A DNA stretch of 64,000 nucleotides, from NCBI GenBank assembly GCA_019915135.1, contig JAHLMK010000003.1:62001-126000 (forward strand), in the 5' to 3' direction. The stretch is from Strobilurus pachycystidiatus (Eukaryota > Basidiomycota > Agaricomycetes > Agaricales > Physalacriaceae). Positions 1 through 64,000 of this stretch are shown here, piece after piece; the first letter of the stretch is position 1, and every line of letters begins with the position of its first letter. The position numbers and the translations under genes are program-made. The notes beneath the pieces are model-generated. The model saw only the letters and a list, made by a program, of their open reading frames with translations. It was not told where the DNA came from and did not search any database.

Positions 1-1954
<1,954 letters not shown>

Positions 1955-2153
1955 CGTAGAAGGGGGACCGAAGGCGGCTGCAGCGCGTCCTCGTGGTGGT
2001 CGGAGGTCAAGATGGCGAAGCGTCGAGATGTTTACGCTTGTTTTCACGAATACTGGACTACGGTGTGTGAGTAAGTAGCAATATCAAGAAGAATTTACTA
2101 CATGGTTGTCGGGAGACTACGCGACATGAATGACGGATGGAAAATCCAGGGTA

Positions 2154-2237
2154 GGCGCTATGGTGTAGTGGAAGCACTTGGGATTTTGACTGCAGCGCAT
2201 CATTTCCCACAACCCAGGTTCGAACCCTGGTAGTGCC
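2154..2237 (+). tRNA. tRNA-Gln(UUG) with intron
   Basis: The acceptor stem pairs GGCGCTA (2154-2160) with TAGTGCC (2231-2237). The D-arm is GTGT..GCAC, the anticodon stem is TGGGA (2179-2183) with TCCCA (2205-2209), and the T-arm CCAGG-TTCGAAC-CCTGG contains the B-box. The anticodon TTG is at 2186-2188, giving glutamine. An intron of about 14 nt (roughly 2190-2203) sits one base 3' of the anticodon, the canonical position for nuclear tRNA introns. A T6 run at 2270-2275 is a plausible Pol III terminator, though 32 nt downstream. Confidence 0.93.
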
Positions 2238-2781
2238 TTCTGCCTCCGCGGCTTTCCGATTCCTCGATATTTTTTATCTTCGAGGTCAAAAGTCTGTCGT
2301 GCCCACAGGGACTGCCACTCCCCGGTTAATTGTCGCCAGCAGTGTGTATGTTTGGAGCCGAGAGCCTGCTCCGGTACATTTGCTGCCAAACATGAACACA
2401 TGATCGTAATCCATCTTATCCTCCGTCTACGTTCGTCGACTGATATCCGCAAAATACTTGCTCGTTCCCCATTGACTATACCAAGAAAACTCGTCAATTC
2501 AGCGTGCCTCGACATGTCCGGTGTGTCCTGAACTGCCTGGTATGAAAACTTATTTTTTCTCTACTGCCAACCACTCTGAGAAGCCGCAGGGCGACAAACC
2601 AAAGGCGCGCCACTGTGTCTCACACGCGCCGTTCAGCGAATACTCGTCTGAATGGATACCTTTGTTTACGCTCTTGTTCCGCATTCAGCCTCCCGTCCCT
2701 TGATTTCCCAGGCCACATCGTCTTCTTCAGAATTGTGGCTCCGATCTCTTACCCTCCGTCCTCAAGCCACAATCACTCACC
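2238..2781. other. Intergenic, tRNA trailer and F-box gene 5' flank
   Basis: No convincing gene. It holds the T-run at 2270-2275 after the tRNA and the presumed promoter of the plus-strand gene starting at 2782. The minus-strand ORF here overlaps the tRNA and has no recognisable content. Confidence 0.5.
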
Positions 2782-3729
2782 ATGGTCGATACCCATGATT
2801 TGGAGCCATTCCCGGACCTCCCTCTGGATATTGCGCGTCGCATTCTGGAGGAGGCGGTCACGGACGACAACGACAATAACAGAGATGCCATACGATGGGA
2901 ATACGTCTCCAAGCTCGTTCGAGAATGGTACGCCGCTCTGCAAAGTTGTCGTGGCTATTTTGCGCTAATCACCCCTCCATCTATTCCAAGGATGGCCCCG
3001 ATCGTATACCATACCCTCTCCCTCTCCTCGCTCCAGGCAGCAGAGAAGTTCGCGTACACCGCAAAGCGTCGAGAGTCGGTACTCTCGCTTGTCAAGGTCC
3101 TCGTCATCCGTCATGGAGATAATACCGCACATCCCGCCTTCCAAGACGCACTTCGTGCTATATTTCGTCGCCTTGGCGGACTGGAGGAAGTGCGGTGGGG
3201 TCTAGGCGCGACGCACGAGAATCTGTGGCCGGATATGAGGAAGCTGACGCCCAAGACATTCACTGTGAACGGTCTGCGTGGCATGCCGACGGTTCATGCT
3301 CTTCTCTCCGAGACCTTGCGCACGTTACGACTAAAGGGTGTGCCGAGTGATTGGGCACCGAGCTGGGATGAGATATTCGAGGCGTGTCCGAAGCTTGTTC
3401 AGCTCGACCTAGATCTAGACACTGATGACCGTTTCACGGATACCGAGGAGGAATGGCCGACCAACCTCATCCGCGGTATTCTCGGCGTGGCACACGATCA
3501 CTTGGAGCAGGTGAACTTGATGCTGAATGGGAGTGAGGACCTGGAACGGCGTGTGACGGAGGTGTTTGCTGAGGAGAAGGTCCTCGTAAAGCTGAAGGCT
3601 AGAGTCCGCCAGCTACCGAGGATGTATCTGCGTGTTCCTAGTCGAGGGGAGTTTGGGGAGGAGGTTCCTTATCCGAGGGAGGGATGGGCCCTCCGCATCC
3701 CTATACGCGGCCTGGACACAGCGCTTTGA
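2782..3729 (+). CDS. F-box-like protein
   Basis: The N-terminus has the short F-box-like pattern PFPDLPLDIARRILEEA (residues 9-25), typical of the large agaricomycete F-box-like families that feed substrates to SCF ubiquitin ligases. The body has leucine-spaced segments (VYHTLSLSS, TLRTLRLKG, LVQLDLDLD) of the kind found after such F-boxes. The frame is open for 315 codons, but 2928-2990 (GTACGC...CCAAG, 63 nt) is very likely an in-frame intron: removal joins REW to MAPIVYHTLSL. The degraded copy at 25.56 kb has GT and AG at the equivalent positions, which supports the intron. The mature protein would be about 294 aa. The substrate cannot be deduced. Confidence 0.75.
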   Translation: MVDTHDLEPFPDLPLDIARRILEEAVTDDNDNNRDAIRWEYVSKLVREWYAALQSCRGYFALITPPSIPRMAPIVYHTLSLSSLQAAEKFAYTAKRRESVLSLVKVLVIRHGDNTAHPAFQDALRAIFRRLGGLEEVRWGLGATHENLWPDMRKLTPKTFTVNGLRGMPTVHALLSETLRTLRLKGVPSDWAPSWDEIFEACPKLVQLDLDLDTDDRFTDTEEEWPTNLIRGILGVAHDHLEQVNLMLNGSEDLERRVTEVFAEEKVLVKLKARVRQLPRMYLRVPSRGEFGEEVPYPREGWALRIPIRGLDTAL

Positions 3730-4439
3730 ATCGGTTCAGTCCGACATACAAACCTTGGGTGGGAAACGACATTTAGGAACGTTCTTGATTGTTACGAGTA
3801 AATGGTAGAGAGAGAATCAGATTATACGAAACGCCGGATCTACTTTTAAGGGACGGCTTTGACGCTCATTGCTATCGGCATGAACCCTACAAGGGGATGG
3901 TCACATTGAATACAAGCGCAGAAACGGTACCTCACCCGATAGATAGGTAGGTAGGTAGGTAGGTGACGGCACAAGGTCCCATTGAGGAACGGCCGTTTGT
4001 GGAAGTCATACGATCGGGCGAGTTCGAGACTCCCACCTCGACAACGATAGTATCTGGTGTTTGGCCGAGGGACTAACGCCTTAGTCGTATCATGTATGGC
4101 TGATGTAATGGCAATGCTCGTCTGGTGCTCGTTCGGGTGAAAGGAGTGATCGGTGGCTATGTAGACAAATTCCGGCAAATTTGTTGCCGCAGCGTCTCTC
4201 GTTCCGCCCCCATCGTCCTTCTAGGGGCCCCGTCGACTTCCAGAATCGCTGCGTTCGGAAGGATGACTTTTCTTCATCGTGTTCACTCTGGGGTTCTCCG
4301 GCTTCCGCCAGCACTTGCAGATCTATACGTGGTATATATGGCGTGAGCTTTCGTCCTCGCGCGGCCCTTCCAACCAGAAAACCAATCATAATCAAACAGC
4401 CGTGCGTAAAATGTACATACTTCAGAATTTACAGTCGTT
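3730..4439. other. Intergenic with GGTA microsatellite
   Basis: No gene supported. A short (GGTA)n tract lies at about 3939-3964. The region separates the converging ends of the F-box-like gene (plus) and the patatin/TPR gene (minus). Confidence 0.5.
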
Positions 4440-7400
4440 CTACGGATCATACTCAGCCGCTAATGCTGGATCAACTACTATCCTGGAGAAGCTGTGAAAA
4501 ATCCCGAAACACTCGACAACATCGCGCCGCACCATGGCGGATAGCTCGGCGGCGGCCTTTGACTTGCCTAACTTCGCGAGGATTACTATCAGCGTCACGC
4601 TACTCTCGAGGGTCCTGGGATGTGAGTCTCCGAGGAGAGCTCTGTACTTCGACAGCGTCTCCTGGGCTAGCACTCTCGCTCCGCTCAGGTCTCCCAGATG
4701 GGAACGACACGTCGTCAGCATGGCAGCTGTGTGCAGTGTTTTGGGATGACTCTCTCCGATGACGCGTCTGCGGAGGTCCCAAACGAGCCCGTATGTCGCC
4801 TCCGCTTCCTTCCATCGCCCAGAATGTCGATACACTTCGCCGAGTTGGAACCTGATTGTCAAAGTGAATGCACACTCGAGACCGAATAGTTCGATGCTAC
4901 TATCCAATGCCTTCTGCCCATCCCCTAGTGCGAGAGAGGTGTTACCCAGGCGTGCCAGCACAATAGCGCGTTTGGTCTCGAGCATGATGGGCAATCGGTT
5001 ATCAGCGGAAAGGACATCTCGAGATTTTGGGATGATTTGATCCAGAATCTCCAGTGCGTCCTCGAAGGAGCCGAGGTTGAAGTTGGCATCGGCCTCCAAT
5101 TCCCGCAAGAGGAGATTGTCGAGATCTGTGACCCCGTCGTTTTCGTCATTCTTTCCTTGGCTCGGTATAAGCAGAATTCCCCTCGTTAGATCACGGACCG
5201 CGGTCCATCTTCCTTGAGATCGCAGCATGTCAGCCAACCTAAGCATGCTGCGAAACACTTCGACGAAAGTATTGCATTCCAAGTGCGTCCATATGACGTT
5301 CTTCTGAACAATCAGAGCGCGATAAAAGTCGCCTTTGGATGTGTATACCGCCGCCAGGAGCTCCAATGTATCCAAAATCTCCGGCCGATGAAGGAATGAA
5401 AGCGCGTCGTTCCGTGTCACAGTGTCGAGACATAGCTGATGAGCGTGTTTCCAGTCACCTATGCCAAGGTACATCTCTGACAGATCGGCCCTCGCATCGA
5501 CGGCGTCTGGGTGCACGTGTCCCAGAAGATTATCCCACCGGTTGCATACGTCTGTCTGTAGACTGATCGCATCGGAGTACCGTTCGAGCTTAGACAGACA
5601 CCTGGCCTTTCCAGCCATGGAGTGGATCGTGTCGGGCTCATTGGATGAGCTCCAGATGTTCCGCAGATCAACAAGCTCAGACCAGACCTCAACGGCCTCG
5701 CTGTAGCAAAGCTCGCCCTCTCGAACCCTTGCGAGGAGCTCGAGCGCACGAAGTGTACCTGAGTTTCCCTTGGAGCAGAATTCTTTCCGTATCTGGACGC
5801 TTTTTTCAGCATAGGCCAGCGCAATCTTCCATTTCTCCAACTCCATGCATATCAAGGTGAGCATCTCGAGGCAGTCCAGTGAGTCGGGATGAAAGGGCCC
5901 GTGGATGCTCTGCGCCTCGGCTAATGCCAAACCGAATTCATCGTAGGCCACTTGTAGGTCGCCCGAGTGGAAGTGTGACATGCAGATATTGAATGTGCAC
6001 TTGAATCGGAGGAAGGGATTTTGGATACAGTGAGGACTTTCGCGGAGGGTTTCGTTTATTGTAATCGCTCTGCCATACTCGCCATTTTCGTAGAAGGCAC
6101 AGGCGAAACGTAGGGCTATTTCAACTTCAAACGGTCCAAAGCTCGAACCCAGGACATGGTAATCGAACCGTAGAAGATAGGGAAATATCCGATGGTAGTA
6201 GGTTCCCCGAGTCGGATCCGAGCTAGGAGGACGACTCGGATGAGATGGCAATGCCGCGCCAATTATAATCAGGGCAAGTCGAAAAGCCTCTAATCCCGTT
6301 GTGTGAACCCGGATCCATTCTTGAACAAGGGGGGCCATCACATATGCACCGTCATGAGACTTGTACAGGATTTTCACTGCACAGAGGTGACGAACAGAAT
6401 CCCTGAAACCTGTAGGATTCCAAGAGCCATCTCGGTCAACCTGAAGAAAGGCAGTTTGAGCGTCAACAAACTCCTGATCTTCTGGAAGCTGGCAGCCAAA
6501 CGGGATATGGGGGAGAGAGGCCAGGTCCTCAGCAGCTCGTCTGAAGACCGCTTCGCAGATGTGGTTATGATGGAAGTATGCAAGGATTCTTGCAAGGAGG
6601 GATGACGCGCGACGTGATGGGTATAATGATGCAGAAGGAAAGACGGCACGTTTCAGGCTCTCGTGCCTATGTTTTCCTACCAACGCTTGGTGTGAATATC
6701 GTCTTCGGTGGATCTCAACGGGAATCGGAGTGCCACGTGGGTTCAGCAGAGCGTCATCCTCGAAGATAGGTGAGTCGGGGTCGGATCGCGGTGATGGAGA
6801 CGGTGGTGAGTGCTTGATTTTATAGGCATAGATGGTAGTGTGCAGCTGGGTAGGCGCTATGATCGTGCTCAGATTGCGGCCTACTAGTAGGTACGCATGG
6901 TTTCCACAAGAGGGAAGGAATTTCCAGACATCTCCGCACCAGGGCTGGAGAGAGTCTATGCAGACCACCCATGGTACACGTAAAGACGAGATCCATTGCA
7001 GGACATCGGCAACAGTAGGTTGTATGCCTTCAGTTCTTGCGCGAGGATCATAGGCAATATTCGCGATGGACCAGTCCATCATCGCACGAGACGATCCGTC
7101 CAATGTGAAAAATCTGGGATAGACTTTCTCAACCTGCTGCAAGGACCATGTCAACACGCGAAAGCGCACCTGACACCAGATTTCTCCAAAGCGGCTTTGA
7201 CTTCAGATATTAGAGCCGTCTTTCCCGCTCCAGCATCTCCCTGGACTGCTATCGTGCAAGCTTGATCGCGTCGTCGAAACTTGGAGACAATTGAGTCCAC
7301 AATCCCACGATGAGCAAAAGGCAAATGGTGTCCATGACTGGGACTTGGCTTTCCAGAAGCCAATGGCCGTCGATACACCTTGGTTGCCGTGCCGTGACAT

Positions 7401-9108
7401 CCTGCGGCTAGACCTGTGTAAGGAATGAGTCCTTGAGAACGTTGAAGGTAGTCAGTCGAGTCACGAACACAAGTCGTTTACGGTGTACGGTGAGGAAGCT
7501 CTTTTGCAATCGTCGCCATCATATATAGATTCTGAGACTTTCTTCTCGACGGAGAGGAAGTAACGAAAACACTGAAAATACGCTTCACGCGAGTCGCTCC
7601 ATTCCGGCACCAGGACGGATATAGGGCAGGGACAGTTGAAGCGAGAGTAGACTTCGCTTGGAAGCAATTTCATACCTTCCTTGAGATCCTCTTCATACTT
7701 GGTTCGAATATGTACCATGCGCACCGCGCTCGAAGGGAGATCCTCCCCTCTGGTGTGCGAGTTCCGCTCGGGAAGACCTGTCCCAATACTGACGAGGGAG
7801 CCGACACGCCGGTTCGGCCCGAAGATATGCCGCGACTCCCGGAGGAGATTCTGGACTGGGTTTGCACCAGCAACAGTCTCTGATAACTCCGAGCAGTAGG
7901 TCCGAGGTCGATTATCTTGACCGATAATTGTGGTGGGCGGGAAAATGGGATGACACGCTACGGCCGCACGAAGTGCCTGCACCATAGTGCATGTATTTGG
8001 CTGATGATTAGCGCTAGACTCGTTGTACGTGCGAAAGAAATGAAACTGATTCTTGTCGCAGGCGTCTCGAGGCTTTGCAATGAGGAGTCTGGGAAGAGCG
8101 TCACTTGGAGGCCCGGAGCCAGTAACATAAAAAAATCACACACGTTCTACCCGTCTCCTGTTGGGGGTCGTTAATCATCGGCGCGTTGGCTCCGGCAAGA
8201 TCCTCAAGCATCGAAGCGGCTTTGTTCAGCTGGAAAAGCGGTCGTTCACGCTTGCGAAATAGAGCCATACGCAGGAAGGCTGGTCTGCGCGGTACAAAGG
8301 TACGTTTCGCGATGTCCAAGTAACACCTGATGGCCGTCTCTGTACACATTCGAAGTCGTCCAACTAAGATGGCGACGATACTATGGCCAAAATTCAGTCA
8401 GTCTGCACTGTAGAAAGCCTCGTCATGTACCTTCCTGCTCCGCTCCCAGCAATAAGGTCAAAATATTCCGCCGGGCTCGGAACGGTTTCCAGTCGTCTTT
8501 CCTCCTGGACCTTCTTCATGAATCGATCCAGGAATAGAAGCTGGTACAATGCCTGATCGCTGGCCCCATCTATTAGGTTTAGATATTGAATACACACAAG
8601 AGAGCAGCCACAAACCTAAGGAAAGGAGATTGAGAGGCAACTCTGTCTGGTCTGCATCAACCTCGACTGTCTCCGGTAGTGAAATGGTGGATTCCACGTC
8701 GTTCTCTTTGGGAATGAGCCCCCCATAGCTGTACGTGCCTTGCATAGAGTCCGCTGGGGGAGAGGATGTGTTATCGTTGTTTGCAGGGGGGTCAACAGTG
8801 CACTGAATTGCCGCCATTTCCAGTGTCACCAACTCTGTTGACCGGTCGCTATCCTGTGGCTCGCCGCAAGATCGCTTGAGGATGGGAAGAAGGTCGAGGA
8901 TATCCGAGTCGGATAGATGCGGCAAATATTGCTTGAAAGAGCCACAGTCGCTTGTGCTGTGGACTCTTCGATTTAGTGGCGAATGAGGGTCGTCGTCACG
9001 TATAAGGTCCGCAAGATTCGACTTCCCAATAGTGTCTAGCGGATTGAGAATGGTGTGCAACGAGGTATCGGGATTGAGAGTGGTGTGCGATGAAGTAGCG
9101 GAAGTCAT
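4440..9108 (-). CDS. Patatin (pseudo-enzyme)-P-loop-TPR NLR-like protein
   Basis: Multi-exon minus-strand gene, from MTSATSSHTT at 9108 to a stop at 4440. In order: a low-complexity leader of about 165 residues; a patatin-like domain (about 8640-7460) with LLSL, LLFLDRFMKKVQEE, EYFDLIAG and RVGSLVSIGTG; a P-loop GDAGAGKTAL (about 7220-7250) followed by a Walker-B-like WVVCIDS; then some 550 residues of tetratricopeptide repeats, with repeat-start signatures GESHPKTL and GDSHPRTL as in TPR_10/TPR_12. This is the domain order of fungal NLR-type intracellular sensors. The patatin catalytic motifs are gone: DGGGxRG is DGASDQA, the elbow is GSGAG (8433-8447) without the Ser, and the Asp before NP is missing. 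Intron 8570-8615 is clear; the junction between P-loop exon and TPR exon (about 7130-7220) is uncertain. The intact P-loop and TPRs argue for a working nucleotide switch with a binding-only N-domain. Confidence 0.8.
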
Positions 9109-9468
9109 GTTGGAGGGCAGAGAACAAGGGCATCTACCCGTAGTACAAGTGGGTTGTCAATCATCACCGAGCCACTGTCGTGATTGATTGATGGAAATCA
9201 TGATTGTCAGAAGACACTTCTCATATGTGCGCACTAACTAATTTAACACACGAGACTGCGTACGCAGTCGCAAGCTGAACCAGCTTCAGCCTGGTGGAAG
9301 TGCACTACGGATGTCGCTGCAAGCTCGCGCGCTGTCTGCCATCGGCGTTTCGGCGATCTCTTGGAATGAAAGGCCATGACGTAATGCACGGCATACATCA
9401 ATATTGATAATTTAATAATAGGATGGTACTAAGTATAAATGGAGATTGGAGACAATAACAATGAACCA
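9109..9468. other. Intergenic between the two NLR-like genes
   Basis: AT-richer spacer with no ORF of interest. It should contain the promoter of the downstream minus-strand gene (start 9108) and the 3' UTR of the one ending at 9469. Confidence 0.5.
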
Positions 9469-12400
9469 CTATTGAATGCGCTGCTCTTTTTTTGCTGTTT
9501 GTGTCGACAACGTGCGACGGCGAGGACGCTTCCGAGATTGTGTTGATCCTGTTGATCTTGTTGATCTCGAAGGTTGAGACGCAACCTCTGAGACAGCAGC
9601 CTTCGACCGACTCGAGCACTCCGTTATCAGTTTTTCGGCATGACGAATGTGGCGCTCCATGGTGTTGTCTGCCATGAGGCCTTCTTTTTTGGCAAACCAC
9701 ATGACATATCGGGCTAACTGCGAAGAGGTCCGCCAGTCCTTGCCGCAAAGGACACGATTACGGTTCCACGAGTGCACTAGCGGGTGCACAGTGTACAAAC
9801 GGGGCGACCCCGTCTTTGTAACCCACGAGAGTGACTGTAGCATGTGGACAGCACGTGGGAATCCCATTGGAGCGCTCGACATGGTGTCCCATTCAGTGTC
9901 AAAGATGATTCCCGTCGTGTTACTCCGAATTGGGTGCTTGTGATAGAAGAAGAGTGTTCGGCCTCGTCGGCATGCGGCCTCCGAAAGCTCCAGCTTTATA
10001 TCCAACGGATCCGAGTGGGGCAAAATCTGCTCAAAAACTTGCCGGCGAGTTATTCCCTTGAACATTGACTCGGGGATATGAATGTTGTCGAAGAAGGCCA
10101 AAAGATCCAGAAGGATTAGTGCAGCCTCAGCACTTTCCTTCACCTCCTTATGACGAATTTCCGTGTGTAACGTCTTTTCCGAGATGCTTTCATAGAATTT
10201 TGCAAAGAGATCCACGTACGAGCCGTGCGGCCATGTATTCCCCAGGGTATGACCGTGAATGCTGGACTCAATCACATCCGATGGAAGTTCGTTAATCCTG
10301 TCAAAGAACTCCTGCAGAGAGACTTTATTGACATCCATATATTTTCCAGAATGGTGTATGGTGAGTGCGTGATGACTGAGCTTCCCCACAATGCATACAG
10401 CCAGCGTTGCATCAGACTCAGTGGGTGCTCGGATGTTTGCAGATCGAAAAAGTAGGCGGACAGCAGCGTCTGCATCCATGTCCCCCACATGAAAATAGTT
10501 GGTCCGGAAGACTCGATCGCCACCGCTCGTGAATGAGTGATGTAAGTCAGGATTGCATGTCACAATGACAATATGACATGAGTGATTGGAAGGAATGAAT
10601 TCCCGAAGGACAGTCAGGTCGAGGGAGGTGTTATGGAGGACTATAAGTGTTGTAGAGCTGAGTGCTGTGACCCATTTACGTATGACTGATGGACAAGGTT
10701 CCGGAGGTGTCCCTAGGGTACTGGAATGTTTGTCCTGATAGATCAACACATGAAAGCCTTCAGCAAGAGTAATCCTTTCTGACGCGTCAAGCCAATGTGA
10801 GTGTTCAAAACTAAAGAGTGGGTAATTGGTCAGTCACGGTGATTCACAACAAGAGGATAAAGGACGAACAGCCTTGATTTCGCAATAAATCTATGAACAA
10901 TCTGCTTTCTTCCGGAGCCCTGCAGACCAGAGATGCAGAATGTACGGCTACAGGCGTCCGGAAGGTCCTCCGAGAAATACTTTGTCAGGTCGTTAACGTA
11001 ACTCCCATGCTCAATGTAAAGACCGGAAGGACAAGGGGGAGGTGCAGCAGTTATACCACTGTAGGGAGCTGTCACAACAATGCCAACTGTAGTCGAGGAT
11101 AAGTCACGGATTTGAGTGTGGTCAAGACAAGATACCCACGAATGTCTTTTAGCCGCGCTGACTCCGAGCGCTCTTGCACTAGGCTTGATGCCAGCTCCTC
11201 GAGCTCTGTATGAATGCGAGGCTCACTGAGATACGCCCCGGCGGCGGCAATGGTCTTTTGAAGGTCGCGCTTGGAGACTACCTCTCCGTTCTTTTTCGCG
11301 GTCTCACAACGAATATCGAGTCTTCGAAAGACACCTTTCGAAATGCGACGCTGATATGACCAGACGGTAGCACGTCCATTGAAATGACCCATGCGTCTAT
11401 GGGACTGACCCATGGCGATGGGGGGCTTGTCAGATAGGGAGAATAGGCCGCGAAGTTTCGAACACAGTCGACGCATTCTGGATGAAGAAGAATCTGGTGC
11501 AGACCGACCGAGTAATTCGAAATGATCATCGCCTATACTGACGATGTTCGCAATGCGAGTTTCAGAGTTATACAGCAAGTCAGCCTCATTAATCAGCTCT
11601 GGTATTGGAGTGGTATTTCCCTCCGAGGCGGAGGAGAACCGCTGCTCCAGCGCTTCTGGATGAGGATGTTTGAGCAGGATAGATGGGAATCGGTCGGGCT
11701 GAGCCATGGTCGCATAGCCGGCTTCCCAAATCTTACAGGAGGCGGCTCGATGCCCGGCGACGCCATAGGAACGAAGGACGTGAATTTTCTGTGTATCCTC
11801 ATCCGCGATCATCGTGACGAAGCTATGGGAAAATAAGTGCCATGGGCTGCAAGAGATCTTGACAGTGACATACGCGTTTCCATACCGATTGTTTGGGAGT
11901 GCTGAGTCCTGGGAATGCAGAAACATCGTATCTATCCCAGATTCCAATCCGGGTGGGCGGTTTGTTGGTTTCGATTCGATGTTTGTGGTGCAAGCTGAAA
12001 GTTTCTCAATGATCCTCTTGATCGCCATGCATAGCAAGTTTTGACCGACGGGCAGAGTCTTTTGGCTCCTTACCACGAACACTCCCTCGACCAGCTGCGT
12101 GTAAATGTCGATTGCCTCGTCCGCCGTCATTTGAAGGCGTCCGAGAAGGATAGCTATTAACCTGAGACATGGTCAATTGTTTGTCTGGTATACTGATTCA
12201 TAGACGACATGGCTATTACTTACCCGCCGCTATCTGTACCACCGATGATGTCGAAGACCTCACATGGTCGTGGTATTGTCGCTGCTCCTGTCTTCATCTG
12301 AATGCATGTCATGATGTGGCTTATGACGTGAAGCTTGAGAAGTCCTTGGAGTGGGGATCCTCCGCCGTCTGGGTACTCAGAGGTAAATGACATGTCCTCC

Positions 12401-12475
12401 GAAGCAAGCGCTTTACTGACCAAGGCAAAGAAGATGTCTGGGACGAGTCGCTGACGTTGATTGGGGAGATGCCAT
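9469..12475 (-). CDS. Patatin (pseudo-enzyme)-NB-ARC-like protein without TPRs
   Basis: Start ATG 12473-12475 gives MASPQSTSATRPRHLLCL. Removing intron 12369-12420 continues with DGGGSPLQGLLKLHV, then EVFDIIGG, then after another intron (about 12155-12225) LIAILLGRLQMTADEAIDIY, all patatin landmarks. The patatin core ends near SIGDDHFELLG. A P-loop-like GLQGSGRKQI (about 10887-10920) and an NB-ARC-like region follow (WVTALSSTTLIVL, VIVTCNP). The protein ends after winged-helix-like sequence with a Ser/Arg/Lys-rich tail and no TPR or WD repeats. Catalytic residues are altered: the oxyanion Arg is absent, GxSxG reads GTDSG (Asp at the nucleophile position), and the DAG..NP site reads SASEGNTTP. 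The P-loop Lys-Thr is Arg-Lys. Either a binding-only, nucleotide-independent regulator or a slowly decaying paralogue of the neighbour; the long open frames favour recent function. Confidence 0.75.
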
Positions 12476-13217
12476 GTGTACTTTCACGTATTGCACGCTA
12501 GTTTTCGAGTTGAACGAGCCGGGATTGGTTGGTGAGTTGGAGGTGCTCCAGGATTCGAGTAAGACTTGATATAAATGTGCTGAATTGAGCGGGAAACAAC
12601 AAGGAAGGCCATACACGACACTGTGTGTAAGATTTTTGACACGTAGACACGAGTCCCTAATTAAGACAATAGCACTGACACTCACAATGAGCGTTGCGAG
12701 GGTGGTCATCAAATGTCAACACGTCCATCAGCAGATGCGAACAAAGTTTACCTATCTCTTTCTACGGCGGTTAACATATTCCGAGAAGACAAGAGTTCTT
12801 TTGTCTCTCTCTAGGCAGTATCACCCGGAGGACTGGTTGGGATGGTGACAATCCCGTATCAGCTTGAAAGCTTTGTGAACGCATATGGCAGGAGGATCAC
12901 GGAAGTTTGGGAAGGAGGTCGAAATGTTCCCACACTAGCGGGCCGATCGTAACTGACAGCACGTGACGTTGCAACGTTGTTCTGTTTACGATCGCTCCTT
13001 TTGTATTGGCCATGGGGACATCGAACCAAGCAACAATTTTATTTCTCTGGCTATTGTGTCTTCATCCATGAATGGATGAATGAATGAAAGGTGCCATGGC
13101 GATGCGGAATTCCACTTCACATCAACGCCACACTTGGGATGATGTATAAAGATAGTGGGATTCGATTGCGAAGATTCAGCACTCGACCCACCTCCTGACA
13201 CCCACCTCCTATAGCTC
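12476..13217. promoter_or_regulatory. Divergent promoter region of two patatin genes
   Basis: About 740 bp between the start codons of the minus-strand patatin/NB-ARC gene (12475) and the plus-strand patatin (13218). No coding signal was seen. The head-to-head arrangement makes shared regulation possible. No specific operator was recognised. Confidence 0.4.
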
Positions 13218-14609
13218 ATGGCACTGAACACTGAAACCCGCAACATCACTAAGGGTCGCGAGACGATCCCGAGTGTATCCACAGCACCCCGTCGGTCAGA
13301 GAACCCCCACGACTTACAACCTGTCAACATCCTATCCCTCGGTAAGCCCAAAGGTTAATGACAAAGACATCGAAAGGGTGACTTAGCCTTCATAAGATGG
13401 GGGCGGAATCAGAGGCATTGTAACGCTTTTGATCCTCGACGCACTCATGTTATGTGTACAAGGCATCAGAGAGGAGGAGGAGGACAATAAGACTCTTAAA
13501 CCCTCGAACGTCAGGCCGTGTCAGTATTTCGACCTCATAGGTGGTACAAGCACTGGAGGGTGTGTGGAATTTCGAACGATTGGCATCATTTATTGATTCT
13601 CGTGCATAATCAGACTCATCGCGATCATGCTCGGGCGCTTTGGCATGGATGTCGACACGGCCATTGCACATTACGCGACGTTATCGGGGAGGATATTTGG
13701 ATTTTGGAACAGAAAGTTGCCGATTATCAAGGATGGAATCTTCAAAGGTTCAACAATCAACAAGGTTGTTGAGGAGATTTCATACAAGGTCACCAACGTA
13801 AAAAACGTCACCCTGCTCGACCCCGTGTTCACTGGTGGCAGTCTGCCCGCGGATACGCCACATGGAAGCACAAGGATGTACGTCCACCGAGCAACTGCCA
13901 TTGCACAGCGTTCTGACTAGCAGTGCGAAGCTTCCTGAACAGTGCGAGTGCATACGCCTTGGAGAGCGGCCCAATACGTCTCCGCTCCTACCACGACGTA
14001 CACAGCCACTTTGAGGACGTTACAGTTCAATCAGCCGCCAGGGCGGCTACGGCTGCCCCAAGATTCTTCAAACGCGCCGAACTTTCGTCCAAGCGTCACG
14101 GAGGCATTGGCCTTCCAGTCACTGATGCCGGTTTGGGACACAACAACCCGATAGACACCGTTGTATCGGAGGCGAGAGACGTCTTCAAGCAGAGAGAGGT
14201 CGGTGTAGTTCTCAGCCTCGGGACGGGAGGCGGGGCCAACATCAAATGGAACGCGCCGGGCATATTGGACCGAGTCATCTTTTTGGGGCTCATTCATGTC
14301 TTGGGAGAGCTTGCCACGGACAGCGAGAACATGGATGCGACATTTCAGCGCCGTATGAACCAGAAATTTGAGGGGGCGAGCGCGCTTCTTCCCGGTGACG
14401 CTGCTGTTTATCACAGATTCACCACCAACCCGACAGACGTGGGCTTGGCGGATCATAAGCGGACGGTGGAGCTCAAGGCTATAACAACTGCGTATACAGA
14501 TAGGCCAGTGATCAAACAGCAACTGAAAGAGGTCGCCAGAGTTCTATATAACAGCCGAAATGGTAGGAGGATCAGGAAAAAGACAGTGTTTATAGAGGAT
14601 ATTAGTTAG
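13218..14609 (+). CDS. Stand-alone patatin-like phospholipase, motifs intact
   Basis: Patatins are lipid acyl hydrolases with a Ser-Asp dyad. Start ATG at 13218. Removing intron 13342-13396 gives LSLDGGGIRGIVTLLIL, with an intact oxyanion-hole DGGGxRG. Exon 2 ends in YFDLIGGTSTGG, with the GxSxG elbow intact, at intron 13560-13613; exon 3 starts LIAIMLGRFGMDVD. A third intron, best placed at 13878-13942 (GTACGT..AACAG, with CTGAC inside), restores the frame into SAYALESGPIRLRSYH. The dyad aspartate is in VTDAGLGHNNPI, followed by GVVLSLGTGGG. The stop is TAG 14607-14609, about 390 residues in all. There is no signal peptide and no NLR domain. Its neighbours are two patatin-NLR-like genes lacking these residues, so this is the only patatin in the cluster predicted to be active. 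Confidence 0.85.
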
Positions 14610-14827
14610 CTCCATGTAGATCATATACCACCACAGAGAGCCTGCAGTTTCATCTCCTGTGACTCGTCAGCCGACACAAGGAGAGCTTCCATGGCCGCGG
14701 ACTGTTCATCTACATACTCAAGCCCATCAGCGAGACCGAACAAAGCTCACGAACCGACTCACGCCGAAAGTCCCGTTGCCGCGGGTCGTGATCAGGAGTC
14801 CACCTGAGGTACAATACGCTAGTGCGA
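14610..14827 (-). pseudogene. 3' remnant of an ORF split by the Gypsy insertion
   Basis: On the minus strand, the 24061-24137 side (ending GAPSVVA) would run on, across the retrotransposon and its 4-bp target duplication, into ALAYCTSGG and end near FVSFVRSR at about 14727. The joined frame is only about 68 codons after the last upstream stop and no domain was recognised, so it may be one exon of a longer gene or chance. It is listed because the frame is continuous across the empty site. Confidence 0.3.
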
Positions 14828-15320
14828 TGTCGAAGCGGACGTTAATCCGTATGTCGACGATTAATTTGCGAGGGTAGTCGTGAGCGCGGAGGCCAGCGCA
14901 GAAACCGGATGTCGAGTGTGATGGTGGTGTGAAGGAGAGTACGCGTGTCGCGTGCACGGGACGGTTGACTCGTTAGATTCAGTGTAGACTTAGAATTTGA
15001 TTTGATGCTCTCGAGATGGTGATATGAGGGTAAGATTGTGGGAGGTAAGAATAGGTGATAGTACAAGTTGACTACCTATATGTCAAGTGCTGTAGAATCG
15101 AAACGGGGTAGTAGTACAAAGATCAAATCCAAAAATAAGTAGCTGTGAACTGAATTAGAGACGCATGGATGGTGGTACAAGCTGTAGAAGAGGAATGAGT
15201 CATTTGAATAGATGAATTGAGTAGAACATGAAACGGTTGCGGGCGCGTGAGCGAGACTGATTAGCTGTGAACGGATCGCGTGAATGTGCGGCGACGAGCG
15301 GTCCGCGCTGCACTTCCACA
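14828..15320 (-). repeat. 3' LTR of the Gypsy element
   Basis: 493 bp, identical by eye to 23568-24060 at a constant offset of 8740. It starts TGTCGAAG and ends TTCCACA on the plus strand. The sequence just inside it (15321-15340) is pyrimidine-rich on the coding strand, so no classical polypurine tract is visible. Confidence 0.97.
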
Positions 15321-15363
15321 GTGAGGGAGACAAAATAGACATCGCCCTCGATGTCTCACCGAC

Positions 15364-16554
15364 CTAAGCACACGAATGACGGCGTCCGACGTGAGAATCC
15401 CATATGTCCCTCACCATGAGCTCCGCTCGAAGAAGACCATCGATATGGTATGCACCAGTGTGCTCCTGGACTAGCTGATGCAATCCAGTAGCGCCGAGTC
15501 TCGCGACGAGGTAAGGATCGCGCTCGAGTGCCATCTGCTTGTAGACCGTGTACTCGAAGAGATAGGAGTTGAGACAAACTGGTAGGCCTGTTGAGCGTTC
15601 AATGAGAGGGAAATCATGATGGTTCTTGCTGTAAGCATCGCCGAATAGAGGTGTAGGATAAACACCATCAGCAAAGTCTCCCGTGTTGACGAAGTGGCCT
15701 ACGAACTCATCCCAGTACGACGCGTTATATGGCCAAACGATATGGCTGTGAGTCTGGTAGCGCGTCGGGCGCCAGGATGACCATCGACACCCAGCTTTCA
15801 CCTCGGAGATGGTGATGTTCACGTCGTTAACATAGCGAACGTCATTCGAGTTCTCGAACTTCAGCTTTCGAGACCCGAGAGCTCCATCGTGGTTGAGTAC
15901 AGTAGGGAAGAAACTCCATAGCCGTGCGTAGTCGCTCATGAGCGCGTTGGGCTTTCGCATGGGAGGCAAAGAGTAGGAGCCAATTCGCGATCTTGGTGTA
16001 CAGCCAGGAGGCATGGCCTGAAAGCCATCAAGAGTGATGATGTTGGAATGGACATGAGCATATAGCTTCTGCGCCTGTGGATCGGGAGTGAAGATTCCAT
16101 GACCATAGAGAGAGAAGTGCCTGAGGGTGCGGGTATAATGAGATGCGAGTGAAAAGGTCTGGCCTGCAACAGCAAAACCCGGGAGAGGAACACCTTTGTG
16201 CTCCAGAATTGGCCTGGGGGGTAACAGTCCGTATGCATCTTCTCCCTCGAGTATCTCATCCTCGGAATCCTCTTCCTCGCCATCCTCTGCGACTCTGTTC
16301 GCCTCCCTCTGCGCTTCATTGACCTCTCGAGCGGCGTCACGATCCGCGTTGCCGGCATGATCCTCGCGGTCACGATCATGTACATGAGTCGGTCCCGGGA
16401 CACGATCTGGCGCTTCTGCGTGCCTGTAGCCATGGGGAACGCCCGTAGTGACAGTCTGAGGGATCGCGGGAGGCGCTGGAAGGATGGGAAAGAGTCTGAT
16501 TTGTCCGATATTCATGGTGTATAGCTGTGTGTAGAATGGAAGGGTTGGAGACAC
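15364..16554 (-). CDS. Extra ORF downstream of pol in the Gypsy element (unknown)
   Basis: 396-codon open frame between the integrase end and the 3' LTR; a second in-frame ATG (MNIGQIRLF) could be the true start. Residues about 55-110 are strongly charged (DRDREDH, REVNEAQREANR, EEEDSEDEILEGED). The rest looks globular, with aromatic-rich segments (WSSWRPTRYQTHSHIVWPYN, HYTRTLRHFSLYGHG). There is no signal peptide, hydrophobic segment or zinc knuckle, so it is not an obvious env-like protein despite the env-like position. An intact frame in an element with identical LTRs argues that it belongs to the element. I do not recognise the family. Confidence 0.7.
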   Translation of the reverse strand: MSPTLPFYTQLYTMNIGQIRLFPILPAPPAIPQTVTTGVPHGYRHAEAPDRVPGPTHVHDRDREDHAGNADRDAAREVNEAQREANRVAEDGEEEDSEDEILEGEDAYGLLPPRPILEHKGVPLPGFAVAGQTFSLASHYTRTLRHFSLYGHGIFTPDPQAQKLYAHVHSNIITLDGFQAMPPGCTPRSRIGSYSLPPMRKPNALMSDYARLWSFFPTVLNHDGALGSRKLKFENSNDVRYVNDVNITISEVKAGCRWSSWRPTRYQTHSHIVWPYNASYWDEFVGHFVNTGDFADGVYPTPLFGDAYSKNHHDFPLIERSTGLPVCLNSYLFEYTVYKQMALERDPYLVARLGATGLHQLVQEHTGAYHIDGLLRAELMVRDIWDSHVGRRHSCA

Positions 16555-16813
16555 TGGTGATGAGTGTGTGATGTGTTGTGATGAGCTGTGGGTATGCTGA
16601 ATCGCTCTAGACGTCCGAGACTCGTCCTATATAGCCAGGACAAGTCCCAGAGCTCGTATCCGGGCTATAGACCCTGAGCCGGAATACACGCCTCGTGTTC
16701 TGTCAATCAAGCTCTAAGTTTTGATTTGCATTCAAAGATGCGGATTGTGTGCGTCCTATGCGAGTAACCGAGTAACCGGAGTTTTGACGGAGAATTAGAC
16801 CTGCCAGCCAAGA
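16555..16813. other. Non-coding spacer inside the Gypsy element
   Basis: Separates the pol stop (16814) from the third ORF. It may hold signals for subgenomic or spliced expression of that ORF; no specific one was seen. Confidence 0.4.
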
Positions 16814-19800
16814 CTATACCATTCCGAATCGAGCACGATATGTGTAGACATCCCGCAAAGTAGAAGCAGGATTAGACCGTGATATGTCATGCACTGGCGG
16901 AACTTTAAGTGCAGTCTTGAGGGTTTGGTGGTCTGGCCTGTAATAGAATAGCCTGAGTCGACGGATATTGACGTGTCCTTTGAGCACAGCACCCGAGAGC
17001 TCGCGTAGAGTGAAGCTGTCATGGTCGCGCTTCTTATGGATGATGTATGGTCCTGCATATGTCCATTCTCCCTTTCCACCTTTGATTTCGTCGAGTTTTG
17101 ACTCTCGTAACCACACATACATGCCCTCTTCAAAGTCTGAGAAGTCAAAACGGAAGTGTGCTCGCCGTGCTAGGTCCTCGATTGCGCGCCGTCTTGACTG
17201 CCTGAGGTTCTCGTTTGCTTGTGCCATACTCTCGTTGCGTCGAGCAATCTGCTTTGCTCTAATGACTATGAGATCTTCATGCGAACGCACTGTATGCCAA
17301 TCGAGTGTCTGCCAGGTAATCTCCTCTGCGTCGAATGAGAAGACAGGATGTTGTCCGTAAAGCAAGTACATGGGTGAGAACCCAGTTGCTCGCGAAACCG
17401 TGACCCGTAGTGCAAAGAGCACAGCAGCAAGATATTTAGGCCAGGATCCTTTTGCATCGCCCGTCAACTTGAAGATTGGTCCAACTATCATCTGATGATG
17501 ACGCTCAACAGGCGCGTTGCCCTCTGGATGATATGCAGTGGACATGATGACAGTGCACCTGTAGAGTGAACTGAGCAGGAATTGCACTTCCGCCATGAAC
17601 TCTGATCCTTGGTCCGTTGTGATCACTGGTACACAGCTGTAGCGGCACACAATCTCCTCGTATATGAATTTTGCAACCGTGCGTGCATTCGCTTTCTTGA
17701 TTGCGCGTGCTTCAGGCCATAATATTGTGCGTTCAATGGCCTGAATGATATATTCATAACCACCGAGTCCAGTTGGCATGTGTATTGTGTCGAGGTCCCA
17801 ATGTCTGAGTAGAGGTGCGAGCCATGATTCGTTGTACGGATGAACAGGCTTGGACTGGATGGACTTTTGACACTCTATGCACGAACGCACAAAGTACGAC
17901 ATGTCATCGTACATGTTGGGCCAATAGAATCGATCTGCAAGTATCTTGTATGTGGCATCACGACCACGGTGACCTGTTGTGATGTGTGCTTCTGAAATCA
18001 GAGTTCGGCGTCGCAGAATATCCTCTATGACAAGTCGAGGCATTCGACTGTCAGTACGCTTGGGTACAAGCCAGAGTTTGTCCTCCTTCAGAATGAACCG
18101 GCGCGATCTTTTCAGAAACGCGAGTTTGGCTTTATCCGTGGGACAAGTGACTGGGTAGACTCCATCACGTAGGAAATGGCGCAGTTCATGCCAGTATAGG
18201 CCGTCGTCGCAATCACGCGTCCCATGTTTATGTCCTGCAAAGGATACGAGCTCGCGCGGTTCTAGCGGGGTTATATCTGTTAAATCCGCTGACGCGCCGA
18301 TGAACGTTGCGGTAACGCGTTCGTTGCCAAGTAGAATAGAGTCTGTGAATTCAAGGTAGACTTTGCGATGATAGAGCTCCGGAAGCAGTCTGAGAGTACT
18401 GGGATGTGTGTTGGACAATGCAGAGACATGGAATAGGGAATATGCATCTTGGTGGTAGTATGAGTTGGCGTGCTCGCCAAATCCGTCGCGGTTATCGATC
18501 TCCAGAGCTGTGCAGGTGTGGAAAATGGGTGGAGAATCTGTATATTCCAATGAGCGAGCAAACGGGTTGGATGCTCGCACTGCGAGAGCCGTAATCGTGA
18601 ACCGAACTACGCGCGTCCAACCGGCGCCGGCCGTGCACGTGAACAGTGACGTCGTTTGATCTCCGCATTCGCGCCGTTGCTCGTCCGCACCCATTTGCTC
18701 TTCCATCACTTGTTCTCTAGTTCCTCGGATACCGTACGCCGAATTGTATGCATCTAAGAATGCGTCAACATTGTCAACAGGGTTCGGATGTCCGGTTTTG
18801 ATTTCCGGTGCTCTGGACAACGCGTCTTCCATCTTAAATGCGGTTGCCGGTACGTGCTTGGTCTCAAAGTCGAATAGCTGAATCCAGGAGATCCATCTCA
18901 ACATCGGCGCATTTGGGACATCGTCGGGACGCTTCAGCATTGCTGCCAAGGACACGGCATCATGCTCCAAGCAGAAATGGATACCCCACACCCGATGCCG
19001 GAGTGCCTTCAGAGCCATGAACACTCCGAACACCTCCGTTTTTGGCTGTCCGTAGTTCTGCTGAGCTCGGCCAAACGTGCATGATCCAAACAAGGTAGGA
19101 TGTTTCTCTTCCTTTGCAATCTGATATAGTACCCAGCCCGCGCCCATCCAGGACGAATCGACGCCGAGCACTACAAGGCCGTTATCCAATGTTCGTGGAG
19201 GTAAGCCGACTGATTTGGCCAAGTCGTAGTCCAATCGTACTAGCACTGGTGCCGACGTTATCATTTTCTTTAGCTCTTCGACTGCGTCCTCTGCCTGTCC
19301 AGTCATCTGGAAGTCATCGTCTGTTTTGATGAGCAGGACAGTGAGTGGTTTTGCAATCATTGCATAGTTTCGGATCCAACGCCTTGCTCCACCTGCTAGC
19401 CCGAGAAACATTCGCACTTCGGACACATTGATGGGAATCGGCCATCGCAGAACCTTCTGCACAAGGTCAGGACCTATGATCCATCCCTCATGTGCAACCT
19501 GTGATCCGACGATGGTCATGACAAGCGTAGCAAGTGTGGTTTTGTAACCGGATATTGTGATCCCGGCAGCTTCGAGCGCGGCAAGGAATGCATCAAAGCG
19601 TTGAAGGTATTCCCATTGGTAACGGGGAATCTCTCCATCCTCGTCTACTGTCTCTCCGTCATATCGAGAGAGTGGTCCACGTATCCCGCAGTCATCAATA
19701 AAGTTGTCCACCCATCCTCGTGCTTTGAGCCGTTTGAGTGCATGATCCGTTCGACGGGTAAACTCTTGAATGGAATTTGTGTAGCCTTGCACCAAAGTGC

Positions 19801-20791
19801 AGGATTGGATGGGGTGATCAATTGCGTGGCACGTTGTGAGTGGTCTCGAGGCTTTGGCAAGCCAGCAGGCGTCAAATCCAGAAAACATGTCTCCGATGCC
19901 ATAGATCGAGTATCCCACAAATGACTCTGCAAACTCATTGATATTTGGGGGCACTGAAGCGTCTCGCACCGTGACGGCGTTGAGCTCCTCAACGCTCAAG
20001 ACAAGGCGTACTGGTGGTTTTGAGCCAGGTTTCTTTGCAACGGGAAACATTGCGGATCTGTAACTGGCAACAGACGGTTCAAATTTGCCTTCTTCTTCAA
20101 GTCGGCGCACTTCTTCTCGAACCATCTGTCTGATAGCAATGGGAATGGGGATTGGTGGTCTCTGCCATGGCGTGTGCTCGATGACGGGGATCTCGTAGTC
20201 AGGATAGTACTTCCGGCTGAACTCTCCTTTCTCGCTGTATTCAAATGCAAATGCTTTGGCTCTGTGGGTTACCACATATGCCATTGCTCGTGTAGCTTTG
20301 GGTGAAAGTGTACCCTCTGGGATCTTGGATAGAAGAATGTCCAAGCGTTCTGGGGTGATGCGATCTGAAAATGGAAGCTTGTGGATTGGTGGTGGGTTGA
20401 GTGGAATGTCAAGTGGTGAAAGTTCAGGAATCTCTTTGAAGACCTGCGCTGCGGGATCTGGCATGTAGGAAGGAACGGGTCTGTATCTGCGATGCTCTGG
20501 TTTCCATTTGCGTCCCGTCTTCTTTGGTCTGTCGGTGATCTCCAGCTTGGTTGTGTATGCCGCGTAAGAGTTCAAAGCTCGATCTGTCCATGGTGTAGAA
20601 GGAATAGTGGTTGGGTCTGTGCCCGAGGAAATGAGGTAGTCGTGTATCATGTTGTCATAAGTGTCGGGCGGATGAGTGCCCATAAGTAAATTGTGATCTG
20701 TAAACGCAGGATTGCCCATAAGGCATTCGAAGGATCTTCCGAGGGTTGCTGCACTGGAGTGGAAGACCTTCTCTTCACACTCCACATTCAA
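16814..20791 (-). CDS. Gypsy pol polyprotein: RT-RNase H-integrase
   Basis: About 1325 codons. RT: the fingers carry VAKKPGSKPPVRLVLSVEELN, motif A is GDMFSGFD, motif B is LVQGYTNS, and the catalytic block is NFIDDCGIRGP (FIDD in place of the common YxDD). RNase H begins at VLGVDSSWMGAGWVLYQ. Integrase: a zinc-binding HITTGHRG...CIECQ, a first Asp in WDLDTIHMP, a second Asp in TTDQGSEF, and the Glu in NAPVERHH. A GPY/F-like C-terminal region follows (WTYAGPYIIHK). No stop or frameshift. The frame lies -1 to gag-protease and opens right at the gag stop, so no independent ATG is needed. Likely made as a Gag-Pol fusion by -1 frameshifting. Confidence 0.95.
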   Translation of the reverse strand: MNVECEEKVFHSSAATLGRSFECLMGNPAFTDHNLLMGTHPPDTYDNMIHDYLISSGTDPTTIPSTPWTDRALNSYAAYTTKLEITDRPKKTGRKWKPEHRRYRPVPSYMPDPAAQVFKEIPELSPLDIPLNPPPIHKLPFSDRITPERLDILLSKIPEGTLSPKATRAMAYVVTHRAKAFAFEYSEKGEFSRKYYPDYEIPVIEHTPWQRPPIPIPIAIRQMVREEVRRLEEEGKFEPSVASYRSAMFPVAKKPGSKPPVRLVLSVEELNAVTVRDASVPPNINEFAESFVGYSIYGIGDMFSGFDACWLAKASRPLTTCHAIDHPIQSCTLVQGYTNSIQEFTRRTDHALKRLKARGWVDNFIDDCGIRGPLSRYDGETVDEDGEIPRYQWEYLQRFDAFLAALEAAGITISGYKTTLATLVMTIVGSQVAHEGWIIGPDLVQKVLRWPIPINVSEVRMFLGLAGGARRWIRNYAMIAKPLTVLLIKTDDDFQMTGQAEDAVEELKKMITSAPVLVRLDYDLAKSVGLPPRTLDNGLVVLGVDSSWMGAGWVLYQIAKEEKHPTLFGSCTFGRAQQNYGQPKTEVFGVFMALKALRHRVWGIHFCLEHDAVSLAAMLKRPDDVPNAPMLRWISWIQLFDFETKHVPATAFKMEDALSRAPEIKTGHPNPVDNVDAFLDAYNSAYGIRGTREQVMEEQMGADEQRRECGDQTTSLFTCTAGAGWTRVVRFTITALAVRASNPFARSLEYTDSPPIFHTCTALEIDNRDGFGEHANSYYHQDAYSLFHVSALSNTHPSTLRLLPELYHRKVYLEFTDSILLGNERVTATFIGASADLTDITPLEPRELVSFAGHKHGTRDCDDGLYWHELRHFLRDGVYPVTCPTDKAKLAFLKRSRRFILKEDKLWLVPKRTDSRMPRLVIEDILRRRTLISEAHITTGHRGRDATYKILADRFYWPNMYDDMSYFVRSCIECQKSIQSKPVHPYNESWLAPLLRHWDLDTIHMPTGLGGYEYIIQAIERTILWPEARAIKKANARTVAKFIYEEIVCRYSCVPVITTDQGSEFMAEVQFLLSSLYRCTVIMSTAYHPEGNAPVERHHQMIVGPIFKLTGDAKGSWPKYLAAVLFALRVTVSRATGFSPMYLLYGQHPVFSFDAEEITWQTLDWHTVRSHEDLIVIRAKQIARRNESMAQANENLRQSRRRAIEDLARRAHFRFDFSDFEEGMYVWLRESKLDEIKGGKGEWTYAGPYIIHKKRDHDSFTLRELSGAVLKGHVNIRRLRLFYYRPDHQTLKTALKVPPVHDISRSNPASTLRDVYTYRARFGMV

Positions 20792-20800
20792 AAACTCGAG
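20786..20800 (-). promoter_or_regulatory. Probable -1 frameshift site between gag-pro and pol
   Basis: On the coding strand the gag frame reads TCG AGT TTT TGA. The -1 frame reads TTT TTG AAT and is open through pol. A tRNA-Phe on TTT next to the stop could slip back one base and re-pair. It is not a classical X XXY YYZ heptamer; a downstream structure was not evaluated. Confidence 0.55.
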
Positions 20801-23454
20801 CCCTCAATATCCTCAACCTCCTCAATGCGAGTGGTGGGATGAGCGTGACTTGTCCTGATCTCTGTTTGATTCCGAGAATCCTCAGGAGCTGCAATGACAA
20901 TGGAGATAGTTGGCGCATAGTGCTGGTCTTTATCTCCACGTTTCCAAAGTACGAGCTGTACTTCTCCCGACCGAGCATAGTCAATCTGCGCAGTGTACCA
21001 ATGAAGGAAAGGTTGACCAAGAATGATATCACAGTTAGATCCTATGGCCTCCATCTTTGAAACAAAGATGTGGTGAGGGAATTCGTGTGAGCCAATGGTC
21101 ATTGGCGCATCCAAGCAACATCCGAGTAGCCGTTCTGGATTTCCGTGAATGCCTTTCAGCTGCCAGTTGGCACCGGCATAGTCTAGAGCAAGACCGCACC
21201 GTCCAGCTACTTTGCTTCCTGTGATGTTCAGCTCGGAACCAGTATCAATCATGGCGCGTAGAGTGATCCCGTTCATTTTCAGTGTCACGACTCCAGTAAC
21301 CATAGCAAAGAGAGGCTTGTCGATGACCTGAATTGCGTTGGTGTGATAGTGTAGAAACTCTTCTGCTTCCGCCATGTGGTCTGCATCAAACTCGAGCTGT
21401 GCACCAGTGTAACGTGATCCTTCTTCCGCATGCATGCCATAAATGATCTCGCTCTGATCAGAATAGTCCAAGTGTTCAGCTGGTTTGGCATTGGTGTAGT
21501 ACTCCCGACGGGATTTGGTGGCATCGCTGACAGTCTGGCGCAAAGCAGGACTCATCCCAATCAGTTCCTTGACTGAAACGGTGATGATGCCGTCCATCAT
21601 CTTTTCGTACACCTTCTTGACATCAACCCCAGCCTGCACATCAGAAGTGTAATGCCATGATCGAGGTTCGGTGGACTTCTCCTTTGCAGGTTTAGTCCCG
21701 TCCTTCATCTCTGTATCTCTGTCTCTCGATGGCTGTGAGGCTTTCCATCCATCTTCACGATTGATGGGGTTTGTAGGTGGTGGAATCTGGGTAGGCTTGC
21801 TAGGTGGCTTCACCGGCTTTGGCTGTGGAGCAGGTGCTTGCGTAGACACAGGCTGCTCAGGCTTGGGTGCATTTGGACTAGGACGGATGATTCTGGGCTG
21901 AGGGACATTATCTCCGCGTTTTGTGGGATTGAACCGGTTGTCATCCTTTTGTGATCGTGTGACAGGATCCGCTGTAAACGGTGCCAGGTTTGACACTCCA
22001 AATACTCCTCTGCCAATCTCTACTAGACTGCCTCCATTGCTGATGTAAGCTCCAACAGGACTAGCTGAAGCAGTTGTGGTGCGCGTTGTAGGAGGTGGAG
22101 CAGATTGAGCTCTAAGGTAGTCGGCAAGACCACCGTCACCAATCTTGAAGGTCTTTGGCACGTAAGGCAAGTCTGAACCATCTGGCAAGCAGTACTTGTT
22201 GCCGTTCAACTTGATACGACCTTCCGCAATCAACTCTGGTGTGACTGGACAACGATGTGGACTGGCGGGATGCGTGTTCTGGTACTTTCCACAAACCCAG
22301 CAACGAACATAGGGCAGTCCATTAGCTGAAGGTGTGGGCTGTGACTCGCTCTGACCCTGACGAGCCTTCTGTTGCATCTCTGCAAGGCTGATCTTCATTT
22401 GACGGAGTTGTTCCGTCAATTCGTCAATTGGGTTACTGGCCTGCTTGGTCATAGCAGGTGTGCTCGGGGTAGGTGGTCGTATAACTCCAGCATCCGACTT
22501 GTCTACACGGCTGCCGCGATCATCAAAGTGGACCTTGCGCTCCGTCAAAGAGCTGCTCTGCTTCCAAGGCTCGTAAAGGATGCTCTCTTTATCGTAGCGT
22601 GACTCCAAGATAGAAAGTGAATCAAGGATGGTTGGCGGATTAGCCTTCTTCCTATTGGCATCAGGAAGTAAACCAAAGAACCAATCCTTCATGGATGTCG
22701 GCAGTCCTTCGATGAAGTAGTTCTGATAGCGATTGTCACTGATCAAGGCTGATTTCCTGAGCGGGGCAGCATTCTTCATGAACGTGCGATAGTACTCCGA
22801 TACCTCCTCCCTGGAGGTGAATGCTGGCATAGCTGCGCACTCGTGAATGTACATCTGGAAGTCCTCCAGCGTATACTCCTTGGGCTCATCGCGAGCACCA
22901 TAAAGCTTCTTCAGCAAGTTGGTAGCTGCTGTCCAAGTACGACCAGGGATGTCGCGATCAAACTCGGGAAGGAAGCGTATGAACTCCTTGACCTCGTCAG
23001 AAGAGTAGCGAACTATGTAGTCCACCAACTCATTCTTGTTGGTAATGCCTGCATTGACTGCATGACCCAAGATCGCATCAAGGAAGTCATTGGTGAAGTA
23101 TCCGTTATAGTACGGACTCCCAACAGCTCCGGGAATGGGCATTGGCACGAGTAAACGCGAGTACATCTGTGCTGGGAACATGTACTGTGGGTTTGGGTTC
23201 TGTGGCAGCGGCATAGGCTGCTGAGGCTGAGGCTGTGGCTGCTGGGGCTGAGGCTGTGGCTGTGGCTGCTGCGGCTGCAGTAGCTGAGGCTGTGCGAAGA
23301 CAGGTTGTGGCATCTGCTGCTGTTGCTGGGGCGCAAATACTGGTGGTGGGATCTGTAGCTGTGGAGGATTCTGGAACTGCTGTGGTTGGCTCTGGCTCTG
23401 GCTCTGGTTCTGTTGCGGTTGTGCGGTGGCTGATGAGCCTCCTGGGGGTGACAT
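20788..23454 (-). CDS. Gypsy gag-protease polyprotein
   Basis: The start is taken as MSPPGGSSATAQ (ATG at 23452-23454); the frame stays open upstream into the 5' LTR but without recognisable content. Residues 5-110 are a Gln/Pro/Ser low-complexity tract. A capsid-like region follows, then a cysteine cluster CWVCGK with His and Cys further on (HPASPHRC), a non-canonical zinc knuckle. A Pro/Lys-rich linker leads to an aspartic protease with MIDTGSELN and later DIILGQPFLHWY. The ORF ends in a TGA (20788-20790) directly after a run of five T. Confidence 0.93.
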   Translation of the reverse strand: MSPPGGSSATAQPQQNQSQSQSQPQQFQNPPQLQIPPPVFAPQQQQQMPQPVFAQPQLLQPQQPQPQPQPQQPQPQPQQPMPLPQNPNPQYMFPAQMYSRLLVPMPIPGAVGSPYYNGYFTNDFLDAILGHAVNAGITNKNELVDYIVRYSSDEVKEFIRFLPEFDRDIPGRTWTAATNLLKKLYGARDEPKEYTLEDFQMYIHECAAMPAFTSREEVSEYYRTFMKNAAPLRKSALISDNRYQNYFIEGLPTSMKDWFFGLLPDANRKKANPPTILDSLSILESRYDKESILYEPWKQSSSLTERKVHFDDRGSRVDKSDAGVIRPPTPSTPAMTKQASNPIDELTEQLRQMKISLAEMQQKARQGQSESQPTPSANGLPYVRCWVCGKYQNTHPASPHRCPVTPELIAEGRIKLNGNKYCLPDGSDLPYVPKTFKIGDGGLADYLRAQSAPPPTTRTTTASASPVGAYISNGGSLVEIGRGVFGVSNLAPFTADPVTRSQKDDNRFNPTKRGDNVPQPRIIRPSPNAPKPEQPVSTQAPAPQPKPVKPPSKPTQIPPPTNPINREDGWKASQPSRDRDTEMKDGTKPAKEKSTEPRSWHYTSDVQAGVDVKKVYEKMMDGIITVSVKELIGMSPALRQTVSDATKSRREYYTNAKPAEHLDYSDQSEIIYGMHAEEGSRYTGAQLEFDADHMAEAEEFLHYHTNAIQVIDKPLFAMVTGVVTLKMNGITLRAMIDTGSELNITGSKVAGRCGLALDYAGANWQLKGIHGNPERLLGCCLDAPMTIGSHEFPHHIFVSKMEAIGSNCDIILGQPFLHWYTAQIDYARSGEVQLVLWKRGDKDQHYAPTISIVIAAPEDSRNQTEIRTSHAHPTTRIEEVEDIEGSSF

Positions 23455-23548
23455 GATGCTCTGTGATCTCTGGATAATGATTGGATGGTAGCTCTGTAGA
23501 CTCGGCTCTGATGATACACTCAACGGGGTGGCTTCTGGCTCGACTGTT

Positions 23549-23566
23549 CCCTCGCGGTGGGCTCCA
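23549..23566 (-). other. Gypsy primer binding site
   Basis: On the coding strand, one base after the 5' LTR, is TGGAGCCCACCGCGAGGG. TGG is complementary to the CCA end of a tRNA, and the next bases would pair with an acceptor strand whose discriminator is U. The tRNA was not identified. Confidence 0.7.
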
Positions 23567-23567
23567 C

Positions 23568-24060
23568 TGTCGAAGCGGACGTTAATCCGTATGTCGACGA
23601 TTAATTTGCGAGGGTAGTCGTGAGCGCGGAGGCCAGCGCAGAAACCGGATGTCGAGTGTGATGGTGGTGTGAAGGAGAGTACGCGTGTCGCGTGCACGGG
23701 ACGGTTGACTCGTTAGATTCAGTGTAGACTTAGAATTTGATTTGATGCTCTCGAGATGGTGATATGAGGGTAAGATTGTGGGAGGTAAGAATAGGTGATA
23801 GTACAAGTTGACTACCTATATGTCAAGTGCTGTAGAATCGAAACGGGGTAGTAGTACAAAGATCAAATCCAAAAATAAGTAGCTGTGAACTGAATTAGAG
23901 ACGCATGGATGGTGGTACAAGCTGTAGAAGAGGAATGAGTCATTTGAATAGATGAATTGAGTAGAACATGAAACGGTTGCGGGCGCGTGAGCGAGACTGA
24001 TTAGCTGTGAACGGATCGCGTGAATGTGCGGCGACGAGCGGTCCGCGCTGCACTTCCACA
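23568..24060 (-). repeat. 5' LTR of the Gypsy element
   Basis: 493 bp, identical by eye to the other LTR. The adjoining primer binding site on the internal side fixes this one as the 5' LTR, in agreement with the ORF direction. Confidence 0.97.
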
Positions 24061-24660
24061 GCGACTACCGAGGGAGCCCCGGGATGGCCCAACGCTTCGG
24101 CGCCTGCTTCAAGGAAGAGGACGGCGATCTTGAACAAGTTGGCGAAACGGGGCGGTGGGTACTTGCTCGTTTACGTCTCTCCCAGTCGAACACGAAGTCG
24201 AATGTAGCCAACAGTTACAAGTAGAGTGTAAGCGTGCCAGAAGGTACAGAACGCTTTATATGCTTTCACACAGCCTGAGTATGAGCGCGTATGCGTGATC
24301 GCTGCGTTCGATCTGCTCAAGGACGTACTCGCCGTGGATGTCTACATCTTCGTCCCGGCCAAACGTCTGGATACAATCAGTAGCTGGCATTTAACCCAAG
24401 AATTGCACTCACATAAAGCTGAGAGATCGTTTCGAAGAGAATACAACCGTGGTTTCCTACGGCAACATGGTTGTTCTGGCGAAGCGTAGGGTGGACCATC
24501 CGGCGTATCGCCGCGCTGAATTCAGTGTCGACTTTGACCGAATCGCCGTTCGCGCCGACCAGAATGTCATCGGCTTTGATGCCACCTGTGAGAGCGTTCG
24601 TGAGTGAGCGATACGGGGAAGAATGAAGTGACGAACATATGTGATATCGCATAATGGTGC
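24061..24660 (-). pseudogene. Gene fragment, copy 1 of a tandem duplication
   Basis: One exon (about 24415-24590) reads GGIKADDILVGANGDSVKVD and ends FETISQLY at a GTGAGT donor. After an AG acceptor the next exon reads FGRDEDVDIHGEYV and ends LCESI at a stop near 24272. The same order recurs, more worn, at 24.7-25.13 kb. No family was recognised and no start could be found upstream. The 24061-24137 stretch is the other side of the ORF split by the Gypsy element. Confidence 0.4.
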
Positions 24661-25200
24661 AGGAAGGCTACCCCGACCAATAATCAGGCTATCCCGACCG
24701 ATATAAAAGCAAACCAGCGCCAGGGGATCTCGAGGTACGGCGGTATCGCCTGGTATTGCATACTTCACCGAGGGACACAGCGGTGAAAAGAATTTGGCGT
24801 TCGCTTTGGCCATGGACGTCCTGGCCGTGGACGTCCTCGTCCCAGTCAAGCGCCTAGGTACAGTCAGTGACGGGCGTGTACACGGAGGTAGTGCAGTTAC
24901 AAAGGAGTGGGGGTTCATCTCGAAGAGGAGACAAACATGGTTTCCTGCGGCGGCGTTGGGCTCGTTGGTGAGTGATTCTAGCTGGGCGTATGGACCTGCG
25001 CCTATCAAATGAATATTCCCTAGGTCGACTCTAGTAGAGTACCCGTTTGCCCTCACTGATATGATATTGGGTGTGATGTCACCTATAAGAGCACTCGTGA
25101 CTGGAGGATACGGAGGAGGATGCAAAGACGAACAAGTGAGCTATCGCGTAAGATGCAGAAAAGTTGCCGCGACCAAAATTCGAGCTACGACAACCGATCA
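24661..25200 (-). pseudogene. Gene fragment, copy 2 of the tandem duplication
   Basis: It parallels copy 1: an exon DITPNIISVRANGYSTRVD running to GNHVCLLFEMNPHSF, a GTAACT donor, then LDWDEDVHGQDV. The preceding intron also aligns with that of copy 1. Substitutions and different C-termini suggest that at least one copy is non-functional. Function unknown. Confidence 0.4.
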
Positions 25201-25560
25201 GGAAAAGGGGAGCCAGGGAATGTTGGAATTGGCAGCCAGGAATCAGAAGGATCGCCGGATATCAAGCAAGCACTTCGCGGGACATAGCGGGTAGACAGAA
25301 GCTGCAGGCGGCAACCAGGCGGGGGAAGATAGATATGCCAATAAAGTGTACCAGGAGTCCCTTTTTCGTCTGCCGCATGGATTGGCAGAAGGCCGAATAA
25401 TTGGCGGGCGCCGGAATCGAAGTCGTAAGAAAAAGAGCTTTCGGACTCCGATCGGCTCCGGCCGTCTGGACGATGACGTCGATCGCGATTTGATTTTCAG
25501 CGTTCGCCGAGCAACTGCTGCCATTCTTCCGCATCCCTCTTTGAGCTAGAATCACTCACC

Positions 25561-26018
25561 ATGCTCGAGGATCATGACATGGAGCCCTTGCCCGACTTTC
25601 CGCTGGACATCGCGCGTCGCATCCTAGACGAAGCGACCGACGACGAGAGACCCCTGCAGGCTGTTTGCGAATGGTACGTGCATTTCATTATTCTTTGCCA
25701 CTTGTACGTCGGAAAGACCCCTGCACGCTGTTTGCGCCACTTGTACGTCGGAAAACACGCCATGTTCATGCTATTTCGAGGATGGACCCAATAGTATATC
25801 AATCACACCGTCACCGTCTTCTCGTTCCGAAAAAAGTGGACAAACTCGCATACACCGCCAATCGTAGGAAATTTCCCTCGCTTGTCCGAGTTCAGTTGCC
25901 AAGGATACTAGTCATAAGATTGCGCATCCGGCATTTGCTGAAGAGAGGTTCGTGGTGTAGCCCTTACCGCAACCGGAAGGCAGCTTTTACACCGCCATTT
26001 ACGTTGGAGGCAGTATGA
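25561..26018 (+). pseudogene. Broken paralogue of the F-box-like gene at 2.8 kb
   Basis: MLEDHDMEPLPDFPLDIARRILDEA repeats the N-terminus of the 2782 gene (given here as positions 25561-25635). After an intron at the same place (GTACGT from about 25675 to TTCGAG near 25780) it resumes with MDPIVYQS and KLAYTANRRKF, matching MAPIVYHT and KFAYTAKRRES. It then loses the frame and the remaining two thirds. The intron contains a local duplication of CACTTGTACGTCGGAAA. Confidence 0.7.
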
Positions 26019-26997
26019 AACTAACTCCATACGCACTGTAATAATATTGACATATAGTATCTTCTACTCGTATCGTTTGTCCAAATAGCAGCGCGTACGG
26101 CGGGATGAGGTACAGCAGCGCTGGAATCGATGACTGAACCCAAAGACAATTCTATTTGGGTACACGTCGGCGCCTGTCCACGATCACGAGGGAGAAAAAC
26201 GAAGGTGGAAGAGGATGTGACAGGGGTGGAGGCGCTAACCTAACGTCTCAACGATGTCCAGGACCAGCAGGCTTGGCTGGTATGGATTGATCCTGCGGAC
26301 TTGACAAGCCAGCGGTCCTGAGTAGAGACGTATCATGAAAATGGAGGTGTGTCATCTCAGTGCAACATGCGAGTTCGTTTCTTTGCAGCTGATCAGACGG
26401 GGCAGATTCACGCGAGTAGGGTGACGATCGTTGGCGATATTTCGGGGACGCGTCACAATCACAGTCAGAGGGTACCATGCTGGTGAGAAGAAAGCGCGTT
26501 GTGTTTGACGGTGCGGACTGCTGCATTTGATGTGGTCATTTCGTTGTCTCCCTTTTGGGCGGACGATAAGCAAGCAGGGAACATCGTGACTCCAAGACGG
26601 GAATAAACATACCATTTCAAAATATACTGTTGCTACCTTCGTTATCCGTCTGCGTGGAGCTATGTGGGTCCGCGTATACCGTTCGTGTTGGAAGTTGTTG
26701 GAAAAGAAGATTTCAGGCTCCGATCGGATTCCGGCCCGGCTCGAACCACGTTTGAGCGACGGCGAATCCACGTCCTTCGACCCAGTGGAAATCAGCTCCA
26801 AGACTAGCACAGACAGATGCCACCAATGGGACGAGTGCAGCTATCGCGTAGACGGAGGAAGAAGATTTCGACGAACAAGCCACTATTTGAATACTATTGG
26901 CAAGCAAGTGCAAGCAGCACGTGATCGCGCCGTCACTGTCCAGGGATACGGCTCTCATCACTTTACCCCCATCATCTTCGACCGTCTCCCGCCACGA
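26019..26997. other. Intergenic; 5' flank of F1
   Basis: No gene supported. Near 26720 a short stretch (CTCCGATCGG..TCCGGCC) resembles one at 25445, hinting at a small dispersed duplication. The last 100 bp hold the F-family promoter box (26918-26930). Confidence 0.45.
26918..26930 (+). promoter_or_regulatory. Conserved F-family promoter box (F1)
   Basis: CACGTGATCGCGC, 68-80 bp before the F1 ATG. The same string, with at most a T/C change, precedes F2 and F3 at a similar distance. It is an E-box-type core (CACGTG). Confidence 0.55.
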
Positions 26998-28128
26998 TGT
27001 TGCCGAGGATCGAAGATATCAGTGTCAGCAAATCTTTCAAGGACACTGAAAATCTCACACTGTTGTCATTCGACGATATACAAGTTCGTTTGACTTGCTC
27101 TAATATTTTATGCCTTCGCGCTGATGTTTTGGCTAGCTCGATGGCTTCGAGCTCTGTTGGGGTCTTCATCGTGGCGACATTGACTCATACTTCACCCATC
27201 ACGCCAATCACTTTTACAGTATGTGTCATATCTCGCATCTCGGGTCGTCGAGACGTCTCACCCTCGCAGTCCAAAGATCGCTGAGCAAGGCTCTTGGGGA
27301 GGGCAAGCTCGTCCTCATCCCTGATGACGATGTACTGTCAGCTGTGCGCTCCCTCCAGCAATTCAACCGGAATGCACCCCTCCACGGCAGACAGAGCTTC
27401 CTCGAGGTTCGTGTTCAAGTCGTTCCTTCATGTAGAGCGCTGACGTATCGTTTCCGCAGAAACTGCCCTTCGGAACGTACCAGTATCGAGTTCTACCTAT
27501 GAAGCGAAACGTGTCCATTATTTCTAGACATCCGTCGACCGGTCGTATCACCACTACCAAACTCAAGGTCAAATCGAGTGGATTGTTGATATCGGCCGTC
27601 ATACATCCCCTGTTTGTTCTCGCGCATGGATCCCCCCACGTGTGCAAACACAGAGAGATTTTTGAACCCTCCCTCTACGAAACCCTCATCCGAATCTACG
27701 TCCCCTGGCCTTTCTCGCCTTGCCGGGAATTCTATCGCGACGCTGGCGCCTTCAGAGGCCAATTTGGACGGTCTATCCCCATTAACTACCGGGAAGAGTT
27801 CTCCAGGCCTGATCTGTCAGCGATCTCGGAACTCACACACTCTCTGTCGACGTATTCGTTCAGCGATTCGGACTCGGATATGTCGTCGAAACGCTCGCGC
27901 CTGTCCTCTGACACTGAAGAAGGGGAGGTTCCTGACGTTGGGAAGTCGCTATCAGAGTGTAAACCTACTGAGTTTCAGTCGTGTATCGCAGACGAGAAAG
28001 ATATCGGCTCGTACTCATTGGAGGTTTCGAGGTCTTTGGAGGATGCGATGAAGGCAACGCAGAGGTTCTCTGTTGGTGCAGTCACTATTCCATCCAAGTT
28101 TAGTCGCAAACGAAAGAGAGCGGCATAG
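26998..28128 (+). CDS. F-family member F1 (HNH-like fold relative, unknown function)
   Basis: Exons joined by short introns give MLPRIEDISVSKSFKD, then FELCWGLHRGDIDSYFTH, then ALGEGKLVLIPDDDVL, then LPFGTYQYRVLPMKRNVSI with IHPLFVLAH and FRGQFGRSIP, then a Ser/Asp-rich segment (SDSDSDMSSKRSR), DVGK, EVSRSLEDAM and a basic tail KRKRAA. The layout WGL....LIP..xVL resembles the region around the HNH motif in the protein at 39.3 kb, but the H-N-H residues themselves are not visible. Five paralogues lie in this window. The KRKR tail could be a nuclear localisation signal. F1 appears complete with all frames open. Confidence 0.7.
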
Positions 28129-31100
28129 AACAATGGCCTTTAGACACACGCTTCACTCTCCTCCGCGTCGCGGAACATGTCACAAAACTCTATGAGTATT
28201 GGCGTGAAGCTCCATATGTAAGTGTATCTATAATCTTTTGTCACCAAGATGCTCGGCCATGGCATGACCGCCGATCTTTCCCTCCGCCTCACTGTCGCAC
28301 GGACAGGAGTGTGTTCTCTGCGTATGGCCTCAATGACATCGAGGTGCACAGAACCATGGCGATAGGCCCAATTTCTTTTTCTTGCGAGGCGCGGCATGGT
28401 GACGTGCAGCTACGGCAGTCAATTATTGATTTGATCGCCGCGTTGCCGGCGAGGCATGCCAGATTGATCTTTTGAGATGGCGAGTAGCGGGATGGGCAGT
28501 GCTATAGGCGCTCGACTCGCGCTGGTAGTGGTTTATTTTGCTAGTTGCTTACAAGTAAGGTGGTATTTATTGATTGATCGATTGATTGCAACAATTGCCG
28601 GTTTCATTCATTCATTCATTCATTATTACTCGGCACGGACCATTCCGATCGTCGGTTTGTCACGGCCAAAGCATAGCCGATCTTTTCCTCTCTCCCACTA
28701 TCCCAGGACGACGTGCGCTCCGCATACAGCCTCGTTCACTCTCGGCTCATGCTCACAAAACACCTGTCTTGACATACTGAAATCGCGAGAGCATTCTATC
28801 CACAGACAACCCTGGCGCCAAGCCGACGATCCGTCTCTTTTTCAAGTGCGGAAATCCCAGAAGAAACGGTGCCTTCAAGGCTTGCGGCGTATCCCATGCT
28901 CCTGCACGTCTTTTTCTGAATCTGCACAAACAGGACGTCAGATGGCGCCGCGTGGTGACTCTCAGCTCTGGAAACTACGCACAGGCCCTGGCTCCACGTC
29001 AACATTCTCGCACACATCGTCATGCCCTCCGTATCCACTCCATCGAAGATTGCCGGTACCAAGTCTCATGGCGCCGATTTCGTTTCCCCTGGCTCAAGTA
29101 GCGATGATTAGGCCGCAGTCGTGAAATGATAGCGTTGCGGGCGCAATGCACTGTCGGCCTCGAGTCCGCGCATCTCGGTGCTCAGTTGGTGTATGTGTGA
29201 GTTACTTCCGAAACGTACGCATACTCACCATCTTCGCGGCGATGGACAGCACTATTCTTGGTCTGCTCTTTTTTTCTCATATGACGTTTTCCGGCAATAT
29301 TACTCCCATGGTCATGTTCGATATTTCTGCCCAGGACGAAGACGTCCTTTCTTATCCTGGTTATCCCTGCGCTTGTCTAGAGAAACTACATGCCCCTCGG
29401 TACTGCTGTCGTATCCTCAGGCATCAAGAAACTGATGAACATCACATTCAAATTGTTCTGTGTCCACTTTCACCCTTGTCTGCTCTATCAAGATGGCTGC
29501 ACGTCGGACCGTCCTGGCGTCTCCACGCGTTAACGCTGCATTTCATTGGCACAATATCTGGATGCCGCGCGAGTCCGGTTGAGCCAGATGAATCACGGTC
29601 ATGTCGGTTGGTGTATATGTACGTGCCGGTGCTCACATTCTAGTCACGGAGCAGTAATCAAGCTCTTATTGTCGTCGACAGAAGTTCAACCACTGCGCCG
29701 AGGCACGAGTCCAAACGCCCTGTCGATGCCTCAGGACAAGCAATAAGATCCCCAGGTAGACTTTTCCATTTGCGATGGCGTAAGCCTTTCTGACATAGAA
29801 TTCAGGCATCTGAGCTGCCGACGCCGTAGAATTCTATGGAGGGATAGCGATTCGATACGTCCTACCGCGACTGACGACGCTACCTAAGCGCTCGTGTTTG
29901 TTGCGGCGCTTATCTGTCGTACCCTTTGGCAGGGCGCACCTGGTTCAGTCCATGCTCTCGACTCCGTCGTCGAGCAATCAATCAATCAATACACGGCACG
30001 GACCCAAAGGATCGCCGGACGCAGCGTAGCATACAGAATTCTGTATAAATCCCTAAACCACCTGCTCAACCTCAAACAGATCCGTCACAGGACCGTCCCA
30101 CGCTCGATGCCACCGTCGCGCATAACGTGTACAGCCCCATAACACTGCAAGAAGGCAGAGAACAATAATTAGTACCCCGTCCAACATACCTCTATCCGTC
30201 ACGTTTAGCCGTGCATAGATCCATCATAGTCTAGCTGGCTCCTGATGATCTGACCGGTCTCACGAAAGGTAGTGGTTGTTAAACCAGCAGGTCCCGACTT
30301 CCGACGTAGCTTGCATCCTCTGAATGGCATACGAAGGAGATATCAAAACTGGGAGTATAACTTCGGCTCTGTACGTGATGCACAAATATGTAAGTTAGTC
30401 GGGTGATGTGAGTCTGACACGCCAGAAAGCCTAGCATCAGCGTAAGGCGCAATCCGAGCCTTTGACTTGCAAATAAAATGCTGCAAGACTGTGTTATGAG
30501 AGTGCGAGCGCGATGGCTGGCAAGACACGATGACCGACCCAAATGGGAAGCCGTCGGGCGACGCCGCATCGCCGGCATCGAGCGCCTGTACAGTTACAGC
30601 CCAAACTGGAACAGCCAATGAAAAGACTGGAATTGGCCGCGCGTGTACAGAGATTGCCGACTCTTTCTGTTGGCGTGGAGACCACACCACAATGGGGGGG
30701 GCGCTCGCACAAGCCAGACAAGGTGTGAAAAATCAAGAGTATATTTTACACCCAATGGGTGTCGTATTAGAACCTCGACAGGCTGCGTATTATCGACCTC
30801 GGCAGGCTGGTTTTTTTTTTTTGGCCCGTGTGGGTTGGTTTTGGCCACGAAGGCTGGTGGGTGATGAAACGGAAGCATACCAGCAATATTCCAAAAGAAT
30901 ACCATGCCTCAAGAGTGCGCAAAGTCGTCCAATGCGATTTTAGGATTTTCATGGTCGATTTTGTAATGATTGAAGCATCAAACTCTCACCGTTGTGTGAT
31001 CGCGGCCGGCCAGTTCTGGGCCTCAGAGTGAGTTTCTCTGTCATCTAAGAACGCGTTCAACGCTCAGTGCCCTGCCACTACAATCATGTCATATTTGTCT

Positions 31101-31603
31101 CTCTGCTACAACACAGCAGCGTCGGCCAGTCCGTCGATTGTGCCCAACATCCTCTCATCAGCATCCGGTGTACCTGAAAATCACCCACGGGTAACTTATC
31201 GCTCTGGAAAATATACGTATTGCTGAATTCTCACAACCGGAACTTTCACAAGTAGCCTTTCGGCGAGTAAAACTAGGTCCAATGGAACAGCATAGCTCGG
31301 AGTCGGTGAGGCTTTCTTCAGCGTATCCGACCTACGGTGTGACTGATACTTCTTCACAACCATCTTACAGAAGTTTACTCGGAATATATCCACTACCACG
31401 AAGCGGTTTCTGGGATTCGCCGTGAGTGAATGAAGGCGCCGTAAGGCTCCCTCTATCATTGACAAGCCTAATGCTACACAGGAGGAGAAGTATACTATAA
31501 GCCAACAACACTATGTACAATGGAAGTAAAATGTTCCGCAATCCAGTAGCTATTGTAATAATACAGTCCCTAGACATTGGATCACACAGGGAAGAGTACC
31601 CAT
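28129..31603. other. Gene-poor stretch, 3.5 kb
   Basis: No recognisable gene. Contents: an (ATTC)n microsatellite at about 28605-28625; a (CAAT)n tract at about 29978-29993. Both are followed by CGGCACGGACC, so these two places are related copies. There is a T10 run at about 30811-30820. The ORFs present have no family resemblance and lack a convincing exon layout. Confidence 0.5.
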
Positions 31604-32621
31604 TCAAGGCCCGCGGTTGACATCGTGGCCCTCATTCTGCGCACGCCCGGCCCTTTTCCTGGTGCCGCGTTTATGTTGACCCCTTCTCGACGCCGTCGGG
31701 TACTGGCACCTGTTTCCTCTTCTGGTGCACTGACTAGACGGACATAAGTACACGCTACGCCGAACCGCTGGAGGAAGACTGACTTGCACGTCATATCCGC
31801 GCTACCATCCATCGGACGACCACAAGCAATCTTGCGCTTCCTGCAGAAGTAGCATGCTAGGTAGCTACTCGCCATTCGGCCCACAAAGGGACCACTTGAG
31901 GGAGGTGGAGGTGGAGGTGGAGGTGTAGCGAAAGTGACGGCCTTGCCGGCGATGCTCGCCGGAGATAACGAGTTTGCGGGCGACCAGCCAGTGATATATG
32001 GCGAGTGGGATAAGACGGCGACGGAATTGGGGGGCGACACTATGGAATGATAGGTGCGATTAAGATCAGTGTACCCATAGGCAGGAGAGGAAGAGTTGCT
32101 GATGACCAATGGGGAGCCGCCGTTGGATGAGGGTTGGACACTGCTATGCTTGTAGATCTGGTAGGTAGCCGAGCTGAAGTCGTTCCGATGCTGATTCTAA
32201 GAAGCCAAGATCATTGTGGGTGGAATTTACGTGCAAGATTTCTTACATATGAGTTTGACGGGAGGCCATGCGCGGGAGTGCTGTAGTAGCCTCCGCGGCT
32301 ACAGTAGTCTGGGTAGGGCTGGACACGGTAGACGGGTTGCTGTGCAATCAATCAGGCGAGGGAGTAGAGGCGGGATTTGCGACTTGCCTGGAGAGGGCGA
32401 CGGGAAGGATGTCTAGAGCCGTTGTGTTGACTCGAGGGTGTGTTGGACTTGTCCTGATAGTCGTAGGACGAGTGGCCATTATAGACACGATCATCCAATG
32501 GATAGCCACTCATATCACACTCCGCAGGCGTGTCGTTCCATGACGTCGAGTACGACGAAGCACGCAGTCCTGACGACTGCCCCGATGGGATGGAGGAGGA
32601 AGAGTTTGGAGCGCAAGACAT
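31604..32621 (-). CDS. Zn(II)2Cys6 (GAL4-type) transcription factor
   Basis: Short regulator of about 240 aa. Start MSCAPNSSSS at 32621. A Ser/Pro/Tyr-rich N-terminal half contains an eight-proline run encoded by (GGT/GGA)n at 31901-31925. The zinc cluster is at the C-terminal end: CYFC, RKRKIACG, DMTC, then, after removing intron 31734-31783 (GTCAGT..CTAG), NQC and NRCQYP. The spacing is C-x2-C-x6-C-x11-C-x2-C-x6-C, the canonical binuclear cluster. It ends with a basic SRRGQHKRGTRKR linker. Without that intron the fifth Cys would appear lost. A second intron, 32197-32387, would use a GC donor (CAG|GCAAGT). No middle homology region is present, so it is either a small DNA-binding regulator or one whose 3' part was lost. 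Confidence 0.75.
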
Positions 32622-35600
32622 TGAGTGGCTTCCACTGGCAAAACAGAAGATTTCGGTTGTCTTCGTGAGTTGTACAGAGGGAAGATAGAGAATGATAGTG
32701 GCAATAGGAAAGGAAGGTCAAGTCGCTGCCTTTATACGTGCATGGACACACACGATCGAACGAGGTCGATCTTTGCGTTTCGCACGGTCACTCTAGGTTA
32801 CCGACCAATCCAGTTGCTAGACTGTCGACCAGGGTAAGGCAAATGAGCGAATCACCCAAACCGAACCGCAAACCCATGTTCAATGTATTCGATCGGGTCG
32901 ACGCGAGGTACATCACTATAGCACCATTGCGATAATTCACATTTGAGGTTGCTGTTGATCTAGTGTTATGATCCCGTCAGGCGCTTTTGGTGACAACATG
33001 ATCTGTTCGGGACGACGAAATGTGCGAGTGGCAATTGAACTTTCCGGAATTGGTCATTCCGTGGTGAGAATTTACGTCTGTATAGGACTCACAATCTGTA
33101 CTTTTCTCCATTTTAAAGGACAATAAGAGACTATTAACAGGGTTCACTGTATAGAAGCGAATGCCGGTGTTATCTCACCGTTAGGCACAGTTGTGGGTCC
33201 ACACACCAAACCTGGTCAATCCATCAGGGATATGTAGCTAGCTGCTATGGAACGAAAGCAGTGCTTACCAGAAAATCCCGATCGTGACGGCCGCCGGATC
33301 CACTTTCGGTCAGCTTTGTTTTCCCGGAAGGGCATTCCTCGCCATTCAGCCTCGCATCGCCTGAGTGGCATACTAAGAGATAGTCTTTACTTCTGTTCGA
33401 AAACGTGCAGCACATAGCTAAAATGAGACAGAGAATCACTATCACCTCGAAAGCCTGCCTTGGCGTCAAAATGGCCCGCCGAGTCGAGCTTCGATTGTTG
33501 TGAGTGTGGAACCGGATCTAAGATCTGATTTTCCGATATACGCGTCAGCTGGCGCGTCTCCGTGGGGTACAGTAGCCAGTTGCACAGCATCGGCGATCCT
33601 CAGGCCAGCGTTAGGGCGTAGAATTGCATGGACTCGCCCAGCGAGGCGTGTTGGGCGCTAGTTGTAAGTCGTATCGAAAATCAAATTCTAATTTCTAGGG
33701 CGCGGCATTTCGGACATCGACCGGGACTTGCCGCGCTGCTATTCGATCCTCGGGGGGAACACTTTCTCACTGACGCCTCCCACGGCACTTCACGAAGGTC
33801 CGAACAATAGAATGAGCTCTCTACGTCTGATGCCGTACACCTCTGAATCAATGATTCGCACCAGTTCGCCGCTCTTTGAGCCCTGACTTGCGTTTGGCAG
33901 CTCGTGAGACTCCATGAAACCTGTGACTTCAGCTTCGTCCTTACATTGTATTTGACGGGTACGCAGGATGATAGACTCTAGCATGTATGGGTAAGCTATC
34001 TTTCACCCAAGCATAACAAACAATCATGAATGCATGAGTAGCGTTGCCGAACAAACTTCAAAGGTACGTTCGGTCCTATCCCCATCATATTATTCCCTCA
34101 CAAGCAAGCGTTAACCACCTGTCATCAAATTTCCCCCAAGATGAGCCTCGGTCATTCTCTCTTTGTCTCCTGTGAACAACGGATCATGGTATTGATTCAC
34201 GGGCCGCCATCTCGAATCCCAAGTTTAAGTCTGACGCCAGTACTTATGTGTGCTCCGTCCTACTCAGAAAGTCCATTTCAGCCCGCAAACAAGGAGCGAA
34301 GTAGACTCTCCCGCAATGCCAATTCCGGAAACTCGTCGATGAAGTCGAAGTGCGGTATCAGTGCACCTTCTATGCCACACAAAGGAGATATTCGTTATTG
34401 GCCATCATGTTGCAGCCGCTGCCATGGCTCGCGATCTATTCGTGGTCTAGACATTGTGTGCATACTCAGTACAACGTTTTGCAAATTACGAACCTTGACG
34501 AAATGTGGCCAAGGGCGCCTTCGTAATATGCTTGAAGAGGAAATCTATCGTGAACGTAGTGCGAAAGGACTCAAAGGAGCACATCTGAAAATGAGTACCC
34601 ACCGTCGGACAGCAATGACGAGTAGGATTGCAGATTACCATTGTTCCCAGCCAACCGGGGATCCTGCCGTATGAGGCAAAGTAGAAGCTGCTTCTGCCCG
34701 GTATAGGTGACCCATCCCGCCACACATACCCGTAGCTGCACCCGTTAAATTCTCAGCGTCGGAGGTTTTGCCATTGCGGCCGGTACGTTCTGATGAAATC
34801 GTAGGTCCCGCTCGCTCGGCGGCTGCGATTCGAAAAGGTCTGGTGATGGGTCTATTATCTACGATGGATTATGGGATGCGGCTGAACATGGTAAGAGGCG
34901 GTCCCACGCACCCACGATAATGTTTCATTTCAATCTGAACGTTTGAATTGTCGATGACGGTTAGCTGAGACGAGTTTCCATTCTACGTCTATGGAAAATA
35001 GCGGTGGACTCCTGCGTACCTGAATGTGGGCAATATCCTGCGCCGCACCCACATCGCCCTTGCCAAATACTGCAGACTCGACCAGATAACCCGAGGTGCC
35101 CGATTGCAGCTTCCACCCGCGCAAAGGGTGAACTAGAACAGATCATCAACATGAGAAATTCGAGATCTGAGCACGAATGATCACTTTGAACTATCAACGA
35201 CAGTGAGCAGGTTATCAGTCCCTCAAACATGATCAAAGTCGTTAGTCTGTAGGTGGCAACACGAAATTACATCACCTTGTCGATATCCGAGTGGAGGCTG
35301 GAGCGATGACGAGTGCGGAGGAATGTGGGTCGGCTCGGAGAGGTGGGGATGCATCATTGGATGCCAAATGCAAGCGAAAAGGACGGAAAGTGGGCATCAC
35401 CCGGTCTACCCTGATGGTAGGGTGATTGACGAGGGGAGTAGTCCGAGCGCGGCGGGCAGGTAGGTCGGCCAGACAATGCGAGCGGATTGCTGCGAGTGTT
35501 TCCCAAGGAAAGAATGTTGACGTGATCGTTACCCAGAGGGCTCAGAGGCAAACCAGTTCAGGTTTCGATCTGTTTTCGTGTAGCGAGCAGCAAGGTCAAC

Positions 35601-36251
35601 TAAGACGAGTGGCAGATTGTGAAACATAGAGGCGCGTGAGAGAAAGAAGCTGTAAATGTCGACATAACAGAGGATAAACCCGTTTTCGCCCGTCTCAGCC
35701 TAGGGAAACGAGTACCAAAGTGCGAAGATCGCTGAGTCAAGAAATTGAAAGCTTGTCACTAATGGAATGACTTGTGTAGAGTCACGGCCACAGCAATTGG
35801 GAGGTGCAGAGAGTGTCGGAAGAAAGAGGTGGCCGATGCTTACAGAATACAGAGGGACACACAGCGTGCCAGTGCGGGTGTATAGCCTGTGGAAGCTGTT
35901 TCGATCAAGAAGAGATGAATCGCATGGCGGCGAAGAGCATCTATCACGAAGGGGCGTGCACCATCTTTCGGACGCCATCTCAAATCGACGCTGCAGCAGT
36001 ATAGCACTGGCATAAACGAGTGGTTGCGTGATAGATGATGGGAGAAAAAAAGAAACATGATGCGTGCCACGCGGGATGCCCTATTCGAAATGTTTAACCG
36101 AGATCTATGCACCCTGCCGGCGGTTCGATCCCCATTCCACCCGTACGATAGTGTTTGTGCGCACAGTCAAAAGAGGAAAGCGACGAAAGCAAGCGATGTG
36201 CGTGTATACAGGTATGCGTGAATAATATAGAAAGTCAATCAAGAATCTACG
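32622..36251. other. Gene-poor stretch, 3.6 kb
   Basis: No gene could be supported on either strand; ORFs of 60-180 codons lack known motifs. A stretch near 33355-33395 (GCATC..CTGA.TGGCATAC) resembles 30312-30340, so part of the region may be an old duplication. From about 36050 it matches 37590 onward as the 3' part of the F2/F3 tandem unit. Confidence 0.5.
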
Positions 36252-37393
36252 TTACGCGGCTCTTTTCCGCTTGGGACCAGTCTTCTTCGACGATAGAGGA
36301 GCATTCGTTGTGAAGCTTTCCTTGGTCTTCATGACATCCTCCAGCGACCTCGAAACCTTCAAGGCATATGAGCCAATGACCATCTCATCGGGCTATACAA
36401 GGCTCGAACTCCGCCGGTTGACATTCCGAAACCCATTTTCCAACGTCGCGGCCCTCATCCTCCGAGTCGGTGTATGAGGACGTACGAGATCGCTTCGATG
36501 ACCTGTTGGACTCCAGGTCGCTGTACGAACAGGTCGACGTCGACGCGGAGTGGGTGAGCTGGGGGACTGCCGCCTCCTCCGGTGCTGGCCAGGGAAATTC
36601 CGGACGGTACTTCAGAGGGATGGAGCGATTAAACTGTCCTCTGAAGGCACCGTCGTAGAAGGAGCGGATCGGCGGAAAAGGCCATGGGAAGATGATCCGA
36701 AGAAGTTGCCCGAACAGAGACGGCTCGATAAGCTCTCGATTGTTGAGAATGGGTTGGGAGCAGTGGGCGAGGAGGAAGAGGGGATGTACGTCTGCGACAA
36801 CCGTCGTCCTCGGCGCAGATTTGATCTTCAGTCTAATGTTCGTAATGCGGCCGGTGACGGGATGTTTTGAATGGATGGAGGCGTTCCGCTTCAAAGGTAG
36901 GACACGATGCTTGAAGGTTCCGAACGGAATTCTCTGTTGATTTGAGGATCAGCGACGTACGAGAAGGTCGAGAAACGCCCACACTTCGGAGAACTTCTGT
37001 CTTTCGCCGATAGATGCTTTGATATTGGCTTCTTGAAGCGAAATTATGTCACTCAGAATGTCATCCGTAGGTATGAGGGCAATGCGCCGCTCGTCAAAGG
37101 CTTGCTTGAGCGACGTTTGGACTGGCAGGCATAATGAGACAACGATCTGAGACCGGTACAGGGAAGCTTACTTTGAAGGTGATTGCTGGGATGAGTGAAG
37201 TAATCATTCAGTTGACCTCGGCGCAAGCCCCAGCAGTACTCGAATCCGTCAAGCTAGAAACGTGTCAGCACAAAGAACGCATCCCATGTAAACAAGTGTC
37301 GCGCACTCGAATGTCGCTTGACGAGACAAGCGTTAGATCAGCAGTCTCCTTGAAGGACTTTGTCGCGCTTATGTTCGAAATCTTGTTTGTCAT
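36252..37393 (-). pseudogene. F-family member F2, frameshifted near the C-terminus
   Basis: Start ATG at 37391-37393 (MTNKISNISATKSFKE). The exons follow the F1 plan, through WGLRRGQLNDYFTH, IALIPTDDIL, VHPLFLLAH, FRGQFNRSIP and the Ser-rich acidic linker. Compared with F3, one extra base about 36393-36400 shifts the frame after FEPCIA and puts a stop at 36385. The bases downstream still encode, in the shifted frame, the family ending VSRSLEDV and KRKRAA to 36252. So it is a recent one-base lesion, or a sequencing error. Confidence 0.7.
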
Positions 37394-37477
37394 CGGGTTA
37401 TGCGGAAGCGCGGTGATGCTGACGGGAGTAGAGTAACTTTAAGAGCCGACTCCGAGTCCCTGAGTACCGCAACAAAC

Positions 37478-37490
37478 GCGCGATCACGTG
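37478..37490 (-). promoter_or_regulatory. Conserved F-family promoter box (F2)
   Basis: On the minus strand CACGTGATCGCGC, about 85 bp before the F2 ATG. Identical to the F1 box. Confidence 0.55.
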
Positions 37491-37800
37491 CTTCTTGTCT
37501 CTCCCTGCCAGCACTGACAACAGCGACGTCGGCTGACGACCACAGAACGACCATTTAGACGATGTGAAAGAAGAGGAAAATGATGCGTGCACCGCTTTGA
37601 AGTTTTGCCACGCGGGATGCTCTATTCGAAATAAGGTGTGCGCCCTGTCTGTAGTTCGAACCCCACCCAGCGATATATAGTACTTATTTGTGCAGAGTCA
37701 AATCACATATGATAGGAAAGCGACGAAAGCAAGCGATGTGCGTATATACAGAATCAGACAGATATGCGTAAATAGGTAAAGGTCAATCCAGAAATCTACG

Positions 37801-38940
37801 TCACACGGCTCTTTTCCGTTTAGAGCCGGTCTTCGTCGACGATGAAGAAGCCTTCGTTGTAAAGCTATCCGTGGTCTTCAAGACATCCTCCAGCGACCTC
37901 GATACCTCCAAGGTATACGAGCCAATGACCATGTCGTCGGCTACACAAGGCTCGAACTCAGCCGGCTGACACTCCGAAACCCATTTTCCAACGTCGCGGC
38001 CCTCATCCTCCGTGTCGGTGTAGGAGGACGTACGGGATCGCTTCGATGACCTATCGGACTCCAGGTCGCTGTACGAACAGGTCGAGGTCGACGGAGAGTG
38101 GGTGAGTGGGGGAACTGCCGCCGCCTCCGGTGCTGGCCAGGGAAACTCCGGGCGGTACTTTAGAGGAATGGAGCGACCGAACTGCCCTCTGAAGGCACCG
38201 TCGTAAAATGAGCGGATGGGCGGAAAAGGCCACGGGAAGATGATCCGAAGAAGTGTTTCGAACAGAGACGGCTCGATAAACTTCCGATTCATAAGAATCG
38301 AATCGGAGCAATGGGCGAGGAGGAAAAGAGGATGTATGTCTGCGGACACCGTCGTTCTGGGGGCTGATTTGATCTTGAGTCGTATATTCGTGATGCGGCC
38401 GGTGAGAAGATGTTTTGAATAGATGGAGACGTTCCGCTTTAGAGGTAGAACACGATATTTGTAGGCTCCGAAAGGTATTTTCTGTTGACTCGATGATCAG
38501 GGACGGATAAAGGGGCCAAGAAACGCCCACACCTCGAAAAAATTCTCTCTGTCGCCGATAGATGCCTTGGTGTTGGTCTCTTGAAGTGAGAGTATGTCGT
38601 ACAAAACTTCATCCGTGGGTATGAGGGCAATGCGCTCCTCGTCCAGAGCTTGCTTGAACGACGTTTGGGCTGACAGGCATCATTAGACAACAATTTGTTA
38701 CCAATACAGACAGGCTTACTTCGAAGGAGATTGCTTGGTGAGGCAAGATGGTCATTTAGATCGCCTCGACGCAAGCCCCAGCAGTACTCGAATCCATCAA
38801 GCTAGAAACGCGTCAAAACAGGGAACGCATTCATGAAAAAGAGTGTTGCGCACTCGTATATCGCTTGACGAAACAAGCTTTACATCTGTAGTGTCCTTGA
38901 AGGATTTGGAGGCGCTGATGTTCGAGATATTGTGCGCCAT
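37801..38940 (-). CDS. F-family member F3, intact
   Basis: Start ATG 38938-38940 (MAHNISNISASKSFKD). The exons parallel F1: WGLRRGDLNDHLASPSNLL, QALDEERIALIPTDEVL, IPFGAYKYRVLPLKRNVSIY, DIHPLFLLAHCSDS, DGAFRGQFGRSIPLKY, DLESDRSSKRSR, DVGKWVSECQPAEF, LEVSRSLEDV and KRKRAV at a TGA (37801-37803). All joints are open, making it the intact partner of F2. Acidic, serine-rich linker plus basic tail; the molecular role is unknown. Confidence 0.72.
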
Positions 38941-39011
38941 CGGGATATGTGGTAGCGCGGTTGATGACGGGAGTAAAGTAAGAGCCGATTCCCTGAGTTA
39001 CCACAACAAGG

Positions 39012-39024
39012 GCGCGGTCACGTG
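39012..39024 (-). promoter_or_regulatory. Conserved F-family promoter box (F3)
   Basis: CACGTGACCGCGC on the minus strand, about 72-84 bp before the F3 start. It is followed at similar spacing by CAGGGAatCGGCTCTtAC, also seen upstream of F1. Confidence 0.55.
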
Positions 39025-39346
39025 CTATTTGTCGCTGCTTGCCAACAGCGATTGGCTGACGACCATTGGATCTTCCTGCCGCAGCCATGCCCTTTGTCCT
39101 TTGTGTGCGGCATCTCATTGTATAATCCAATGCGGACATCTTGATCAAGGTTTTGAACACCAAGTCTGTCCTTTTTTGGCTTACTCGCTGGAATGGTCGA
39201 CAATGTAGGCACCTGAGATACTTGATTTGGCTCTGCGAGGGTGTTGGTACATTGTCTCGCTATGGCCGGCCACTATCGACGACATATAAGGAACTCATTC
39301 TGGTCCATAACGCGTGTTGTCGCTGCGAACTCAATCGCTTGCCTCC

Positions 39347-40677
39347 ATGACCCGACCTCAGCGCTCAGCCACCCGTGGGGTTCAATATTGTGAACTCTCG
39401 CCCCACCCTCCTCGTCGTCCCCGGCCCCCTCCCCGCGCTAAAGTGAAAATTGCGGTGAAGAAGCGCATTGCAACAGACCGCTTGTTTACCCCAACGAGGG
39501 ACCAGCGACCGCCGGCCACCGTTCTCTGGCAAACACCGCAGAAGAACATCGAGTACCAGGAGCCAACTCCAAGGAAAGCCAAGGACGCCGTTGTCGCTGC
39601 CTCGGAGTATGGTGATTCTTGCATGATCTGCAGACGGTCCAGCCAAGGCGGAAAGCTCACCTGCGTTGCACATATTATGGATCGCGCTTTAGCCGGCGAT
39701 GCCGATACGGTGTGTGGGTTTTCAGAGTGCCAGAATCAATGAACCTGATTATATACAGCTAGCAGCCATTGAGCTTGCTTGGGGCCTGGTTGAGCGGTCG
39801 TTCTGTCTCCACTCTCGGCACAACATGGTCTATCGTATGCTCTAAACCCTCGTCACATTTTGGTTTCGACGCGAAGATCTTCTACAGTGTGCCTGATCTG
39901 TCATTCTGCCTTGGATAATCACCTCATCGCTCTTTTTCCTTCGTCGGAAGACGTCGCACAAATGAGGAGATTCACGAAACTCCCGATTGAGAAAAGGAAG
40001 AAGACTCCGGCCTTGCAGGTGAGTACTCTTTGATTGCGTGGCTTGGGTTAAGGCTCATTGTTCATCTCCCCGCTTAACAGTATCTCCCCAATTCCAACTT
40101 CAAAAATAGAACACTACGCGTTGTTCTGTTGGAGTGGGAGGGTGCTCTCGAACGCTACATCTGTGAGCGCAGCCCTGACGGCAAACGTTGGGTTCAGACA
40201 AAGAGGTCAGAAATCTTTGAAGCACCCTTTTCAATCAACGACGTCCCCACGCATATCGGTGCTTGGTTCCTTGCCTGGAATGCTGGGTTGAAGCTGCATA
40301 GACTCGAAAATCAAAATCGTCTTGATCTTACGAAGTTCCAGCCGGATGTGGCAGCCGACATACCCTTGATCATGCGCCTCTTCGAAGACTGGAGCGACGA
40401 GGCTATCCTTCCTCCATCCGCTCGCTGCTCGCCTCCTCCGCCCGCTTCTCCTCGCGACCATCAGGACTTTGACTACGACGACGAGTGTCCTTGCGTTGGC
40501 GGCTGCTCGCTTGTTGGCACAGCTTCAGAGCGGCATGACGAGTCGCCCCGAACCCCTTCTCGTCGCTCAATTCAAGAAAGTGCGCGGGCGGTTAGAGCTG
40601 CTCGTCGCTCACGACTCAAGAGCTCCGAGAAGAGCGACGATGATGGACGAAAGCTTGACCTTCTCTCCAAACTTTGA
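39347..40677 (+). CDS. HNH-nuclease-like protein
   Basis: ATG 39347. Exon 1 is Pro/Arg-rich, then DSCMICRRSSQGGKLTCVAHIMDRAL. After an intron (from about 39711 to 39760) come IELAWGLVERSFCLHSRHNMVYL and, after a second intron, CLICHSALDNHLIALFPSSEDV. The pattern C-x2-C, AHI, HNMVYL, CHSALDN corresponds to the beta-beta-metal (HNH_2-type) layout of an agaricomycete family: His in AHI, Asn in HNM, His in CHSALD. The third exon ends TPALQ, and the last (from about 40081) reads YLPNSNFKNRTLRVVLLEWE to a TGA at 40675-40677. The C-terminal 100 residues are Ser/Arg/Asp-rich. Nuclease activity is inferred from the motif only; the substrate is unknown. Confidence 0.68.
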
Positions 40678-40995
40678 TTCATGTATGACTTCTGCTTACT
40701 ATACTTCCGTATGCCCTTCTGTATCCACTTACACTTTTCACTTACTACGCCGTCTTGTATTCCGACTCTGACTATGCCTATATGATTATATGTTCAATGT
40801 AGCTTCGCGCGCGACGGGGAAGACGACGGTTGAGCTGGGCAGATACAAATTATTCCGTCCTTGAGGACGCGTTAACATACTCATAGTGGTGAAGCCGAGT
40901 AGTTACAGAATCAAAGAATGATGCATCTGGATGTAACGCAACATGAAGACGAGGATTCACCATTGACTCGGTCCGCGACGGCCTCGTCAGGTGGC
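40678..40995. other. Convergent 3' intergenic
   Basis: Between the HNH-like gene (plus) and the bestrophin-like gene (minus). Nothing recognised. Confidence 0.5.
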
Positions 40996-42866
40996 TCACT
41001 TCGTGTCTCTAGTCATTGCCTCGACATCCCTCCAGCTTTTCAACAGTGTTCTTGTGACATTGTCGAAACCTTTACTCCCAACTTCGGCGTGCCCATACTC
41101 AGTTTCGCCTTGCACGAGTTCTTCGACTGTACGCCTATCCGCCGGTACGAAAGGCTGGTTCCACGCCGAGAATATGAAGCTGGTGGGTTCGAGAGGAGGG
41201 TTCGCGGTGATCTCTTGGAGATCGCGCTGGATGGCTAGACAGAACTCATCCAGGTCGAGGTCGTTACCATCGTAATTAAATGGATTTTCACTGTCGGTTC
41301 GCTGGTCAGCGGCATATCGTCAGAGTAACGAACCGGACGTACATCTCGTTCCCGATTTCCAAAAGTCCGAGGAGAAGAAAGGCCGTGAACGCGGTGCCGG
41401 GAATGGTGAGGTAGTGAAAACTATCATAAAGTTGGAGCTAGTAATACATGAGGACAGCCGAATGCGATAGCCGAAGGTGCTTACCGGAAGGAGGAACAGG
41501 TATATCCATATCGACATGCGTAGATGTGCTTGGTATGCAAACGGAAGTGGATTGTTGGCCACGCGCTCCAAAGCACGTAATACATCGTGAAGATTTGTGA
41601 CACAGTCAACGAATTTGCTGATAATGGATGCTTCCAGGAGCTTCTCGCGCAACAGGACTGGGCAGTGTCATTAGCGTCGCGATCTGGAATGGTCCCAGAA
41701 CTGATGTACGACGTACATGCAAGGTAACCGGTGAGGTAGTTCGTGATCTCCAACGGCACGTTACTGTCCCCGACGACTGGGCCAATCTTTCTCCCCAACG
41801 CGTCACGCCTTTCACCTTCTACGGTACTGGTCCTGTTACCGGTGACCTTGTTCCAGATCCACCTGAAGATAAGGAGGACCGGAAGGTAATCATAGATATT
41901 TGTACTGGGAGGGCTGTATGCTGGTTTGAGAGGACGGTGCGTTTGGACAACGGCAAGGGCCTTTTCTGGATCGAAAGTCTTGCTGCGTGGGGCGCTGCGA
42001 GATAGGCTCCACAGCGAGGACGTGGGCGATTCGGTTTCCTTGCTGATCGTGGACGCGACTGTGATGGTGGACGAGAATGAACAAGCATGCCTCAGTTGAA
42101 GCGGGTGCTCGCCGTCCTCGGACGCCTCCCATAGAGGCAGCAACTCGCCGATGTCAGCGTCCGCGATGGCGTAATGGGGGAGAAAACAGATCAGCGGGTA
42201 GAGGTCTTGGAAGTATACACCGTTTTCGCCACGAAGGAAATGCTGCGGGAGAGAAGCCAGTGAGAAAAACATGAAGTCTCTTGTAATAGAACGCTACCTT
42301 GACCGACACCGAGAAAGCCTGGATGACGTTGATCATACTTTTCTTCTCGATGATATTCTGAAGGGTGCTTCGCGAGCTCACCCCGTTGGGAGAGCGCTCT
42401 ATTGGAACGTGGTTCCAGATCTGAAGACGAATCAACGAGCTGCGCGCCCTGAGAATGAGGAAATCAAACCAATTGTGCCAGGTTCCTCGAGTTGGCGACT
42501 AACTTAGACCATAGTCGATCACCTTCCTGATACCTGACTGCCGGTAAGAAATGGTGCGGAGGATCAGGTTTGAACTAACCGTTCATATGCCGATGATGTT
42601 CTAAACGAGATGACAAGTCCCAAGACTGTACCGAGTACTGTCATGAGCTGGGGGTTAATGGCGAGCGAGTGAGGTGTTTGGCTAGAAACCACAGTGACCA
42701 CTGCAAGGACGCAAATCAGCACGCGCAAGCACCGTAACCGAAACCGAACATACCGACAGAGACGGCCGTATAGAAGATGACACCCGGCCAGATGTCGTGT
42801 ATGATTGTCGCGCAAAATCTCTCCTTCGTCCATTTCTCTCGAAACAAGGGATTGGCGGTTGGCATC
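40996..42866 (-). CDS. Bestrophin-type anion channel protein (UPF0187-like)
   Basis: Minus-strand exons give ANPLFREKWTKERF, IHDIWPGVIFYTAVSV, then after an intron with GTATGT donor VVTVVSSQTPHSLAINPQ, LMTVLGTVLGLVISFRTSSAYER and DRLWSKLVANSRNLAQLVW. Further exons give HFLRGENGVYFQDLYPLICF, NVPLEITNYL, LLEASIISKFVDCVTNLHDV and a last exon FNYDGNDLDLDEFC, with stop TGA at 40996-40998. Residue wording and the hydrophobic segments match fungal bestrophin/UPF0187 membrane proteins, which form chloride-type channels. The start used is MPTANPLF (42866); an upstream exon could add residues. It lies tail to tail with the HNH-like gene. No breaks seen. Confidence 0.8.
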
Positions 42867-44230
42867 GCAGTTGTCCGTAATTGGGGTCCGGGGTGTAGGG
42901 CTGGACGTTGTGACAGCCACTCTGAGTCTTGAAGGATTGAGACGCGCCATGAATTCCTCGTTCCCGAGCTTACTTATAAGGATCTGAGGACCTCCAATTT
43001 TAGCGATGAACTACACAGTTCCAGTGAGCCGTCCATCCTGTAGTGAAGATTAACACGACATGAAACCATCATGGTACTCTTGTGACATACCCGTTTCCTG
43101 ATGTCCGCCTCGACTTCATGCGAACATCAGACGCTCAACCACAACCCCCACTCGCATCCTCCCAGTCCTCGGGTTTCTAGAAGATGCGCCTAAACAGCCG
43201 ACTCGAGCGCGTCTAGAGGTGGGTAAAGACATAATTGGGGCTTCCACGACCCTCAGCATATAACCTAGCCTAAGGTTCCGGGAGGCACAGTGAGTGACAG
43301 CTACGGCTGTCTATCAGGGAAGGCTGAGTGTTCATCTATGTCACTTACCGGGAGTGCCAACGGCAAGAGCAAAGACAAAGTCATGGCCTGGACGTATCGA
43401 ATGATGCGTGTTGATCACGGTCAGAAGCAAATGTCGTAGTGCCGAAAATTGCCGAATGCCGAAGAGTGCCAGATGCCGAAGAATGCCGAATGCAGACCCC
43501 TTGGAAATTGGGTTATGCCGGTGTTAGAATCCTCCTAGTGTCAGACAGATATCAAAGTACAGGATTTGCACGACGAGTAAGATGTCACTTGAGATCATCA
43601 TATGTGTCCTGGCAGCTTGAGGGAAGGGCGAAGATTCCAACTTTCGCCATCGACTACTGTGTTCAGGCAACTGTAGGTACTGAAGCTCGTAAGTCAGCAT
43701 TCTGAGCTGCCAGTATGACGGGCGATGTCAGGTGGCAGCGGCATCAGTTGATTGCACCCATCATGATTCACCATTTTTGTCTTCGAACAGCCGTCATGAT
43801 TCGCGATCACAGTCGGATCTTCCACGTCTCGGGTCCCTGTCTTGCAACCTCGAGCTTGGTGCCACCACATTTCCAGCCCGAAATTGCCTGTTGTGAACCG
43901 TATGCCTCACACCTACCGTTCACCGATAATGGAAGAGATGGCGGACAGCAAGGCAGTCGAGGTCATCGTGTTTGTGCTAGTGAAGTAAGTGAATCAGTCC
44001 ATCGTCTTCTCCGAATTTTGATTTACACTTGCTGATGATGCAAGCTGGTCGATCTATCGCTTCACTTGGGTTCGTGATATGATCAGTAGTGCTCATATCG
44101 TACAATTGCCATTCAGGACAGTGTTATCAAGCGGCCGACTATAAAAAAAAAGTATGTATCTCTTGACGTGCAAAGAGGGACAATGATATCGTCGAATAGG
44201 ATATATAGTACGCGAGACTCGGACAAAGAA
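42867..44230. other. Intergenic with TGCCGAA repeats
   Basis: No gene supported over 1.3 kb. At 43440-43495 a short imperfect tandem of TGCCGAA/TGCCGAAGA units occurs. The right end is the 3' flank of F4. Confidence 0.5.
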
Positions 44231-45046
44231 CTACGCAGCTCGCTTGCGCTTCGTGCGTCTTGGTGCTGGTGCTGTTGTCCTTTCGGACTTCTTCGCCGCC
44301 TCCAGCGCCTCCTGCACCGACCGAGAAACTTCCGACGCGTATGCCCCAATCTGATCCTCGTTCGTCACGGCGGGCTCGAACGACACGGAGCCGCATTCTT
44401 TCATCCATTTCCCGACATCCGGCTCGTCGTAATCGCTATCTGAGAGCGAGACTCGTGAACGCTTTGAGGAGCGATCTGAGAAGTTGTCGTCTGATGATGA
44501 AGAGGACGATGTCGAGGAACCATGACTAGTACAGGATGGAGGTATCCCAGGAGCAGGGAAGTGTCGACGATGGACGGGCGGAATAGTGCGCCCAAATTGA
44601 CCGTGATATGCGCCCTTGAAGAACTCGAGGGGAACAACGCTGTACCATGCCCCGTACATCGCCGTGAGGTTGGTGAACATGGGTTCAGGAAAGAGTTTGT
44701 ATTTGGGGGTGACGGCGGAGCATCCGTTGGCAAGGACAAATAGGGGATGTGCATCGCATGTGGCAAGAGCTACAGATTTTCCGGGGGCTCGCTTTCTGAG
44801 AGGGGAGATCTTGCCGGTTTCCGGATGTCGAACATAGAAGGACACGGATCTGTCCAGGGCGACCAGCCGATATTCGTAGGTTTGGAAAGGGAAAAGCTGT
44901 TTTCGACTGTGAGACATGCCGTTATGAAGCGTAAGACAGGATTTTACCTCGGTGAAAGGCCGCCGTTGCCTGACAGGACATTGGTACCGATTGATGTCAT
45001 GCATGGCTTGAAGACTCTGGATGAGATCTTCGGAGGGAATGAGAGC
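44231..45046 (-). pseudogene. F-family F4: 3' half of the gene split by the KDZ element
   Basis: The frame reads from ALIPSEDLIQSLQAM through RPFTE, an intron, FPFQTYEYRLVALDRSVSFY, DAHPLFVLANG, FFKGAYHGQFGRTIPPVH, a Ser-rich acidic linker, DVGKWMKEC, EVSRSVQEAL and KRKRAA at the TAG 44231. It is close to F5 but begins abruptly at the 7-bp repeat TGAGAGC (45040-45046). The missing N-terminal exons are found 16.5 kb away at 61528-61844. No stop in the surviving part, so the insertion is recent relative to decay. Confidence 0.85.
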
Positions 45047-45122
45047 ATGAAAGGAGACCAACAAAACTTGAGTTATCCCGGTCGTGACCGGAATGAGTCG
45101 AGTTTTGACTCGAACTCGAAAA
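45047..45122 (+). repeat. Left terminal inverted repeat of the KDZ element
   Basis: It pairs with 61452-61527 in reverse. It contains CCGGTCGTGACCGG, itself a 6-bp inverted pair around GT. The outermost 14 bases are less conserved. Confidence 0.85.
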
Positions 45123-45400
45123 TCTCCCTCACTGTATGGCCACTCGATTCACACCGTCAGCCTACTCGTACCAACTCAAGCACGACTCGAACTCGGACTC
45201 GGACTCAAACTCAACTCGGACTCAAACTCAACTCGGACAAACTCGAACTCGAACTCGAACTCGACTTCGACTCGGACTCAAACCCAACCCAACTGCGACT
45301 GGAAGCTAACTCGACTCAAACTCGGATTGAAGTCAAGCGTGACTCCCGAGCGCGACTCGAGTATGTGATATGACTCAAACTAGACTCGAGCTTCACCATC
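45123..45400. repeat. Left subterminal ACTCG-type minisatellite
   Basis: Degenerate tandem of GACTCG, AACTCG and CAACTCG units. The right end has the reverse-complement kind (61060-61451). Such arrays often serve as transposase binding regions in DNA transposons; that role is inferred here. Confidence 0.7.
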
Positions 45401-45501
45401 GAATATGCCTAAACTTGACTCAGAACGTATCCCATTGACTCATATACGTACTTTCTGCTCATGTATCTATTACCATAACGTTCCTGATCTGCGCAATATA
45501 T

Positions 45502-47948
45502 CTAGGCTTGAGCTTTGCGACGGCCGCCTCGTCCCATATTGGTGTCAATCGGCTGGTCGAGAAGCCCTGGTTTGATTTTGCTTGGATGCACCATCTCATA
45601 GTGTACATTCTTCGGCCTTTTGATGCAGTACATCAGTGAGATGCTCGCAATAAATGGATGGATCGAGTACCTTTTTGCTTTGGGTGGACCGCTCATGTCT
45701 GCAATCGGTTCGGCAACGGAAGAGCTACTTCCCGCAACAGGCTGCGAGGTCTGGCTTGGTGAGTCCTTAGTCGTTCTCTTCCTTCTGTTAATGTTTGGTG
45801 CGTCAAGCATATACATGGATGCACGACAAGCTCACTTTGATCCTCCTCTCTTCTTTTTCACTTTCGGTATGTCATGACTGGACCCAAGGGCCTCGGCGCC
45901 GTCTGCAGCCCCGATCACGGCGCCAGCGCCAGTGCAATCAGCGGAAGCTGACGCAGATCTTCCCTTCGACGCTTTCGGATTGCTCCTAGCAAGACTGCTG
46001 CAATCATCAGGTTGGGTATCTATCAGAGTAGAGAAGAACATACACGTCCAGTACCTCTGGCGGAACACTGATCGGTACGTCGGGAAGGCTAGGCGTCGTA
46101 TCGGGCATCTGGTCATTTCCCATAGACTCATGAGGCGTACTTTGCGCCACATGGTCTGAGGTGCTGCCGTAGAATTAGCCGGATCAGCAACATGCCAACG
46201 GGGTTCCACTTACGGGTCTTCTAACATATTGGTATCGTTGGCATCGTGCATGGCCGTCTGGACCCGACCTCTTCCGCCTCGTTCTGATCGTTGTGGCGGT
46301 GAATTGGGGCCCACATTTCGAGAGGAAGGCTGCGCAAAAGATTCCTTCGCTGATAGATCCACAGGTTGTTTATCTGACATCGGCGAACGTGGCACGACCG
46401 GCGGCTCGGAGTGTGGCTTTGGCCGAGTGTAGTTTGGAACGAACAAACGAAAAGGCGCTGCTGAGCTGTTGCCGGATCGTTCCATCCATGCAGAGATTAG
46501 CGATATCCGGGCTTGGACGCGCTTAGCAACAGGAGTCGCGCTGCTGGTCGCGAGATACGCCTCCAGCTCAGGCCAGTCCACTATATCGAAATATTGGCTG
46601 GGGTTTTTTGCTAGATCGCTCCGATTGAGACTTGTTTTCGCCTTTGTAGAGTCTACAAGGAGATGTCAATCACTGCAGTCGGTAGAAGCAAGTAGACGTA
46701 CGCCAGACTTCGTTGAGGTAGTTTTCTATGCTCTTGTCCTGTTCCGCGCCTGTCTTATTGTCGATGTCGATCTCGGCAAAGCGTGGCACATCATAACTCG
46801 TTGAAAGAGCCTGATTGTCGAGGTCTGCAAGAAGGTGAGCTGGGCTGTCATTCGGTTAAGAAGAAGGTCTGTAGAGCTCACCTGTACATCGTGAGGTGAA
46901 CCAGTTTGCCGCGCTGTGAACTATGTTCGGGGGGAGAATCTGTGACAACGTGCACTTGGATTCTCCCAAAACAGGGGAATCCGCACTGCAGGCCGCACCG
47001 TTCAGTTCTGGGCTGCACTCCAGGTCTGACTGAGCTGGACGTACCTGCCCCCTCCCACCTCGCAGGTTTCCTGATCGCGATAACAGAATAGGATAGTAAC
47101 TGCGGCAGGTCCAGCAATGCCCTCTATTTCTTCCGCGACCCTCCTAGACAAGTTTCGGATGGCCAAGGGTAAACGAAATATGGTACTTGTAGTAATGTCA
47201 TTCAATCGAAGAAAACCACACCATCAGCGGACACATACCTTTCGCGTGATCCCAACTCCTTCGCTCGGCGCTCATACTCCTCTCGACTCGACTCCTGCAA
47301 CTCGTCCCAAAGTTGGCTACCGGCTTTACGAGTTGCACCACCGTTGTTGCCGCCTTTGACTTCCGTCTTCAACTCCTGTGCGCGTACCCGAACTGCATCC
47401 ATATTCTCCTCCACGAAGAGACGCTGTCCGCTCAGTGACGTTGAGAACCGAAGGAGACCTCGTCTACCCGCGTTGACCTTCTGATCATCCTGCTCCTCTT
47501 CCTCACTGCTGGGGTCGTCCTCGTCCTGCTCGAACGTGGGCATAGCTTTGGCATCTTTGCCCTTGTCGATGTTGTGATTCTTCTTATTGCGGAACCAATC
47601 GTAGATTTTCTGCGAAATCCATTCAGATAAACCTACACGAGTCGAAATCTATGACCAACGCACCTTTTCTGTCTTCGAATCGTTCCTGGAAGCAAAGACG
47701 GGGTGTTTGAGGACAACCTTCGCCGCCTTCTTCTTCCAGTTCGTCAACGCCTGGCCGCCAGTGCCTTTTCTGCACAATGCTGACCACTCGGGAAGAAATT
47801 GGTATAGGACGGTCAACTGGTGAGTGTTGAAACCGGAACCGTCAGCTGTTCTTCGCGCCTTGGGTTGCTCGTCTGTCGGTAGCGTGGATGGGTCAAACCC
47901 ACTCGAAGCCCAAGGGTCGTCCGCGTCCATATCGTAGGGCTTCTTCAT
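45502..47948 (-). CDS. Cargo gene, HTH-like segment, unknown function
   Basis: About ten exons. It starts MKKPYDMDADDPW (ATG 47946-47948). An early region reads WSALCRKGTGGQALTNWKKK with VVLKHPVFASR; after an intron comes KIYDWFRNKKNHN, whose WFRNKK is reminiscent of the recognition helix of homeodomain-type HTH proteins. An acidic segment (DEDDPSSEEEEQDD), FSTSLSGQRLFVEENMDAV, a Cys-containing stretch, FAEIDIDNKTGAEQDKSIEN and Ser/Pro-rich exons follow, and it ends GRGGRRKAQA at 45502. A DNA-binding role is a guess from the WFRNKK segment and its place in a transposon. All listed exons are open; some internal joints near 46.8-47.1 kb are uncertain. Confidence 0.55.
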
Positions 47949-48310
47949 GGCTGGGGGTGTACGAATGAATGTCAGCGTCAAGTCGGAATTGCGACACAAT
48001 ACTTGACTATACCACTGCCGGTTTTGCTTTCGCCGAAGTCTATTGTTCGTGTCAATAGTTTCCTAGTTACCATTGTCTGCCGGACATACCATTGAGCTGG
48101 TCCAGCCCAACGCCTCGCGCGAGCCACGATGCACATCGATCCTGCATCCGCAGGTGCCGCGAAGCACGTCGATCCTAACGCCGCCACGAATACTTTCAGG
48201 CTGATCACACCGACTTATGTCTCAATATATTCATATCAAATTTCAGTCCCACTGACGCCCTGAGTGATAACACGCCTCCCCTGTCCTAAAACGTCAGTGG
48301 CGTATAGGGC
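47949..48310. other. Spacer inside the KDZ element
   Basis: Upstream region of the minus-strand cargo gene and of the possible plus-strand gene that follows. Nothing specific recognised. Confidence 0.4.
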
Positions 48311-48777
48311 ATGCGCCACGAGATCAGCTTACAATTACAAGGCCGGCAGGAAACTACCGACGTCGAGAGCCCAGTCGGCAGGGAGGGGTTCCTCCGTTGC
48401 TTTGAAGAACTTTGGCGTCATTGGGTCTTCGACGTCGAAGAACGTCCTCCACCCGATTGTGACCCACTCGCACGAGCTGCCATCCACGACCAGGCGCCTG
48501 AAGTATGGCTGTTCGTTGACGCCTATTGCCGCCAAATCGAGAGCATGATCGGCCAGTCGAGTGCGAGTGCTGGAAAGCTCCACGATGGTCCCTACTTTTC
48601 GGCCTCCCTATCAATCTTTGTGAGAAGTTACGAAGGAAGAATGTGCAGCTAACATACGGGACGGTAGAAGATGAATATAGCGTGGCGCGATCCTTGTTTA
48701 CGGCGCTTAACCAAGCGTTTGCGATGCAGACGGAAGTATTGAGGTATCTTGCTCTGAAAGCGCTCGGTCTATGAGGT
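48311..48777 (+). CDS. Possible small cargo gene
   Basis: A plus-strand frame with protein-like composition reads EGFLRCFEELWRHWVFDVEE and PEVWLFVDAYCRQIE. A second frame resumes as YSVARSLFTALNQAFAMQTE to a TGA at 48775. The joint near 48617-48650 would need an unusually short intron or an unseen donor, so the model is incomplete. No family recognised. The opposite strand is also open here. Confidence 0.35.
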
Positions 48778-49165
48778 GTCAGCGTATGCGGGGGGATTCA
48801 AGAGTTACACTCACCCGAAGCATCGTGAACGAAGGAGGAAAGGAGTGGTGCAATCTGGACGAAACCAGTCGTCAGAATTCCCCGTCTCTAGGCACCAGCA
48901 GCCAGAACAAGGGAGACCTACTTGCTTTGTCTTCCCATTGTCCTCCTTACGCGGTAAGACTGGGTGCATAAGGCTCGCGCCATCGTATAAGATCCCTGGA
49001 TGATTAGTCCGAATCCAATTTGCACGACGGGGAACTCACCTGTGAAACTTCCAATGCTCCAAGCTTTCACTTGCCGGCACACAAGTGGGGCGAATGGTAG
49101 AAAGCGGTGTGATTAAGGTAGTAGTACACGTGGAGAGATGAACTAAGGATACAGTAGGCGATATG
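48778..49165. other. Spacer inside the KDZ element
   Basis: Nothing recognised. It is the 3' flank of the Spt5-like gene. Confidence 0.4.
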
Positions 49166-52100
49166 CTACGAAGTATTAACGGTCTTCTTAGCACTACCCT
49201 GTCGACTCTTTTCCCGTAATGCCATGACTGCCTGATCAGTCTCCTGCCAGTCATGAGCGCGTTCCAGAATGAGGAGATACTCGTCGGGGACGGTGATGCG
49301 TTCGTCGGTGATTGTGTCAGGCTTGCCAGGCCCCTCACGTCGAACCACAACAACCATCCAAGCTGGCGTCTTCACCCCAGACACATTCATATCAACCCAT
49401 CGAATGGGGCGAACATACTTCCCAATATGAACACCTCGAAAGACGAGCCAACAGTGGCCGTCAGCGGGCTTTCGTCCTGGATGTTTCGGTTGGACTTGGC
49501 TGGGAACTAGAGCTTGGGCTTGCCGTTTGCCCCCCACGATTCGATATACGCCAACTGCCCCGCTTTTAAGAGTTATTTGCTGCACCGTCGTCAGATGCTC
49601 TGCCGACCGCTGATTCTTGGAAGAAGCCAGTTTCTTTTTGACTTCGATTCCTGCCGTGTAGACGACGATCTTCAAGTCCCGCAGGAAGGGCTGCATGCAC
49701 CACGCGACTTTGTCGTTGTAGAGAACGACGGGATGGGGTCCGATGCCTAGCTCGTCGCGGTCTTGATTGTCGATGACCCAAGGAGCTCCCTCGTTCGGCT
49801 GTACGGAGGAGACTGGAGGGTGCACCAAGTGGTTGTCCGATGCTTTTGGCTGGCTGGGTGCGCTGAGCTTCACAGAGTAAGAAAGCCCAAGCTCCGAATC
49901 GTAGTATACTTGCTTGCCGCGAAATCCACTCTTGTGGTGGAGGGCGCTCAGAGGATATACGATTCGAAGAGGCCAGAGTGTCCTATGTACCACTGTCAGT
50001 TTGAGTTGGTCTGGTGAATGGAGAAGCAGTCCTCACTCAGGATCTCGGATAAGACTATAACAAAACCACTTCTCCAAAAGTCCTTCCTGAGCTCGCAGGA
50101 TATCGAAGCGAACGAGTATCTTCAAACCACTGTCGGTCTTGTCGTCTCGGATGACATCTTCCACTGTCCCTTGTCGTCCTTTGTACTCGCCCGTGATCAA
50201 AATGACGGGGCGGCGAAACCATGGAACGGTGCCACTGTAAGTCATTTCTGGTCGAAAGGTGACTTTGCCGGTGAACAGGCCTTGGTCCGCATCGTACTCT
50301 AGCTCGTCATGGAGACGGTTGTAAGGACGACTGGGTCCTGGGACAGAGGGCGGCGGCGCGAGAGTGTATACCGGGCGACCTGTTAGACGCTCTGGGGGTT
50401 GGGTGTTGCTAGTGATGTGAACGCAATTGTTCTTGTGAACTCTGACGACCTAACGGGACATGAGTTGACTTTCAAAAGGGCGTGCATTGGGCACTTACTT
50501 GCGGTGAAATCTCCGTCGGATCCTCGCCGGTCCAGTAGATGAGAACGGTGATATGTCGTTCCTGGCGACGTCGCCTAACCGAATGCTCTCCTTCAGAGGC
50601 AGAGGTTCCAGGTATCACCCAACCGTGTGACATCTTCGTACTGCCGTTCCATATCCCGACTTCCTGCCCCACCTCGAACACACGGACCAGATGCCCTCTC
50701 TCGATCTCCACGGCGTTCATCCCTTCATCGGTGGGCTGCACCGTCACGGTATGCGATAGGGTAGTCCTCCCATCTACTTCGTGCAACGCGTTTTGAGAGG
50801 ACAAAACTTCTCCCTTGAAGCCGTTTCGGACATCCTCTACAATTTCGCCGGCGTCAAAGTTCCCATTCTCAGCCGGGGGTAGCAAAGAAAGGGCGCGTCT
50901 AACTCGAGGATCTTCGCAGCGGATGAACTGATCGTGGATGTGTGCAGGTGAGGAGATGGCAATCGAGATGTGCGTTTGGCGGACCTGTATCAAGGCAAGA
51001 TCGTCCACGAAAACTGTCCTCCCCATCTCCTCGTAGCGAAGTAGACCACGGTTTGCTTCGCTGACGGTCAGCTTCGCGCGTATATCTGAACGGAGAAGAC
51101 GGGGAGGATGTCGGGTACCAGGTGCAGGTGGTATAGGACGGGGCGAAGATGTCCAGTTTCGGTCCGTGGGGCGTTGACCAGCATGAGCGTGCTGTTCTTC
51201 TTCCTCAGAAGGGTCGCCCTCGCCCACATAGACTCGCTGCCAGCGGAAAGAGATTCGCGGCACGACCTTGACCGCGCACCATACGCTCTTCGAGTCCTTC
51301 TCGACCCAACCGATATCCCCATCGTACTTTCCTCCTCGAATAGTGACCCAGCATCTGGTGAAAGTCTCTCGTACACCTCGACTGCTGCGCCATGCGCGTA
51401 GACGCTCGGAGGGAGATCGAATTGGCTGCATGGATCGGAGGGAGAGACCATATTTCGCATGGCCAAGATCGTCGACAAGGAGTTGGATCAAAGAGTTCAT
51501 CGTACCCCTAGTGGCAATGTATATCGATGGCTGGGAGGGGGTTTTGGGACTGGGCCATATATCGATTATGTCGTCTTCAGGGCGAGCATCGTGATGGAGG
51601 CGACCGGCGATGGTCTGAGCAAGAACGTTACGATCCTCTTGCCCGTCTGTCGAATCTTCTGTCGGTCCATTATGATCCTCTTCGTGTTGGTACGCCAAAC
51701 TAGCGGCATGCTGCCAATCACGATCTCGTCTGCGGGAAGGTGGGGGATGGCGTTTGAATTCCAAGTTGTCCTTGATTAGTTTGGAGACCTCGACGGAGGT
51801 TCGATACTGTTGACGAAGTCAATGATGCTGTTCTTGTATGAAAGTATTGTAACGTACCCGACATTTAATTCGCCAGATCGTTACATCCTCGTCGGCCGCA
51901 TCGAAGACACGCGAATGAGGAGCGACGTCGTCCTCATCCTCATCATCGTCATGCACCTGGCCTGTGATAGGGCGTGCGGATTCGTTATGATCATTGTAGT
52001 CGTCGCGTATGATAGAAGTGGGGGCTAGAGACTCCAGCCAGGCATAGAAATGGTTTTCCGATGTCCGTTCCAAAGCAGCCATTTCCTTCGGGGTAAGCCT

Positions 52101-52292
52101 GTGAGAGCTGGGGGAGTCGCTGTCGATATCAAGGTCTAAGGCGAGAAGTATTAGATCTTAGGCGGCGTCGGTCAGGAAATGCTACGCACCCTCGAACGTC
52201 GGATCTTCCTCTTCGTCATCTAGAATCTCGTCGTCCTCGGCGTCGTGGGCTTCCAGCGACAGGAATCGCTCTACCCCCGCCGCGTCGGGCAT
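49166..52292 (-). CDS. Spt5-like protein (NGN/KOW domains), transposon cargo
   Basis: Start MPDAAGVERFLSLEAHDAED (ATG 52290-52292), an acidic N-terminus like that of Spt5. Next comes DVTIWRIKCR and, about 80 residues on, SIYIATRGTMNSLIQLLVDD, matching the two parts of an NGN domain (IWRVRC... and IFIEA...). KOW-type segments follow: TIRGGKYDGDIGWVEKD, AGEIVEDVRNGFKGEV, and LITGEYKGRQGTVEDV. The C-terminal exon has FRGVHIGKYVRPIRWVDMN and ends KKTVNTS at 49166. Spt5 with Spt4 binds RNA polymerase II and controls elongation; this copy is diverged, lacks an obvious C-terminal repeat domain and sits inside a DNA transposon, so it is not the housekeeping gene. At least five exons, all open. Confidence 0.75.
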
Positions 52293-53141
52293 GACCTATC
52301 CTGTAAATTACTGATTAGCACGTCGTGTCTTATTGAATTTTTGGAGTAATTATAAAGATTTTTTGGCCACGCCAAAGCAGAAGAACCATTTCGCATAATG
52401 TACTGTATTCTACATGCGTATTCCATGAAACTTACAAGGAACGGGTGGGGACCAGCAGCGCCTGCGCCCGGACCTTATCACTGGCCAAAAGCAAAGTGGA
52501 AAGCTTACCTAATTGCAAAGCTCGGCAGGATACAGACCGCCGATTGATGTGCAAAGTGCATCGGGCATTTGCGAGTAGGCCCGATGCACTTTGCACATCA
52601 ATCGGCAGTCTGTATCCTGCCGACCTTTTCGATTATGTAAACCTTTTCATCTTGCCAGCGGACGACAATGTAAATATGATTGAGGGCGGAGCAGTGCGCC
52701 AGTGATGCCGGCCAGGGCGCTCCCAGTATCAACGAATGCCATTGCAAGTCAATATTTGTAAGTTTTAACGTGAAAAATGGAAATTGCGACCTCTGATATA
52801 AAATTGCAGGGAGAGTCCATGTCGGAACGCACAATCCTGTCGAGACGTACGCGCTACTGCCTTGGTGGGTCTTTCATGCGAGCATATAGCCAGCCTCTTA
52901 CTTCTTCCGTCGCAGCCCTTGATTTCAACGTGCTACGGATAGGGATACGATGGGGCCTGGTCATCGCGTCGCTGTGGCGCATTTAAGGTACATCTTGTAA
53001 TGATGCTTTGTTTTACTGCGTCTAAATCCGGCATTGTTGCAGGCTTCCTTCCCTGGCTCCTGTCGCTGTATCCAATGCCGCTTTGAGCCCGTATAATGCT
53101 CATATACGCAGCTGAACCGAACGTTTATCTCGCGACACAAA
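52293..53141. other. Spacer with hairpin and a duplicated leader
   Basis: Holds the foldback at 52524-52621. A stretch at about 52860-53100 (CTTGGTGGGTCTTTCATGCGAGC ... GTGGCGCAT) resembles 53838-54060, so the leaders of the two following plus-strand genes are related. Confidence 0.5.
52524..52621. repeat. 43-bp inverted repeat (foldback) in the KDZ element
   Basis: Arms 52524-52566 and 52579-52621 are complementary with one mismatch around a 12-nt loop. The piece ATGCACTTTGCACATCAA of the right arm recurs at about 60394, so it is a repeated module. Confidence 0.9.
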
Positions 53142-53657
53142 ATGCCCCAATTGGATCCAGACGCCACTCTCCTGCAGTCCTCTCCCTCTCCTGACTCGCG
53201 CTCCGATGAAGAAATCGATGAGCTGGAGGAGGATGACCCTCCTCGCGAACGCTATCTCTCCATTCACGGCAGTGTGGACATCATAAATATTACGACCGTT
53301 GTCTGGTACCAGGTTCGTGTGTCTGACTGGCATGCAATCATCTCTGGCTGATTCGCTCTTCTTCAGTGGGGTGAAGATCCTCGTGTTGTGGTGCTGCTCG
53401 CTCACCTTATGCCGGACGGAACAGGTCGTCTCAGCCTGTTCAACAACATTGACCGTCTCCGAGCACTACCCATGAGCATCGGTTGTGGTCTCATGCGATA
53501 TGAAGTGGCTTCTCAAACCTGGATGCCCTGTAACTTTGTCGTCCCCTTCACAGTCAACCCCAATCGTCACCTCGCTCTTCGTGGAGAGCATATCAGTTCT
53601 ATCATCCAGTCTGACTGGCAATTCTATTCTCGTGCAATCGTTTATGATAGACTCTAG
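53142..53657 (+). CDS. Small cargo gene, unknown
   Basis: ATG 53142 gives MPQLDPDATLLQSSPSPDS, an acidic SDEEIDELEEDD and VDIINITTVVWYQ. An intron (about 53313-53366, GTTCGT..TTCAG) leads to WGEDPRVVVLLAHLMPDGTG, SLFNNIDRLRALPM and a C-terminus RAIVYDRL. About 154 residues. No family recognised. The intron restores one continuous frame, which supports a real gene. Confidence 0.5.
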
Positions 53658-54112
53658 TCGTTTGCGGTCTACTTGTTTTGAACATTTATCTCACATTTCT
53701 CGAACCGAATATATCCCTACAATACTTCATACATCGCTTACGCACCGTTTGGTACTTTCTATCATCATAGCTTGATACAGTACAGATCCTTTTGTCGGCG
53801 ATCATCAATTCTCGTCGAAAAACAAGGACGACCGGCTTGGTGGGTCTCCCATGCGAGCGCTCGCACGGCGTATATCGCTTGAGCCCCTGATTGTGTCCAG
53901 GGAGCCGAGGGACGTGGTGGTAGTCGTCACGTTGTTGTGGCGCATGTCAGGTACGTTCGAAATCCTTGCTTTGTCCTTCGGCGTTCATCTCAATACAGTA
54001 TGGCTCCAGAACGGTCGCCCTGGTTGCTATGTGCCGGTGCAATATCGCCTTCAGGCCCGTTCAGTGATCCTCCAATATCGAATATTTTCAAGTCGCATGT
54101 GCCGCCACGCTA
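53658..54112. other. Spacer with duplicated leader
   Basis: 53838-54060 resembles 52860-53100 (see there). No gene of its own is supported, although a long frame overlaps it. Confidence 0.4.
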
Positions 54113-55028
54113 GTGCAAAATACGGAGCTTTCCGCGTCCACGATGCAGTCCATCCCTGCAGCGGCGCGCAACGGTCCAGATACCGCCCCATGGACTCACA
54201 TTGGACAATGGGCGCGCGGAATTTGGATATCTGTATGTTCCCCTTTGGTAAATATTCCCAATATTTTACTAATTTCCGCTGCGCGGGAGCCATTTCCCTC
54301 GCTGGACCCAAACCCGAGCCTCAGCCCTGTAGCGGAAGGGCCAAACCTTGCGCAAGCGTCGGAGTCAAAGTATGCGTCGGAGTCAAGGGATACCATGCAC
54401 CGTTGAGTCTGGATGATGCAGGCGCTGCAGACATAGGACGGTATTATCAAGATGTAGGTGTCATATTGTCTAGCCTCTCCACGCAAACTGAACCGGTCTA
54501 CAGTGTCTCCGTCACGAGGAGCTTCAATGGCTTACGCCACGTCTTTCTCAGGAGATGCTGCGCAAGTCGAACATCCTCGTAGATGGTCTTCGGCTTCGTC
54601 AGCAGGCCAAGGACTCCGCCAGGGAAGAGAGTATTCAATCTGCTCCTCTTCTCAAGCAGAAACGATCGGCTGGTGCGACCGTCGATGTACTCATCTGGCT
54701 TAAAGTGGGTCTTTGATGCGTGGTAGTACCGTCTTCTAACATTCCTTGACAGGACAATCGACTTCCGATGGCCGTCTCGTTGAACGTATCAAATGAGACA
54801 GATGTCGAGCTGAATTCTCTTCCCAACCTCTTTTTGCTCCGAGAGGTGGGATTCACAAACGAAGCCCTCTCTTACTTCGACGCGCGCAAGGCTATCTGGC
54901 GTTCTCCGTGGAAGGACAAGGCCGTCATACGCAGTCCCGATGGCATTTTGGCTCTGAAGGCCGTTGGAGTTGACCGGTTGAAAGGCTGGGATGACCATGT
55001 TGAGCGGATATATCCTCTTCGGGTTTAG
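54113..55028 (+). CDS. Cargo gene, unknown; 5' exons uncertain
   Basis: Best-supported exons: MLRKSNILVDGLRLRQQAKD to TVDVLIWLK, an intron with GTGGGT..GACAG (about 54703-54751), then DNRLPMAVSLNVSNETDVEL to HVERIYPLRV at a TAG (55026-55028). Upstream, LDDAGAADIGRYYQD can be joined through a GTAGGT..CTACAG intron to CLRHEELQWLTPRLSQE. The first exon may begin MQSIPAAARNGPDTAPW near 54143, but the joint is unclear. No domain recognised. Confidence 0.5.
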
Positions 55029-55326
55029 TGCCTTCCTCCGGTGTATGTCTACATGGCTTAACTGGCACGGACATGGATTCGGGTGTCTGTGTTTTCAAGA
55101 AAGCTTGCCAAACTACTTTGTCCACTAGTTCGAACACGTAGATATGTACATAGCCGCGAACGCACATGAAAGTAGAATCACCTGGTCATGTCGCCATACT
55201 GTATCGAGAATGATTAGGTGCTTGTGCGGTAGGCCCGTGTGCCCCAATAAGGAAATTGTCCTTGCTTTGTGTTGCGAGGACACATCTTTGACTGATGAGA
55301 AGTAAGTCTCTTGGTTTCTTTCCGCT

Positions 55327-58300
55327 ATGCCAAAAGCTGACTACCGAACGAAAGCGCAAAAGGACGCCGACGAGCTGGCTGAAATACGCGATCTGGAACG
55401 TACCGGATCCATTCGAACGTTGGAGACCGAACGACCCAAGCCCATCGCCGCCAGGCTCACACGATTCGACAGTGATGGAAAGCTGCTCGTCGAGAAGCAT
55501 ACGATCATGCCCCAGCCGCTCAAGCTCTACGTTCCTCCCATCCAACCCCAAGTCGAAGGCGAAGCACCAGACAACGATTCCAGCGACGGCGACGAGGAGG
55601 ACGATGAAGTGGAAGAGGTCGAGAACGGCGGCCATACTCAGGTAAGTGTACATCCAGCCTGGCAGGCACCTGGATTCTGACCGGCGGTCCGCAGACTCGG
55701 AAATGCCTGCAGGCTCTCCTTGACGCGTCACCTCGACTTCATGATTTGCTGATGGAGACGGAGGTAGAAAACCACACTTCCGACATCTGTCCATGCGGTC
55801 GAAAGCTCCCCCGCACTGTGAGGTGTACGAAGTGCATCGAGTACGGTGTGCGGTGCTCCGAGTGTTTCGTGGACCGACATCGGAACATGTGGACCCACTG
55901 GGCACAAGTGTGGCAACCGCGGGATGGGTGCTTTGCTCGTTGTGATATCAGCGCCTTGAAGTTCTTTCCTCAGCTCGGTCACGCTGGTGGAGAATGCCCC
56001 TCCCCCCACACTCCTATTCAATTCATTGTGGTGGATGTTGAAGGTGTTCACGATACGACGTTACGGTTCTGTGACTGCAAAGTCGGCGGTGTTGATCGGC
56101 TTTCGCAACTCATGCGGGCGCGCTTGTTTCCAGCTACTGTGGCCCGCCCGGAGATTGCCTTCAGCTTTGAGTTACTCCGAACACTCCAACTCCAGCATCT
56201 AGAGTGTACGGCCAATATTCATGACCTCACGGCCTACCTTCAGAGGCTTACGAACAATGAGTATCCCTGGTTGGTCGCCGTAAGTCTCTATCCGTCTATC
56301 AACATACTTCAATCGCTGACCACGATACCAGCAACTCAGCAAGCAACTGCGGAGGGTTCTACGCATATGGAGCCTACTCCTGGCCGAACGTCGAACCGGC
56401 TTCATATTCAACAAGCATAACATTGGCTTCCCGAACCGTCAAGCCGACTCGCTGCTCGTCTACTGTCCCATGTGCCCGGAAGATGGAGCTAATATGGAAA
56501 AGGAATGGCGGTTGACTCCCAAAGAGTATACGTGAGTTGCGCCCTATGATCATTGTGCACGACGAAGTGACTGATAGGAAGGGCAGACATCTCATTGCGG
56601 CTTTCAACACCCTTGACGGCAATTTCAAGATATGCATGGGAAGCATGAACGAGAACAACGAGGATATTGATCTTTTGCGTGGTCGTGGTCTTCAGCCGCT
56701 GCTCGATGAATTTGAGAAGTACCGAAAGACGGCCGTTCCGTCGCCAACGAATAAGCGCGAGGTGAGTCGAGCTCTCGCATGTAGTGGCGTTCACTGTGAC
56801 TGACGTTCCTAGAAAATTCCGTGTAACAACCTGAAGTCAACGCAGCAGCACGTCCGCAATACCGACTGCGTGTACAATGGTATCGGTCAAGGACAATGCT
56901 CACATGTTTTTGTCAAATCCACCGCCGATTTCCCCAAAGGAGAAGAGTATGTGGCAGTTCGCCTGTCTCCGCACATCCCTGACGTGCAGCCTTTTCAGTC
57001 AAATCACCATGGATCTAGTCACGAAACTGCTCTACCTACGATCCGGATTTCCCGAGAACCCCACGGCCAAGGACCGGCTGCAACCTAGTTCGCTGTCTTA
57101 CGATTCGCACTGTCAATATGGCGTGCACATTCTCCATAGATTCGAACATTCGTATCTGCGTTCGATGAAACCACACCTGGAGAACGCGACACAACTCATC
57201 AACGCCGCTCACGTTTACACCCACGCATGTGGTTGTATATACATATTTGGGTCTTTCTACGTGGAATATCAGTGTCACTTTCATGGCGAGACGTGCGAGC
57301 ATTTCTGGCCGAAGTCGAACGCCTACGCGCCGATGATCTTCCATATGAATCGGCATTACGGGCATCAGGTCTACTTCGGAGTAGCTATGGATTGGAACTG
57401 GAAGAAAACCGTGAATGCTGGTGAGTATCTCGATTTTGATTGGCCATCGTGTTTAACTTACTGAAGCCGCCGCTAGTCAACGAACTTCACAAGAACGCCA
57501 TCTACGCACGAAAGATGTACTTGCGTTACAAGCACGAGTTCAAACTGGTCACCCTACAGAATGTGGACTACATCGATGAATGGAGATCGGCTTATCCCAA
57601 TCGACACAAGCGCGGTCAACACTTCCAGGTCTCGGGGAGCGGTAAGAGCAAGGTCATTTTGAGTCCTTACAAGGAGCGAGAGATGAAAGGTAATCACGAC
57701 TTACTACCTTCAAGTTGGAGAAGGCTGACTTTTCTTGGTCAGTTCCGTGCATGGACTCCGTGCTTGAGACTTTATTGGAGAATCCGCAGAGTCTGGCATG
57801 CATCGGCAACGTCGCTTCCGATGTCCTCGCCAAATGGATGCACGATGGTCTCACCATTGAAGCTAGACAGTAAGATTTGTTCGTGCCCCAGACAACTGGT
57901 ACTAACCCGATGAACACAGGCGTCATGTCCGTGCTCTTCGTACTCGTCTCGCAAAATACAGCTCTGCCACAGACGATGAACGAGTCAAGCGTGAGCGGGC
58001 AACTCTGCACGAAGAGCTTGAGCCCTGGTTGATACTACGGAAGAAGTTCTTCGGAGAGGCGGTGCCATACGAAGAGAGGGAGACGCGTACACCGATGGTT
58101 CAAGAGCGCCGGTACATAAAGTCGGGGAACGTGGAGGACTGGACGCTGTGTTTGCCTTCGCAATTGGCGCCTGACGTGCAGATCTCTTTGCAAGCGGCGA
58201 CGGATCAGGAAAAAGCTATGCGTCTTGCGCTGGCCTTCCAAGCCATCCGACTAGTGCTACTGGTGGCGCGCGAGCTTCTGGCTCTCGGCTACGACAAAAA

Positions 58301-59298
58301 GCAAGCCAAGTTTCAAGGTCCCATTACGAAGAGTCGGGCACGCATCTCTCGCGCAAAGTTTCGACGAGACGAGGCCATCGTGACCTTCAATGATCACTTC
58401 ATCGCCTTACGGAATCTCAACGGAGTGGAGGGTTCCCCTTTGGCTTGCGTGGAGGCGGAGATGACAATACAAGATACTTATGTCGCTAAGTCGATGGATG
58501 GCCTGCGTCAGCCGTTAGATTCTAGTCGTCAAGATGGCCAGGCCCATCTATTTTATCATCAGCATCAGACAACCGTGATGGCCGAAGGTTTCACAGAGCG
58601 CGCGCACAAACGAGCGCTGGAACAAGAAGCTCCTGGTACGCTTTACTGTATATGACTTTCATGTTGCTCTAATGGATAGAGACTAGGCCCCTCTCAGCCT
58701 GTAAAGAGAACGAAAGGAACCGCTGGAAACCCTAAGAGTAAGTACTGTACGTTGTGAGACCTGAAGCATACTAATGGACTGCCTCACAGGGAAGAAACCC
58801 GCCAAAGGGACCGGGTGGCCATACAAGATCCTGGAGCGCGGTAAGCTCAACGACGCGGAAGTTGAGGCCTGGGAGACAGACGGTATGACAGACTTCACTC
58901 GGTGGTTGCTCATCTGAACATCTCGTCTCTCTCCAGGTGAACGTGTACGCTATTTCCGGACAGAGGCTGAGATGCGCAGGTGGCGAGAGCAGCACGAACG
59001 AATGCAAGCGGAATTCCTGAACGTCATTCGCATGTTCACAAGAGAGCAAGAGACGTGGATCAAGTGTGCGGAAGCCTGTTCCCAAACGGCTTCGCCAAAA
59101 CCCGGTTACATCGCATACGCCCGTGAGCATGCCGCAATGTTCGGTCGCATGATTGAACGAGCTCGTTTGCGTGTCATAGCCTGCGGATACGGCCATATAC
59201 TGCAACTGCCCAAGGATGAGTTATTCTACAAGCATTGCGAAAGAGTCCGTGCAGGAAAAGCGCCGATGTTCATGTCGGCCACTGGACAAGCTGTGTAA
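55327..59298 (+). CDS. CxC2-KDZ transposase
   Basis: Start MPKADYRTKAQKDADELAE. An acidic exon 1 ends GGHTQ at GTAAGT; exon 2 resumes TRKCLQALLDASPRLHDLLME. The CxC2 cysteine cluster follows (about 55780-56270): CPCGRKLPRTVRCTKC, CSECFVDRHR and, later, CDCK. The KDZ core gives FNTLDGNFKICMGSMNENNE, PCNNLKSTQQHV, CSHVFVKSTADFPKGEE, MDLVTKLLYLRSG and SYDSHCQYGVHI, with the acidic signature GETCEHFWPKSN at 57285-57320 (GE..E..W). The C-terminal third is helical and charged (MRRWREQHERMQAEF), ending SATGQAV. About ten short introns, for example at 57421 (GTGAGT). This matches Kyakuja-Dileera-Zisupton transposases of basidiomycetes, which cut and paste DNA. No stop disrupts the exons, so the element may be autonomous. 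Confidence 0.88.
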
Positions 59299-59608
59299 TT
59301 CCTGTGTCGTTCTTCTTGACACCGAATGCTCACACCTGCCGTAGTTTCGATTTGGATCTCCCACAGATGGCCATAGAAGATCCAGAAGATGGAATATAGT
59401 ATCAAGTTTTGTACCAATCAATGAACACCCGTCGTACTGCCGTGCCAGTCTCCATTGCATCTGCCCAAGTCTCGGACTGCGCCAAATCTTTTCGCGAGAT
59501 AAGATAGCAGGATTGGTCAGACCGATCGCGACAGTAACAAACAGGAAAGGATCCCGCCTCCCAAACTACGCACCCATCCCGCCTCTCATCAACACACCCA
59601 CCAGCTCG

Positions 59609-60159
59609 TCATGGCTACCCATACGCCCCAATATTTGCTACTCGCGAACCCAACGCCGCCGGAATTGTTCGCCCCCTACGCAAAAAGCGATTTCAGCCTC
59701 GCGGAAATGGCGCTCTATGATTCGGTGCAGAAATACGCCGGAGAGTTTGGCGCGTTCGGAGCGTGTTTCGTCCTGATGTGAGTCTTTCTTGTGTTCTTAT
59801 TCTTGGAAATTGGGTCTCTGACGGATCGAACCGTGTATTCTAGGCCCACTGGCTACCATCTCTCCCCTCCAGACAACAAGGAGAGCCTCAAGCAAAAGCA
59901 TTTGACGCTGCGAGTCTACGGTCACGATGGTTGGGCGCTGGGCGCTATTGAGTGGGCAGGAAAGCGGCAGGGCGGATCGAAGTGCTTCAACCACTGGAGA
60001 GACGAGCGGTGGAGGGTATACGACGCTGAGGCGCAGTACGGCGAATTACCCGTCGATGAGCGTCCGCGAGAGTGGTTCTTTAGGCGTGAAGGGCATCTGA
60101 GGGTATGTGGCTGTCAATTCCAGGACATACTCAATGCTAACCTCGGCGCAGATGGATTA
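59609..60159 (+). CDS. Small cargo gene after the transposase, unknown
   Basis: Exons read MATHTPQYLLLANPTPPELF, ending GACFVLM; an intron (GTGAGT..TCTAG, about 59778-59844); PTGYHLSPPDNKESLKQKHL, HDGWALGAIEWAGKRQGG and REWFFRREGHLR; then a second intron (GTATGT..GCGCAG) before a tiny last exon Met-Asp-stop (ATGGATTAG, to 60159). About 150 residues, rich in Trp and Arg. No family recognised. Two clean introns support a real gene. Confidence 0.55.
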
Positions 60160-61059
60160 GGCAAGCGTTCGCGAGTGTGGCGCTTTTTTTTGGGACTCGA
60201 TTCTTTAGTATCCTTTTCAATCGCTTTTGTTTGTATCTTTGCTCGCTGTCTTGTTGTCTATTCTGTACTTTGCCATTGTCTCTATTCGCTAAATAACCCC
60301 CTTACCTACCTACCTACATCGACCTATATACCAACTTGTCACTCTGCTGACGCGGGCACTCGTCCTGTGCTCTGTGCGCTGTGCCTGGTGCCTATGCACT
60401 TTGCACATCAACTGAGCCTGGACACGTTGCCAGGTCCGACGGCTGACTCAGCATTTGCCCTTTCGTTGCAACCACCACCATCAACAGCGACGACGACGTG
60501 GTCCACGACGTGGCCGCAGGCAGTCGTTGCCTAACGGACGGACGCGTTCGGCGGCGGTAGCCATGATGGCGACACGGACCATGGACCACGACAACGCGGC
60601 CTGTTGCGTTCGAAGACGCGACAATGACGAGCACGACGACGATGGGGCCGGTCACGGCGACGAGGACGACGGTGGCGAGGACGACGACGGTGGCGAGGAC
60701 GACGACGGTGGCGGGAGAGTAACGGTGGCGGGAGAGTAACGGTGACGACGATGGGCGAGAGTCACGGCGAGGACGACGACGATGACGGGAGCCGCGACGA
60801 GCACGGACCACGACGAGCACGGACCACGACGGAAGAACAGGCGGCTACCAGGGAGGTGCGTAGTTGATGGCGTCGGCGCGCTATGGCAGACGGCCGACTT
60901 GGAGTCCGGGCCGCTTGTTTCCCGGTGAGCCAGATTTATTCTCGTCTACTGGCTTATATCCCTCAGTCTATCCCACTCGAAACTCTTCCCCCTCCCGTAG
61001 AATCATACATCGACCCAGCATCGACCCCAGGATGAGATCAGCCAGCGCGGTCCGGACCT
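60160..61059. other. Low-complexity region in the KDZ element
   Basis: A CTAC(CTAC)n tract lies near 60304-60316. About 60540-60840 is GC-rich and made of degenerate GACGACGGTGGCGAG and GAGCACGGACCACGAC units. No gene; open frames here follow from the repeats. Confidence 0.6.
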
Positions 61060-61451
61060 ACGACCCCTTCGAGTTGCGACTCCGAATCTGATTCGAGTTC
61101 GGATCGGTGTGTCGAGTTCGAACTGGAGTTCGAATTTGAGCCAGTATGTCGAGTCGAGTTCTAGTCGGAAGGTCGAGTTGGTGAGTTCGAGTTCAAGTTG
61201 GAGAATTCGAGTTGGACTTCAGTCGAGTTCGAGTCGAGTTGGGGTTCGAGTTGGGGTTCGAGTTCGAGTCGAGTTGGGGTTGGAGTCGAGATGAAGTGGG
61301 GTCCAAACTCGAGTTGGGACTTGAGTTTCAATCGGAGTACGCTTCGAGTTACACTTAGAGTAGCTCGCCTGGGTTTCATTGTAGTTTAGAGTCCTCAAGA
61401 TAGCATGTTAATGTATATATTGATATTTGCTACTACAGTCGGAATGTAAGG
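61060..61451. repeat. Right subterminal CGAGTT minisatellite
   Basis: Degenerate tandem of CGAGTT, CGAGTCGAGTT and GGGGTTCGAGTT units, followed by about 100 bp of AT-rich unique sequence and the terminal inverted repeat. It mirrors the left subterminal array. Confidence 0.75.
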
Positions 61452-61527
61452 TTTTCGAGTTCGAGTCAAAACTCGACTCATTCCGGTCACGACCGGGAAA
61501 ACTCAAGTTTTGTGTGTCATCTTTTTG
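61452..61527 (-). repeat. Right terminal inverted repeat of the KDZ element
   Basis: Reverse complement of 45047-45122 with eight mismatches, seven of them in the outermost 14 positions. It ends directly at the TGAGAGC direct repeat. Confidence 0.85.
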
Positions 61528-61844
61528 TGAGAGCCACTCTATTGGAGAGGATGGCGGCCTTCAGTGCGGGCTGGACTGTTCACGTTAGTTAGGGACTTGC
61601 GAGCGCAGCCGACGAGGATGGACTTACTACGAAGATGATTACAGGATTGTTCGAGAAATGCGTCGACCTGTCCTCGTTGGAGTCCCCAAGCATACTCGTA
61701 AGAGTCAATCTTGAAGTGAAGGTCAGAAAAATCGTCAAACTAAACACGAGTACATACCCTCAAGTTGGTATTGGAGAAGAGCGACATGTCCGTGGCCTCG
61801 GTGAATACGCGCCTGACATTCAGAGACTCGATAGGCACTGCCAT
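61528..61844 (-). pseudogene. F-family F6: 5' half of the gene split by the KDZ element
   Basis: ATG 61842-61844 (MAVPIESLNVRRVFTEATDM). An intron (GTATGT..TTCAAG), then IDSYEYAWGLQRGQVDAFLE, a GTAAGT donor, and IQPALKAAILSNRVAL, ending at the element boundary. F4 begins exactly with the following residues. With F5 it forms a head-to-tail pair (F6 start 61844, F5 end 62187), so the split gene was originally F5's neighbour. Confidence 0.85.
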
Positions 61845-62186
61845 TCTCTGCTGGAGATGCGGAATAGCCTGGTGATGAGTGGAAGTAGCGGTGATTGTAA
61901 GAGCAAGAAACGGCGCGGCCGAATCAGGCATGAACAAAGGAACGACCATGTGACACGTATGACGTTGGCACGATATTGTATAACTTTTGAGTTGAAGTTT
62001 TGACGAGGGAATGCGAACGATCAGCCACAGGATAATTGCAGTATGGGACACCGTCCGTATCCTTGTTTTCCTTACAGCGCGGAGAGGGGTACAGTATATC
62101 TGTAGCACGCGATTTGCTTGTGTGCGCCGAGTGAGAGAACATTGATAACTAAATGAAGTACAGTAAATAATACAAGAAACTGCCAA
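61845..62186. other. 5' flank of the split gene / 3' flank of F5
   Basis: About 340 bp with no gene. The CACGTG box of F1-F3 is not evident here. Confidence 0.5.
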
Positions 62187-63312
62187 TTATACAGCTGCGC
62201 GTTTTCGCTTCGTCCGTTTTTGCGGTATTTGGTCTCTTCCGGATGTGTTCGCCGCCTGCAGCGCCTCCTGCACCGACCGAGAAACTTCTGACGCGTATGC
62301 CCCAATCTGAGTCTCGTTCGTCACAGCGGTCTCCAACAATACCGAGTCACATTCTCTCATCCATTTCCCGACATCCGGCTCATCGTAATTGCTATGCGAA
62401 AGCGAGGTTCGTGAACGCTTTGAGGAGCGATCCGAGTCGTCGGCGTCTGATGATGAAGAGGACGATGCCGAGGAATCATGACTGGTACAGGATGGAGGTA
62501 TCCCAGGAGCAGGGAAGTGTCGACGATGGACGGGAGGAATGGTGCGCCCAAATTGATTGTAGAACGAACCCTTGAAGAACTCGAGAGGAACAACGCTGTA
62601 CCATGCGGCGTACATCGCCGCCATGTTGGTGATCACTGGCTCAGGAAAGAGCTTGTATTTGGGGCCGACGGCGCTGCAGCCGTTTGCAAGGACAAAAAGG
62701 GGGTGAGCGTCTGCCGCCACCAGTGCCACGGATTTTCCGGGGGCTCGCTTTTTCAGAGGGGAGATCTTGCCGGTTTCCGGATGTCGAAGATAGAAGGATA
62801 CGGATCGCTCCAGGGCAACCAACCGGTACTCGTAAGTTTGGAGAGGAAAGAGCTGTATTCGACTCAGAAAAATGCGATTACGAGGCAGACGCCAGATTCT
62901 TACCTCGGTAAAAGGCCGCCGTTGACTGACAGGACAATGGTACCGGTTTTGATCGTGCATGGCTTGGAGTTTCTGGATGAGGGCATCAGAAGGAATGAGG
63001 GCCACTCTCTTGGAAAGTATAGCGGCCTTCAATGCGGGCTGAACTATGAACCATAGTTCAAGTTTTGGAATTGAGACGACGAGGACACACTTACTACGAA
63101 GTCGATTACATGATTTCTCGAGGAATGCGTCAACCTGTCCCCGCTGAAGTCCCCATGAATACTCGCAAGAGTCAATCTTGAGAGAGACGGTCAGACGAAT
63201 CATCGAACCAACGACGAGAACATACCATTGAGTTGGTACTGGTGAAGAGCGACATATCCGTAGCCTCGGTAAACATGCGCCTGACATTCAGAGAGTCGAT
63301 AGGCATTGCCAT
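62187..63312 (-). CDS. F-family member F5, intact
   Basis: ATG 63310-63312 (MAMPIDSLNVRRMFTEATDM). Exon 2 reads IDSCEYSWGLQRGQVDAFLE (about 63095-63178) and ends at GTAAGT. The next exon, starting after CATAG, gives QPALKAAILSKRVALIPSDA and ends RPFTE. The long last exon has LQTYEYRLVALERSVSFYLR, ADAHPLFVLANGCSA, FKGSFYNQFGRTIPPVH, a poly-Ser acidic linker, DVGKWMREC, EVSRSVQEAL and KRKRAAV at a TAA (62187-62189). About 300 residues. It is closest to the split F4/F6 gene. Function unknown; the basic C-terminus suggests nuclear location. Confidence 0.75.
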
Positions 63313-63331
63313 TGCGCTAGGGCCAGTAGAT

Positions 63332-63365
63332 TTTACCGTGACCGTGAATTCACGGTCACGGTAAA
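63332..63365. repeat. Perfect 34-bp palindrome
   Basis: Half-site TTTACCGTGACCGTGAA followed by its exact complement, centred on an EcoRI-type GAATTC. It starts 20 bp upstream of the F5 start codon, so it lies in the F5 leader or core promoter. Confidence 0.97.
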
Positions 63366-64000
63366 GTGCCACGGTAGCACGGTAGATAGTCACGGCCTCC
63401 AGGAGGGAGCAAGAGCTCATGAGGTCAAGTAGCAGTCCTAAACTGGAGCAGTACGACGTCGTCAACGAGAGCGCCGTGTGTTTTAAAATTATAAATATAT
63501 TCCCGGGTCGCGAGAAACAAGTACTTGATGACAATAATGAAGCATCTGCAAGGCATGGGGCTTTGTGTTTGAAGTGGGATGAGTACAGAGATGATACATA
63601 CATGTTACTAGTCTGGGTAAGTAGGCAAAAGATTCTCGTGTCCAAGAAGTCGGAACGTCAACTTATTGACGGTCCCATACGTAGAGTCCCTGTCGATCTG
63701 CCGTGACGCATGCATGGCATTGACTCACATTGATAAGATCAGACTAAGTAAAGGCAATGCCCTAGGTTGTTTCGATGCAGCACGTTGTGGCTGTAGGTAA
63801 ATATGGACCATTAGCATGCTGAGGTGAACGGAATGGAGTGATCAAATCGAGCGGTGGGTCATCAGGGTCCAATGGCCGGTGCCGTGATCACGGTAGCTCA
63901 CGGCTGCGGCCACGGTACTCACGGTAGCAGTGTCACGGCCGTCACGGCCTCACTGCCCACTGCTCACTGCCGCACGGTAAAGTACTCACTGCCACGGTCG
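63366..64000. other. CACGGT-rich repeat region, probable edge of another element
   Basis: 63366-63400 and 63880-64000 contain many CACGGTA/TCACGGCC units related to the palindrome arm. Between them a plus-strand frame (63419-63706, MRSSSSPKLEQYDVVNESAV) shows no known family. The unit-bearing ends suggest a mobile or satellite-type element that continues beyond the window. Confidence 0.45.

Follow-up and report, generated by a model that had tools for sequence, protein, structure and literature searches.

The window, a 64,000-bp stretch (C3:62001-126000) of a genome that was searched over 51.8 Mb in 61 contigs, contains a KDZ-type DNA transposon of 16,481 bp at positions 45047-61527 (table 1). 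Very probably, it is a cut-and-paste transposon of the KDZ superfamily that inserted into a gene of the F family and duplicated 7 bp there, and this reading includes the roles proposed below for its ends and accessory genes. Its mobility was inferred from the sequence, that is, from the ends, the duplications, an intact transposase frame, the recurrence of the structure, and a paralogous empty site.

When 45047-45122 was re-aligned with the reverse complement of 61452-61527, 68 of 76 positions were identical, which agreed with the eight mismatches that an earlier note, made from the letters alone, had reported for the inverted ends; the outer 14 bp hold seven of the mismatches, and the inner 62 bp hold the eighth. 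The left end starts with AT and the right end finishes with TG (5'-AT..TG-3', or CA..AT in the opposite direction). The direct repeat TGAGAGC described in the note is present on both sides, and beyond it lie the two parts of a gene. An uninterrupted paralogue, F7 (window 62180-63400), served as the paralogous empty site. The left flank matches F7 up to position 823 (83% identical) and the right flank from position 817 (81% identical); the overlap is exactly 7 bp, the same as the length of the duplication, and this is the trace required of an insertion with a 7-bp duplication. Therefore, the element sits inside one F-family gene, with the split into a 3' half (F4) and a 5' half (F6) that the note had proposed. 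Its further claim, a continuous frame once the element is removed, agreed with the reading frames of both flanks, which were by eye in register with F7. The reported structure, an element with exact ends inserted into an F-family gene, was confirmed. The F family forms a local gene cluster (window 27436-28128, 37801-38496, and 44231-63287), and its proteins end in basic KRKRAA-like tails; the long reading frame of F7 had no Pfam match. The DNA of the F4 half had six matches in the genome including the query itself, four of them on C3 (three in the stretch from C3:106 kb to 128.7 kb, the fourth at C3:170 kb).

Table 1. Features of the element and its surroundings (window positions), and other loci carrying genes C, B, and A (genome positions)
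Feature	Position	Strand	Description
F-family gene, 3' part (F4)	44231..45039	-	Interrupted gene; from alignment to F7
Left target-site duplication	45040..45046		TGAGAGC; direct read, 7-bp paralogue overlap
Left terminal inverted repeat	45047..45122	+	Outer 13 bp ATGAAAGGAGACC (L-type); inner part with palindrome CCGGTCGTGACCGG
Gene C	45502..47948	-	657 aa from 10 exons; HMG-box similarity weak and below cut-off; by eye, basic stretches resembling an NLS
Gene B	49166..52292	-	972 aa from 5 exons; a single KOW motif exceeds the Pfam cut-off
Inverted pair of an 18-bp word	52545..52600		GATGCACTTTGCACATCA; divergent space upstream of genes B and D1
Gene D1	53142..53657	+	2 exons, 153 aa
1.6-kb deletion junction	54273..54291		C23 and C1b have about 1.6 kb more here
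Gene A, CxC2-KDZ transposase	55327..59298	+	12 exons, 1133 aa; intact model
Mosaic patch	59301..60700		98.9% identical to C1b, 80% to C23
Internal motif, about 110 bp	60386..60500	+	Present in all 19 element sequences or fragments compared, big and short
Right terminal inverted repeat	61452..61527	-	Outer 13 bp (reverse complement) CAAAAAGATGACA (R-type)
Right target-site duplication	61528..61534		TGAGAGC; direct read
F-family gene, 5' part (F6)	61535..61845	-	Interrupted gene; extent of alignment to F7
C1b	C1:6385-6404 kb		C-B-A locus
C1d	C1:6047-6062 kb		Distant C-B-A locus
C13d	C13:1453-1467 kb		Distant C-B-A locus
C27d	C27:213-227 kb		Distant C-B-A locus

The same borders recur across the genome. 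The left end had 31 matches in the genome, and an exact 7-bp duplication was found at 10 of the first 13 loci read on both sides. Of the remaining three, C15 had 6 of 7 bases duplicated and a one-base change in its L word, and C5:2240100 and C7:769043 appeared damaged at the L end; the absence of a duplication at C7:769043 was later rejected, as the true L end was located 1.2 kb beyond the one first read, with an exact duplication. Three distant loci, C1d, C13d, and C27d, were found via the accessory genes and hence independently of the ends. They have aligned inverted repeats of 74, 76, and 70 bp, exact 7-bp duplications, and the same outer words, and they stand for at least two further families, since C1d and C27d are alike (89% identical over 4.1 kb on the right side). 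The R outer word, CAAAAAGATGACA, occurs 51 times in the genome (reversed control, 1), and the L outer word, ATGAAAGGWGACC, 40 times (reversed control, 3). These words form 32 facing pairs, defined as neighbouring words within 40 kb, with spans from 51 bp to 33.2 kb; every pair joins an L with an R, with no L-L or R-R pair, and 19 of the 51 R words and 8 of the 40 L words are without an exact facing partner. All 19 newly read pairs called by words had an exact 7-bp duplication, 15 of them at previously untouched loci and four (C5:2715284, C7:769043, C20:450294, and C29:264750) with one end seen earlier. In total, the duplication was exact at 32 of the 34 loci with both borders read (10 of 13, all 3 distant loci, and 19 of 19, with the re-read C7:769043 counted once), the exceptions being C15 and C5:2240100. 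The genome search for copies whose ends lie elsewhere, which the earlier note had proposed, thus brought no refutation.

Two candidate observations from the same loci were rejected. A target preference for C beside the L end (10 of 13 loci) disappeared in the further 19 loci (T 9, C 5, A 3, G 2), and a supposed second big copy at C3:2819159 has, besides its L end, only small scattered matches in the 16.6 kb downstream. At the short extreme, an insertion of 51 bp (L063:61-111; C19:24941-24991) consists of little beyond the two end words and has the exact duplication GCTCGAT; it is either the smallest mobile copy or the product of internal deletion after insertion. At the long extreme, 33.2 kb separate the L and R ends at C5:2682063-2715284, which have an exact duplication and enclose B and C; no gene A was found there among the best 47 of 188 candidates, and the interval was perhaps enlarged by nested insertions.

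Most of the paired elements are short: 25 of 32 are under 10 kb and 20 of 32 are shorter than gene A. Four short elements are 96-99% identical to each other over their common parts, which indicates recent spread. Same-ended copies too short for the transposase gene were probably moved in trans. Of the elements of 7.0, 9.0, and 9.9 kb, the 9.9-kb one was read, and it had no match to A, B, or C. In this element (L076:835-3672; C21:267409-277336), an open reading frame matched Transposase_21 (tnp2) with 30.2 bits (cut-off 28.6), so that it represents either a different, nested transposon or swapped gene content.

Gene A encodes the CxC2-KDZ transposase that the earlier note had recognized. The KDZ transposase domain (PF18758) scored 79.2 bits against a curated cut-off of 26.6, and the N-terminal CxC2 cysteine cluster (PF18803) 87.1 bits against 27; the model, with introns of 46-56 bp, has no internal stop and retains GETCEHFW, as the note had stated. 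D380, D508, and E570 are constant in all seven aligned proteins and may be the catalytic residues. The nearest relatives found were from Hymenopellis radicata (Agaricales), and a PDB sequence search that used the transposase alignment yielded no hit below E 0.2. This genome is rich in KDZ elements from other families. Genome-wide, 174 matches to the KDZ domain were counted in the 51.8 Mb, where one gene may give two, and some of them have identical scores at several places.

The window copy is incomplete and mosaic. From 45047 to 59300 it is 98-99% identical to the C23 copy, and from 60701 to 61450 it is 99% identical to C23 and 60% to C1b; the patch between them (59301-60700) appears to be a product of recombination or conversion between subfamilies. 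The similarity of D1 to D2, a gene known here from other copies only, is significant over 41 residues, and that of D2 to D3 is not (E 0.12); the models of D2 and D3 are rough. D1 belongs to no Pfam family, judged by a Pfam scan of its C23 counterpart, and ARAGORN found no tRNA in the element. It is conceivable, though we consider it doubtful, that this copy is a degraded relic, immobile by itself, which lost a needed gene with the 1.6-kb deletion and has been kept by drift. D2 and the start of D3 are indeed missing from the window copy and present in both C23 and C1b, and parts of the D2/D3 regions show a third-position bias between C23 and C1b. Nevertheless, the window copy retains the transposase, B, C, and D1 in intact form, and the dS of gene B is 0.001 versus C23, which means that the insertion or the shared history is recent.

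Genes B, C, and D1 bear out the claim that several other intron-containing genes lie inside the element. Compared with the C1b copy, dN/dS was 0.13 for A, 0.20 for B, and 0.30 for C, and the dS of the three genes was 0.30-0.42 versus C1b and 0.001-0.03 versus C23; A, B, and C are under purifying selection. None of the three has an internal stop in the window and C23 copies. In the C1b copy, a stop interrupts an exon of B, and thus not all big copies are intact; an apparent stop in its gene A, directly after the exon 3/4 joint, where the C1b intron end differs, is probably an artefact of applying the exon borders of the window. The order and orientation C-B-A were found at six loci from at least three families (the window, C23, C1b, C1d, C13d, and C27d), and at the three distant ones the per-segment protein identity to the window was 43-52% for C, 63-81% for B, and 41-88% for A. 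Moreover, B genes that are more distant (37-50% identical) were seen on C7, at C1:3.42 Mb, and on C9, some 5-10 kb away from KDZ matches; the divergent layout there is the same as in the window element and the KDZ family is a more distant one. Among the matches listed, 9 of 15 B loci have KDZ or A within 12 kb and the other 6 have none; the chance figure for this proximity, 5e-7, presupposes that the loci are independent, a condition that copies of one family violate.

Protein searches gave no match for B among the best 7,990 word-sharing candidates and none for C among the best 7,991, so the accessory role of these genes rests on this genome. A PDB sequence search with gene B gave nothing below E 0.2, and its largest exon, modelled alone with AlphaFold, had a mean pLDDT of 34.7. 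Based on the KOW motif and the HMG-like features, one may guess that they take part in transcription or serve as architectural components of the transposition complex. Since A, B, and C recur in order at six loci and are under purifying selection, B and C look like parts of the element and not like chance passengers. Alternatively, only A would be needed for movement, and B, C, and D would be host genes captured and carried by chance, in the manner of giant transposons that bear cargo; we regard this as unlikely. This would fit the 20 of 32 paired elements that are shorter than gene A, in which A, B, and C are all dispensable in cis, and the six B loci away from KDZ or A among the matches listed. 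However, it leaves unexplained the repeated gene order and orientation at three distant loci, the divergent arrangement, repeated on C7, C1, and C9, of B with KDZ matches of a more distant family, and the purifying selection on B and C inside the element. The earlier note had called the transposon cargo-carrying, a term that suggests captured host genes; extra genes are present, but they hardly look like captured ones, because A, B, and C recur together under purifying selection. Finally, it is scarcely credible that the flanks are two different F paralogues, each partly deleted, which happen to enclose an element with its true ends at other positions. Local repetition of the F family (six genome matches including the query) speaks for this, but the flanks end on F7 with an overlap of exactly 7 bp and 32 loci with exact duplications are delimited by these same ends, so that this explanation is already refuted, barring an element-free allele with a different joint.

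Returning to the insertion of a KDZ transposon, we compared the ends of 30 elements, that is, the 32 facing pairs minus the 51-bp one and C7:769043; C15, with one changed base in its L word, was also outside this comparison. At positions 1-13, agreement was 0.99 among left ends, 1.00 among right ends, and 0.55 between the left and right ends of the same element. At positions 14-48, the two ends of one element agreed at 0.88 versus 0.71-0.73 between elements, none of 2000 pairing shuffles reached the former value, and CGGT, four free bases, and ACCGGG are kept in at least 90% of the elements. Thus, left and right ends have different outer 13-bp words, each nearly constant across families, and the inner part is family-specific and common to both ends of one element. 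The outer constancy is partly built in, since 17 of the 30 elements were called by their outer words; the other 13, called otherwise, had the same outer agreement. From this pattern, we infer that the outer part may be a polarity signal and the inner part a family-specific recognition site. In the mechanism that we propose, the transposon inserts into the F-family gene and 7 bp are duplicated; the DDE-type transposase A would bind the inner part of both ends, with its core CGGTnnnnACCG, and the unlike outer 13 bp would set the polarity, so that a productive complex would need one L and one R end. B (KOW), C (HMG-like), and the D genes would not be passengers from the host but would encode accessory proteins of the element, with a function in expression or in DNA architecture, and short copies devoid of a transposase would be mobilised in trans.

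The internal motif of about 110 bp had no match in window 1-45046, and in many short elements it is doubled back to back. Its 18-bp core had 27 exact matches in the genome versus 0 for the control. Sorted by a reading of coordinates, 21 of them belong to paired elements; of the rest, 3 are no more than about 1.1 kb from an R end that is unpaired, 2 precede isolated B genes by about 240 bp, and the last one is elsewhere. In the window and C23 copies, the only exact cores are the back-to-back two upstream of B, on the other side of which lies D1 in the window. The motif looks like a promoter or another cis-acting site; its RNA folding was no better than that of shuffles (z 0.20), which gives no support to an RNA structure. 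The wider hypothesis is a multi-gene system in which polarised two-part ends would force L-R pairing, the inner part would co-evolve with the transposase, the KOW/HMG-like proteins would be accessory factors, and the motif would form a shared network of cis promoters or transposition enhancers. Such a common regulatory network is suggested by the core matches, 26 of 27 of which belong to paired elements, adjoin an unpaired R end, or closely precede a B gene, but we put forward the complete system as a rather improbable extension.

With its KDZ domain, CxC cluster, defined ends, and target-site duplication, the element belongs to the KDZ superfamily, and the KDZ transposase and terminal inverted repeats argue against a giant cargo element of the Starship type. 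In the available text of Kojima (2025, PMC12730594), Kyakuja-1_LB and -2_LB of Laccaria bicolor have 7-bp duplications, 5'-CA..TG-3' termini, no inverted repeats, and a TET/JBP gene. They share with the window element the KDZ transposase, the Agaricomycetes as hosts, and the 7-bp duplication (32 of 34 loci here), but the latter has 76-bp inverted repeats, AT..TG termini, and no TET/JBP; a genome search for TET/JBP (PF12851) gave 13 matches, all below the cut-off and none within C3:107-124 kb. Zisupton and a Dileera, for which 8-bp duplications are given in that text (Kojima 2025, PMC12730594), differ in this from the 7 bp at 32 of 34 loci here. The accessible part of the Cryptococcus study (PMC12810828) describes KDZ1-3 as elements of about 9-11 kb with CxC1, inverted repeats of 139-241 bp, duplications of 8 bp (KDZ1) or 4-8 bp (KDZ2/3), and an observed insertion into a reporter gene. 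Membership of the superfamily, long inverted ends, and insertion into a gene are common to both, whereas the window element has CxC2, 76-bp repeats, and a 7-bp duplication, and carries KOW and HMG-like genes, of which that part of the study (PMC12810828) makes no mention. In Marasmius oreades, another agaric, inverted-repeat motifs of KDZ and Plavaka elements are reported in the accessible portion of PMC8290104, and its KDZ elements likewise have inverted repeats and borders defined by duplications. The transposase-like proteins P0001-P0003 of Hymenopellis radicata, compared by protein alone, combine CxC2 and KDZ and are 51-56% identical over 91-99% of A.

The borders of Kyakuja (PMC12730594) and of Cryptococcus KDZ1-3 (PMC12810828) are in print as far as these texts go, and a KDZ element with exact borders is therefore not new. 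The KDZ interpretation of the earlier note is partly supported, with the cargo, the novelty of the borders, and the completeness of the copy corrected. In literature titles and abstract openings, a scope that mostly excluded subscription papers, neither KDZ elements with KOW/HMG-like genes nor the combination of a 7-bp duplication, long inverted repeats with constant polar tips, CxC2, and a KOW/HMG-like module were apparent; a paper on Ectocarpus (PMC12477816) does contain both terms, KDZ and HMG. KDZ transposons are common in mushrooms, and descriptions of their borders, gene content, and mechanism are scant. The 32 exact duplications in one genome fix a border set, and the end words predict further copies; these borders also tie the elements to a conserved accessory gene set whose role in movement is testable. 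Polarity, on the outside, and recognition, on the inside, may be separate functions of the ends, which could be examined with short artificial elements.

Two other features were seen in the window. On the minus strand at 15364-23712, long open reading frames, among them 1329 and 974 aa, have by eye the look of a Ty3/gypsy-like LTR retrotransposon, and a tRNA gene at 2154-2238 was the sole Rfam match in the window at gathering thresholds.
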